Shown here in pieces: positions 1 to 64,000 of a stretch of 64,000 nucleotides of DNA. This DNA is from Diphasiastrum complanatum (Eukaryota; Streptophyta; Lycopodiopsida; Lycopodiales; Lycopodiaceae). The stretch spans positions 82,471,543 through 82,535,542 of the forward strand of contig CM055092.1 in assembly GCA_029204225.1 (NCBI GenBank). Direction: 5' to 3'. Position numbers and translations under genes: made by a program. The notes beneath the pieces were generated by a model. It did no database searches, was not told where the DNA came from, and worked only from the letters and a program-made list of their open reading frames with translations. Positions within the stretch are counted from its first letter, which is position 1; each line of letters begins with the position of its first letter.

Positions 1-27
1 AGAGAGAGAGAGAGAGAGAGAGAGAGA
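1..27. repeat. (AG)n microsatellite at the window edge
   Basis: Uninterrupted AG dinucleotides start at the first base, so the array probably extends beyond the window. GA-rich imperfect sequence continues to about position 240. Confidence 0.9.
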
Positions 28-3000
28 TAGTACGCAGAGATAGCAACATGGAGAGAATAGGACATCGACTGAGAGAGAGAGGTCAACAAGCAATTTGGGA
101 GAGAGAGAGAGATATGTATGTAGTGACTGAATAGAGAGGGAGATAGATGATGCGACTGAGATGAGAGAGGCATATGTGGAGTGGGATGTCCAGCGAGACA
201 GGTAGAGATACATGTCTATCCAGCACATAAAAAGAGAGAGGTAGCTTTGTGTCGAGCATAGACTGATCAACAAGGAACCATCAGGAAAGAGTGCACATAG
301 ATCTAAATGAAACATACTCTAATTTCCATCATCGTTTCCAGAATCAAATCAACGTACTATACAAGAGAATGCAGTAGAAGACTCCCTGCCTCTTTTCATC
401 ACCAGAATGAATCGAATACTAGAATGCTACACTCGAATGCTCTCTGCTCATCACCAAGAAAACAAGAAACTATTTTCTTCTCTGAATGAACAAATGTATG
501 AATATCTGAATGCCTCCTTTCCCTTCTCCTTGCGTGGGAGAAAACGGTTTAAAAGGCCGTCCTCTTCAAAACACCAGAATCTTTTCTTCTCCCTTAAATC
601 TGATTAATTGAATTCAATTCTACCAACTATCATAAAACTTTTCATATCCATTGGACATGTGTCCATAAAAAGGTGATTGTTTTCTGAATTATCGAATAGG
701 CTATAGTGCAAACCGCTCCACCGACCATTCGAGGTGTCTCTTCTTCATAACCACCCTTTATTGAAGGGCAGAATGCATTCATAATTGTCTTCATAGTCTT
801 CATATTGACACAACTCTTTTATAAACTATTTTGGCCTCAAGAACCATTTTCATTTGTTACTCTAAATTGCTCCCAAAATGTAGGTATATGGGTGATGTCT
901 TCATAAATTTAGCTGACATCCATTTTATTTTCACATACCCTGACTTAGTGCTTTTCATTCTCAACTATTGCTCCCAATTGGAACTCAAATAATCTTATGT
1001 GAGACAATTGCTTCTCAATTGAGACTTTATAAAGGCAATATAATCCTCGCCACCACAAATCATCTGATCATCATGTTTTCCAATGCGATAAAGACTTTCA
1101 TTATTAGCTCATCGATTCCAATTCAAGAATTGATATAGTACTTTAAATTGGCAATTCTGAACTACCAATTTCTTTCGTGTTCTTTACTTAGACATTTTGA
1201 ATCTTGAACTGCTCGTCATTAGAAACTGCGACTGAACGTCCTTTTGTCTTCATGACCCTTAACCTTAGGACACTCCCTTGAACTTTAAGGCAGAATCTTA
1301 AAGGTACCTAGGCATCTTTTATTAATCATGATATATATAAGATACATTGATCAATTACAACATGGCAAACAATGGCCATTAACAACTATGGATATTTTTG
1401 TCCATCAGAGTCACTTATAAGTATTGCTATTTAACAAACTTACTAAAATTAATAAAGTTTTAAAAATAGCTCTAATTCTTCTGATATAACAATCATTTGA
1501 TGACTTGATACATTTGAACCTGCCACAGAAGTTTATAGCTACTCTTTAACATAGCCACATTCGTATATCAGTAAAAAGTGGTATAATAGCATATTTTGCA
1601 CATATGAGATACATCTAGCACATTTTCTTCTAGAAAATCAGCATCAATGATTGTAGTTGCTGAAATTTTGAAATTTTGACCAGAAAAATGCACTACAGAG
1701 GCTACATACTGAGCAATTGATGCAGATCATGACCACTGACGGACGAGATAGGGAGATAAATCCTAGCTGACAATGTGAGCATCCTCTGAACGCATGTTGA
1801 CTCACAAAAGTATCATCATGTTCCTCTCTATCCTCCATGAAATATTTGAGGCATTCCATCGCTACTGCTATAGCTGAGAACTATCGTCATTGACCATCCT
1901 CGTAGAATACCACTCAATTTTCAGTCGAGTTTCAGTTTGTGGTGCGATTATTTGAAGAGACCATTGTTTCAGTACCTACATGAGCATGATTGCGTTAAGC
2001 AGCACCTATCGGGCATGAGCAGACATCACTACTTTGATGTGAAACTGAGAGATTACCTTCAATCGATCTCTATTGAGTGCTCACCGTGCATTTAAGCAGT
2101 TGTATTATGAGTACTGGTCTGTACTGATCTTACATCACGTTTGAAGTATGGATTCTCAGTATACTTTTATCTGTCTCTATATAGTTATGAGATACCTAAT
2201 TTCATGATGACTCCCATCAAAGCACCGATCCATATGTGCAGTTCTGAGTATAGACTTTTCAATGATTCTGAGGAAGTTCTGCATGATGACTTGTACGTAC
2301 TCCTACTAATTAAGTGCATTCCACAGATGTTTGAATACTGAATATCAAACATCGGTCTATGAGAGAGTGAGAGCTTTGTTATCAGGCTACTAAAACCAGT
2401 GAGGAATCGCTATTAGCAATGGATATTCTGAGTGAGAATAATTCCAAATCCTAGGACTGATTTGAGCAAATGTTAACTCTATCACTGATATGGAGACCCA
2501 TTGAGAATGTATGTTTGATTATCATTGAAGAGCCATCATTGAACTAGAGTTGTCATTGCTGTCTGCTATGGAACAATCGAAGGATGTTGTCTCTGTTGCT
2601 TTGTCGACTAAAACTTGCTAAACACATTTTGTAGAAGACTGATGAGGAAGCTTATATCAAGCTGTCCGCGAACTGCATGAGCTCACTTTGGATCCTGCAC
2701 GACTATCAGTCACTCTGGAAACCAGTCTGCACTTAGGAGCAACACGTCTTGGTGTCTACAAGGTGAACTGCAGCAACACTACACACTCCCAGAAGCCTAA
2801 CCTTTACATGATTGGTCTTTGATTTCCTGTGGGCTGGAGCTGGAGAAGACCTGAGAAGAGAACCTCACATGTAAGTTTCCTCATTTTGTTCTCACACTCT
2901 GCTACCTGCGTATTCAATCTATGATAGATGATGCAATTGTGTGTGACATAGATGTCACAATAGTAATTACAGCTTCATATTGAAAAATCTTTAATGCATA

Positions 3001-3329
3001 CTGTTTTCTTCCATGTCTTCGTAAAGAAAGATTATAGCATGCTAAAAGAACTCGTAGAAAGTGTATTGTTATGTCTCAGGAGAAAGTTAAATGCAGGATA
3101 GTTGTGATTTGAGGTGATGATAGTTTTAGACTCTAGCAGGATTGCTAGTTTGCTCAGAATGATTGCTTTTTGTCTGAATGCATGGAGAAAGCCTTTAAGG
3201 AATGTTGCTTGAGTGAATGCGATGAATGAATTAAGCAAGTCATCCTCGTCTCCTTGGAACACAGGAGTGAGGGTAAGCTCACCGTGGTTGGAACACACTA
3301 CATGAGTTAAGAACAAACCTATTGTTGGT
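28..3329. other. Unassigned AT-rich DNA
   Basis: No open frame in this stretch shows a recognisable domain; the longest (about 94 codons, minus strand near 3.0-3.3 kb) has no family features. The first 200 bases are GA-rich. I see no tRNA, LTR pair or primer site. It may be old transposon debris flanking the copia remnant that begins near 3330. Confidence 0.4.
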
Positions 3330-3750
3330 CTTCATCTAGAACCACAATAGTCAAGATAACCCGTTGGAACACATGGTTCTTGACTATTCACTGTCAGCCA
3401 TCTACAAACCAAGATGGTTGGGGAATTGCATGCTACACTTGAACAGCTCCCATCACAAGGAGGCCATGAAGATTGAATATGATGCCTTGATCACCAACCA
3501 CACATGGGAGCTAGTGGATCGACCACCTACCATGCATATCATTGGATGCAAGTGGGTGTTCAAGATCAAGTACAATCCTGATGGCTCCATCAACAAGAAC
3601 AAGGCAAGATTATGTGCTAAAGGCTTTCCACAAATATATGGCCTTGACTATGAAGAAACCTTTGCTCCTGTAGCAAAGATGGTGACAATAAGAATCATAA
3701 TCTCTCTTGCCTTATTTTTTAAGTGGAAATTGTTTCAACTTGATGTCTCC
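3330..3750 (+). pseudogene. Ty1/copia reverse transcriptase remnant, 5' part (split by copy 1)
   Basis: This frame carries the start of a copia reverse transcriptase: the W-E-L-V region, then I-G-C-K-W-V-F-K-I-K, A-R-L-C-A-K-G, D-Y-E-E-T-F-A-P-V-A-K-M and F-Q-L-D-V-S at the end. It breaks at 3750 exactly where the LTR of copy 1 starts and resumes at 9617 in the same strand. There is no upstream gag, protease or integrase, so the host element was already 5'-truncated or is too diverged to read before about 3330. The RT palm start is intact but the YVDD region is missing from the continuation. The left boundary is approximate. Confidence 0.85.
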
Positions 3751-4403
3751 TGTGAAAAATTGTCAACTAGTAGTATTTTCCTAACTTGAGATTTTGTAGG
3801 CCTATGGCCAAATAAAAGTTAGAGATAGGTTCATACATGTATGTAGAGGCCCAAAGTATGTGTACACTACTTTTGAGGTCACATTAATTAGAGGAGGTCG
3901 AGTGTGGAGCTCTTCTATTGGCTCATAATTTGGTGCATTCCTATTTGACCAAATTTCTAGGTATATGGGTGAATCCTATTGGACCCCAATTTTAGCCTAT
4001 CATAAGACAAGTGGCCAAGAGGCACTATGGCTGCTATAAATAGCCATCTCCACGAGTATGTACACATCTCATTTTCATTCTATTGAATGAATGTTATGCT
4101 CTTTGAAGATCCATCTTCTTCTCTCTCACTTTTTTGTTCATATCTTGCATTCTAGCCACTAGAATTGTGATTTCTTTGTTGCTATGGCTTCACACGTGTG
4201 AAATGCAGGTTGTAGGCTCTGAAGTACGGACAGGGACAGCAAGTTTCTGTTTGTGGAAGCTTATGATCAGATTTTGATGTTTAGTTGATGTTTAGTATGC
4301 TTAACATCACAATTTCTATCATTTTTTCAATCTAGATGTGCATAACTTCCATGGCCAAGATCTTTATGAAACTTTAGCATCTTTTGGATCTGAGTTTTTC
4401 ACA
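3751..4403 (+). repeat. 5' LTR of copia copy 1
   Basis: Length 653 bp with TG...CA ends. It contains TATAAATA at 4035-4042 and the 14-bp palindrome TTCACACGTGTGAA at 4189-4202. Like the 3' LTR it reads GGTATATGGG near 3960, where both LTRs of copy 2 read GGTAGATGGG. Confidence 0.96.
4035..4042 (+). promoter_or_regulatory. TATA box of the copia LTR promoter
   Basis: TATAAATA lies 284 bp into the LTR, in a CTATAAATAGCC context typical of plant core promoters. The same site occurs at 9243-9250, 32633-32640 and in the 3' LTR of copy 2. Transcription would start some 30 bp downstream, placing the palindromic G-box in transcribed LTR sequence. Start-site position is inferred. Confidence 0.75.
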
Positions 4404-4415
4404 TGGTATCAGAGC
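4404..4415 (+). promoter_or_regulatory. Primer binding site (initiator Met tRNA)
   Basis: TGGTATCAGAGC immediately follows the LTR terminus CA. It is the standard complement of the 3' end of plant initiator methionine tRNA used by copia elements to start minus-strand DNA synthesis. Confidence 0.95.
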
Positions 4416-5012
4416 ATTAGGCGGCCAAATGTGCAGGTTTTGCCAGATTTAGAAGAGATTTGTGGGCGAGTTTGCTTTTGTAGCATTCCAATCAAGTTTC
4501 TAGCTAAAAATCTTGTTGATTTATGTGTAGAAATTGGATCTTTGTGATCAAAACATCATTTGTATGCATTTCAATTGAAGTAGGGCGAATTCCCTCTGTA
4601 CTTATCAGAATAAGGAGACAAAAATTGTTTTGGAAAGAGGGAGATGCAAGATCCAACAAGATCCTATTAGTTTTCCATTCTAGCATATAGTTTTTTGATT
4701 CAATTTCTTGCTTCTTCATGTCAAAAACTTCAAAATTGATGTAACCCTCTGATTTTCAGTTTGCTGAATGATTCAAGAGTGTATTTCAATCTTAGGAGTG
4801 AGGGAAAAGCAAGTATATTGAGGTTTGGTCTTGGTTTGATCAAGAAATCATAAAACTAGTGGCTAAAATTAAGGAAAAAGTGAGGAAAAGAGAGAAAAAG
4901 TAAGGTTTTAGGTTCCAAATCTTTGTGATTTCTTCTTGTGTTTCATTTGTTGATTCAAGAGAGTGCTTAGTGCATTGGAACAGGTCAAAGATCAGAGATC
5001 AATCATTGCAAC
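4416..5012 (+). other. Untranslated leader of copia copy 1
   Basis: About 600 bases lie between the primer site and the polyprotein ATG, with no long in-frame coding sequence. The leader would carry packaging and dimerisation signals, but I cannot point to them. A homologous leader lies at 33014-33610, with one visible difference (TTAAGG against TTGAGG near 4872). Confidence 0.8.
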
Positions 5013-8000
5013 ATGGCTACAAATGGAGGCTACATGTTGGAAAGCAATGATAGGCTTACCTCCCTCAACTATTCTACTTGGAAAGTAAGGATGGAGTCTT
5101 TGCTTGAGATGAATGAGTTGATGGATATTGTTGTAGGTGTGGAGGAGAGACCTTTGGCACCTCAAGAACAATTGAGGTATGACAAGAGGGCAAAGAAAGC
5201 CCTTCACATGATCAAGATGAATGTGACAAATGAGCTTATCAAAGAGGTTGGTAAGTGCACATCATCTAGTGAAGCTTGGGAAGCCTTGAAGAAGGTTTAT
5301 GAATCCAAGTCTACTTCTAGAGTGTTGACTTTAAGAAGGCAAATCTTTTCTTGTATGCAAAAGAAGAGTGAGAATGGACATGCTTTTGTTTTGAGAGTTA
5401 AAGCATTGAATGATGAGTTAGCATGCATTAATGATGGCATAAATAATGAGGAGCTTGTTCAAGTGATTCTCAATGGCTTGTTGGATGATCATGCTAATCT
5501 TGTTCAAAGTTATGCTATCCAAAAATGTTTACCAAGTGTTGGAGACTTGCAAGAGGTCTTGTTGGCTGAAGAATTCAGGTTGCAAGCAAGAGTGGGAGCA
5601 TCTTCTACATCTCAAGGAGGAGAAGAGGAGGCAATGTTCTCTAAAGGCAAGTTCAAGGGCAAAGGTAAAAGCAATTGGTCTAAAGGGCAAGACCAAGGTG
5701 AGCACTCTACTTTTGGCAAAAAGAAGGATAGATCTAAGCTAAAATGTTTCTATTGTGGAGTCAAAGGGCATTTTGCTAGTGATTGTTTTAAGAAAAAGAG
5801 GGATCAAGGGGAAAAGCAAACCAATCTAACTATTGATGAGGGTGGGGATGAGCTTCTTTCAAATGATGCTTTTGTTATGTCATCTTGCTTGTTGGCTAAT
5901 CATGGAGACATTGATCCTTGGTGGATTGATAGTGGAGCCACTTCTCATATGACATATCATAAAGAGTATTTTTCATCTTTAATGGCATTTGATGGTGATA
6001 GGAAGGTAATCTATACCGCAAATGATGGTGAGTGTGCAATCAAGGGGATTGGCACAATTCCTATTTCACTTTCTACAAATAGGAATATAGAATTGAAAGA
6101 TGTTTTGCTCATTCCATCCATTACCAAGAACTTACTTAGTGTAAGCCAAATGCTTGACAAAGGATTCAAAGTTGAGTTTGATGGTGATGCTTGCTTGATC
6201 AAAAAGGGGTGTAGTATCATTGCAAAAGGGAAAAGGCAAGGGAAATTGTTCAAGCTTGATGCATGTGTTGTTGCTAACCAAGTTGGATGCATGGCAAATG
6301 AACAAATGTCAATTCAAGAGGTATGGCATAAAAGGATGGGACATCTCAACTACAAGGCCTTGGAGGTAATAGCCAAAAAGGAGGTAGTAAGGGGACTTCC
6401 CAAGTCTCTTACTTGCTTGAATCATGTTTGTGAAGAATGTGCTTTGTCTAAATCACATAGATTGCCATATACTAGATCTATATCTAGATCTAAGATGCCT
6501 TTTTCTCTCTTGCATTCGGATATTCATGGTGTTACTACAATTAGCAATGGAGGTGCTAAGATGTATGTAACTTTCATTGATGATTTTAGTAGATTTTGTT
6601 GGGTTTATCTACTAAAGAGCAAGGATGAGGTGTTTGATGTGTTTGTCAAGTTCAAAGTTGCTATTGAGACTCAATTTACAACCAAAATCAAATGCTTGAG
6701 GAGCGACAATGGTGGTGAATACATTTCTAACAAATTCAAAGCCTTTTGCGATGAGCATGGGATCAAGAGGGAGTACACATGTCCAAGAACACCACAACAA
6801 AATGGAGTGGCCGAGAGGAAGAATAGAACCTTGTGTGAGAGTGCAAAGGCAATGAGATTGAATGCTAATCTTCCTAAACCTTTTTGGAGTGATGCTTTGT
6901 TGTGTGCAAATTTCCTATGCAATAGATGGCCAAGTGTTGTATTGGAAGGAAAAACCCCTTTTGAAGCTTTGTTTGGTACGAAGCCTAATGTCAAGTTTCT
7001 AAGAACTTTTGGATGCATTTGCTACTTCAACATTACTCTTGATGATAGAACTAAGGAGGATCCATCTTCAAGAAAGGGCATTTTTGTTGGTTATAGTGAA
7101 GTAAGCAAAGCATATAGGATTTATGTTCCTTCAATCAAGAAAGTGTTCACAAGTAGGGATGTCATTTTTGATGAAAGTAACATTCCAAAAGTTGTTTCAA
7201 GTGATGATGGTGTTGTTGCAACTAATGTGCTTGATGACAATGGAGTTGATGACACATTGGATGTGGATGTTGAAGAAGCCTCTTCAAGTCAAATTCCAAG
7301 GAGAACTCCAAGGCATAAAGTGAAACCCTCAAGGCTCACTTATGATGGCAAAGGTAAGCAAGTGGTGGATGGATCCAACTATGCTTTCCTAACTTCTTTT
7401 GATGTACCTTCATGTGTAGATGAAGCAAGGCAAGAAGAGGAATGGATCCAAGCAATGGATCTTGAGTTTGAAGCACTTATGAAGAACAACACATGGAGAT
7501 TGGTGGAGCTTCCAAAGGGCAAAAGTGCAATTGGATGCAAATGGATCTTCAAGGTAAAGACAAATCAAGATGGATCTATCAACAAGTTGAAGGCAAGGTT
7601 GGTGGCTAAAGGTTATGCTCAAGAGCATGGCATTGACTATGAGGAAACCTTTGCACCCGTGGCAAAGATGGTGAGCATAAGAGTAATCATTTCCCTTGCA
7701 ACTCTTTATGGATGGGATCTTTGGCAATTAGACATTTCTAATGCTTTCTTGAATGGTGATCTTGAAGAGGAAGTCTACATGGAGCAACCCGAGAGCTATG
7801 TTTCTCATAGCAAGCCTAATCATGTGTGTTTTCTACAAAAAAGTTTGTATGGTCTTAAGCAAGCACCAAGGAGTTGGTATGCTAGGCTTAACTCTTTTCT
7901 ACTTTCTCAAAACTTCACTATGAGTGAGTATGATCATTCACTTTACTTTAGAATTAGTGCTAATGATGTTACAATCCTTCTAATTTATGTGGATGACATT

Positions 8001-8963
8001 ATTTTAAGTGGAGGGAACAAGGAAGATATAGAAGATATCAAGAAAGCACTAAAAAAGGAATTTGAAGTGCATGATCTTGGTCTTTTGAGCTATATCTTAG
8101 GAATAGAAGTAATTAGAACTTCTCAAATCACTTTTATTTCACAAGAGAAGTATGCTATTTCTATTCTCAATAGATTTCATATGGTAGATGCAAATCCTAT
8201 TGATACACCTATGGAATCACATGTAAAGCTAACTATAAGAGGTAATGAAAGATCCTTCGAGGACATTACTCTCTATAGGAAGCTAATAGGTTCTCTTATA
8301 TATCTAACCATCACAAGACCTGATTTATCTTATTGTGTTGGTAGATTAAGCCAATTCATGCAAGATCCTAGCATAGAACATTGGAAACTAGGAAAGAGGA
8401 TCTTGAGATACATCTCGGGAACAAAAGATTTTGGCATTGTTTATAGAGGCTCATCACCTAACTTATTTGGTTTTTCAGATTCAGATTTTGCAGGAGACCT
8501 TATGGATAGAAAATCCATAAATGCACATGCTATTTTCATAGGTGATGGAGCTATCTCATGGATGTCGAAGAAACAAGCAACTATATCACTTTCTTCTAGT
8601 GAGGCCGAGTACAAAGCTTTGACATCATGCACAAAGGAGATGGTGTGGATCAAGAGGATGATTATGGAGCTTCATTTGCTGGATTTTTCAGAGAGTCCAA
8701 TCATCTTTTGTGACAACCTTTCAGCCCAAAGTCTAGCAAGCAATCCGGTTTTCCATGCAAGGAGCAAACATATCGAGGTGGCTTACCATTTTGTGAGAGA
8801 ACAAGTGTTGGCAAAAGAGATCAAGCTTGAACATGTCCCATCAAAGGAATGTGTGGCTGATATCTTTACCAAAGCATTGGGAAAGGACTTATTTTTCAAG
8901 CATAGAACAAGTCTTGGTGTACTTTCTAAATCTATGCTAAAACTAGTTGAAGAGGGAGTGTGA
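5013..8963 (+). CDS. Copia Gag-Pol polyprotein, intact (copy 1)
   Basis: A single 1316-residue polyprotein. Residues 1 to about 200 are a copia-type Gag (UBN2-like). A CX2CX4HX4C zinc knuckle uses C245, C248, H253 and C258. The aspartic protease motif D-S-G-A starts at D306. Integrase has an HHCC finger starting H439 and H444, then D503, D565 and E601, with the expected 35-residue spacing between D565 and E601. Reverse transcriptase carries Y-V-D-D at 992-995. RNase H has D1156 (S-D-S-D-F-A-G-D) and E1197 (S-S-S-E-A-E-Y). Length and order fit autonomous plant copia elements. The stop codon lies in bases 3-5 of the 3' LTR. No frameshift or stop is seen, so the product is probably functional. 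Confidence 0.96.
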   Translation: MATNGGYMLESNDRLTSLNYSTWKVRMESLLEMNELMDIVVGVEERPLAPQEQLRYDKRAKKALHMIKMNVTNELIKEVGKCTSSSEAWEALKKVYESKSTSRVLTLRRQIFSCMQKKSENGHAFVLRVKALNDELACINDGINNEELVQVILNGLLDDHANLVQSYAIQKCLPSVGDLQEVLLAEEFRLQARVGASSTSQGGEEEAMFSKGKFKGKGKSNWSKGQDQGEHSTFGKKKDRSKLKCFYCGVKGHFASDCFKKKRDQGEKQTNLTIDEGGDELLSNDAFVMSSCLLANHGDIDPWWIDSGATSHMTYHKEYFSSLMAFDGDRKVIYTANDGECAIKGIGTIPISLSTNRNIELKDVLLIPSITKNLLSVSQMLDKGFKVEFDGDACLIKKGCSIIAKGKRQGKLFKLDACVVANQVGCMANEQMSIQEVWHKRMGHLNYKALEVIAKKEVVRGLPKSLTCLNHVCEECALSKSHRLPYTRSISRSKMPFSLLHSDIHGVTTISNGGAKMYVTFIDDFSRFCWVYLLKSKDEVFDVFVKFKVAIETQFTTKIKCLRSDNGGEYISNKFKAFCDEHGIKREYTCPRTPQQNGVAERKNRTLCESAKAMRLNANLPKPFWSDALLCANFLCNRWPSVVLEGKTPFEALFGTKPNVKFLRTFGCICYFNITLDDRTKEDPSSRKGIFVGYSEVSKAYRIYVPSIKKVFTSRDVIFDESNIPKVVSSDDGVVATNVLDDNGVDDTLDVDVEEASSSQIPRRTPRHKVKPSRLTYDGKGKQVVDGSNYAFLTSFDVPSCVDEARQEEEWIQAMDLEFEALMKNNTWRLVELPKGKSAIGCKWIFKVKTNQDGSINKLKARLVAKGYAQEHGIDYEETFAPVAKMVSIRVIISLATLYGWDLWQLDISNAFLNGDLEEEVYMEQPESYVSHSKPNHVCFLQKSLYGLKQAPRSWYARLNSFLLSQNFTMSEYDHSLYFRISANDVTILLIYVDDIILSGGNKEDIEDIKKALKKEFEVHDLGLLSYILGIEVIRTSQITFISQEKYAISILNRFHMVDANPIDTPMESHVKLTIRGNERSFEDITLYRKLIGSLIYLTITRPDLSYCVGRLSQFMQDPSIEHWKLGKRILRYISGTKDFGIVYRGSSPNLFGFSDSDFAGDLMDRKSINAHAIFIGDGAISWMSKKQATISLSSSEAEYKALTSCTKEMVWIKRMIMELHLLDFSESPIIFCDNLSAQSLASNPVFHARSKHIEVAYHFVREQVLAKEIKLEHVPSKECVADIFTKALGKDLFFKHRTSLGVLSKSMLKLVEEGV
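8949..8958 (+). promoter_or_regulatory. Polypurine tract of copia copy 1
   Basis: GAAGAGGGAG abuts the 3' LTR and would prime plus-strand synthesis. It is also translated as the last residues of the polyprotein. Confidence 0.9.
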
Positions 8964-9611
8964 AAAATTGTCAACTAGTAGTATTTTCCTAACTTGAGAT
9001 TTTGTAGGCCTATGGCCAAATAAAAGTTAGAGATAGGTTCATACATGTATGTAGAGGCCCAAAGTATGTGTACACTACTTTTGAGGTCACATTAATTAGA
9101 GGAGGTCGAGTGTGGAGCTCTTCTATTGGCTCATAATTTGGTGCATTCCTATTTGACCAAATTTCTAGGTATATGGGTGAATCCTATTGGACCCCAATTT
9201 TAGCCTATCATAAGACAAGTGGCCAAGAGGCACTATGGCTGCTATAAATAGCCATCTCCACGAGTATGTACACATCTCATTTTCATTCTATTGAATGAAT
9301 GTTATGCTCTTTGAAGATCCATCTTCTTCTCTCTCACTTTTTTGTTCATATCTTGCATTCTAGCCACTAGAATTGTGATTTCTTTGTTGCTATGGCTTCA
9401 CACGTGTGAAATGCAGGTTGTAGGCTCTGAAGTACGGACAGGGACAGCAAGTTTCTGTTTGTGGAAGCTTATGATCAGATTTTGATGTTTAGTTGATGTT
9501 TAGTATGCTTAACATCACAATTTCTATCATTTTTTCAATCTAGATGTGCATAACTTCCATGGCCAAGATCTTTATGAAACTTTAGCATCTTTTGGATCTG
9601 AGTTTTTCACA
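8959..9611 (+). repeat. 3' LTR of copia copy 1
   Basis: 653 bp, apparently identical to the 5' LTR, including the copy-specific T near 9168 (GGTATATGGG). It is followed by the target duplication TCTCC and then by the resumed frame of the host copia element. Confidence 0.96.
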
Positions 9612-9616
9612 TCTCC

Positions 9617-10169
9617 AACGCTTTTTTGAATGGCTATCTTGAGGAGGAGATATACATGGAACAACCTCAAGGATTTATCAAGGATAAATCTAAGATTTCG
9701 ATTTTGCAAGTGATAAAATGGATCGGAAGTCCATTAATGCATATACTATCTTTCTTGGAGGCAATCTTGTGTCTTGGCTTTCAAAGAAGCAAGATACCAT
9801 ATCTCTATCATCTTGTGAGGCCGAGTACAAAGCACTCACTACAACAACTCAAGAGGTGCTTTGGATCAAGAGGTTAATCATGGAGCTAAAGTGCATCAAA
9901 GAGGATGCTCTTCCCTTGATCAAATGTGACAACATATCGGCACAAGCTCTTGCAAACAGTCCTATTTTTCATGCAAGAAGCAAGCATATAGAAGTGACAC
10001 ACCATTTTGTAAGGGAAAAGCTCATTGGAGGTGAAATCAACTTAGAACATGTCAACACATCTTCGTGTATTGCTGATCTTCTCACAAAGCCACTTTGCAA
10101 AAGTGCCTTCTCAAAGCATAGGTCTAATCTTGGTCTTATCTCAAGATCAATGCTTGATCCACATTAGAT
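9617..10169 (+). pseudogene. Ty1/copia remnant, 3' part: RT fragment joined to RNase H
   Basis: Directly after the target duplication the RT frame resumes with N-A-F-L-N-G-Y-L-E-E-E-I-Y-M-E-Q-P, continuing the fragment that ends at 3750. Near 9690 it jumps to RNase H (D-F-A-S-D-K-M-D-R-K-S-I, then S-L-S-S-C-E-A-E-Y and H-A-R-S-K-H-I-E-V) with a change of frame. The stretch normally holding Y-L-K-Q-A-P and YVDD is absent, so an internal deletion of very roughly 0.8-0.9 kb removed the catalytic RT centre. RNase H runs open to a stop at 10165-10167. The element is dead in cis. Confidence 0.88.
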
Positions 10170-10185
10170 ACATTTTTAGGAGGAG

Positions 10186-10605
10186 TGTCAAAATATTGAA
10201 AAATCTATCTAATGTTGTGAGTAGGGGTCCTAAAAATGCCAAAGATGAATTGAGCTCTTTTGGCTTAGTAAAGACCCATCTTAGAATTAGATATTCAAGG
10301 TAGGTAGAAGTAGAAACTTGAGCTACCATAGAGATTGCCATTTGTACTTTACATGCCACATTTAATGCATGAAAAGACTAGGTGACACAATTAGACATAA
10401 TGAGGTGGCTTGGATAAGTCTAGATAGCTTGAGAGGTGGATCCACAAATCCAATTCAACTCAAAGTAGGAGGAGAGTCCATGGATCTATATATATGTGAT
10501 GTACTCTCATTGAGAAAATGATGAAATTTGTGTGTAATGCAAATTTGGAGACAAGCTCTTTGTGCCCTCTCTCTCTCAACGAGTTTTGTACTTGCTATTT
10601 TCTCT
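10186..10605 (+). repeat. Probable 3' LTR of the split copia element
   Basis: A purine tract TTAGGAGGAG at 10176-10185 precedes TGTCAAAATATT, a typical polypurine tract/LTR junction 18 bases after the RNase H stop. The stretch holds a TATATATATG element near 10485 and CT-rich sequence near 10570-10605, as in LTR R/U5 regions. No partner LTR or target duplication was found, so the right edge is approximate. Confidence 0.65.
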
Positions 10606-10607
10606 CT

Positions 10608-11045
10608 CTAGCCGAGTAGAGGAGGAATAGCTCTGGGAGCAGCAGACTGAGATACGTGTAACTTGCAAAATCTCTCCCTCATTTTCATCAGTAGCTGAAA
10701 GTCCTTGGGCATTATGGTGACTCTCTTGGAATGAATATCAAGCAAAAAAAAATCTTCAAAAAAAAGGCTCATATAGTCTTCAGCAGCTTTTTGAAGGCAC
10801 TGAAGAGCAGTGGGTGTGAATCTAACGAGCTGTCCGAGATCATTTCTATTTATGCTTCGTACGGCACGGTAGAATGGAGCTCTAGGAATTAATAGAGTAG
10901 TTGATCTCTGATACTTACGTATTTCAGAGAGCCACCTACTACGGTTGTGCATTCTAGGTCTAACTTGAGGTGTAATGGCAACCACAGGAGCTGAGGATGA
11001 GCTAGCAGAGAAGAAATCCCTCCTTGTCTGCTTTCTCCTATCCAT
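10608..11045 (-). CDS. Divergent histone H3-like protein with CenH3-like features
   Basis: A 145-codon intronless frame. Residues 38 to about 126 match a histone H3 fold: E-I-R-K-Y-Q-R-S-T-T-L-L-I (alphaN), A-P-F-Y-R-A-V (alpha1), A-L-Q-C-L-Q-K-A-A-E-D-Y (alpha2), then H-S-K-R-V-T-I-M-P-K-D-F-Q-L. H105 and D115 keep the spacing of H3 His113/Asp123, which form the H3-H3 interface. Loop 1 (about 66-74) is one residue longer than canonical H3, and A-A-E-D and K-D-F are CenH3-like. The tail has only a trace of the canonical start (R-K-Q-T-R-R). The 19 residues after the fold are not H3-like. It is transcribed divergently from ORF1 of segment A and shares its upstream motif. Alternatives: a CenH3 retrocopy, or a host gene captured by an element. 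Whether it is expressed is unknown. Confidence 0.8.
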   Translation of the reverse strand: MDRRKQTRRDFFSASSSSAPVVAITPQVRPRMHNRSRWLSEIRKYQRSTTLLIPRAPFYRAVRSINRNDLGQLVRFTPTALQCLQKAAEDYMSLFFEDFFLLDIHSKRVTIMPKDFQLLMKMRERFCKLHVSQSAAPRAIPPLLG

Positions 11046-11889
11046 GGAAGTGTACTAGGGGATATTGCACTTGTGCATGACGAATAGGATGAGCAGGGAA
11101 GGATTATGAAGCCCTCGTAGAGGACCAATATGTACGGGAAGAATGTACGGTATATCGGACCTGTGCGAGCCGAATATCACAGAGATCGATCAACATAGAA
11201 GAGAGGCACACAAGTCGGATATGAGGCGACACGTAGGAAGAAATATCGGACCTGTGCGCATGGAAGGCAGTAGACAGAATATCGCTTGTGAAGGAGACGC
11301 ACAAGTGCGATATGCAGAGCGAAAAAAAAAGTGAAAAAAATTCATCGAAGTTTGTGATTTTATATCGCGATTCACACGTGCAAAAGAACGTCATGTCGCA
11401 CGTGTGGAATTTGTATGGCCAAATGTGAGAGTGACATGTGTTAGGTTGTCATTTTACACGTGTGGATATGTACGGGCAAATGCGAGAGTGACACGTGTTG
11501 TCGAATTGACGAATGAACATGAGGCATGTGTACTGGTGTCATTTCACACATGTCCAGGTGTCACCTCACACGTGCCAGTGCCTGCAATCCAATCGAAAGT
11601 AAACACGTGTCCATTGACCATTGACCAAATGTGTGAAAATTCAGTATAAAAGGCACGAAACCCAATTAATTTTTTACTTTTTTCTTTCTCAAAATTCACG
11701 GCATATTGCTCTTGTGCGCGCGCATTGTTGTCCATTTTTTGCAACGATACCTACTTGCGCTGCAACAATACCTACTTGCGATATTCAGTAGCTACCTGCC
11801 ATATATATCCCTCTTGTGGGTGATCTTTAGAGTTAGTTTTGTTTTGTTTGATCTCCCTCACGCACAAGTGCGATATCTACGTTAGTTCC
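11046..11889. promoter_or_regulatory. Divergent promoter region with repeated 16-bp motif
   Basis: This spacer separates the minus-strand histone-like ATG (11045) from the plus-strand ORF1 ATG (11890). A TATAAAA box faces the histone gene (minus, 11358-11364) and TATAAAAGG faces ORF1 (11645-11653). The motif ATATCGCACTTGTGCG or close variants occurs in both orientations at 11062-11077, 11152-11167, 11243-11258, 11298-11313, 11703-11718 and 11861-11876, with a partial copy at 11279-11290. The last copy on each side sits 16 and 13 bases before the respective ATG. CACGTGTG-type boxes cluster at 11370-11580. The roles are inferred. Confidence 0.65.
11401..11510 (+). repeat. 58-bp imperfect tandem repeat in the divergent promoter
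   Basis: CGTGTGGAATTTGTATGGCC at 11401 recurs as CGTGTGGATATGTACGGGC at 11459, followed in both by AAATG(T/C)GAGAGTGACA(T/C)GTGTT. Two units of 58 bp, each with a CACGTG-type core. Confidence 0.75.
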
Positions 11890-13382
11890 ATGGCCTCTTC
11901 CTCAGGATCTACACGAGATTCAGGGTTGAGTTCATTTTTTACTGAATTTGGGATTATTGAAAATCTAGACTACTTCCATAGCTTATCCAGGCCATATTTA
12001 CATGTTTTCAAGACTGCACAACCAAATTCTAAAGTATTTTATGAACATTATGTTAGATTCAGGGATATACTCAGTACACATGTTATCTCCATAAGTTCAC
12101 TCCAGTACATGCATTATACTGATCTTGTTCATTTCTTTCCAGCTTTCAGACATAGACTAGATAGAATGTTCACCAAATTGTTTGATCTTTTCAAAAGCAG
12201 TTCAATGTGTCCTTATTGCAACAAGAAATGTCGATTGGTTTAATATCATAGTGGTTTCGTACTTTTCCTATTAGTTCAGATCCCAGATGATGAGGAAATT
12301 TCTGTTGCTGACCCTCCTATGGCATCATCCTCTGTTCAGTCAGCTATTAAGGATATCAGTCACTTCCTTATCGACACCCCTGATAAGGAAAGTGACTTTA
12401 TTGATGTAAACATTGATTTGCTCCATTCTTTTATTGGCCAAAATCCATCTGTTGATGAATAGATCCCAGCTGATTTATGTAGATTTATTGACTATCGTGA
12501 AGATGACGTTCTATGTTTATTATCCGGCACAATTTATAAATTCTCCGACTTTGTAGATTTTGAAACAGATGACCTTGATGTTGGAATTGATTTTGATGAT
12601 GAGGAGGGACTTATGACCGGTGAAGAATGCCCGACTAAGACTTTATCCAATATTGCTGAGGATGGGCGAGGCAGACCATCCGATGAAGAATTCACAGCAT
12701 TTAAATCCCAGATGGGCTTCCCTTGTCCATCATTAATGCATTTCACTAATGATTCCACTTCAGGAAGTGGTCATTATATTGATCATCCTGATCTGGTTGC
12801 TGATGATGATGAAGAATGTGTAAGTGTTTAAACTTCATTGCATTAGAATGTTTTTAGCCACTGAATGTATTTTTGCTAACATATTTCTTACTGCAGGATG
12901 CTCTCATAATTGATGATTTTGCTGCGAGACGAGGTGGTTTCAGACAACATGCATCCTCGTTCCAGAGGGATAGTGGACTTGGCCACTATCTTAGGCATTT
13001 TCTGAAGAATGAGATCTGTATTGCTCATTCCAAGTTGAACCCAGTTGGGGAGAGTCTTATAATGGCAGTTAAAGCTTTATCATTTTATCTAGGAGGACGT
13101 AAATTTGTTAAGACAAATAAGATCATTTTTGTCAAAAGATCTTATGTTTTGAACATTCTAGATTTAACTGATGGGAATGTTCCTTTAAGGAGCTCTCATT
13201 ATTCATTGTATTCCACTTATGTTGAACTTAGTGGAAATAAGGATAATGCACTGACACACAAGCTGATGATGAATAGTGGACACTTTTTATTTTGTTATAA
13301 TACAATCAATACATTTACATTGAGTATTTCTTCTCTCTTGTTCAATGAATTTGCAAGAAATTCTGAACATATCATGATTTGA
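11890..13382 (+). pseudogene. ORF1 of segment A, unknown protein, two exons, with stops
   Basis: Exon 1 starts M-A-S-S-S-G-S and is open to TAA at 12241; homology to segment B then continues in frame, with another TAG near 12460. The best splice is a 77-bp GT-AG intron (12820-12896) with GTAAGT donor, CTAAC branch-like site and CTGCAG acceptor, joining E-E-C to D-A-L-I-I-D-D-F in phase. A possible zinc motif C-P-Y-C-N-K-K-C lies near the end of the first open part; acidic stretches follow. The C-terminal exon is the best conserved part between copies. I recognise no family. Stops and an indel near 13250 show decay. The function may be accessory to transposition, by position only. Confidence 0.6.
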
Positions 13383-13737
13383 TGACAATGATGATCTTCT
13401 ACTTAGCAATCATCTAATTTTCTCTTCCTGTATGAACTTGCATGCTTTTCTAAACTTGTTGTATTGTGTGGACTTTGTTATATGTCGAATCTAAACTATG
13501 TGGTAGAACCATTGAAACAATTGACAAATGTAGTTTTGTTTTTCTTTGGTTTTTCCATGTTGTGTATTTTGATGAAATGCTGCTCGTGCTTGCCAATGTG
13601 ACTTCTCCATCCCTTGTGATGACCATACACTCAATCTTCCATATGTATTTGCAAAAAATGATGTATGATCTCTTAGTATGTGCTGCATATGTCAAAATCA
13701 TAATGTTAGTCTTATGTTTGGATCTAAATATATATGA

Positions 13738-14833
13738 AAATTTGAAAGCATTTTGAAAATTTTATACGAACCATGTAATGAGTGATGTGATCCTCTCCCC
13801 ATGCTTTTGATATTGCATTAACAAACTCGACACAAGTCCTTTGGATAGCTTTCTTATCAATATCAGAGTATTTTCCTTTTCTTAAAATAGCAATCATACT
13901 ATCAAGCTTTTTCCATACATCAACTTTTAGTACTTTGGTTTTGCCGTCTTTCTCGCAGTCCTGAATGGCAGCAATAATATCTGTCCAGACTGAGTGTTGA
14001 ATATTAGAAGCCTTACCAGTATGATTTGATAGGAAACAACGTGCTTTTGCTCCTCCTATGCTTGGCTTAGTTGGCATGTTCCCATTCTTTCCTAAAAGCT
14101 TTTCATCTTTCTAATCGAGAGATAGCTTCATTTGCTAATGATGCTGGCTTAGTATTCCAAGCAAAAACTATATGAAGATAAATGATCTTTTCTATTAATC
14201 TAACTTCTGCACAAAGAGTGCAAACATGCACATTTTCAAGGGGATAGGTAGCACAGGCTTCCAGTTTGGATCTGCATATTCTCTAGTAATTCATGTACTC
14301 CTAGTAACATCTTTTGCCATTTTCATGCAGTACAAACAAGGGTGTTTTGATGTAGCACCGTGAGAGACATTACACATACATTTCAATGTTTTCAAATCAC
14401 CTTCTAAGTGCCATTCAACATTGAAGTCTCCAACTCTTGGAACATTGAGAAGTCCTCCATCCATATGGTCCTTGATGATCCTAGGATAAGATGTCCTTAA
14501 GAATATCCATAATAATATATCATGATCCTCCTTCAGCACCTGTCCAAAGAATTAATCAGACTTAGTTTACAATGAATTAATACTATTCAATGAATGTAAT
14601 GTAATAATGAGGCTAGTTACCTGAAACACTGCCAACCACCATATATCATTTTCTAGACTGGACACTGAATCTGAAATCTTCTTGGTCCTCTGGTTGTGAT
14701 AGAGCACCATTCATGAGAGTTATACTAACCCTCTCTAACTTAAGTACTATGATTATTTTGCCATTCACCTTTTCATAGGTTATATCACAAAATGTGACGA
14801 TGTATCTCAGTAAGTAATTTAGATCAACAAATA
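13738..14833 (-). pseudogene. ORF2 of segment A, transposase-like, 5'-truncated
   Basis: Minus-strand homologue of the larger gene at 39690-41964. The first exons are missing: homology starts abruptly at 14833. An 81-bp GT-AG intron (14540-14620) matches the one in B. Kept motifs include G-D-L-K-T-L-K-C-M-C, K-H-P-C-L-Y-C, an altered V-H-V-C-T-L region, and W-G-E-D-H-I-T-H-Y-M near the end. Relative to B an 11-residue block (D-E-S-E-I-V-K-G-Q-K-M) is deleted; it contains the acidic cluster I suspect of holding a catalytic Asp. About 54 bp near 14108 are also missing. Not functional. Confidence 0.65.
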
Positions 14834-14849
14834 TATCATTCATGAATGT

Positions 14850-15895
14850 GAAATAATAATCATTCTAGCAATATATGTAGATGATATTCTAATCACTACG
14901 AATGATGAGAGTAAGATAGAAAAAATTAAAATGGCACTTGCATTAGAATTTTCTATCAAAGATTTAGGAGAAGTATATAACTGTATAGGAATGGAAATTA
15001 AAAGAAATATAGCTGCAGGTATCACTAGACTAAGTCAGAAAAGATACATTCTGGAAATGCTAGCTAGATACGGTCTAATGGATGCAAATCCAGTTAGTAC
15101 TCCAGCTGAAAAAGGAGTAGTGCTTAGTAGTAGTATGAGTCCTATGTGTGAATCTGATCGAGAGAAAATGAGGAATGTACCTTATAGAAATTTAGTAGGA
15201 TCTTTGATTCACACAAGCATTTGCACTCGACCTGACATAGCTTACAGTGTTAGTAAAGTAGGACAATTCAATAGTAATCCAGGATGGATGCATTGGGTTG
15301 TAGCCAAGTGAATCCTTAGATACTTGAAAGGAACTATTAATCGGGAACTAACATATGTACGTGATGCAGGTGTTTTGATTGGTTTAGCTGATGCAGATTG
15401 GGGAGGCGATATTGACAGCAGAAGATCCACATCTGGTTACGCATTTATAATGTGCGAAGGAGCAATCGCCCGGGGAAGTATCAAACAGAAAAGCGTGGCA
15501 CTTTCAACATCAGAAGCAGAGTATGTGAGCCTGGCTCAAGCAGCAAAAGAAGCTCTGTGGATCAAGAATTTAATGACAGAATGGGGATTTGAAATCCCCA
15601 CAATAAGCATTCTCAATGATAATCAAGGAGCTCTATTCATGAGCAAAAATGGAGGATCTCATCATAGAGCCAAGCATATTGATCTTCAATATCATTTCAT
15701 TCGCGAAACGATTGAAGATGAGTCCAAAACTGTACACTTTTGTCCCACTAAGAAAATGACGGCTGACATATTGACTAAAGCGCTAGATCGAGAATCTCAC
15801 AATATACATTGCAAAGGACTTGGTTTGAATAATTTCAGCGAGGGAGGATTTGTTAATACAAGGACGCTGGAATATTCTCAGATTGTGAAAAAGTG
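14850..15895 (+). pseudogene. Ty1/copia RT C-terminus and RNase H remnant
   Basis: The frame opens with A-I-Y-V-D-D-I-L-I-T, continues through the RT thumb (L-G-E-V-Y-N-C-I-G-M-E-I) and P-Y-R-N-L-V-G-S-L-I, then RNase H (A-D-A-D-W-G-G-D, S-T-S-E-A-E-Y, H-H-R-A-K-H-I-D) and ends T-A-D-I-L-T-K-A-L. One in-frame TGA lies at 15309-15311, where related proteins have K-R-I-L-R-Y-L; this fits CGA to TGA at a methylated CpG. Everything before YVDD is absent. It belongs to a different copia lineage from copies 1 and 2. The left edge coincides with the truncation of segment A. Confidence 0.85.
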
Positions 15896-16262
15896 ACGTC
15901 AGGATCAGTTGATAACGACAGCAGCTCTAGTCATGAGAATCTCAGCACTTAGCAGAATTCTGTTTAAACTGACTGGTAATTAACAGTCAGACATCTTTAG
16001 ATTTTGGCGGGTATAAGCTTGGTACTGAAAAAGACATGAAATGTTTTTCCAAGTGGGTGATAGGATATAAGGAAGTAATAGCGAGCAAGAAGTCTAACGA
16101 TGAATAAGCTCTACTTCCTCTTTAATCTTTGATTAGGATTACACTTTTGTTTCTGTAGTCATATTTGATTAGGATTACACTTTTTCCTCTGTAGTCATTG
16201 CATGGCACGTTGATTTCTCATAATAAAGATTTTTCTCTTTTGTTCAACGTAGTATTCTCACA
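15851..16262 (+). repeat. Probable 3' LTR of the copia remnant
   Basis: A purine tract AGCGAGGGAGGA precedes TGTTAATACA at 15851, and the candidate ends ...GTAGTATTCTCACA at 16262, giving TG...CA and 412 bp. AATAAAG near 16222 could be a polyadenylation signal. The RNase H stop falls inside the LTR. A short direct repeat (TTTGATTAGGATTACACTTTT at about 16128 and 16167) lies within it. No partner LTR is in the window, so the right end is tentative. Confidence 0.5.
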
Positions 16263-16662
16263 AATTTTGCTTGAATATCAGATATTAGATGTGCATGCTG
16301 TGACTGCAAATGGTGCATGTGATTTTCTTAATCTTTATTATCAAAATCTACACTTTCTGCAGCAGCGGATCCAGTCAGCACTCTGCATCTTGCACAACGC
16401 ATGTTTATCGATGTATGGTAGTAATCTGACCCTTTTGGGGGAAAATATAATAACAACAATAGTACTAAGAGACAGTGTCGATATCAATACTAAAGTTACT
16501 AAACCCAGGTGTGGGGTGGAACGCAGCAGCAGGCAGATGGCGATGGAAAGAGAGAAAAACAAACAGAACATCCATCGTGTTTTCGATCATTATTTATCTA
16601 TGGCGGCTATTTTCGCCGTTGTTGAATGCTGAAGCTACTGCGTGATGCTGACCCCCATCCCG
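16263..16662. other. Unassigned DNA between LTR and poly(C) tract
   Basis: Short open frames exist on both strands but none shows a domain. CpG content rises toward the poly(C) tract. Confidence 0.4.

Positions 16663-16691
<29 letters not shown>
16663..16691 (+). repeat. Poly(C) tract, 29 bases
   Basis: Twenty-nine consecutive C residues, preceded by CCCCCATCCCG and followed by CGGTTCCCCGG. Such a run can form i-motif or G-quadruplex structures; the exact length in an assembly is often unreliable. Confidence 0.9.
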
Positions 16692-16694
<3 letters not shown>

Positions 16695-16716
16695 TCCCCG
16701 GCACTCTCGAGCTCGC

Positions 16717-16772
16717 GCGCTCTCGCTGTCGCTCTCTCTCTCTCTCGCGCGCGCGCGCTCTCTCTCTCTCCT
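16717..16772 (+). repeat. CT-rich and alternating CG (Z-DNA-prone) tract
   Basis: CT dinucleotides flank a run of CGCGCGCGCG near 16746-16758. Alternating CG is the classic Z-DNA-forming sequence. Confidence 0.8.
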
Positions 16773-19239
16773 TTCCGTAATAAATCTGCGTTATATTCAA
16801 AATGCAACGGATAGGGATGCCTCTGCCCATTGCCCGGCATCTTTGAGGAATCTTTTTGTTATGCAAACCCTCGCTGCCCTGTGCCCGTCAAGACCTACTG
16901 CGGTGAAAAGATGAGCTCCTGGCCATGACGCAAGCGGGGCCGAGTTTGACGTCCCGGGCAGACGATGTGAAGGGGGACCCGCTGCGTTTTTTAAATTCGA
17001 TGCCGTGCAGCAGGCGACCCACATAGAGGAGCCTCGCCCACTTGCACCTACACATAGCAACCACTTTTCAAAAGGTAGTTGACAATAACAAAGAAATTGC
17101 ATTTAAACAATTTCCAACCGACGATAGTGACCGATCCTCTAGCACTTCTAGTCCACTGGGCATATGGTATTTGCACCCTATGCTTGGCAAGGAGATCTCA
17201 CTATCCAAGGCACATGGATCACCCCTCACAATGGGAAAGCCATTCTTAATGCTAATAGGTGTGAAAATTCACTCGTGTGGGAATGCCCTAATGCGTGATA
17301 ATGACCTCCTAAGCTTTTTGTTTGCACTTTAGATTAAGCATAGATTGATAATCAAGATCACAAGCCTTTATAAGCCCTACAACATTTAGATTCTCAATCG
17401 ATATTATGAGTACCATATGTATATTATTGCTGGTGACTTCCTCCTTTTGTTACTATCTACATATGTTATAGCCTTAAAATAGCCTAATGTTGAGAAAAAG
17501 AAACTTACAGAAGGTTCATTAGCTTCAAATACTCCTTCCAAATGCAGATTCTATATATAAAAAATTATGACTACAAATTGTATGTTGTTGAAGATTTACT
17601 CTCTTTGTTACTATAATTTTACATCAGATAGCGTTGAAATAGCCTCACATAGAGAGAGAGAAATTTACACAAGGTTCAAAAGCTTCAAAAACCCATCCCC
17701 CACAGTTTTTTATTTCAAAATAAAAATAGCTAAATCATTAAACTTTAGGTGATTTTTCATATATAAATTAATATATATAGCAAAGCTAGGTTTATAAAAT
17801 AAACCTTAATATCTACTAATTCTTTTATAATATGATAAATCACCAAAAGTAAGGCAAATTATTATTTATCATAGTTATATCTATCTTAGGCGATGCATTT
17901 TTGGTTTTTGACTATTAAATACTAAAAAAAAATTTCAAAAAAGTAGAAATATAGTCAGAAAATGAAAAATTTCCCAAATAAAAGACTCGGATTCCACATC
18001 CAAGCCCAAGCTCAAGTAGCATTGTGCATGCATATGAAATAAAGAATTAATGTATATAAATGTCCAAATATAGCTTCAATTTTGGGCAAATGAAGATTAG
18101 CTTCTAATTTTTTTTTTTCTGAAGGCTTGCTATGTAAAGGCAAGATTATGTGAGGAACTTTGTGAAAACGACAAACTTAAGAATATGCTTTTAAAATTAA
18201 GTGATCAAAATGTTGTTTGTGTTAGAATTAATGAGATTAATTTAATTTAATTTTTTCATCTAATGCATGCAATTGTCATGTAGAATTCTTTAAGTTCTAA
18301 TAGTGCAAGAGAGCAAAGTGCACACAACCATGTTACAATCTTCACTTTCCTCGTGATTGAAAATGAATAGAAAATTGGTCTTTTGGGTTGGTAGTCAGTA
18401 GCTATGTAGGCTTGTTTAATAACACAAACGTACAATAACCAGATGTATGTGTAGTATATCAATATGAAACCATCATTAAGAGCTACGAAGTTGTAGGTTA
18501 AATTTGATGTTACATATTCCAATACTCCCTCATGAGAATTAGTTTATGATTTAGATTAATTGAATCATCATATTCCCTTTACAATGACACCCAACAAAAA
18601 CAAAATTTGTCAAACTTTTGTCATTCATTGTGTTGAATGTTTCTACACACACAACAATATTTAAGAAATGATCTAAACCATCTCCGTCCATTGACTGCTT
18701 TCATATTAAGTAACAATTCAAAATCTTGAATCTTCTTCACAACTTTGACTTTGAATATCTAATACTTTGTTGATGTAAGGAGCTTTGCACATACTTGGAT
18801 TGTCAAGTATTCAACCACCATCACAAATTTTGGCATGACTTTGAACAAGATACATTGAGTTTGTTGCATCAATTTTTGTTGAGACAGTGCCACTACATCA
18901 AATAAATCTTCTTCATGGCCATTTGCTTTAAAAAAAGAGAATGCCAACGGCCTGCACACCATCGGCCTCTGTTGTGGTGTCATAGCTAGAAGAATACCCA
19001 ATCGGCACATACAAATCGATTCTAGAGCCAGTGAGTCCCCTTTGCATCCTCAATGGATTTGTATCATCATCAATATTCCAAGAATTCATTTCATGTCCTA
19101 ATTTTTCATAGGGGAGTTTAGGGTCCTCTGTTGTTGTTTAGGGTCTATGGTTTATTGTTAATTATAGATGGAAAATTGATTTATATACTGGTATTGTCCT
19201 CGTAGCTTTGACTCAATACCTATAAAAGCTCGGACTATG
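16773..19239. other. Unassigned DNA, CpG-rich at left, AT-rich at right
   Basis: 16773-17050 is CpG-rich with no recognised protein; 17330-18560 is very AT-rich with many stops. Fragments near 18540-19000 are open on the minus strand (83 codons) but resemble nothing I know. Confidence 0.35.
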
Positions 19240-19480
19240 AAAAATACATGAAGAGCTGTGACCTATTTATAGTTGACATGCATGGGGATTGCATGGGATC
19301 ATGCACATGATCCTACTCTCTATATATTGAGATAGAGATTATCCCACCGACAACTTGGTCTAGGTTACCAGTTGAGCTCTTCTGCTCTTGCTATCACATG
19401 TCTTGGGGGCTAGATCCAGGAGGGATCTAGGTTTGGTTGGGTGGTTTGGCTCCATAGTCTCTCTTGTTGTATTTTCCTAT
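19240..19480 (+). repeat. LTR fragment, same family as 28831-29313
   Basis: About 240 bases from GAAGAGCTGTGACCTATTTA through CTATCACATGTCTTGGGGGC to TTGTATTTTCCTATGACATT match 29040-29280 at roughly 80-85% by eye. At 29.3 kb this sequence runs into a primer site, so it is the 3' part of an LTR. Here no primer site follows, so it is truncated. Confidence 0.7.
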
Positions 19481-19547
19481 GACATTGAGAAGCTGAATTC
19501 ATGTCAATCAGAACGTCATCTTACCAATATTCTCATATGGACCAGCC

Positions 19548-20190
19548 TTTCCAACTTGTGGTGGAAACAACTTTTCACAAGTTTGATGGCAGAATTACTC
19601 ATATGGATGTCTGAATATGGTTGGACAACTTTCACATTTATTTTCAGTCACATCCAAATAGAGATCATGACAAGATTCAATTTCCAAGAACATACCTTGA
19701 TGGATTTGCAAACATTTGGTGGCGATATTGGATGCAACGTGAAGAACCTCATGGTACCCCTGATAAATGGCCACCCTTTGTACAAAAGTGTATTGAAGAA
19801 TTTGAATGTACAGACGGCCAAGTATGGCATTCTACCCAATAGACGTCTTCTGTGGAGATCTATTCCAATGACTTCTGACAAATAATGGATGTATATGGTT
19901 ATATAGTGGAGGAATTTAATACAATGCACTTTATTTTAGGCTTGAAGCCTAATATAGAGCTTGTTTATCTAAAAATATATATCAGGAGACTTGGATAATG
20001 TCATTTTCTGATATAAGATCACATGCTCACACCATAGAATATGGACTAAACAAGGGTCAACGTGAAGGTGCAACAGAATACTTCACATCACTAGAGTGCA
20101 CTTTGGAGATACGCGGGATATTAAATATCAACAAAATGATAGAGCAGTTACAAAAGCTGAAGGATCAAAACAAAGCGCCTAAGGTTTAAT
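19548..20190 (+). pseudogene. Ty3/gypsy Gag-like remnant
   Basis: A frame near 19550-19840 reads like a plant retrotransposon Gag: F-D-G... W-L-D-N-F or M-D-N-F-H-I-Y-F, D-K-I-Q-F-P, L-D-G-F-A-N-I-W-W, then W-P-P-F-V-Q-K-C-I-E-E-F. A stop ends it at 19840 and more Gag-like sequence (Y-G-L-N-K-G-Q-R-E-G-A) follows at 19998-20189 in another frame. No zinc knuckle was found. Assignment rests on the W-L-...-F/ A-xx-W-W pattern of Retrotrans_gag domains. Confidence 0.55.
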
Positions 20191-20764
20191 TGAAAAAAAT
20201 TGTCAATCAAGGAATTCAGAAAAACGATAGGCCAAATGATTGTGAAAGGTCATCATCAATACTCTTAGAGGGTGAATTGGAAGTACGAAACAATGATAAA
20301 AATAATTCTTCATCAACATCATCAATGAATGAACTGGAAGTGCAACATGATGAAGAAGAACAATTATCAACGATGGGAAAGCCTTTTTAGGAAATAGACC
20401 AGCCGACTTCATCAACAACTTTTGATTTTCCATTGAATTCACAAGAATGGCCGATCAACATTTATGTTGTGCTTAAGGAGTGTCCACATGATCAACAACA
20501 TAAATGTAATTCACAATTTGAATCCAACAAGAAAATTTTAATTGCAAATATAATGTCAATGCAAGAACATCGAAAATCAGTTGGTGATAATGAAGACGAT
20601 GTGGGGGATTATAAGGACAATATTTTTGTTTCAATATTGATCTTCAATTGAGCAATATAAAGGCCATTTCAAGCAATGAAGTTGTCAATGAGGCAAATCA
20701 CTCAAAGACCTCATCTTCCTTGAGATCACAAGAGCCGTTGCATCATGTTTAAATAAAAGTCTAC

Positions 20765-21307
20765 TTGTCTAAGACTTCTTGTGAAATTCAATTAATAGAC
20801 AAGGATAAAATTGATCTATATGAATGTTTCACATTCAGTATAGAGTGCACAACAGAATTTGATGAAACTTGTAATATACAAACTGGAAATTGTCCTAGCT
20901 ATAAGATGGGACAAACAATCAAAGATCTATTATATCAAAGTTTCCAACTTGTGGTTCAAACTATTGGAGATATCAATATTTTTGAGCATGATGATGTAAT
21001 CTACGAAAGATTTTTCATAGAGACTTTGAGTAAAGGAGATATCATCACTCTTTGCAAGCATCTAATTCACTCGATGTTCTTGGAAATGAATGCTCATTTA
21101 AAATATCATCTGTTATTTCCAGAAATGATCAATCAAAGAAAATTAGTCCCTAAATTAGGAATTGGTCATGTCAACAATTCTCTCATGTGGGATCTTAACA
21201 ACAAGATCATGGTTACCATTGAAGCACTTGGATTGATAAAAAAAGTGACCATCCAACAACATGACAAAATATTTAGGTCAGTAGAGCCAGATGCAATGCC
21301 AAAATAA
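20765..21307 (+). CDS. Unrecognised 180-codon frame inside an LTR element remnant
   Basis: An uninterrupted frame lying between the Gag-like remnant and a polypurine tract at 21643-21651. It is rich in I, D, E and K, with no transmembrane segment, zinc motif or RT/integrase signature. Its position before the polypurine tract would suit an accessory gene or a degenerate part of Gag-Pol. The first Met is a guess. It may simply be a chance open frame in AT-rich DNA. Confidence 0.3.
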   Translation: MSKTSCEIQLIDKDKIDLYECFTFSIECTTEFDETCNIQTGNCPSYKMGQTIKDLLYQSFQLVVQTIGDINIFEHDDVIYERFFIETLSKGDIITLCKHLIHSMFLEMNAHLKYHLLFPEMINQRKLVPKLGIGHVNNSLMWDLNNKIMVTIEALGLIKKVTIQQHDKIFRSVEPDAMPK

Positions 21308-21642
21308 GATCCTAAAAGAATTGGATAGATCATCCAATTTGTCATGATGTCAGGAAGTAGACAAAAGAGGATATTGCGGTGATAGACTCTGTCCACTCCA
21401 TACAGATTGGTTGCCAACAAGCAATATGGTGCTTCATCAACCTCTTCTTCGACCATCATTTTTCCTTCATGGGAAAAAGGATTACAGTCTGAAGCTAGCA
21501 AAATGGATTCAATTTGACAGCTTTGGATTTGTAGTGAGGCAATAATTGTTTTGGAAGACACATCCTCAATCATAACTACTTAACCAAGGCGATCAAGCTG
21601 ATCAGACAAGTGTCTTCATTTTTTAGGACAAAAATGTTTAAG

Positions 21643-21720
21643 TTGGGGGAGTGTCATGTACTTTTAGTACATCCATGCTTATACATGCAAGATAATATCT
21701 AATGTAAGCTTTGTAGGCCC
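21643..21720 (+). promoter_or_regulatory. Polypurine tract and start of an LTR
   Basis: TTGGGGGAG is followed directly by TGTCATGTACTTTTAGTACATCC, the usual polypurine tract/3' LTR junction. The LTR start contains an inverted repeat ATGTACT-TTT-AGTACAT. The LTR does not continue recognisably past about 21.8 kb, where protease-like sequence begins. Confidence 0.55.
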
Positions 21721-21949
21721 AAAATGAGCTACTAGCCATTTGGAAACAACAAATCCAATCCACCAAAACCACCACCTCTAACAAGCTGCCCGAAATGCCA
21801 TTACACCTCACAAATCCACTCAGTGAAAGGGGCAATATCAAGATTCAAGCTACTCATCGTCAATCTCGCAAAGTCTTAGTTGTTGGTGGCTTAGGTGTCA
21901 ACATCATTTCCACATCCTTCATGTTAGAATGGAATCTGAGAGACAAACT

Positions 21950-22270
21950 CACAAAACTCACTTGTTAGCTCAGAATGGTTGTCAAAGTGGTCCGACCTAC
22001 CGATTTCGTTCCACAAGTTTTGATCAAACTAGGAGGCCTAAAAATTTCTATAGACCTAGACATACTCGATATTCGTAGTAATGCCTATTCCTACGAGTTA
22101 CTAGTTGGTCACCCATGGCTCACCAATGTAGGAGTCATTCACGACTAGAGCAAAGGACGAGTCACCTTTGGTAATAGAGATAGCTCTATAACCATTGATT
22201 CATTGACTGCTAATTCAGTGTTTCCACCCAAGAAAAAAGTCATTATGTTGAATCTACTGATATCGTAAAT
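21950..22270 (+). pseudogene. Retropepsin-like remnant of a Ty3/gypsy element
   Basis: The plus frame reads V-L-I-K-L-G-G-L, I-D-L-D-I-L-D-I, then S-Y-E-L-L-V-G-H-P-W-L-T-N-V-G, resembling the C-terminal part of gypsy retropepsins (L-G-R-P-W-L-H type motif). A stop follows at about 22147. The active-site D-S/T-G is not seen, so it is a fragment. Confidence 0.5.
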
Positions 22271-23544
22271 TGGAATCACAGTTTGGCTACCATTGCTTGT
22301 GTGAATGCTAATTATTGTGCTCAACATCAGGATGATTGTACCTATACTCCTCTGGCCGATAACGAACAATTTTCTGATCTAGACACACCTATCATTAGTA
22401 TCAATTTTATTGATATTCTTCCACACAATGATGAGTTATTAAATGTTGCATGGCTACCTACTGATGAATCAAAAAATTTACTCGTAGATGATGACAATGT
22501 CTTACGAATTCAGAATTGCCCATAAGATTTGTACATTTCTGATATTTGGATCCTCAACTACATGGAGGCACTTCCAGTCAAAGCCTTCCGCAATATTCAT
22601 CCAAAGTGGAACCAGTTGCCAAAGTTACGGTCGAAAAACCTCATGTCAAACAACCAAATTATCCATGGGACCTCTATGAGGAGAACACAATTTTTCAAAT
22701 CGACAATGAGATCCTCCATTATGTGACACCACTTCCTCATCCGCACACCTCACATACTCTGAAGCCACAACCTCGTGGCCAGAGCCTGAAAGAAAAGATG
22801 AAGAAACCCTTTCAAATCTAGCTACTTGGAGACCTTACCACTGCTAGAGAACTTCCTGATATCGCATCCGCTCATACGCCAATCCCCGAACCTCCCAAGT
22901 CACCATCCAGATAGTCGAAAGACAATTCACCCTACAAAGGCCGTACTGAACCATCACTCTCTCCTTGAGTGAGCCTAGTGAAAGTAACGAATACATTTTT
23001 TCTTGGTCCTATAAAGACATGAAAGGGTTCTCCTCCCAAGTAGCTGTGTATCGTATTCCCGTGAAGAGTGTCACATCACTCAGATCTATCCATTTGATCC
23101 ATCCTTGATCCTCATCCAATAGTTGACCTTCTAGAATATGACTAAAATCCAAAAAGCTAGTCTCCTAGAATATAGGAATATTCCATACAAAATAGGATCT
23201 AAGGAAAATGGTCAACTCTTATCTTCTAGTACTCTATACACACGTGTGAACATCCACTTGCCATGTGGAAGCATTTACTCATGCACATGCAAGGAAAAGC
23301 TAATTTGTAGGTGACTAGTCATCTTGACTAAAAACTAGTCATTTCATGTTCACACTAACTAGAATGATACAAAATCAATTTGGATATATACAAACATGAA
23401 AAGTACATCCTTTCACACGTGGGAACAGGCTCCACACGTGTGAAATCAGATCATCAACATATTCTAATGTTTGATCAATGTTTACATGAACCAATGTCAA
23501 GTGAGAAGTGATAATTTTCAACAAAAGGGTTTGTGGTTTAGGGT
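22271..23544. other. Decayed LTR-element sequence without a clear gene
   Basis: Open frames of 60-90 codons (22283-22525, 22546-22821) show no domain. At 23220-23480 there are two CACACGTG(T/G)(G)-type palindromes and sequence such as GATCATCAACATATTCTAATG, which resembles the LTRs of the copia copies, so a diverged LTR fragment is likely. GTTTAGGGTTTAGGG at 23537-23550 is telomere-like. Confidence 0.4.
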
Positions 23545-23551
23545 TTAGGGT

Positions 23552-24239
<688 letters not shown>

Positions 24240-24240
24240 G

Positions 24241-24257
24241 TGGCACCTTTGCCGGGG
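24241..24257 (+). promoter_or_regulatory. Primer binding site, Tat/Athila-like
   Basis: TGGCACCTTTGCCGGGG resembles the TGGCGCCGTTGCCGGGG primer site of plant Tat/Athila/Ogre gypsy elements, with two differences. Confidence 0.6.
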
Positions 24258-24656
24258 AGGCCCAACACTTGCCTTAGCCGACACAAACATCACTTTTCTT
24301 CTCCTTCTCTCACTCTTCTCTCTTCTTTTCCCTTCATTTTTCATCCAAAAAATTGAGTTTTTTAGCTTGTTAGTGGTAGTTAGTGTGGATTAGAGTTAGT
24401 GGGGGGTGGATTAGTGTTAAAACTGTAGATTAGAACAACCCTTTCTAAAAAAAGAAAGAAACAAACAAAAAAATCAAAAAACATGAAAAATATGTTTTTG
24501 GAAAATAGGCGGGAAAAACATATCAGAGACAATAACGTTTTATTGCTCTGAGACTAACCTTCACCCATATGACAACACCTTCTAGACACTGTTCAGAACC
24601 TACATAAAAGTCGGCGAAGGTTAATTTCCAGTCTTTTTTGAAAAAACCACAAAAAA
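24258..24656. other. Leader-like sequence after the primer site
   Basis: No coding sequence is recognisable; CT-rich at the left and A-rich at the right. It is probably untranslated leader of the element whose LTR ends at 24239. Confidence 0.4.
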
Positions 24657-24990
24657 TTGCCAAAAAACCCATAAAAATAGCGTTTTCTCTCCATCCCCTG
24701 GGATCTAAACCTTGCCCCCCTGGATTTAGCTTAATCTGTATCAGAGGAGGCTACTTTTAGCTCGATGAAGGTTATCTCTCTAAGATTTGAGAGAAACTTG
24801 CCAAAAATAGCAAAAATAAAAAAATTGTATTTTCTCTCCATCCCCTAGAAATAACCCTTGCCCACCTGGTTCTAGCTTAATCTATATCAGAGGAGGCTAA
24901 TCTCATCTCCGCGAAGGTTATCTATATAGGATCTGAGAGAAAATTGCCAAAAATAGCAAAACAACCCAAGATCTGCCTGTAAGTAACCCT
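24657..24990 (+). repeat. Tandem repeat of about 141-146 bp, two units and a partial third
   Basis: Units start with TTGCCAAAAA at 24657, 24798 and 24944. Each full unit contains TTTTCTCTCCATCCCCT, then TAGCTTAATCT(G/A)TATCAGAGG and GAAGGTTATCT. Units are roughly 80-85% alike by eye. The phrase (A)ACCCTCGCAG recurs downstream to 25500. Confidence 0.8.
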
Positions 24991-25689
24991 CGCAGATATG
25001 TTTATAGTTAGATTTGTCCCCAATCTAGCTTCTTTGAAATTTTTGTGAAGATCCAGTGGACAGATTTAGAAAGATCAAGAAAAAGTGCTGAGAAGTGGTC
25101 AAAAACTGAGTTTTGTCAAGATCTTGCAAAAATTGTCCATCAAGAACCCTCGCAGACCGTGTACTGGCTATATATAGTCTAGATCCAGTTACATTGTAAA
25201 GGGAGAAGGTTAGATCTCCTCCAATATGAAGAAATATCAGAAAAACCACAAAAAACCGCTAAAAATGGGCAAAAATACACTAAAAATGACACTATTCTCT
25301 TAATTTCCCTAGATTTGACGATTCAAGACTCAATCCAAATTGTTAATAGTTGTATTATATTGTTTTTCAGCTACTGTGAAATTTTCATTTAAATCAGACA
25401 CTCAGATTTTGAAATCTTAGAGAAATAGTCCTAAAAAGTGCTCGATTTTAGCAAAAATCTTTAATTTTTGACAAGCGGCTCAAAAATAACCCTCGCAGGT
25501 CTCAGAGAAGAAAAAGACTATGTCGACTTCCAATCCCAGAGTCAACAACTTCGAACTCGGGATAGATAAAAAGCTCGACACAGAATTCGAGATTTGAACC
25601 TCAACGACTCGAATCACATCAGAGGATCGAAGTTCAACCTAGAAGATGGAACCGATCCAGACAGCCTCCATCCCGATTTATGGATGATC
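24991..25689. other. Unassigned leader-like sequence
   Basis: AT-rich with repeated ACCCTCGCAG phrases and no protein signal. It separates the tandem repeat from the copia RT pseudogene. Confidence 0.35.
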
Positions 25690-26820
25690 CAGCCTGTTAT
25701 TTTGTGCATGAACCAAACACAATTTCTGAAGAAATGTCTACTCCTGATGCTGACCAGTGGAAAGCTGCAAAATGGACACCGAATTCGATTCTCTACTTGA
25801 GAATCAAACATGGAATATTACTGAGCTACCAAAGGAACAAGATCCAATTCCATGCAAATGGATATTCAAGGCGAAGTATGATTCTGAAGGAAGACTCAAT
25901 CAATATAGAGCCACGCTTGTCACCAAAGGCTTCTCCTGGATTCCAAATCTGGATTATTCGAAGACCTTTAGTCCTATCATTAAACATGCTTTGATCTGAC
26001 TACTACTCTCCTTTGCAGCTGCAACAGATCTCGAAGTCCATCAAATGGATGTCTAGACCGCTTTCCTCAATGGAACTATCAAAAAGGAAATTTATATGTC
26101 GCAGCTAGAGGGATAGAATTAAAAGGCAAGCAGCACCTAGTGTGCAAAATCCACAAGGCTCTCTATGGGCTGAAATAGTCACCCATAGCCTAGTTCCAAA
26201 AAATCAATGCATTTTTTTATGGAGAATGGTTTTATTCCAAACTCGGGAGACTCGAATGTTTATTTCAAGTCTATTTATACTTTCTTCATTATCATCACTC
26301 TCTATGTAGATGACACACTACTATTCAATAACAATCTGAATTTGATGAAGGAAACAAAATGCATGATGGCCTAGGAGTACAAAGTGACTGATATGGGTCC
26401 ATCCCATTATTGTCTTGGATATGAAATTTTCCGAATTCGACCCAACAAACTGATTTTTATCAATCAAGAAAGATATCTACCAACGTGTTGGAAAAGTATC
26501 AAATGGCCAACTACAAATCGAGTCACTTTCCACTCGACCCTAGATTAAAGCTATCAAAGGAACAATCTCCTCAAACAAAGGCAGAAAAGGAGGAAATGAA
26601 ACAATATCCATTTCTTTCCATTATCGGCACTGATGTATGCAATGCTCTGCACACAACCATACCTTGCATACTCGATTAGTTCACTCAACCAGTTCCTATT
26701 CAATTCAGGTCTGACTCATTGGAAAGCACTCATGAAGGTCATGAAGTACGTCCGAGCAACCAAAAATCTCAGCATCTATTATGGAGACAACCAACCTGCT
26801 ATTGAAATTTCACAATTCTA
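25690..26820 (+). pseudogene. Ty1/copia RT pseudogene with many stops
   Basis: Reading in pieces gives L-E-N-Q-T-W-N-I-T-E-L-P, C-K-W-I-F-K-A-K, D-Y-S-K-T-F-S-P-I, H-Q-M-D-V-stop-T-A-F-L-N-G, L-Y-V-D-D-T-L-L, and then the thumb and the Y-L-A-Y-S-I-S-S-L-N-Q-F region. Several stops are TAG where related proteins have Gln (CAG), and one where Trp is expected. Frameshifts occur near 25990 and 26480. The palm motif F-S-P-I is present and YVDD is intact. RNase H is missing after about 26810. Confidence 0.85.
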
Positions 26821-28219
26821 GCTTGACCAATTTTGGTCACATGCATTGTAATTGGCAAGATGGCCATGTAAATAGATGCCACACATGCCAAATCACATAA
26901 GATGCTTTCCAATAAGTTCATTCCTCATATTACATTGTGATAGCATCTTTGAAATGAGGCAAAAATATGTTTGGATAGGCTAGAGAAATTCTAGGATCTA
27001 AAAATAAGTTTTTGGATCTAGAGATCTTGACCCCAAGTTAGGGTGGATCCAATGACCTATTAGGTTAGATATCAAGGTTGGGGTATGAAAATTTCAGAGG
27101 TGCCCTAATATGCTCCGATCCGAGCCTGAAATGAATAAATACATGATGGGATCTCCATCAAATCATCAAGAAAAATCGAGTTTTTCCACTTCTATCATCA
27201 TTGTCTTTTGGTGACGAGTTCTAGTTATTGGATGTGAGTGTTTTTATGCATTCATTGCTTGGATTGGAAGGTACTGAACTTGTTTACAAGTCTGAGAATC
27301 TTTCTATAATTTACTTTGGTTCATTTGATCAAATCTATGTGCCTAATGTGGAGTTAAATGCCAAATTTGCTAGCCTGACGTTGCCTCTCAAAAAAAAAGT
27401 CTAAAAGACTAATTTATAATTGTACAAAAGAGAGAAGAAAAACTTAACTGATTCTGAGGACTGTACTTTCAAAGAAAATATCAAGAAAAGTCCTCAACTT
27501 TTTCATAGCAATCTTCAGACCTACTGTCCTAAAAAAATCAGAATTCCCACTTGAATTTACAAAGAAAAACTTGATTCAATAGTGGGTTGGTCTCGATGTC
27601 TGAGTAGCACCCCTGTTGCTTCGAAATTTTTCAGATCTGAAGTCTCGAATTCTTTCAAAAAGGTGGAACACTTAAAAACAGCTACTTGCTGGTCTGTCCC
27701 AAGTGTTTTAATGCTCCAATTTACTTGATTTGGAGTTCAGATTTGTATACTACATCTGATTTGAATAGTCCTCCACCCTTGCTGATCTGCAGGCACAAAA
27801 ATGGTGCAAAAGTTTCAAAAAATCATACAAAATCAGGGATGAATTTTGGGATTTCTCTCCCACTATCCAGCGCTGGACTGCACTCTAATCTGTCTCAAAA
27901 ATCCGCTCAGAAATCTGGAAAAAGTGTTCTGAAATCAAGGACAGAAAGTTATTTTGGTAGCGCTAGATCTGCCCTCAAATTCCACTCAGAAATCCGGAAG
28001 AGACATTCAAAAATGAGAGATGAAAGCTGATCTATCAGCGTTGAAGCTGTACGAGAAAATTTGCCTCCAAACTACTGGAAATTCCAGCAAATTGAAGAAT
28101 TTAAAAGCTGTTCCTATAGCGATTTTCCTCCTCTATTCCTTTCTAAAAATATGAAAAATCTTTTCTACCTTCTGATAGCTTTCTCTACTACTGCTACTAA
28201 CTCCCCAAAGAAGAAGATG
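26821..28219. other. Unassigned DNA
   Basis: No recognisable protein. 27686-28030 is open for 114 codons (plus strand) with a Ser/Lys-rich sequence of no family. It precedes a minus-strand primer site at 28220, so it may be leader sequence of that element read backwards. Confidence 0.35.
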
Positions 28220-28231
28220 GCTCTGATACCA
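28220..28231 (-). promoter_or_regulatory. Primer binding site (initiator Met tRNA), minus strand
   Basis: GCTCTGATACCA is the complement of TGGTATCAGAGC. TGTAATAGATCC begins two bases later and would be the end of a minus-strand 5' LTR. Confidence 0.75.
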
Positions 28232-28233
28232 AT

Positions 28234-28667
28234 GTAATAGATCCTAACACCACAGTAGGGCAAACACTAACTGATCCACCCAACCTTGCCTACTCCCTGA
28301 TATAGAGTAAGCCCCTTCTAGCCCAATGTGAGGACTGGTAGCATGCATACTACCAAGTGTCGGCCACATGGCACTAACGTGGCCAACTGCACGTCGGGAC
28401 CCAACGTGGGGCCCTATCCCGCTGATAGGGTCCCTAGATTGTGTTAGGCCCGCCATGGCTATGGACCGTGCTGGGACACACTACTCACACTGTCATGCCC
28501 TGTTGGTCGTGTGCACTGTACACGACCCTGACTGTGGTATCTGACCTCCTGTGTTCTCTAGGGTTCGGCACTAGTAACATGCTCGTAACACTATATGAGC
28601 CAAAACATCTCATTCTTCCATTCTCATTCTTTTTGCTTGTAGGAGAGAAAGAGCATAGGCTTCTTGG
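28234..28667 (-). repeat. Probable minus-strand LTR next to the primer site
   Basis: On the minus strand this ends ...GATCTATTACA before the primer site. Its other end is not defined; it runs into the inverted repeat arm at 28668. No coding sequence of the element was found at lower coordinates. Confidence 0.4.
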
Positions 28668-28828
28668 CCACAAACCCTTCTCTCTAGACTCCTTACCCTA
28701 AACTATAAAAGTAAACTCCAAAGCCCCTTGGTCTAAACACTAAAACAAAAACACCACGCCCCTTAACCCAAATCCATTTACCTAGATCTCTTTCTCCAAA
28801 TCCTAAAACCTAACACCTACAACCCTAA
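28668..28828 (-). repeat. Inverted repeat arm (partner 23545-23705)
   Basis: 161 bp whose reverse complement matches 23545-23705 over its full length at roughly 85% by eye, including TTAGGGTTGTAGGTGTTA and GGATTTGGAGAAAG. The partner is the start of the LTR at 23552, so this is probably an inverted LTR fragment. Confidence 0.8.
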
Positions 28829-28830
28829 GT

Positions 28831-29313
28831 TGTAACGCACCCTTCTATTATGACCATATTGAGTTAAGGACATGGAATAGTTCTAATATGGTAGACCGGC
28901 CCTCCAGTGTTCGAGATTATTGGTCACACCTAGATTTAATTCCACGTCAAGGCTTGTTTGCGACTAACGACCTTGAGAGGACCCAGACACTCTAATTGAG
29001 AATGGAGTAGTGCACGTACATGTGACTGATAGAGGACTACATGAAGAGATGTGATCTATTTATAGTTGGACTGCATGGAGATTGCATGGGTTCATGCATA
29101 GAAAACTACTCTCTATATATTGGAGTAGGGATTCTTCGGTCGACAACTTGGTTCAAGTCACCAGTTGCTCTCTTCTCCTCTTGCTATCACATGGCATGGC
29201 TTGGGAGCTAGATCCAAGATTGATCTAGATTTGGTTGGGTGGTTTTACTCCATAGCGTCTCCTGTTGTCTTTTCCTATCCTCATTTTAGGGGTTTTTCCT
29301 AGTGGTCTTTACA
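28831..29313 (+). repeat. LTR (483 bp) with primer site
   Basis: Starts TGTAACGCACCC, close to the TGTAACACCC start common in plant LTRs, and ends GGTCTTTACA. CGTATCAGAGCCC follows at 29316-29328, a variant initiator-Met primer site. A fragment of the same LTR is at 19240-19480. The internal part after 29328 has no recognised coding sequence. Confidence 0.65.
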
Positions 29314-29328
29314 TTCGTATCAGAGCCC

Positions 29329-30600
29329 GGCTAAGATGCGGTCTTGGATGGGAATGGAGACGAGATCTACATCAAATTGGAAGTAAGGAGCACTTGTAAT
29401 TACATCCCAGTTGGAGTGCTATTTCTCAAGAGAATTTGAGTCACCAATTCTGTTGTGAAGCATACTTTTTGAAATCGGTAGAGTGCACTTCTACATGGTT
29501 GATTTTGGTAAAGATGCTGAAAATTAATTTAAATTCATTTGTAATTCTCTGTTTCTTGAGGGATCTTCCAATTGATGTAAATGATCTACTTTCATGGATC
29601 TAGCTACTTGTTTTATAGTATCTCTTTGGGTTTCTACATCGATCTCTTGCATCTTGGTGTTGATATAGTTTTTTGTGTGTAGAATGTTGATTTTCTTATG
29701 TATATGAATCCACACATGTGTGTACTATTATTGTATGGTTGTTGTATAGACAGGGATAGTAGCATATTATATCTGAGTGTTTATGACAAGCTTTTGTTGA
29801 GTTTTTATCTTTTATATGTAGTTGATGCATGATTCTATATTGCTAGACGTGCTTTCCAAATTAGCACGATCAAATGCCATAATTAGATCATTTGGATCTA
29901 ATTTTGTTCACAAACTTGATTCGCTTATGTAGGCTCAACTAAAATGCAGAGCAATATGTGCCAGCGTAGATTGCTCTGCATCATTGTTAAAAATTGTAAA
30001 ATCGCACCGGATCTCTATATTTTTTGCACGAATGCATACCAGATTGGTGCTACACAAGCTGGTTTAAAAGCTTAAAAGATTCTCAGCTACAACTACAGCT
30101 ACCACTACGCCTTCGACCTACAGCTAGATTAGTTATTTGTTTGTTTGCACTTATATTCAACTATTTGATGTGATTTGTTGAGCCAGTTTGCTATTACCTT
30201 ACATATGTCTAAACTATTAGCTTCATAGGGTTCATGTCATTTTTGGAGGATGTTGATCACATTTCTTACGACTGTCAAAACTTTCAAAACATCACTTAGT
30301 ACAAAGATGCTCTGATTACATTGCATTGCTAATTTATCGATTTTGGGTTCATCAATGTTTTCTAGAAATCCATGATTTTTTTGAAAGCTCCGCATATGGA
30401 CCCATCACTAGACTTCTTAATTCATCTTGTTGGAGTTTAATCTTACTCCTACTGTTCCTAACTGCCCTCTTTCCTTCTCTTAATTTTACTCTCTCAAATG
30501 AAAGCTGCCAAAAATGAACTGTTTTTAACAGTCTACATTTTTAGACTAATTGTCGCTACAGTATGCATTTTTCCTCACAATTTCTACACAGGCAAAAAAC
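29329..30600. other. Unassigned AT-rich DNA
   Basis: No protein domain on either strand. It may be leader or non-coding interior of the element whose LTR ends at 29313. Confidence 0.35.
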
Positions 30601-30601
30601 C

Positions 30602-30731
30602 TGACACTGCAGTTTTACATGGGTTTCTACACAAGTGAAAACTCCGACACACATAGGCGACAAACCCGACACTGCAATTTTACATGGGATTCTACACAGG
30701 GAAAAGACTCGACACATTGTAGAAATACACA
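30602..30731 (+). repeat. 65-bp imperfect direct repeat
   Basis: GACACTGCAGTTTTACATGG at 30603 recurs as GACACTGCAATTTTACATGG at 30668, each followed by GTTTCTACACA- or GATTCTACACA-type sequence and a CGACACA phrase. Confidence 0.75.
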
Positions 30732-30784
30732 GGATTCCTCACAGGTTGTCTACATCTTTACGCTCCAATAACAACCGTTCTAAT

Positions 30785-30988
30785 TAGTCAGTTAATAATC
30801 AGTTGTTAAGCGATCTTGTAAATGTAAAGCTAGAATAATGCAAGATCTTCCAGTTGCTATAAATTTAAATGAGCGATTGAAGATAGTGAGATCAGGGATC
30901 ATATGTCATCATATATCAGAGGATGATTTGACATAGATTAAACGACCAGAACGGGTCTTTCAGTAGCTTCCTCCTCAAAGTTAGTGAT

Positions 30989-31054
<66 letters not shown>

Positions 31055-31527
31055 CAAAACTTTAGCAATTGCTTTGAATCTGTGAGTAGGATCACACGCT
31101 TATCAATGCAATTGTATTGTGGTCTGATCGTTGTTACTACAACTTTATTACACAAATTCTCTACTATTCTACATCTTTTGCATTCTTGTTGAATGAATAC
31201 TCTCATTCCTCTTACACAAACATCAACATAAAGAGTAACATATGGTTGTCTCTGACGTCTGAATCATTTCTACATTCTCTTCATATCAGATTATCAGAAT
31301 TAGAGGATTGCATAGATGTCTCAGATGCCTAATCATTTCTGCAATCTCTCTTTCACGACAATCTAAGAATCCTACACTGATAATCTTATTCAACACAAAA
31401 GAATAGTCGTAACCTCCATTATCTAAGTAATCCATGATTCTGTTAAACACAATCATCATTATTCTTCATAGTATTCATTGTCTTTCTCTTGTTGGTTGGA
31501 ACTTCGTTTAGAAGCTTCACATCAGCA
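30785..31527 (+). repeat. Putative LTR with GA array and primer site
   Basis: The stretch ends ...CTTCACATCAGCA and TGGTATCATAGC follows at 31532-31543, a primer site with one mismatch. It contains a 61-bp GA array at 30992-31052 and TATAAATTTAAATG near 30860. The left end is not defined and no partner was found. Confidence 0.4.
30992..31052 (+). repeat. (AG)30 microsatellite
   Basis: A perfect 61-bp AG array within the putative LTR, before its primer site. Confidence 0.95.
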
Positions 31528-32348
31528 AAAGTGGTATCATAGCACTGGTTTATTAAATTACTAGAGTCTAAGATTTATAATAGAATTTAATATGTTCTTA
31601 TTTATCGATTAATTTTTTACCTTTTCCATTCTCAAAATTCGTGGCATATCGCTCTTGTGCGCGCGCATTGCTGTCCGTTTGCTTGCAACGATACCTACTT
31701 GCGCACAAGTGCAATATTCGGTATCTGCCTACCGTACATATCTCTCTTGTGCACCATCTTGGTAGTTAGTTTTGTTTCAGTTCTCCCTCGCGCACAAGTG
31801 CGATATTCACGTTACTACCATGGTCTCTTCCTCAAAATCCTCACGAGATTCAGGCTTGAGTTTATTTCTTAGTGAATTTGGGATTACTGAAAAACCTAGA
31901 CTACTTTCATAGCCTATTCAGGCCATATCTACATGTTTTCAGGACTGCACAACCAAATTCTGACGTATTTTATGAACATTATGTTAGATTCAAGGATATA
32001 CTCAGTACGCATGTTATCTCCATAGGTCCACTCCAGTACATGCAGTATACTGATCTTGTTCATTTCTTCCCAACTTTCAGACGTAGACTGGATAGAATGT
32101 TCACCAAATTGTTTGATCTTTTCAAAAACAGTTCAATGTGTCCGTATTGCAACAAGAAATGTCGATTGGTTGAATATCAGAGTGGTTTCATACTTTTTCT
32201 GTTAGTTCAGATCCCAAATGATGAGGAAGTTTCTGTTGCTGACCCTCCTTTTGCATCATTCTCTGTTCTGTCAACTATTAAGGATATCAGTCACTGTTTT
32301 ATCGACACTCCTGATAAGGAAAGTGACTTTATTGATGTAAATACTGAT

Positions 32349-33001
32349 TGTGAAAAATTGTCAACTAGTAGTATTTTCCTAACTTGAGATTTTGTAGGCC
32401 TATGGCCAAATAAAAGTTAGAGATAGGTTCATACATGTATGTAGAGGCCCAAAGTATGTGTACACTACTTTTGAGGTCACATTAATTAGAGGAGGTCGAG
32501 TGTGGAGCTCTTCTATTGGCTCATAATTTGGTGCATTCCTATTTGACCAAATTTCTAGGTAGATGGGTGAATCCTATTGGACCCCAATTTTAGCCTATCA
32601 TAAGACAAGTGGCCAAGAGGCACTATGGCTGCTATAAATAGCCATCTCCACGAGTATGTACACATCTCATTTTCATTCTATTGAATGAATGTTATGCTCT
32701 TTGAAGATCCATCTTCTTCTCTCTCACTTTTTTGTTCATATCTTGCATTCTAGCCACTAGAATTGTGATTTCTTTGTTGCTATGGCTTCACACGTGTGAA
32801 ATGCAGGTTGTAGGCTCTGAAGTACGGACAGGGACAGCAAGTTTCTGTTTGTGGAAGCTTATGATCAGATTTTGATGTTTAGTTGATGTTTAGTATGCTT
32901 AACATCACAATTTCTATCATTTTTTCAATCTAGATGTGCATAACTTCCATGGCCAAGATCTTTATGAAACTTTAGCATCTTTTGGATCTGAGTTTTTCAC
33001 A
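32349..33001 (+). repeat. 5' LTR of copia copy 2
   Basis: 653 bp, TG...CA. TATA box at 32633-32640 and palindrome TTCACACGTGTGAA at 32787-32800. Confidence 0.96.
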
Positions 33002-33013
33002 TGGTATCAGAGC
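33002..33013 (+). promoter_or_regulatory. Primer binding site of copia copy 2
   Basis: TGGTATCAGAGC directly follows the LTR, as in copy 1. Confidence 0.95.
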
Positions 33014-33610
33014 ATTAGGCGGCCAAATGTGCAGGTTTTGCCAGATTTAGAAGAGATTTGTGGGCGAGTTTGCTTTTGTAGCATTCCAATCAAGTTTCTA
33101 GCTAAAAATCTTGTTGATTTATGTGTAGAAATTGGATCTTTGTGATCAAAACATCATTTGTATGCATTTCAATTGAAGTAGGGCGAATTCCCTCTGTACT
33201 TATCAGAATAAGGAGACAAAAATTGTTTTGGAAAGAGGGAGATGCAAGATCCAACAAGATCCTATTAGTTTTCCATTCTAGCATATAGTTTTTTGATTCA
33301 ATTTCTTGCTTCTTCATGTCAAAAACTTCAAAATTGATGTAACCCTCTGATTTTCAGTTTGCTGAATGATTCAAGAGTGTATTTCAATCTTAGGAGTGAG
33401 GGAAAAGCAAGTATATTGAGGTTTGGTCTTGGTTTGATCAAGAAATCATAAAACTAGTGGCTAAAATTGAGGAAAAAGTGAGGAAAAGAGAGAAAAAGTA
33501 AGGTTTTAGGTTCCAAATCTTTGTGATTTCTTCTTGTGTTTCATTTGTTGATTCAAGAGAGTGCTTAGTGCATTGGAACAGGTCAAAGATCAGAGATCAA
33601 TCATTGCAAC

Positions 33611-36600
33611 ATGGCTACAAATGGAGGCTACATGTTGGAAAGCAATGATAGGCTTACCTCCCTCAACTATTCTACTTGGAAAGTAAGGATGGAGTCTTTG
33701 CTTGAGATGAATGAGTTGATGGATATTGTTGTAGGTGTGGAGGAGAGACCTTTGGCACCTCAAGAACAATTAAGGTATGACAAGAGGGCAAAGAAAGCCC
33801 TTCACATGATCAAGATGAATGTGACAAATGAGCTTATCAAAGAGGTTGGTAAGTGCACATCATCTAGTGAAGCTTGGGAAGCCTTGAAGAAGGTTTATGA
33901 ATCCAAGTCTACTTCTAGAGTGTTGACTTTAAGAAGGCAAATCTTTTCTTGTATGCAAAAGAAGAGTGAGAGTGGACATGCTTTCGTTTTGAGAGTTAAA
34001 GCATTGAATGATGAGTTAGCATGCATTAATGATGGCATAAATAATGAGGAGCTTGTTCAAGTGATTCTCAATGGCTTGTTGGATGATCATGCTAATCTTG
34101 TTCAAAGTTATGCTATCCAAAAATGTTTACCAAGTGTTGGAGACTTGCAAGAGGTCTTGTTGGCTGAAGAATTCAGGTTGCAAGCAAGAGTGGGAGCATC
34201 TTCTACATCTCAAGGAGGAGAAGAGGAGGCAATGTTCTCTAAAGGCAAGTTCAAGGGCAAAGGTAAAAGCAATTGGTCTAAAGGGCAAGACCAAGGTGAG
34301 CACTCTACTTTTGGCAAAAAGAAGGATAGATCTAAGCTAAAATGTTTCTATTGTGGAGTCAAAGGGCATTTTGCTAGTGATTGTTTTAAGAAAAAGAGGG
34401 ATCAAGGGGAAAAGCAAACCAATCTAACTATTGATGAGGGTGGGGATGAGCTTCTTTCAAATGATGCTTTTGTTATGTCATCTTGCTTGTTGGCTAATCA
34501 TGGAGACATTGATCCTTGGTGGATTGATAGTGGAGCCACTTCTCATATGACATATCATAAAGAGTATTTTTCATCTTTAATGGCATTTGATGGTGATAGG
34601 AAGGTAATCTATACCGCAAATGATGGTGAGTGTGCAATCAAGGGGATTGGCACAATTCCTATTTCACTTTCTACAAATAGGAATATAGAATTGAAAGATG
34701 TTTTGCTCATTCCATCCATTACCAAGAACTTACTTAGTGTAAGCCAAATGCTTGACAAAGGATTCAAAGTTGAGTTTGATGGTGATGCTTGCTTGATCAA
34801 AAAGGGGTGTAGTATCATTGCAAAAGGGAAAAGGCAAGGGAAATTGTTCAAGCTTGATGCATGTGTTGTTGCTAACCAAGTTGGATGCATGGCAAATGAA
34901 CAAATGTCAATTCAAGAGGTATGGCATAAAAGGATGGGACATCTCAACTACAAGGCCTTGGAGGTAATAGCCAAAAAGGAGGTAGTAAGGGGACTTCCCA
35001 AGTCTCTTACTTGCTTGAATCATGTTTGTGAAGAATGTGCTTTGTCTAAATCACATAGATTGCCATATACTAGATCTATATCTAGATCTAAGATGCCTTT
35101 TTCTCTCTTGCATTCGGATATTCATGGTGTTACTACAATTAGCAATGGAGGTGCTAAGATGTATGTAACTTTCATTGATGATTTTAGTAGATTTTGTTGG
35201 GTTTATCTACTAAAGAGCAAGGATGAGGTGTTTGATGTGTTTGTCAAGTTCAAAGTTGCTATTGAGACTCAATTTACAACCAAAATCAAATGCTTGAGGA
35301 GCGACAATGGTGGTGAATACATTTCTAACAAATTCAAAGCCTTTTGCGATGAGCATGGGATCAAGAGGGAGTACACATGTCCAAGAACACCACAACAAAA
35401 TGGAGTGGCCGAGAGGAAGAATAGAACCTTGTGTGAGAGTGCAAAGGCAATGAGATTGAATGCTAATCTTCCTAAACCTTTTTGGAGTGATGCTTTGTTG
35501 TGTGCAAATTTCCTATGCAATAGATGGCCAAGTGTTGTATTGGAAGGAAAAACCCCTTTTGAAGCTTTGTTTGGTATAAAGCCTAATGTCAAGTTTCTAA
35601 GAACTTTTGGATGCATTTGCTACTTCAACATTACTCTTGATGATAGAACTAAGGAGGATCCATCTTCAAGAAAGGGCATTTTTGTTGGTTATAGTGAAGT
35701 AAGCAAAGCATATAGGATTTATGTTCCTTCAATCAAGAAAGTGTTCACAAGTAGGGATGTCATTTTTGATGAAAGTAACATTCCAAAAGTTGTTTCAAGT
35801 GATGATGGTGTTGTTGCAACTAATGTGCTTGATGACAATGGAGTTGATGACACATTGGATGTGGATGTTGAAGAAGCCTCTTCAAGTCAAATTCCAAGGA
35901 GAACTCCAAGGCATAAAGTGAAACCCTCAAGGCTCACTTATGATGGCAAAGGTAAGCAAGTGGTGGATGGATCCAACTATGCTTTCCTAACTTCTTTTGA
36001 TGTACCTTCATGTGTAGATGAAGCAAGGCAAAAAGAGGAATGGATCCAAGCAATGGATCTTGAGTTTGAAGCACTTATGAAGAACAACACATGGAGATTG
36101 GTGGAGCTTCCAAAGGGCAAAAGTGCAATTGGATGCAAATGGATCTTCAAGGTAAAGACAAATCAAGATGGATCTATCAACAAGTTGAAGGCAAGGTTGG
36201 TGGCTAAAGGTTATGCTCAAGAGCATGGCATTGACTATGAGGAAACCTTTGCACCCGTGGCAAAGATGGTGAGCATAAGAGTAATCATTTCCCTTGCAAC
36301 TCTTTATGGATGGGATCTTTGGCAATTAGACATTTCTAATGCTTTCTTGAATGGTGATCTTGAAGAGGAAGTCTACATGGAGCAACCCGAGAGCTATGTT
36401 TCTCATAGCAAGCCTAATCATGTGTGTTTTCTACAAAAAAGTTTGTATGGTCTTAAGCAAGCACCAAGGAGTTGGTATGCTAGGCTTAACTCTTTTCTAC
36501 TTTCTCAAAACTTCACTATGAGTGAGTATGATCATTCACTTTACTTTAGAATTAGTGCTAATGATGTTACAATCCTTCTAATTTATGTGGATGACATTAT

Positions 36601-37561
36601 TTTAAGTGGAGGGAACAAGGAAGATATAGAAGATATCAAGAAAGCACTAAAAAAGGAATTTGAAGTGCATGATCTTGGTCTTTTGAGCTATATCTTAGGA
36701 ATAGAAGTAATTAGAACTTCTCAAATCACTTTTATTTCACAAGAGAAGTATGCTATTTCTATTCTCAATAGATTTCATATGGTAGATGCAAATCCTATTG
36801 ATACACCTATGGAATCACATGTAAAGCTAACTATAAGAGGTAATGAAAGATCCTTCGAGGACATTACTCTCTATAGGAATCTAATAGGTTCTCTTATATA
36901 TCTAACCATCACAAGACCTGATTTATCTTATTGTGTTGGTAGATTAAGCCAATTCATGCAAGATCCTAGCATAGAACATTGGAAACTAGGAAAGAGGATC
37001 TTGAGATACATCTCGGGAACAAAAGATTTTGGCATTGTTTATAGAGGCTCATCACCTAACTTATTTGGTTTTTCAGATTCAGATTTTGCAGGAGACCTTA
37101 TGGATAGAAAATCCATAAATGCACATGCTATTTTCATAGGTGATGGAGCTATCTCATGGATGTCGAAGAAACAAGCAACTATATCACTTTCTTCTAGTGA
37201 GGCCGAGTACAAAGCTTTGACATCATGCACAAAGGAGATGGTGTGGATCAAGAGGATGATTATGGAGCTTCATTTGCTGGATTTTTCAGAGAGTCCAATC
37301 ATCTTTTGTGACAACCTTTCAGCCCAAAGTCTAGCAAGCAATCCGGTTTTCCATGCAAGGAGCAAACATATCGAGGTGGCTTACCATTTTGTGAGAGAAC
37401 AAGTGTTGGCAAAAGAGATCAAGCTTGAACATGTCCCATCAAAGGAATGTGTGGCTGATATCTTTACCAAAGCATTGGGAAAGGACTTATTTTTCAAGCA
37501 TAGAACAAGTCTTGGTGTACTTTCTAAATCTATGCTAAAACTAGTTGAAGAGGGAGTGTGA
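33611..37561 (+). CDS. Copia Gag-Pol polyprotein, intact (copy 2)
   Basis: 1316 residues, uninterrupted, with the same domain positions as copy 1: zinc knuckle C245-C258, protease D306, integrase D503/D565/E601, RT Y-V-D-D 992-995, RNase H D1156/E1197. By eye it differs from copy 1 only at N121S, T656I, E808K and K1090N; none falls on a catalytic residue named here. Silent changes are few. The stop again lies inside the 3' LTR. It is likely functional and belongs to the same recently active family. Confidence 0.96.
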   Translation: MATNGGYMLESNDRLTSLNYSTWKVRMESLLEMNELMDIVVGVEERPLAPQEQLRYDKRAKKALHMIKMNVTNELIKEVGKCTSSSEAWEALKKVYESKSTSRVLTLRRQIFSCMQKKSESGHAFVLRVKALNDELACINDGINNEELVQVILNGLLDDHANLVQSYAIQKCLPSVGDLQEVLLAEEFRLQARVGASSTSQGGEEEAMFSKGKFKGKGKSNWSKGQDQGEHSTFGKKKDRSKLKCFYCGVKGHFASDCFKKKRDQGEKQTNLTIDEGGDELLSNDAFVMSSCLLANHGDIDPWWIDSGATSHMTYHKEYFSSLMAFDGDRKVIYTANDGECAIKGIGTIPISLSTNRNIELKDVLLIPSITKNLLSVSQMLDKGFKVEFDGDACLIKKGCSIIAKGKRQGKLFKLDACVVANQVGCMANEQMSIQEVWHKRMGHLNYKALEVIAKKEVVRGLPKSLTCLNHVCEECALSKSHRLPYTRSISRSKMPFSLLHSDIHGVTTISNGGAKMYVTFIDDFSRFCWVYLLKSKDEVFDVFVKFKVAIETQFTTKIKCLRSDNGGEYISNKFKAFCDEHGIKREYTCPRTPQQNGVAERKNRTLCESAKAMRLNANLPKPFWSDALLCANFLCNRWPSVVLEGKTPFEALFGIKPNVKFLRTFGCICYFNITLDDRTKEDPSSRKGIFVGYSEVSKAYRIYVPSIKKVFTSRDVIFDESNIPKVVSSDDGVVATNVLDDNGVDDTLDVDVEEASSSQIPRRTPRHKVKPSRLTYDGKGKQVVDGSNYAFLTSFDVPSCVDEARQKEEWIQAMDLEFEALMKNNTWRLVELPKGKSAIGCKWIFKVKTNQDGSINKLKARLVAKGYAQEHGIDYEETFAPVAKMVSIRVIISLATLYGWDLWQLDISNAFLNGDLEEEVYMEQPESYVSHSKPNHVCFLQKSLYGLKQAPRSWYARLNSFLLSQNFTMSEYDHSLYFRISANDVTILLIYVDDIILSGGNKEDIEDIKKALKKEFEVHDLGLLSYILGIEVIRTSQITFISQEKYAISILNRFHMVDANPIDTPMESHVKLTIRGNERSFEDITLYRNLIGSLIYLTITRPDLSYCVGRLSQFMQDPSIEHWKLGKRILRYISGTKDFGIVYRGSSPNLFGFSDSDFAGDLMDRKSINAHAIFIGDGAISWMSKKQATISLSSSEAEYKALTSCTKEMVWIKRMIMELHLLDFSESPIIFCDNLSAQSLASNPVFHARSKHIEVAYHFVREQVLAKEIKLEHVPSKECVADIFTKALGKDLFFKHRTSLGVLSKSMLKLVEEGV

Positions 37562-38209
37562 AAAATTGTCAACTAGTAGTATTTTCCTAACTTGAGATTT
37601 TGTAGGCCTATGGCCAAATAAAAGTTAGAGATAGGTTCATACATGTATGTAGAGGCCCAAAGTATGTGTACACTACTTTTGAGGTCACATTAATTAGAGG
37701 AGGTCGAGTGTGGAGCTCTTCTATTGGCTCATAATTTGGTGCATTCCTATTTGACCAAATTTCTAGGTAGATGGGTGAATCCTATTGGACCCCAATTTTA
37801 GCCTATCATAAGACAAGTGGCCAAGAGGCACTATGGCTGCTATAAATAGCCATCTCCACGAGTATGTACACATCTCATTTTCATTCTATTGAATGAATGT
37901 TATGCTCTTTGAAGATCCATCTTCTTCTCTCTCACTTTTTTGTTCATATCTTGCATTCTAGCCACTAGAATTGTGATTTCTTTGTTGCTATGGCTTCACA
38001 CGTGTGAAATGCAGGTTGTAGGCTCTGAAGTACGGACAGGGACAGCAAGTTTCTGTTTGTGGAAGCTTATGATCAGATTTTGATGTTTAGTTGATGTTTA
38101 GTATGCTTAACATCACAATTTCTATCATTTTTTCAATCTAGATGTGCATAACTTCCATGGCCAAGATCTTTATGAAACTTTAGCATCTTTTGGATCTGAG
38201 TTTTTCACA
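37557..38209 (+). repeat. 3' LTR of copia copy 2
   Basis: 653 bp, apparently identical to its 5' partner. It is followed by target duplication CTGAT and resumed ORF1 sequence. Confidence 0.96.
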
Positions 38210-39202
38210 CTGATGTTCTCCGGGATTCTTTTATTGGCCAAAATACATCTGATGATGAATCCAACCCTATAGAGGAGTTAAAATGTCTTTTCAATTTGCA
38301 TGTATATTATATTAATGACGATGTATATTTTACTACTGTTGATTTATGTAAATTTTTTGACTATCTTGAAGACGAGGTTCTATGTTTATTATCCGGCACA
38401 ATTTTCGAATTCTCCGACTTTGTAGATTTTGAAACAAATGACCTGTTGCTGGTATTGATTTTGATGATGAGGAGGGACTTATGACCGGTGAAGAATGCCT
38501 GACTAAAACTTTATCAAATATAGCTGAGGATGGGCAAGGCAGACCATCCGATGAAGAATTCACGGCATTTCAATCCCAAATGGGCTTCCCTCGTCCATCA
38601 TTAATGCATTTCACTGATGATTCCACTTCAGTACGTGGTCATTATATTGATCATCCTGGTCTGGTTATTGTTGATGATGAAGAATGTGTAAGTGTTTAAA
38701 CTTCCTTGCATTAGAATGTTTTTAATCACTGAATGTGTTTTTGCTAACATATTTCCTATTGCAGGATGCTCTCATAATAGATGATTTTGCTGCGAGACAA
38801 GGTGGTTTAAGACAACACGCATTCTCGTTCCAGAGGGACATTGGACTAGGCCACTATCTTATGCATTTCCTGAATAATGAGATCTGTATTGCTCATTCCA
38901 AGCTGAGCCCAGTCGGGGAGAGTCTTATAATGGTAGTTAAAGCTTTATCATTTTACCTAGGAGGACATAAATTTGTTAAGACAAATAAGATCGTTTTTGT
39001 CAAAAGATCTTATGTTTTGAACATTTTAGGCTTTACTAATGGGAATGCTCCTTTAAGGAGCTCCCATTATTCATTGTATTCCACTTATATTGAGCTTAGT
39101 GGAAATAAGGATAATGCACATCTATTAGATGCATACGCTAGTAGAGAATTTCTTCATGACAATACTGCCATAGAATCTGACACAAGATCTCATGATGAAT
39201 AG

Positions 39203-39689
39203 TTGACACTTTGTATTTTGGTATAATACAATCAATACATTTACATTGAGTATTTATCCTCTCTTATTCAATGAATTTGCAAATCAATTCTGAACATGTC
39301 ATGATTTGATGACAATAATCATCTTCTACTCAGCAATCATCTAACTTTCTGAACTTGCATGCTTTTATAAACTTGTTGTATTGTGTGGACTTTGTTATAT
39401 GTCGAATCTGAACTCTGTGGTAGAACCATTGAAACAATTGACAAATGTAGTTTTGTTTTTCATTGGTTCCTCCATGTTGTGTATTTCGATGAAATGCTGC
39501 TCGTGTTTGCCAATGTGACTTCTCCATCCCTTGTGATGACCATACACTCAATCTTCCATATGTATTTGCAAAAAATGATGTATGATCTCTTAGTATGTGC
39601 TACATATGTCAAAATCATAATGTTAGTCTTATGTTTGGATCTAAATATATATGAAAATTTGAAAGCATTTTGAAAATTTTATACTAACC
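39203..39689. other. Convergent intergenic region of segment B
   Basis: AT-rich spacer between the 3' ends of ORF1 (plus) and ORF2 (minus), strongly conserved with 13383-13740 in A. A plus frame of 96 codons is open in both copies (39383-39673 and 13466-13756). The conservation could reflect a hidden exon, perhaps the last exon of ORF2, or simply recent duplication. Confidence 0.4.
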
Positions 39690-41964
39690 ATGTAATGAGT
39701 GATGTGATCCTCTCCCCATGCTTTTGATATTGCATTAACAAACTCGACACAAGTCCTTTGGATAGCTTTCTTATCAATATCAGAGTATTTTTCTTTTCTT
39801 AAAATAGCAATCATACTATCAAGCTTTTTTCATACATCAACTTTTAGTACTTTGGTTTTGCCGTATTTCTCGCAGTCCTGAGTGGCAGCAATAATATCTG
39901 TCCAGACTGAGTGTTGAATATTAGAAGCCTTACCAGTATGATTTGATAGGAAACGGCGTGCTTTTGCTCCTCCTATGCTTGGCTTAGTTGGCATGTTCCC
40001 ATTCTTTCCTGAAAGCTTTTCATCTTTTTGAGTTTTGACATGTCCTTTTCGGAGTCCTGCTTTTGATAAAACATCTTCTAATCGAGAGATTGCTTCCTTT
40101 GCTAATGATGTTGGCTTAGTATTCCAAGCAAAAACTATATAGAGATAAATGATCTTTTCTATTAATCTAACTTCTGCATGAAGAGTGCAAACATGCACAT
40201 TTTTTAAGGGGATAGGCAGCACAGGCTTCCATTTTGGATCTGCATATTCTCTAGTAATTCCTGTACTCCTAGTTACATCTTTTGCCATTTTCATGCAGTA
40301 TAAACAAGGGTGTTTTGATGTAGCACCGTGAGAGACATTATACATACATTTCGATGTTTTCAAATCACCTGCTAAGTGCCATTCAACATTGAAGTCTCCA
40401 ACTCTTGGAACATTGAGAAGTCCTCCATCCATATGGTCCTTGATGATCCTAGGATAGGATGTCCTTGAGAATATCCATGATAATATATCATGATCCTCTT
40501 TCAGCACCTGTCCAAAGAATTAATCAGACTTAGTTTACAATGTATTAATACTATTCAATGAATGTAATGTAATAATGAGGCTAGTTACCTGAAACGCTGC
40601 CAACCACCATATATCATTTTCTGACTGGACACTAAATCTGAAATCTTCTTGGTTCTCTGTTTGTGATAGAGCACCATTCATGAGAGTTATACTAACCCTC
40701 TCCATCTTCTGCCCTTTCACAATTTCTGACTCATCTAACTTAAGTACTATGATTATTTTGTCATTCACCTTTTCATAGGTTATATCATAGAATGTGACGA
40801 TGTATCTCAACAAGTAATTTAGATCAACAAATAAATTGTTTGATGAATTATAGAATATTGATCTTCTATCAGTTTCATACACCTCCTCAATATGAAATGG
40901 AGTTCCAGTGATCTTATGCATACCTATGTTTAATGTATCCCTCTCTTTCTTCAAATGATATGTCCTAGGGATTGGGACTTTTCTAATTTGAACTTGCTTA
41001 AAAGCTTCTCTAAATAGTTTAAATATTGTTGCATATGCTTCCCTGCTAATACCTGCAAAATCACAAGCACCCTGAACTATAGTCTTATCTAAAAAAATTT
41101 GAATGTCCACCATCAAAGACTCTACTTTTTTACACTTTACATTTGAAATCCTATTGTTCATCATGATACGCTCAGTGAATTTGCAAGTCAATATTGTGCC
41201 CAATGACATTCCTAGTGAAACATTGTCTTTAATATTCCGAGGAGCTACTAATGCAGATCTACAAACAAAACAGATAGTTAACAGAATATCACCATAGTTG
41301 AAATTTAATCCAGATGTCATTAAAAAACTTACAAAAATCAGAATATGCTTACTTGAATGCACAGACCCTTCTATTTCGATAACCTCCTTTTGAAAGCGTT
41401 TGAATATCCTTGCAACTTTGTCGCTTTCGCTTCTTACTTTCAGCCTTCTTCTTTGCCAAATCCACATCCTTCAATAATAGTAAGTTTTCAATACAAATAG
41501 ACTGTAAGACTGATTGCATTTGCTCTAGTTCTAATTTAATATTGATTGTTATCTTCTGTAATGATTCATTATTTTTTTAAGTTGTTCATTTTCTTCTTGG
41601 AGATGACAATCTCTATTCTGACAATAAGAGGATATCCGAATTAACTCACCTTCTAAAAAGTGAACTTTATTCATATAAAGTTGTTTTCCATGGTTCTGCA
41701 ATCTTTCACAATATCCTAGTAATCCACTATGCCCATTGCATATCCATGTAACTAAATGAGTTATTGAAGAGAATGTGGGATGTGTCAAAGTGCTTGGATC
41801 TTGTGAATATAATGTTCCATCTATCCACAAATCCAAGTTTTTTTTCCTTCTGTCCTGTAACAAGAACAATCCTCAATAGATATTTGAATTCCTTTGCCTC
41901 CTCTTCTTTGCAAAGGTGCCAAATCAATAGGGATATCCACATATCGATGATACAATGTCATCAT
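39690..41964 (-). pseudogene. ORF2 of segment B: transposase-like multi-exon gene
   Basis: Probable start ATG at 41964 (M-M-T-L-Y-H-R-Y-V-D-I-P-I-D). The N-terminal exon has a C-x-C, a coiled-coil-like stretch (L-Q-E-E-N-E-Q-L) and a basic NLS (K-K-K-A-E-S-K-K-R-K-R); two frameshifts fall in A-runs near 41841 and 41575. Introns 41259-41352 (94 bp) and 40508-40588 (81 bp) are GT-AG on the minus strand and keep phase. Core motifs: K-L-D-E-S-E, H-L-A-G-D-L-K-T-S-K-C, K-H-P-C-L-Y-C, V-C-T-L-H-A-E-V-R-L-I-E-K, and (in A) W-G-E-D-H-I-T-H-Y-M. The order recalls a widespread group of DDE-like proteins of eukaryotes with G-D-x-K, a Cys pair and a terminal T-P-Y-M-H; I cannot name it. A TGA replaces Trp at about 39829. 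Transposase function is inferred. Confidence 0.6.
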
Positions 41965-42300
41965 AAAAAAAATAATAGAGTAATCAGTTGCATCAAAGTA
42001 CTATGACCAGATTCTATGAAGCAAAACAAAATACTCATCTTTGATTATATTATATACTATGTATGATCAATCCAATCTCCATGCTTGTATGCTTGATTCA
42101 AATTTGGAAATGCCGCTCATTTTTTCATTCCAACAGGTAGTTGGCGCTCATGTTCCCATTCTCGTGGAAGGAATGCATATGTAAACATTTTGCAATTTTT
42201 CCTGATTCGAATTTGGGGATGGCGGTCATATTCTAGATCCAGTGAAAATATTGCCCTATTTGTAACCAATGGAGGGAATATTTTTGAATTTAGTCAAGTT

Positions 42301-42479
42301 ATACTGCGAACTGTTAACAGTTCTTAACTGTGACTATAGACACTATGGTTAGATCATTGGGAGTTGGGGAGGCCTTGGGAGTGGTGTGGGCAAGCAAATA
42401 AACAATATTGTTTTTTTTATTTTGATATTTTTCTATATCCTACATGGCATTCCTTAAAGGGTCTTTTTGATATTGAGAG
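42301..42479. other. Junction between segment B and a copia remnant
   Basis: No coding signal. The right end of segment B should be close to here. Confidence 0.3.
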
Positions 42480-43055
42480 CTCCTCTAATGATTCAAGCAA
42501 TATGCTGAGAATCGGACTGGTCAGAGAATCAAGGCCCTACGGTCTTATTCAGGGGGAGAGTACCTATCTAATGAAATGGCGGACTACTTATCATCATGTG
42601 GCGTGCACCATCGATTCACAGCCAGCTACACTCCACATCAGAATGGCGTAGCTGAGCAAAAGAACCGAACATTATTGGAAGCTGCACGATCCATGATTGT
42701 CGATGTTCATTACCCCAAAACTTTTGGATTGAAGCAATTTCTACAGCCTACTATCTGCAAAACTATTCCAGCACAAAGGCAATCGACTCCAAGACACCCT
42801 TTGAAGTCTATTACAGCTACAAACCAGGTCTGAAACATCTACGTATATTCGGATGTCTCTGCTATGCTCAAATTTTGCCTGATCTAAGAAAGAAGTTAGA
42901 CCCAATAAGTTGTAAGTATATCTTTATCGGCTATTCAATGTCACACAAGACATATCATATCTATGATATTGATACAGGTCAGATCTCGTTCAGCCACGAT
43001 GTTGTCTTTCTTGAAGACAAATTCCATGATTTCAAGCAGAAGCAGCCAATGTAGG
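42480..43055 (+). pseudogene. Ty1/copia integrase remnant
   Basis: The frame from about 42530 gives G-E-Y-L-S-N, then H-Q-N-G-V-A-E-Q-K-N-R-T-L-L-E-A-A-R-S-M, the region around the catalytic Glu of copia integrase. A frameshift near 42720 leads into L-R-I-F-G-C-L-C-Y-A and F-I-G-Y-S-M-S-H-K-T-Y, the C-terminal copia integrase motifs, ending at a TAG near 43053. There is no RT downstream. Different copia lineage from copies 1 and 2. Confidence 0.85.
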
Positions 43056-43698
43056 AGTCTGTTACAACAGCCCCATTCTCCATAGATAGGCATCAACCTA
43101 TGAATGTTCAAATGCAAGAGTTTGTTCTAACAACTCCACTCATTAACCACAAGCTGAAGTCGTCCTTGTTAGCTACCTAGGAGAAACATCCACTCTAGAT
43201 TCTTTTATTAGGTAACAAATAAAAAGCACTCAAAGTGAGAATATATTTGAGCCCATAATCTGGAGCATGGAAAGTTATATAACACAACAGTTTCCTAATT
43301 CTATTTTGAGATTTCTATAGTGTCCTTTGTCTTCATTTTTCTTTGGTTCTCCTCCTCGATGGAATATTTCTGAAGTCTGCTCTTGCTTGTTTAAGGAGTA
43401 GATACTTATTGAAGAATTCACAATAAAGTTGTGTCGCTTTTCATCTATAGAATGGATGACCACCATGTTTCATTGAATTCAAGATGAGACTTCTAAAGGG
43501 CACATGTTTGCCTAAATCCAAAAAAGAAAGTATGATGAGATGGATCGTGTCTAGAATTGAGATAAAACCTTGTAATGCATTTGCATCTTCTATGGTTGGC
43601 CAACAAAATCTACCAAAAAGCACAAACACTTTGCGGGGCTGAAAAGGTGCATAACAAGACAACACACTTGCTAATATGCAAATAATCTAGATTTTTTG
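43056..43698. other. Unassigned DNA
   Basis: Short open frames on the minus strand (up to 74 codons) without domains. Confidence 0.35.
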
Positions 43699-43975
43699 TA
43701 TGCCCTACCTTAAAAGGTAGAAGTTACCAATGATTGTTGCTCCATGCTCTTGTTCAACTTGGAATAAGTGAGTTAACTTTCTTCATATCTAGTGCATGTA
43801 ATTAGTTTTGAAGTGACATTTGTGATCATCTATATTTTCTATATGACCTACTTTAAAAGGAAGAAATTACCAATGATTGTTGCTCCATGCTGTTGTTCAG
43901 CTTGGAATAAGTTAGTTAAATTGTTTCATCTCTAGTGGGTGTAATTACTTTTTAAAGTGACATTGTTGATGGAAT
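43699..43975 (+). repeat. 143-bp tandem duplication
   Basis: TATGCCCTACCTTAAAAGG at 43699 and TATGACCTACTTTAAAAGG at 43842 begin two units that share AATTACCAATGATTGTTGCT-type sequence and end near GTGACATT. The units are roughly 85% alike by eye. Confidence 0.85.
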
Positions 43976-44899
<924 letters not shown>

Positions 44900-45829
44900 A
44901 ATAAGTACACAACCATATGCCAGCGGTTGGATCACAAGTTTGGAGAGATTCAATGCAAGTAGAGTTTGATGCTTTGATAGATAATCAAACTTGGAATCTT
45001 GTACACCTTCCATATGGGAAGAAGCCACTTGCATGTAAGTGGATCTATAGATTAAAGTACAATCAAGATGGATCTATAAGTAAGTAAAAATCTAGATTGG
45101 CTGCTAAGGGGTTTCTTCAAACTAAAGGCATAGATTATGAAGAAACATTTGCTCCTATAGCAAAGCTTGTAGCCATTAGATTGATCATTTGTATTGCTAC
45201 TTTATTCAAGTGGAATCTCTATCAAATGGATGTGACAAATGCTTTCTTGAATGGCTACTTGGAGGAGGAAATATACATGTTGCAACCCGAGGGCTTCATC
45301 AAGGATGGTGAGGACAATTTGCCACTTAAGGAAGAGCTTATATGGCTTGAAGCAAGCACCTAGAGCTTGGTACTCTGGGTTGCATGATTTTCTCTACTCT
45401 CTTGGCTTTGTGATTAGCTCTTATGGGCCTTCTTTGTACATCAAATGTAATGATGAAAAGATCATCATTTTAGTACTTTATGTTGATGATATCATATTGA
45501 CAAGAAATGATGGTGAAGGCATAAGGAATGTTAAAGCTTCCTTGTCTAGTGAATTCAAGATGGTAGATCTAGGACTTCTTAAGTTCATACTTGGAATAGA
45601 AGATACTACAGGTAGTGATTTTACTTTTATAAGTCAATCAAAGTATGCTACTTCCATTTTTGAAAGGTTTGGCATGAAAGATTGTAAGGGGATTGACACC
45701 CCTATGGAGCAAGTTTGTAAAGTTACTAATGTTGTGATGAAGCATCCTTTGAGGATATCACACTCTTTAGGAAGCTAATAGGCTCCTTAATCTATTTGAC
45801 AATCACCAGACCAGATTTGAGTTATAGTG
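44900..45829 (+). pseudogene. Ty1/copia RT remnant, plus strand
   Basis: Reads W-R-D-S-M-Q-V-E-F-D-A-L, C-K-W-I-Y-R-L-K, a stop at 45085, A-A-K-G-F, D-Y-E-E-T-F-A-P-I-A-K, D-V-T-N-A-F-L-N-G, then after a frameshift near 45325 S-L-Y-G-L-K-Q-A-P-R-A-W-Y, L-Y-V-D-D-I-I-L-T and L-G-L-L-K-F-I-L-G-I-E. After a further frameshift near 45760 it ends with L-T-I-T-R-P-D-L-S-Y. It stops abruptly at about 45829, where minus-strand gag of another copia begins. Catalytic motifs are intact but the frame is broken. Confidence 0.88.
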
Positions 45830-46814
45830 TAGATCACCCTCTTGTCATCTCCATATGCCAACAAAGAAGTGAAGTACTCTTTGTGAAAATCAACTTGCTC
45901 CACTATCAATCCACCATGGATATAGATCTCCATCATAGCAAGCATACATGAAGACATCACAAAAGCATCATCATTTGCATCTTGAACATCCAAACCATCC
46001 TCATCAAGAGTAAGATTACCTTACTTGTCTCCTTGATCTCTCTTCTTCTTGTCGCACTCACTTGCAAAGTGTCCTTTGATGCCACAATAGAAGCACTTGA
46101 GCTTTTATTTATCCTTCTTTTTGCCATTTGAAGAAGAATCCACTTGATCTTTCCCTTTAGACCACTTGCTTTTGCTTTTGCCCTTGAATTTGTCTTTTGT
46201 GAACATAGCCTCCTCTTAAAGTGTCGATGTAGATCCACCTCTTGCTTGAAAACTATATTCTTCATTGATCAAGATCTCTTGAAGATCCATCAAACTTGGC
46301 AAAGTCTTTTGAATAGCAATACTTTGAACAATGTTAGCATGATCATCCAACAATCCATTAAGAATAACTTGAACAAGCTCTCTTTCCTTACTGCTCTCAT
46401 CAATGCAAGCCAACTCATCATTCAATGCCTTCATCCTCAAAAGATTTTGGGATTTCTTCACTGTTTTGCAAACATGAAAAAAATTTGCCTTCTTAGAGTC
46501 AACACTTTATAAGTAGACTTGGATTCATAAAGCTTCTTCAATAAATCCCAAGCATCCTTAGATGAAGTACTCTTACCAACCTCCTTGAGAAGCTCATTGG
46601 TAACATTCATCTTGATCATGTGTAGAGCCCTTTTGGCCCTCTTATCATACCTCATTTAATCTTGTTGTGTTTCTGGTCTTTCCTCCAAACCTACAACAAT
46701 ATCCAAAACATCATTCATCTCAAGAAGTGATTCCATAATCACTTTCCACAATGAATAGTTACTTGAGGTAAGTCTATCATTGGCTTCCATCATAACTCCA
46801 CTTGATGTTGCCAT
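45830..46814 (-). pseudogene. Ty1/copia gag (to protease start), minus strand
   Basis: From ATG at 46814 the minus strand reads M-A-T-S-S-G-V, N-D-R-L-T-S-S-N-Y-S, a TAA near 46656, then R-Y-D-K-R-A-K-R-A-L-H-M-I-K-M-N-V-T, L-V-Q-V-I-L-N-G-L-L-D-D-H-A-N, a CX2CX4HX4C knuckle (C-F-Y-C-G-I-K-G-H-F-A) in a shifted frame, and F-H-K-E-Y-F-T-S-L. It is clearly related to the gag of copies 1 and 2 but diverged and frameshifted. Everything after the protease start is missing at the 45829 junction. Confidence 0.88.
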
Positions 46815-47402
46815 GTAGCAATGACCTGATATTCTCTTTCAACCGGTTTCAATGCTCAAAGCACTCCTTTGAACAACAACAAATGTTTTCAAATAGAAAA
46901 TCACAAAGATTTGAAATTACTCAATTCTCTTCTAGCACTTCTACCAAGCAAATCAACACATAAAATCATGAAATCTTGATCAACCTATGATCTATCCTCA
47001 GTATAATGACTCTTGCCACTTCCTAAGATTGAATCACACTCAAATGAAGTTCAACAACCTCACTATCTAGATATTCAATCAAAATTAGGGTTTTGACAAA
47101 ATCACAAAAAATTGAATATTCCAAATCTACATGCAAATGCTTATAATGTTGATATGCAATCTATTAGCCACCACTTAGACTAATCCAATGATCAAAAAAT
47201 TGGCCAGATCCAACGTGTGAATTCAAAAATTGGAATTGATCAAGTTTATAGATCTATGTAGGGTTTCGATCTACAAAAGATTCAATCTACAAATGCAAGA
47301 AACTTGATTTTGGTGTAGAATCCAATCTAGCATGCTCTAGCCTTGATATCTTCACCAAATCATTGATAGATATGATTTCCTCCTTCATAACTTGAAACAC
47401 AA
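46815..47402 (-). other. Leader of the minus-strand copia element
   Basis: Non-coding sequence between primer site and gag ATG, about 590 bp. Homologous sequence lies at 58112-58560 next to another LTR. Confidence 0.75.
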
Positions 47403-47414
47403 GCTCTGATACCA
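47403..47414 (-). promoter_or_regulatory. Primer binding site, minus strand
   Basis: GCTCTGATACCA, complement of TGGTATCAGAGC, directly abuts the LTR at 47415. Confidence 0.92.
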
Positions 47415-48050
47415 TGTGAAAGATTTGGGATCAATTCATATCCAAATCTACTAAAGATCTTTGGTTACAAAACAAGCTAGTCTACCATACCAATCTTTCC
47501 AATGTAGAAAAATCAGCATCTACACACAAAATAGAATGCAAACTCTAATAGAACTTGATAAAACATGAATCAAAACAATAAGTACTATTGTTGTCCATAA
47601 AAAACCAACAAGCTATTGTATGTCACACGTGTGAACCTGAAAATAACAAATATAGATCATTCTACACATAGAATTGCAAGACATCACAAGTATAGTGCAC
47701 CAATGGATAGTAGAACCCAAGAGAACCACGTATAGAGAAAAGAGAAGATCTACTTCTCCACGAATTACATCCATTTATAGCAGGTCCAAACCTTATTTGG
47801 CCACTTGGCTTTCCCTCCAAAATGTAAACCCTACTATTTTCGGGTCTAGATTCAATGTACCCAACATTTAAGTTTGAAACTACTCAAACTTGACTTCTAA
47901 CTTTTCCACACTTTCCAAAAGTGTTTATTCAATTGAAATTTTGACTAATTAACTTTGAAAAGTCAAACTCTAAGTCAAATGTAAAGTTGGCCTCAATTTG
48001 CCAAATATAGAAATGTAGCAAATATGATTAAATTAGTTGAATCTTTCACA
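47415..48050 (-). repeat. 5' LTR of the minus-strand copia element
   Basis: 636 bp with TG...CA ends on both strands (TGTGAAAGATTTGGG ... GAATCTTTCACA). It carries the TCACACGTGTGA palindrome near 47625, as in the LTRs of copies 1 and 2, and is homologous to 57390-58100. No partner LTR with a target duplication was found. Confidence 0.85.
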
Positions 48051-48638
48051 GATGGCAAGCTGGACAATAAGGTCATTATAGCAACTGCTCCAACAGAGTC
48101 TTATACTAATTAATATGATTCTTAACATAATCACTTTCTGACATTCTAAGTGAGAAGAACTTTCTCCTCAGATGCAGGTGTGAATAATTGGTACTTCACA
48201 ATTAGGATTAAGGTAGTACATGTTGTTGGCAGTCACCTTCAATCAGTATCTTAATCTATTAAAGAGTTTGTCCTATCGTGATGAAGGTACTGATGAGCCG
48301 CCAATTGTTCGATTCGACTTTTGGAGTTGATAATAACATACAAGTAATTGGTAAAGTCGAATTGTCAATGTCGGGTGTCCGACGAATAGTCGATGTCAGA
48401 TGAGTCGAGGTGACCGACAAATAGTCGGAGTAGGACAAATAGTCGAAGGGTGGCCGAATAGTCAGTGTCGGCTGAGTCGTCAGGACACTGTCATCTATTC
48501 CTTTGTACTTCTGCAGACTGTCAGAAAACAAGTGTATTTCTATAGAGTATGCGACTGTACAAGTATTTATAACAACTAGTAGATGGATCTAGATTAGTAG
48601 AGAGATAAGGATGGAGAGGATAGAAACCCAAAAAAACC
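48051..48638. other. Unassigned DNA with short repeats
   Basis: No gene. GAC(G/A)AATAGTCG-like units occur at 48381, 48416, 48434 and 48453 within a TCG-rich stretch. Confidence 0.45.
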
Positions 48639-50200
48639 ATGGTCAGTAGCTTAGGTCTGAAAATTCAAGATTATCAAGACAACCTGAATTTTCAGATCAT
48701 GCATTTGGATAGTACTGACCTAGTACTAGGGATGGATTGGCTCTACAGTTTGGGCTTCACTCTTCAACAGAATTATTTTGATAATACTCTCAGTTTTCAG
48801 CAAAATGGTCGAGAGATTCATCTGCATGGAGAGCATGGACTTCCCAACAATCCCTTGTTGTGCAGGTCAGAGCTTGTTCAACTTATGGAGGATGATCAAC
48901 ATGAGGTACTTCTTTGTGACTTATAGTTTATTTCTAATGAATCTGTTTGCAGTAATATTTTTCATAAAAAGAAAAAGTTAGATGCTTTGTTAAGTAAATA
49001 TAATATTGTTTTTCCTAATGGCTTGCCTAGTGGTTTACCACCCAGTAGAGAAGTTGATCATGTTATTAACTTGGTACCTAGTATATCACCAACATAGTAG
49101 CAGATGCTTAGCTGCCAATGGTAAACGAGTTGAGTTTTACCCAGTTTTGTAATGAGTTACTCGAGTCCTTGAGGAGGAAATGTAAGAGTGATCATTATTT
49201 CTCCATAATCTGGAAGACAATCTAGAACAGAGAGGTACAAACTTTTGAACCAGTTCCTAGGCCTGAAAAAGATTCATCCAAGTATACAACAGTCTTTGTT
49301 GAGGATGAAGAATCCAAGCATATGCCAGTGTGCATTGAGGATTTTGAGTCTGTAGATCACAAGCATAACAGTGAGGTTGAGGGATGCAGTTCTCGAGGAC
49401 TTAAACGAAAACAATATTCCATTTAGAATGAGTATCTACTTTATAGAAACAAAATATGTGTTCCCAACTTAAAGGATTTTAGGCGTCAAATATTATATGA
49501 ATGTCATGACAATCCTAGTGTGAGACACCCAGGAATTCAGAAGACCTATGAGCTTCTTCGTAGGCAATTCTTCTTGCCCAGTATGAAAAAGGATGTCCAA
49601 CAGTATGTAACCAGTTGCCAGAAGTGTTAGATTAAAGCAGAGCGTCTAAAGGCAGGAGGTTTGTTACAGTCCCTAAAAATACCAACTGGTAAGTGGGAAA
49701 GTATTTTCATAGATTTTATAGTAGGCCTGCCTAAGACCCAGAAGGGTCATGATGCTATATGGATCATAGCTGACCGTTTGACCAAAATGGCTCACTTTAT
49801 TCTGACCAAAACAACCGTTAGAGCTCCAAAATTAACAAGATTGTCTATAGAGAGGCTATTTAAATTATACGGTCTCCCTTTCGGCATAGTCAGCAACTTG
49901 GACAATAAGTTTAATGGAAATTTTTGGAAAGCAGTATTCTAGCATGTCCATACTAAACTAAACATGCAGACCATCCACTTACGGACGGTCAAACAGGAAG
50001 AGTAAATTAGGTGCTGGAGGATATGCTTCGTGCATATGTTAGCAAAAAAGACAGACTCATTGGGAGGAATATCTCTCGATATTAGAGTTTGCTTATAATA
50101 TAATTAAAAAATTCAGATACATGATACAGCCCATTCATGCTAATGTATGGGTTTCCACCACGTTCACCCACAGTAGTAGGGTTTAGACAAGAAAAAGTTG
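48639..50200 (+). pseudogene. Ty3/gypsy protease-to-integrase remnant, RT deleted
   Basis: The left part (48639-49090) reads S-S-L-G-L-K, L-D-S-T-D-L-V-L-G-M-D-W-L (protease C-terminus) and L-P-S-G-L-P-P-S-R-E-V-D-H (RT start). RT and most of RNase H are absent. From about 49440 integrase follows: an HHCC finger (E-C-H-D, R-H-P-G, S-C-Q-K-C), W-E-S-I-F-I-D-F-I-V-G-L-P with the first catalytic Asp, and V-S-N-L-D-N-K-F. In gypsy integrases this last site is S-D-R-D, so the second catalytic Asp appears changed to Asn. Several stops occur. Confidence 0.85.
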
Positions 50201-50493
50201 AAGCAGAAGACCTAAACCAGAGGTAGAACATGCTAAACGTAGCATTAGGCAAGCCTAGGATCGAGCTAAGTAGTATCAGATCCTCTCATACCGGGGATGT
50301 ATAGTTCTCCCCTGGTGAGAGAGTCTTTCTTCGAGTCTCAGATGATTCTAAGACCCTCAAAACAGGAGTGTGCAAAGTTGTCTCTTAGGTATTGTGGTCC
50401 GTTACCATTATTAGGAGAATAGATGAAGTTTTCTATAAGAGAGTGCATGGGCTGGGTGGATCAGACTAGCTTTGCCTTCTTGTTGTTATGTTG

Positions 50494-50496
<3 letters not shown>
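50201..50496. other. Tail of the gypsy remnant, unresolved
   Basis: Fragments may be the integrase C-terminus, but no motif is secure. Confidence 0.3.

Positions 50497-50553
<57 letters not shown>
50497..50553 (+). repeat. (CT)28 microsatellite
   Basis: A perfect 57-bp CT array, followed by CTCCTTTTTCTTC. Confidence 0.95.
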
Positions 50554-50556
<3 letters not shown>

Positions 50557-51449
50557 CTTTTTCTTCTTTGTAAACTCATGTTCTTTGCATGTTTTAAATA
50601 ATGGTTTGTTTTGAGAAAATAAATTGTCTCACTTGGCTTTAAATTGCCATGCCCCAAGTAATCACAAGTCCTCAGTTTCTAAATAACCATTCAGAGGGCC
50701 ACATTATTATTACAACAAGACTCATTGGTTAGGACTATATTCCCAAAACTCGGTCCTCTAGATGCACTTCTATATGCAAATCTTAAATAGCAAAAAAGCT
50801 CATGTCCCTATCTTTTTATTGCTTGCATGCCCACAGTTTAGAATTACTTTTATATGCAAGTCATAATTAGTAAAAGAATTGCATTTCTCTTTCTTGTTTT
50901 TGCATGCATTCATATGCTCTCAACTTGCACACAACACACCATCATCATCATCATCACCAACAAAAAATTAATCAAATAAAAATTATTTATTTGCATTCAC
51001 AAAATTGTTTCATTTATGTTTTTCTATTGTTATCATATATGTACTCATTTATACCATAGAAACATCATGGTTTCAAAGCCAGGGTTTTGGAACGCAAATG
51101 GAACGATGGTTTTAGAATGAACCTCAATTTTGAAAAAAACCTGAAAACGTTTTTTTTTAAATCCCATTTTTAGAATCTACTCATGCACACACTTTGAATC
51201 AGAGTTCATTCTTGAGGTCCATGGAGTCCCAAGAAAACTAGGATATGAAAATAGTTAATTTACCTTGCATTCAATCTTAGACATCACATATTTTTTTCAA
51301 AAAATTTACAGCAATGCCCTTTGTATTATGGCACAACGTTCTTCTTGTGACTTAGGGTGGGTAGATAGAAGAAAAGGAATTAAGTATGCAGAAATCAGGC
51401 ATGATGCTCAATAAAACTCTCTATATGCACGTGATTTTCCTGATGCACT
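50554..51449. other. Unassigned AT-rich DNA
   Basis: No coding or structural signal apart from a short ATC repeat near 50941. Confidence 0.35.
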
Positions 51450-53150
51450 TTTTTTCTGTATTGGATGCTACAGTGTTATTACTGGACAGCGGAGTATAGC
51501 AAGTTATTTTGGGTTTTGGCCATCGGGTCTGGGAGCGTTCACACAAGTCTTAAGCATCCGTGTCATGGAATGTCAAACTGCCGTCACGATCCTTTACCGC
51601 GGAGTTTACGAGGTGATAGAGATAAAGTTTACAACGATGACAATGACATCCGTTTTGAGACAATTTGTTTTCAAATTAGCTACGCGCATCACATCAGTAC
51701 AAGGGAAAAACGCCTTTCTTTACAGGTTATTATATCAACTAGGTCAGTCCGTCAACAACAGAAGTCGCAGCAAATGTTTTATCCATGCAACACTGGAATT
51801 ACGGTGTATTCATTTCTGAAGATTAGATTGTCCATTTCCTCGCGGAAAAATAGAAAATTCCATGAGCTAAATAAATAACCAATAGCCAAGGCTCATGTGT
51901 TTATACGTTTATACCGTCTTTTAATCATCGTATTTAAAGCGCATATTTCAAAGCAGCTGTGCTTGCATTAGACTCTAGAGTTTCAGATAGAAGATACATG
52001 AAACAGTTCTGGATCTTGGTAGTAGAATGAGCTATTAAGTAATGAAAGTCTGAAGAACACTGCGAAGGACATTTGGGTTCTGAATTTTTGGGATTATTTT
52101 GTACTTGGGAGTTCGGGAACGAGCCAAGGCCATTGTATAATCGATCTCAAAGAGAACGACTCATCTCGAAAAACGAGAGAGATTGAATTGATAATAGATA
52201 GAAAATGAACGCAATTCCGAGTACTGCCGAGAATCCGAGATGAGCAAGTGACCTTTTTTAGCTACGGATGCAAATCATATTTTTCTGCCAGTTGCACAAC
52301 TTGCAGATGCGGGGCAGCGATTGCGCCAATCGTTGATATATCTGTGTGTTAGCTCCCCAATCCGTGCATATTTGCAGAACTCGGCTGCCCGACTGCTTCT
52401 GTCCAAACAAGTACCTCAGGCGTATCTTCCGCATATATATTACGCATGAATTGGACTATGTACTTGGCTGGCTGTATCAGAACCGACGCGAGCGAGCGCG
52501 ACGCCTCCATTGTCCAGGCAGCCTCCAGGCTCCAGTTTCACATTTCACTAGGTGCCACACTGCAACAGTACCCTCCTCATCAGTACTCCCCGACTGACGT
52601 CGTGCTAGAGAGTACTACCAGCTACAATATCAAAGCACAACGCTAGGTTATCGAGTGACAAGCCAGAAACCGAAGCCTGGGGAGAGTTGGCTTCAGGAGT
52701 ACCTGCAAAAGCCATTCATTGCCCATTGTCCTCGCAAGTGTGCGGTTAGGCAGTCCGAAGGCGAAAGCTACAGCAACACAGCTGCTACTCGCATAAAAGA
52801 CATCAAATCACACACAATCGCCCAGCACGCTCTCTATTTACTAGTTAGTGTTTAGTCTGGCGACTCTGGCCTGTTTCGCCATCCTCGAGCGCTCCCTCGC
52901 TCTCTCTGCGCAGCAGCGTTGTCCGTAGCATGTAGTATAGTATTTGAGTCTACGCGTGTGCTGTGAAGTGGTCCTGGGACCTGGTGACTGCAGTGACTGG
53001 TCCCTGAGAAGAGCAAGTGCCAATGTAAGAAGGCTGCCGCCAAACGCAACGAAAGGCGATGCTTGGCGCTTTGGAGTGCAGGACGCACGGAAGAATTACT
53101 GACCCGGAACATGGGAACTTTTATAAACTCAAAATTGAATGGAATAGTTA
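51450..53150. other. CpG-retaining unassigned region
   Basis: This stretch has many CpG dinucleotides (for example CGACGCGAGCGAGCGCGACG at 52484-52503) against a CpG-poor background. Open frames of up to 137 codons (plus, 51465-51878) and 103 codons (minus, 52852-53163) overlap and show no domain. It could be a host promoter or first exon, or a recent insertion. Confidence 0.4.
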
Positions 53151-53278
53151 TCTTGCACATCAATGCCCATTATGATTCAAGGCCGAAGTCTTGATGTGTT
53201 CACACATTAACTTTGATGTTGTATTGTATTCTTTCTTTCAGTAATGGATTTTTGAACCCTTTTTTAATCAATCCTTAG

Positions 53279-53350
53279 CTGCCACGTGGCAGGTGCAAGT
53301 AGAATCAGCACTAAAAAATTTGAGACCAATCCGATGCTGCCACGTGGCAG
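53279..53350. repeat. Pair of 14-bp CACGTG palindromes, 58 bp apart
   Basis: CTGCCACGTGGCAG occurs at 53279-53292 and 53337-53350. Each is a perfect palindrome with a G-box core. Confidence 0.85.
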
Positions 53351-56300
53351 TCGCAGGCAAAATCTGCACTAGATTTTTTTTTCAAAAAAACAGGTGACTA
53401 TTCTGCTCTTAATCTGTTCAAAAATGGGCAGAATAGTCACCAAAAATCCATTACGGTATATGGACGATCCTTGACAAGGTATTATTTTCATAATGGTGCA
53501 CTTTGGCAACAATAATAAAAGGTGCATGCTACAAAGTTCAAAGTTTGGATGGAGCCTCTTGAGTAGGGGCTTTACACCTCTTTGGACCCTATGTAATGGC
53601 ACACACACAAGTGCCAATCCCTAGCATACATTTAGGGAAGCCCACCTACACTAAACAACTTAGTTGGTGTGCGCGTAAATGGGCCTTATTCAATAAACAA
53701 GTGCATCAATGGATAATAGCCCCATCATATTTCTATTAGAGTGGAGGAAACAACAATGGATAAAGTGGATTCAATAATGGCACATAGAGCTAGGCAAGGC
53801 AACAATGGCGATATTATTGGAGGATGAAGGTAGGACACAAGAGACAATACAGGTAGTTAGACCCGAGGTAACAAGAGGCATGAGGGAGTGGAGGTACTGA
53901 CATAGGAGGTAAGAGATATGAGGCATTGGAGGCAAGCATCAAGAGGCATCAATGAGACAGGTTGTCGTGATGGACAACAATAGAGGCAAGAGACCTTTAT
54001 GGAGCCAAATACATCTATGATCAAATGACTTTAAGAGCTCTCCATAAATACGAGTGTTAAATACACTACTAAGCTAATTGGTGAGATGATTATCTCAAAC
54101 ATGAATCCAACAACTTAATTGTTAGTGGGGGTATAATTTCATTAATTAGTTAAATGATTTGGTTTTTTATTTAATTGGAGCCTCTGTTTTAAGTATTTTT
54201 GTACAAGCATAAAACACAAACCTATTTGGTAGCTACTCCTTAAACCACCATACTTTTATGCAAATTGGTTCACACATACGAAAAATCTAAACAATACAAC
54301 AAGAATTTTTGCAAAGGTACCAACCATTTCCACTATATCTTAGCAAACTAATTAGATGTTGACCAATTTCCTTTAAAGAATTTATTTAGGTCTTGATAGT
54401 GTAGGGAATAGGAAAAAAAATGGTAAGTGGACTTCAAAAACATCATCCCATTTCCAAAGGTAAGGATATAGATATTTGCATAGAAATGGTGTCCTTTCTA
54501 ATTGCAAATGAGGAGTTGATAATATGGAAGAGATATGAAATATTGTATGGTATGCACTTATTGGATAAGGATGAAAGTAGGCATGAATTTGTGACACAAT
54601 AAAGCTCCATTACTGACCGTCAAAAGTCTTGAGCACTATAGATTTCCATAGAGAAACGAAAGTAAAGGTTTTGTAAGCAAACGATCGAAGATCACATCTA
54701 TCAAAAGCATCAATAGAAGAGACTACTAAGAGTACCTATCCATGAAAAGAAAAAATAAAAATCTAGCACCCCCCCCCCCCCCCCTCCCCTTTCAGCTTGT
54801 GGCAAACCATCACACAATTGCACATATTCATCAAATTTTGCAAGTTGGTTGCCTTTGTAGAGATAAACATATTACTATTTCGTATATCATAGTTCATGGT
54901 TCGGATTGAAGAAATGTCTTTTCAAGTCATTGATCTTCTCCATGATCAAAATATTTTCACCAACATTAGAAACATATGTTGATATTTTTTAGTATGGTTT
55001 TTTATCCTTATCGATGGCAATGTTATTTGATTGTCTTGAAATCCAAGAATAATTTACTTCCTCCAAAATATTGTACTGCTTTCAGGCATGAGATGTGATC
55101 AACATTCTGTTGATGCAACCGAATTTCACCCAAATTCTTATACACATGCACTTTTGTTGTTTTTAAATTTGGTTAATTTTTTTCTTCATTATTGATGCTT
55201 TTATCTCCACAATCATTTTGTTTATAACATTCATTTGTGTATTCCATGGGTGATCTATTATATGCTCATTAGGTTTTTCATTCTTTGTACAAAGTTGAGA
55301 CATTTCTTTGTATATACCATAAAGAATGATTGTACTTTTCACTGTATCTACAATGAAGAACAATAATGTGTCTCTTGTCCTCATAGTACAATGCACATTT
55401 GGAGTGTTTTCCTTCATTTTGAGTATAGTGTAAATAGTTAAACATAAGAACTAAAAATAAAATCTCTTTTCCAAATCCAGCATTGGAAGGAATTTCCAAT
55501 ATTTATAGCCATATTGTTGGACTAAAAAACGCTAGCAGATGGAGCACCATTGTTGAATTGTTGGACCCTTTTCGTGCCTCCCTAATAGGATCGATCTAGA
55601 GGGAATAGAGGGATTTTATGGATCTATTCTGGGTGAGTATCACTTGTAGTATTGGGCTTCAATCCAATGGAGAGAGATAAACTAGATGATGGGAGTGAGG
55701 ATCTAAGCCAACTAAGGTTTCAAGCTTAGTGTAGGATCTAAAAGTGGAATGTCTTAGATCTAAGGGTGATGCTCTTCTCTATTCTCCTTCTCTTTGTGTG
55801 TTTTCTTGCTTTTGGTTGCTTTTGGTTATCTAGGCATCTTTGGCTCTAGATCTTCTCCTCAAGAGGTTGATCTTCTCAAGGGAGGTGAACAATGAAAGAA
55901 ATCATGCCTATGGATCTCTACACTATTCTCATCTCCATCTTACTTATCATCATGATATGCATCATGTAATATTGATGTACTACCAAGGTGCATCATTAAA
56001 TTGTATACTATCAATTGTGTTTTATTCAGTCAATCATTTATACAATTGAAATTAATTTTGTTTGTAAGAGTGTTTTATTTATTTCCATGTGCACTGAATT
56101 ACAAAAAATGTGGTCCTCCCTTCTCCGTAACCCTATTTTCAACATAGGTACCTGTGTCAATGCAGCTATCACCCGACTCAACAATGCCACTACTGATCAT
56201 ACCTGTGAGAGCATTCCCACAACTGTCACCCAACATTGGTCGGTTCTAACTCCAAACGTTGAACTTGATCACGAGAATTTTTTGCTCATAACCAGCATAT

Positions 56301-56984
56301 CATGCCTACCTCTTACTTGTGATTGCTTGTGCTCTCAAAATTGTTGCCAATAAGGAGTAGGCACGATGCCAAACTACCTTTTCATCACCAACACTAGCTT
56401 TCTCCACACCATTCACTCTCATTTTGCTATTATTGCTTCCAAACACCCCGTTATCCCATCAGAAGTAAGCAACAATGATTTTGAAGTGATAATGCCTCAT
56501 TGTACTGCCCTATAGAAGGTTTCACCAGCCAATAATTGTCCCAAATTAGCCCTACGGTACCCAAATAGCGAATGTAGCCCATCTCTAGGTCACCAGCACT
56601 CCGCTCACTGGAATAGTGATGAAAACTCTATGAAATGCATTTCTTCATACTCGGTGGCATTGCTCAATCTGTAGGCTCTGAGCAGGTAGTTTAGGGGTCA
56701 ATTTGGCCCAAGAATGGCCAAAATAGGTGCCTTCTAGCCTTAGTTAGGCCCAAAATAATTTTTCTTGCATAAATGAACTAATTTTTTTCAAAATAAAGAT
56801 TTTAAATGAAGATGGGCTTTCATGCCCTTCGGGTGAAAATTTCCATTTCAATATGAAAATTTTTAATGACATTGAAGGCCAAAATGCACTTCAAGTCCCT
56901 TCAGCCCACTTCAAGGCCCTTTCACCTTCAATCCAAAGGTGAATTCAAATCTGACTGTCCAGATGCTTCGAAATCTTGGCCATT
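53351..56984. other. Unassigned AT-rich DNA
   Basis: No recognisable gene; the longest open frames are 112 codons (plus, 56015-56353) and 84 codons (minus) without domains. A C16 run is at 54769-54784. Confidence 0.35.
54769..54784 (+). repeat. Poly(C) tract, 16 bases
   Basis: Sixteen consecutive C residues followed by TCCCCT. Confidence 0.9.
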
Positions 56985-57052
56985 GATCGATATGGCTGCT
57001 AATTGGAAGATTGCCCATGATCGATATGGCTGCTAATTGGAAGATTGCCCAC
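56985..57052 (+). repeat. 34-bp tandem duplication, nearly perfect
   Basis: GATCGATATGGCTGCTAATT and the following 14 bases occur at 56985-57018 and again at 57019-57052, differing only at the last base. Confidence 0.92.
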
Positions 57053-57389
57053 GATCTGGAGCACCAAAGACATATCTTGTAGCCGCTAGGCACTTAGGAG
57101 CATTGCGCGCCTATTCACGTTGGGCGCGCACGACCCTCCTGCACCCTTTTTCTCTTCCTCCTTGCTCTCCTTGCTACGGTTTCTCCATTTGTAGGAGGGT
57201 ATGGCCAACCCCAAAAAACAAGTCCAACTTCCTTGCAGGTGCTTATGGCCCTCTGGCAATTCATTGAAAGTACTAGGGCACCCTCAAGCATGCTTTTACA
57301 GACATGAAAATGATCTTCTACAGTGGAAGATCCACCATTTTTCTCCTGTAAATCCTAGCTTCAAGGAAAGAGAGACTTCTTGAGCTTTG
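57053..57389. other. Unassigned DNA
   Basis: No domain in the overlapping 60-76-codon frames. Confidence 0.35.
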
Positions 57390-57716
57390 TGTGAAAGATT
57401 TTAGATCACTAAGATCCAAAAAATCCCTTTGATCTTTGGTTAGAAAACAATCAACTCCACCAATCTTGCCAATGTGAAAAAATCAGCATCTACACAAAAA
57501 ATGACATACAAACTCTAATAGATCTTGATCATACATGAACCAAAACATAGAATACTATTGTTGTCTGTACAATAATAGTAAGCTATTGTATCTCACATGT
57601 GTGGATCTAAAAATAACAATTACTACTCATTCTACACATAGAATTGCAAGATATCACAAGTATAGTGCACCAATGGATAGTAAAACCCAAGAGAACCATG
57701 TATAAGCATGAATGAG

Positions 57717-57794
<78 letters not shown>

Positions 57795-58100
57795 GTATTC
57801 TCTCTCCCCATGAGTTACATCCTTTTATAACAGGTCCAAAACTTAACTTGCCACTTGGTTTCCCTCCAATATGAAAAACACTACTATTTTTAGGACTAGA
57901 TTTAATGTACCCAACATTCAAATTTGAATCTATTCAAACTTGACTTCTAAAATTTCCCACACTTTCCAAAAGTGTTTATTCAAATGCTTTTAGACTAATA
58001 TAACTTTGAAAAGTCAAACTCTAAGTCTAATATGAAATTGGCCTCAAATGCCATATAAACAAATGTAGCAAATATGACTAAACTAGTTGAATCTTTCAAA
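57390..58100 (-). repeat. Minus-strand copia LTR with GA expansion
   Basis: 711 bp homologous to the LTR at 47415-48050 along its length. It starts TGTGAAAGATTTTAG; at its other end CTTTCAAA stands where CTTTCACA is expected. It is longer than its relative mainly because of a GA array at 57721-57796. A polypurine tract (complement CTCCCTCCTTT, 58101-58111) abuts it, marking it as a 3' LTR. Confidence 0.8.
57721..57796 (+). repeat. (GA)n microsatellite inside an LTR
   Basis: A 76-bp GA array with one G interruption near 57785. The related LTR at 47.4-48.0 kb has only GAAAAGAGAAG at the corresponding place. Confidence 0.95.
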
Positions 58101-58560
58101 CTCCCTCCTTTAAATAACAAAAAATGTTTTCATAAGGAAATCACAAAGATATGAAACTTCTCAATTCTCTTCTAGCACTTGTACCAAGCAAACCAACAAA
58201 TAGAATCATGAAATCTTGATCAACCTATGATCTATCCTCAATCTAATGACTCTTGCCACTTCCTAAGATTGAAACACACTCAAATGAAGTCCAACAACCT
58301 CACTATCTAGATATTCAATCAAAATTAGGGTTTTGACAAAATCACAAAAAATTGAATATTCCAAATCTACATGCAAATGCTTAAAATCTTGATATGCAAT
58401 CTATTAGCCACCAGACTAATCCAATGATTCAAAAATCAGCCAGATCCAACATGCGATGTTAGAAATCGGAATTGATCAAGATTATAAACCTATATAGGGT
58501 TTTGATTTGCAAAAGATCCAATCTACATAAGCAAGAAACTCAATTTAGCTAGTTTGGGTA
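58101..58560 (-). mobile_element. Copia leader fused to polypurine tract: internally deleted element
   Basis: On the minus strand, leader sequence homologous to 46880-47330 runs down to AAAGGAG and continues straight into GGGAGT and the LTR. In the related element the same AAAGGAG is followed by more leader and gag. So gag-pol is missing and the leader joins the 3' end, apparently at a short shared AAAGGAG. The 5' LTR and primer site are not found beyond 58560. Confidence 0.7.
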
Positions 58561-59010
58561 GCAAACCATATGTGCATCTTCTTCCAATCACAGTGTGGAT
58601 TGTATATGGTAGATTTTGCCCATTTTTGGCCACTTCAACAACATAATGTGTCCTATTTTTAAGGGCACATGCCCAAAAAAATCGAGCACCATAACACATG
58701 GCATAAATGCACTATGCTAAAGTACACGTGCATCTTCTGTTTTATAATTTGAATTTGTTAAATGCAAATGGCTGCTCTGTTTCATAAATTTACCAACTAT
58801 TTTACTTATTATATTATATGATTTTGAGATTGATTTTTGTTATAAAATATTGTTGTATTGTCATTATAATCATGGTGATTGGGAAGTTTTAACATTGTGT
58901 ACAAAATTGTGATCTAATTTTCTATTTTGGATGTTCTTTATGCCACTTAGTGGACTCTAGACCTATATAAAAGGAAAGAACTTAAATAGCACATATCTTA
59001 TTGGAAGACA
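58561..59010. other. Unassigned AT-rich DNA
   Basis: Nothing recognisable. Confidence 0.35.
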
Positions 59011-59214
59011 TATTTGTACATTTATAAACATTAGAAGAGGGTTGTACATGTATAAAATTTGTACTAATCTAGTAAAAAAATAGATAAACATTTGTACTAA
59101 TTAGTGAAAAACATTTATATTTGTACATTTATAAACATTAGAAGAGGGTTGTACATGTATAAAATTTGTACTAATCTAGTGAAAAAATAGATAAACATTT
59201 GTACTAATTAGTGA
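59011..59214 (+). repeat. 107-bp tandem duplication
   Basis: TATTTGTACATTTATAAACA starts units at 59011 and 59118. They match almost perfectly through ACTAATTAGTGA, with one visible substitution (TAGTAAAAAA against TAGTGAAAAA). Confidence 0.93.
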
Positions 59215-60121
59215 GCTAGTGCTAGTCTAGCAATAAAATGTGATATGTGTTAAGATGGGATTCGTCTTTGCTACACATAAAAGTACACCTATAAACAATT
59301 TCAAGATGGAAGTAGGGCAGGGCTTTCTTGGCATCTCAAAGAAGAGTTGATTTGTTATTGTATAAGATCTAAGTTCACCAAGAAGCGAAAGTCAATTAAT
59401 TGGCTGTAATCAAAGATACATATTTTCTTTTTTGGCTTTTGTGAATTATCTAAGGAAGACATTTTTACATGACTTTTAGAAATCAGATTGCATTTTTTTC
59501 CAGCTATTCTTATTTTTCAAATTCCAATACAACAAGTGAACAGGGGGATAGTAGAAAAGAGAATCTAGGACCTAGAGAGGAAGCCCTTGGGAGATGTGTA
59601 GTGGTCTTACTAATGATGCAGTACGCAGTCAATACTGATATGAAGAGACTACGAGTTCTGGGACCTTAGCGTGTGTGTCCCCGTCAAGGCCTTACGTCAT
59701 TGCTCGAAACGTGAACTGAAGCCGTAAGGGGTTTAATTTGATTTGGGTTAAAGTTTTTAACTGCGGCCTTTCCTTAACTGCTTCCCCCCAGACCTCTCCT
59801 CTCCTGGAGCGCTCCAGGGCTCCCCCTCCCATACCTCGGGCAGCTTGTCCGCCAGCCGAGAATCTTAATGTGGACTCCGGTCGGCATTGCTCGAAGGGGC
59901 AGCGACGGTCCATATTGCCAAAAGGCAGGCTATTCTGTCAAATGTTGGCGGCTGCTAAGATGATAGGGCTTTCGGAAAAGCCGTGAGATTGACACTGGGG
60001 TAGGATTTGGGGTCGGATATTATTTTAGTGGCAGAGCTGGGAGAGGAGGAATGCGAAGGGTTGGCCAATCTAATCCAACCACTGGGAGTGTTTGTTTAGC
60101 GACGTTGCGCGAGATATGGGG
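59215..60121. other. Unassigned DNA, CpG-rich from about 59650
   Basis: AT-rich up to 59650, then CpG-retaining. No domain in frames of up to 82 codons. Confidence 0.35.
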
Positions 60122-60640
60122 TCAGTGTCCAGCTCCGTCATCGAGACATTGGCGTCCACGGCTGTCGCTTGTCCCCCCCAAGACTCCATCCTTCATCCCT
60201 CGCTCTCGCATCTGATCTGATGCGAGAGCTAGCCACATCTGCCCTGCTGCTTCCATTTCCTCCTGTCTTGTATCTACGATTTCTATTTCTGTTTCTACTT
60301 TGAAAAGGACCTCAGCCTCATGGTTCTTGGTGAATCTTGTAATCACGCTTGTGTGCTCCAGGTGCCTTTGCTCCTGCTTTTTAAATGTTAGCGTACAGCA
60401 AATTTCTCGATCTCGATGCTCCGTGCCCAGCCAAAGCGTAAAATCAAATCTCTGTGAACTGGTAGTTACTAGTGCTTCGTTAAACTCAATTTGACAGCTA
60501 CACGGGATAAGGATTGAACTTGAGCAAGTGCAAGAAGCGATCTCTGCAAGTTGAACTAGGTATCTGAACTGAGATGATAATTTTGCCAAAAAGGCAGAAT
60601 GCCGTGCACGAAACTGTCGTGTTTTTTTCCCATCACACAT
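60122..60640 (-). CDS. Unrecognised 172-codon frame in a CpG-rich region
   Basis: The longest non-transposon frame in the right third of the window. It has a basic start (K-K-T-R-Q-F-R-A-R-H), a Cys-rich middle (C-T-C-S-S) and an acidic E-V-L-F-K-V-E-T-E-I-E-I-V stretch. I see no domain, signal peptide or membrane segment. It lies in the CpG-retaining patch 59.65-61.7 kb, which raises the chance of a host exon. It could equally be a chance frame on the strand opposite real, unread exons. Confidence 0.25.
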   Translation of the reverse strand: MCDGKKTRQFRARHSAFLAKLSSQFRYLVQLAEIASCTCSSSILIPCSCQIEFNEALVTTSSQRFDFTLWLGTEHRDREICCTLTFKKQEQRHLEHTSVITRFTKNHEAEVLFKVETEIEIVDTRQEEMEAAGQMWLALASDQMRERGMKDGVLGGTSDSRGRQCLDDGAGH

Positions 60641-63600
60641 AGTATAGCCCTCCTGCTAGTAAGATCGTGTATCTGCCTTGAAGGCTGTGACCAAAGCACT
60701 GCGTGTGCGTCACATCGGAGAAGAATCACCGAGTTGTCTGAATTGCAGACGTTTGTGCGTTGAAATCGTTCAAAGTATCTAGAGAGTCATCTCACCAGGT
60801 TATCTATTAGTGTAGTAAATCACTGGTTCAAATTCGGTACTTGTTTCATGCTTGAGCAACATAAATTCTAATCTTCACTTCTCTGAAAACTAAGTCGACA
60901 TGTTTCTTACAGGCTTCAGACTAGATAATTGCGATATCGTTCTGTTTTAGCATGGTAACATTCTGAAAGAAACTTTTGTGGCGATATCCATCCTCATTAA
61001 GATGTATATAGAGATCAAGCTACATCCCCTGTTCACCTTGCCTGTACATTTGCTTCTGCTAACGAGTAGGTTGAAAAGAGGTCATCATCAATTACATTTT
61101 GAGCCCGAAACGAAAGCGATCAAAATGATTTCGAGGAACTTTATTGGTGGTCAAATACGTTTCTGAATCGGCTCTTCACAAATTCAATATCCTTCAGAGT
61201 TGTGCTCTTATTTGCTGAATTGATTGCTGATAGTTACCAGTCTCGATTGTGCTAGATTTTTCCGAGCATAGAGCTGCCATAACTTCCATTCCGCCCATAG
61301 CATCAGACAACGTAAGCTACTTCACTGTGGCATGACTTAGCACATCTTGCATCTTTTGAATATATTTTAAGAGTTCCTGAGTATCAACTCTTGCAAGTCG
61401 GGGATGTACTGGCCCGTGTGAGGCAATTCTTCCATTGAATGTTAGCTATCCTTGTTACCCCTTGCCTGTCTCGTCTACGTCTAGGCATGACGAGGTACTT
61501 CCATAATATTCAACCGCAGAGGAGCTCCTCTGTCGTTCATCTAGACTTTGGATTAGATTTTAATATACGTTGGAAACGAATCAACGGAGCAAAGTAAACT
61601 GAACGTGCGTATCGCCCAAACTGATTGTAGATTTGCCGCAGGATCTAGGTCCTTCAAAACCTGGACTTATTTGGAGAGAATAGCTTCTTGTTGTCAGTCA
61701 TTTTTCTTTACTGACAGATCCATGACTTTAGTTAATAAGAGTCATTTCTCAGACTCAACTTTCTCCCTAGACAGTTGATAAATTCTGCCATCCCCATCAC
61801 TATGAGATTTTGTCCTTTTCTGTTGATGTCTCCGTTTCAAATTCTACACTATGGCACTATGACATTTTTACGTCGGAGAACCCATGCTCGTACCACATTA
61901 TCTATCATATGCAAACTAATCTCTAAGCGATTGCTATTACAAAGAGCTTCTACTTTGTTTGCTCAGTATTGTAACCCCAAACGTTTCTAACATCTGAATA
62001 TATGTCCTGATTATTGCCTGCAGGTGCACACTTCGTATGGAAATTAAGCTCAGTATTACCGCGTATAGGGCATTTCTTAGCACTTGAAGTAATGGAGTGA
62101 TAAATCCAAATTTGATTTAGGTAAGTTATCTGCTTCAGTTAGTAGTTCACGTTGTTTTTGCTTTGCTTCTTTCATTACTGAACCATGAAACGTTTGAGGT
62201 TGTGTTTATTACCACTAAGGATCGATCATACTCCGCTTTTGCCTTTCTGAATATTATCCTGCACATGGTATCGAAATGTGGAACACCATTATTCTTGTCA
62301 GGCTATGATTATCCGGGTGAAAAGGCCCCTATAGCAATTAGATTTTTGTAGAATGCTACATGAGCGGATGTAGATTGTTTTCATAATGATCTTTCAGTAT
62401 AGGAACGTCGCATGCAAATTTTCCATGTTTCTGTTGTAGTTGCTGCCTCAGTATGCACATGGATTAAAATGGATGAAGACACTTTTTGACTCGTTATGAA
62501 ATAATGTACCATCATCACTAGACAGTTCAAGACAAAGATCTAATATTAAGTGATTAGATCGCCAACAGCAAGTGACTACTGCTAATATTTTGTTTTCAGT
62601 TCCGCAAATAAACGGTTGTAAGGCCCTAGACCCTCTTCTTTTCTCCTCTGGCTAGCATAAAGTTGTAAGTTTAGATTGACTTATACTCTTGTCTACGCTC
62701 CTGTAAATCAATCAGCATAGCTTAAAACAAGAGAATGATATTCTAAAGTCTTATCATTCGAAATAAGTGCTTCTAATGAGAATATAAGTAGGACTCATTT
62801 GCAGGTAGACATGCGTATCCTATGCAGATCATGACCTAGTAAAGTCATTGCTTTGTTGTGCAATGTGTACAGGTGAACTTATCATGCCGCCGTGTTTCCT
62901 AAATATTCACATCCCTTGTGAGGCTTGAAAGTTGAAAATTGTAGATTTTTATCTGCCGTTTTATAAGACCAGGCTTTCTGATTATTAAGTACTCGACTTT
63001 TCGGGTCAACTATCTGTATTTCATCTGATTTCCATTCCACGGCCAACTTAGACGTATATTTTTGCATCACTCTGTTGGATAGAACTATCTGTAGAGACTC
63101 ATTCAACAGAGTGCTGCTAAGTATAAAATTTTATTTTTTGCTTGTAAAATATGAGATAACCTCAAAGGAGTGGTCTTAAACAAATGGAAAAAGCTGGGTA
63201 CTTTTGTGGCTATTATAAAATCAGCAACAATTCACATGGCCCATCTGTTATTGAACGTAATTGAGATGTTGAAATATCAGGTCTTCATGGATCACACCAA
63301 GAGAAGTCTTCCTATACCCGAAACACTACCACCATCTCAATTGCAGATGGATATTGCTTTGCTCTGGCCTCTATCATGCCAGTCGTAGAACTTTCTTTGC
63401 CAGTTGTAGAACTTTCTTCTCTCCAGCGGAAAGATGATGAGAAGTTATTAAAGTACTTGCATGAAATGATTAACTAGCTAATGCTTACTATGCGTCATCT
63501 TTTCTATTGACCAAGTTAGAGATATTTTATGTGATCAGAATTTTGAAGTGTACGGAATGAGGTCATTCTGAAAGGCTTACTACAGAACCTAGTGAAAGTC

Positions 63601-64000
63601 CCGATGTTCCATACAGAAGGCATGTTCTTTTAAAACATTTTTTAAAAGCTTCTCTTAGAAAATATTTACTATTTTATAGTTGTTGTACCCTAGAGTTTCT
63701 ACTGCAGAAGTTTGTGTAGACTTTTGAAGATCTGTGTTTGCCTTTTAGTCTGACATGTTCTTCATGGAAGATCAAATTCACATTGTCAAGGCACTGAGAA
63801 TCAGTGGTCTTAAGGCTTTGCTTGTTTGCTAAATGTTCTGAAGTAGCCCAAACACTTTTCGAGTCAGGGCCACCTACTCTTTAGTCATGATCCTTTCTCG
63901 AAGACAAAATAACAGTCATTTGTGGCAAGAGTGCAAGGGATGGCACATTCTTCAACGTGTACACAGATTAGAATGATTGATAGTTGATGGATATTTCTGA
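60641..64000. other. Unassigned DNA, possibly host intergenic or intronic
   Basis: No transposon protein, LTR or RNA gene was recognised here, unlike the rest of the window. Short frames (72 codons at 63170-63388; 74 on the minus strand at 62882-63106) lack domains. Base composition is more even. It may be low-copy host DNA. Confidence 0.35.

Follow-up and report, generated by a model that had tools for sequence, protein, structure and literature searches.

The window analysed here, a stretch of 64,000 nucleotides from Diphasiastrum complanatum, carries an open H3-like histone frame of 145 codons at 10608–11045 on the minus strand. The frame is the N-terminal part of a longer gene (gene D) that is truncated in this copy and lacks its protease part. 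Pfam Histone (PF00125) matches it at E 7.6e-25 (88 bits against a cut-off of 26.4), and a PDB search returned 176 distinct sequences at E ≤0.001, with histone H3 on top at 2.4e-20. These values exclude chance for the H3 fold, which the initial annotation had read from the minus-strand translation alone while proposing a profile search. Two of its finer observations hold as well. The His and Asp of the H3–H3 interface (H113 and D123 in H3 numbering) are both present in the window frame; among 24 distinct copies of the element family to which it belongs (family 1), all retain the His and 22 the Asp. Loop 1 is indeed one residue longer than in canonical H3 and in host H3, a trait confined to family 1 in the 20-row tree alignment; in the rows of families 2, 3, 4, 5 and 5b the loop is no longer than in canonical H3.

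Comparison with other copies by blastn and tblastn places the frame in a family-1 element copy that is cut at both ends (10622–14855, minus strand) and includes the histone part of gene D, genes C and B, and part of A. Gene C, on the plus strand, comprises a first exon region broken by a stop (11839–12279) and a later exon region (12873–13382). The transposase exons lie on the minus strand: B3 with the motif SSQGMEKSHWQ (13539–13640), a stop-broken exon B with GDLKTL and CLYC (14078–14539), and a remnant of exon A (14694–14855) from which the stretch bearing the KLDES Asp motif, with the first Asp, is deleted. The transposase of this copy is dead, and the picture of an open histone frame among broken element genes is accurate. 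A second family-1 copy (31604–42490, minus strand) contains genes C, B and A, with exons B3 (39456–39557), B (39830–40507) and A (40535–41467, KLDESEI motif kept) and a single 35-base terminal inverted repeat with 1 mismatch (42456–42490), all on the minus strand. No histone–protease gene was found in this second copy, and the blastn and tblastn comparisons of the 64-kb window recovered neither gene E nor the protease exons of D in either copy.

Gene C of the second copy contains a Copia-type LTR retrotransposon on the plus strand (32346–38209), one of two in the window, the other lying at about 3750–9612 (left edge approximate). Each has an open frame of 1316 codons; the two are 99.83% identical over 5811 bases. 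The LTRs of the first show no difference across the 604 bases compared, and those of the second are 99.85% identical over 656. Such near-identical copies and LTRs indicate that these insertions are recent.

Relative to the family majority, the window histone has accumulated 17 non-synonymous and 25 synonymous changes. It is a decayed, truncated copy of a transposon-carried gene and, being open but without the protease part, is probably not a working gene. A second copy of the window histone was found on a 53-kb contig (G000:C2210:25958-26392) with 99.7% identity over the surrounding 2934 bases, and represents either the other haplotype or an assembly duplicate.

A search of the genome (1.74 Gb, 5176 contigs) with the window H3 frame yielded 6,926 first-look candidates, of which 150 were scored and all 150 proved to be matches (77–100% identity), giving a lower bound of at least 150 copies. 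The only rows at 100% identity were the window itself and one other short contig, and the 150 listed copies are spread over each of C1 to C24 as well as small contigs. Ten 20-kb stretches around long stop-free H3 frames, a choice that favours complete copies, were compared with one another and define an element of about 9.4 kb. Left ends could be mapped in five of these stretches and right ends in five, and they share a 35-bp inverted repeat starting with CATTAG. Genome-wide, this repeat occurs 2,378 times at ≤3 mismatches (1154 + 1224), with 0 occurrences of the reversed control, and facing pairs about 8.1, 9.4, 9.5 and 11.8 kb apart were seen among 100 listed places.

With the histone gene on the plus strand, the gene order is A(+), B(+), C(−), D(+), E(−), D being the histone gene. 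Gene D and the first protease exon were present in all ten stretches, B or B3 in nine, and A (once inverted), C and E in eight each. The suggestion that the H3-type gene belongs to, and moves with, a mobile element is supported, with matches at 150 of 150 scored places and transposase-like exons near the H3 frame in 9/10 stretches selected for long frames. The proposed genome search found these further element-linked copies rather than a single unlinked one. A relative of gene E at 34–37% identity lies near a family-1 copy in the stretch designated c22 (L023 and L024 joined; 19440–19882), and may hint at yet another family.

Genes A and B appear to be exons of a single transposase, judging from their motifs, which by inspection run in the order KLDES, GDLKTL, CLYC, HVCTLH and GMEKSHW in family 1. 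Together with the termini CA..TG (CATTAG...CTAATG), these motifs, as read by eye, fit the pattern outlined in PMC12730594 for the CMCT clade (EnSpm/CACTA, Mirage, Chapaev, Transib, Plavaka, ESTA, Lanisha), namely D..D..C(2)C..H(3-4)H..E with the C/H motifs between the second D and E, and CA..TG ends. The family-1 element differs from that clade in having no Pfam family at cut-off, no clear target-site duplication, and a histone–protease gene. A Pfam scan of A, B, C and E gave nothing at cut-off (listed matches E ≥0.03), a PDB search with transposase exon A gave no match, and a PHROGs search gave weak matches at most (best E 0.02). The flanks of six plausible end pairs matched over 3 bp in one pair, over 2 bp in one and not at all in four, and hence displayed no clear duplication in the 2–5 bp range of the CMCT clade; two more pairs, with ends 32 and 105 kb apart, were left out of this count. 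The ends 32 kb apart (L050 and L051, G000:C1:21359392-21359491 and 21391536-21391635) have 25-base flanks that are exact reverse complements of each other, perhaps reflecting a large inverted duplication.

The histone frame is only the beginning of gene D. In longer copies it extends by about 200 more codons, to about 340 codons, through a basic, proline-rich linker behind the histone fold, and is followed by further exons; the window copy is cut directly behind the histone part. The description of the gene as intronless therefore stands for the window fragment and fails for the full gene. A GT donor ends the long frame in all six copies examined, and an exon start reading DHWSL was found by exact pattern in four of the six, preceded by AG in three of those four; in copy c22 and in a copy of subfamily 5b, DHWSL lacks an AG acceptor in front of it. 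Downstream exons carry, in order, MNS, SPQQNDSFSCGWYTLYNAKLFFEWF and YRFRQEIIL, and their decay varies between copies. To model splicing, the exons of one copy with GT/AG at its exon boundaries were joined by eye at these sites, with X placed at one stop. The joined C-terminal half matches Peptidase_C48 (PF02902) at E 6.5e-10 (39.6 bits against a cut-off of 20.7), exons 2–4 alone match at E 6e-8, and the top PDB match is yeast Ulp1 (E 0.0012). Neither exon 1 by itself nor exons 1 and 2 together match this family in Pfam, so the match needs exons 3 and 4. By this splice model, gene D would fuse an H3-like histone to an Ulp1-like (C48, SUMO protease) domain, a predicted combination that would point to control of chromatin and SUMO rather than to centromere identity. 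Proteases of the C48 family use His, Asp, Gln and Cys as catalytic residues. Motifs HW, PQQN and SCG are found in several copies and altered in others, and we are unsure of the catalytic activity of the predicted protease since the place of the usual Asp reads MNS, apparently Asn.

Gene D might also serve packaging or maturation, with the histone as the coat of an extrachromosomal intermediate and a maturation protease in the C48 domain. The comparison for such a role is with virus-like elements such as Polintons, and the C48-like protease and the presence of the unassigned genes C and E would suit it. We nevertheless consider it very unlikely: no polymerase, integrase or capsid family appeared at the Pfam cut-off among the element frames scanned, and three queries of IMG/VR for relatives gave 11, 54 and 1 candidate stretches with 0 confirmed. 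Polinton/Maverick elements are marked by a protein-primed polymerase and a retroviral-type integrase; neither marker family was among the Pfam matches of the element frames scanned, and membership in that group is not supported.

Further families carry H3-like sequences. Family 2, a diverged relative recovered around one family-1 element stretch, keeps the gene order, with most pieces at 40–77% identity to family 1 and the coiled-coil region and gene C pieces at 27–32%. The one family-2 copy read is broken, with a change of frame between the histone tail and the fold, and it reads GMKKSQW in place of GMEKSHW. Family 5 and its subfamily 5b account for at least 150 listed matches (63–100% identity), and a family-5 copy matches Pfam Histone at 88.8 bits. 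In both, the histone is followed by the linker and then by a protease-like region whose interruption, before HHWSL or DHWSL, falls where it does in family 1; at this site one copy (L076) has GT and AG, and another (L078) has GT without AG. The protease-like exons read in families 5 and 5b have no Pfam match. Families 3 (L056, L059–L067) and 4 (L069, L071) have an H3-like fold directly behind which the frame ends in most pieces read, and may be something else; several of them have a polyproline N-terminal stretch.

Sequence variation among copies bears on whether the gene has been of use. The family-1 histone set comprised 24 distinct copies from 31 rows, after removal of six duplicates or near-duplicates and one out-of-register row. 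Variants found in ≥3 copies amount to 38 non-synonymous, 68 synonymous and 2 stop changes, an omega-like ratio of 0.23 at an expected N/S of 2.47, and single-copy variants to 89, 28 and 6, a ratio of 1.29 (variants in exactly two copies omitted). For the first protease exon, 10 copies were available (31 sources scanned, 11 with the pattern, 1 duplicate dropped), with 4 non-synonymous and 11 synonymous shared variants (0.16) and 26 non-synonymous, 14 synonymous and 1 stop single-copy variants (0.82). These ratios use a rough transition/transversion weighting, count shared variants without a tree, and draw on copies taken from the best matches. The shared variants in both domains show that purifying selection acted on gene D during the active period of the family; the single-copy variants appear close to neutral. 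In family 3 (10 copies, shared meaning ≥2) there are few changes, with 3 non-synonymous and 4 synonymous shared variants and 15, 12 and 1 stop in single copies at an expected ratio of 2.48, so that even the single-copy variants fall under neutral. Captured pieces of host genes in plant transposons mostly decay, as noted in PMC13317346, and a histone-part stop in 10/24 family-1 copies would agree with a mere passenger, a captured piece of a host H3 gene that is useless to the element. Purifying selection on the shared variants of both domains, together with the persistence of the gene at the same position in the diverged family 2, argues against this already disfavoured account, to which we give hardly any credence.

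The initial annotation called the gene CenH3-like, and in terms of descent this is not supported. We built a tree of 20 rows, six of them entered by hand; of its five CENH3/CENP-A rows four were entered in this way and the fifth is a 30-residue part. Histones of families 1, 2 and 5 split from all H3, CENH3 and family 3/4 rows at 97/94. The tree leaves 7 of 17 inner branches open and supports the arrangement among H3 and CENH3 rows weakly, and the CENH3 rows do not form one group. The element histones may all share a single origin, a grouping with a support of 54/82 that appears in 53% of bootstrap trees. Element histones also lack a 10-residue segment present in host H3 and in the exon of a host CENH3 candidate. 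This candidate (L079, G000:C3:74791520-74791800), a partial sequence with a 35-residue exon reading followed by a GT donor, is likely a host CENH3 exon to judge from its reading; it scored 47 bits, and among the 150 listed matches 14 H3 rows reach ≥60 and the rest ≤39. Host H3 (L072, L073) and the candidate have the histone fold in common with the element histone, which also shows a KRVTIMPKD segment and the interface His and Asp as in H3. It departs from both in helix N, with a W and a two-residue deletion for PGTVA, and likewise in the LIP motif, tail residue 9 and a long C-terminal extension. Descent from a captured host CenH3 is not supported, given helix N and the 97/94 split from CENH3.

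An H3-type fold with some CENH3-like residues could instead serve targeting, the histone part bringing the transposition machinery to particular chromatin, for example centromeric, and thereby directing new copies to safe sites. An Arabidopsis study cited in PMC13317346 reportedly describes retrotransposon integration through CENH3 chromatin and would be a precedent. This explanation is unlikely in our estimation, because histones from families 1, 2 and 5 are separate from CENH3, the listed copies are distributed over every one of C1 to C24 and small contigs, and the fusion partner of the histone is a protease-like region rather than the transposase.

The tail offers a further clue. Lysine 4, by the host H3 count, is kept in 24/24 family-1 copies; position 9 holds Asp in 22 copies, Tyr in one and Asn in one, and the lysine-9 context is lost. 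The tail of the family-2 copy reads MARTKSIARA, with A at the residue-9 place; two family-5 copies read MARTKQIARPKS and MARTKQTTRPKS, with an inserted P there that may just shift the lysine; and one family-5b copy reads MVQTKQTARGHS, with G.

Plants silence transposons with lysine-9 methylation. Our preferred reading, which has about an even chance of being right, is that gene D encodes a transposon-borne histone–deSUMOylase that opposes silencing. The histone–protease protein would enter nucleosomes on or near the element, where its tail would accept lysine-4 methylation but not lysine-9 methylation and so escape the silencing mark. The attached protease would remove SUMO from silencing proteins at the element, and chromatin would stay open enough for expression of the transposase and for movement, an anti-silencing activity exerted from inside the nucleosome. 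PMC8131101 reports that, in yeast, plants and animals alike, SUMO favours the silent state of chromatin. A broader proposition, that the whole transposon lineage supplies its own H3 variant (lysine 4 yes, lysine 9 no) and a SUMO protease and thereby rewrites element chromatin from within, which would make a transposon-encoded histone an anti-silencing weapon, is one we advance tentatively and regard as rather doubtful. The same tail, with lysine 4 kept and lysine 9 replaced, and the diverged helix N could also belong to a decoy that competes for H3 chaperones or silencing methyltransferases and does not enter nucleosomes. We see only a small chance of this, as the H3–H3 interface residues are kept, suggesting tetramer formation, and a decoy leaves the protease unexplained.

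The anti-silencing reading has partial counterparts in known systems. Among Vandal elements, also plant DNA transposons, those whose VANC genes have an Ulp1 domain (KIU/KAONASHI) escape silencing and cause hypomethylation of their kin, and the function of that domain is called unknown in PMC13317346; there the domain sits in non-TIR MULEs, whereas the Ulp1-like domain of the family-1 element is, by our splice model, fused to an H3-like histone between inverted ends. Ginger1 DNA transposons likewise encode an Ulp1 protease domain, fused in their case to a Gypsy-integrase-like transposase, and the main text of PMC2836005 makes no mention of a histone. Fungal DNA transposons with TET/JBP genes carry an enzyme able to act on silencing marks, which modifies DNA bases and not chromatin proteins (PMC12730594). 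Enzymes directed at silencing marks are a known cargo of transposons. We found no description of a transposon-borne core histone in the open literature; an earlier one, for instance in subscription papers, Repbase reports or preprints, is possible.

If the protein enters chromatin, it would offer a natural and testable example of a parasite that alters the nucleosome as such, its H3 variant uncoupling lysine-4 from lysine-9 signalling and adding the removal of SUMO. For genome annotation there is a practical consequence, in that H3 and CENH3 searches of such genomes can be swamped: one H3 query gave 6,060 first-look candidates, and the H3-like frames of families 3 and 4 make up most of the diverged rows listed for it.
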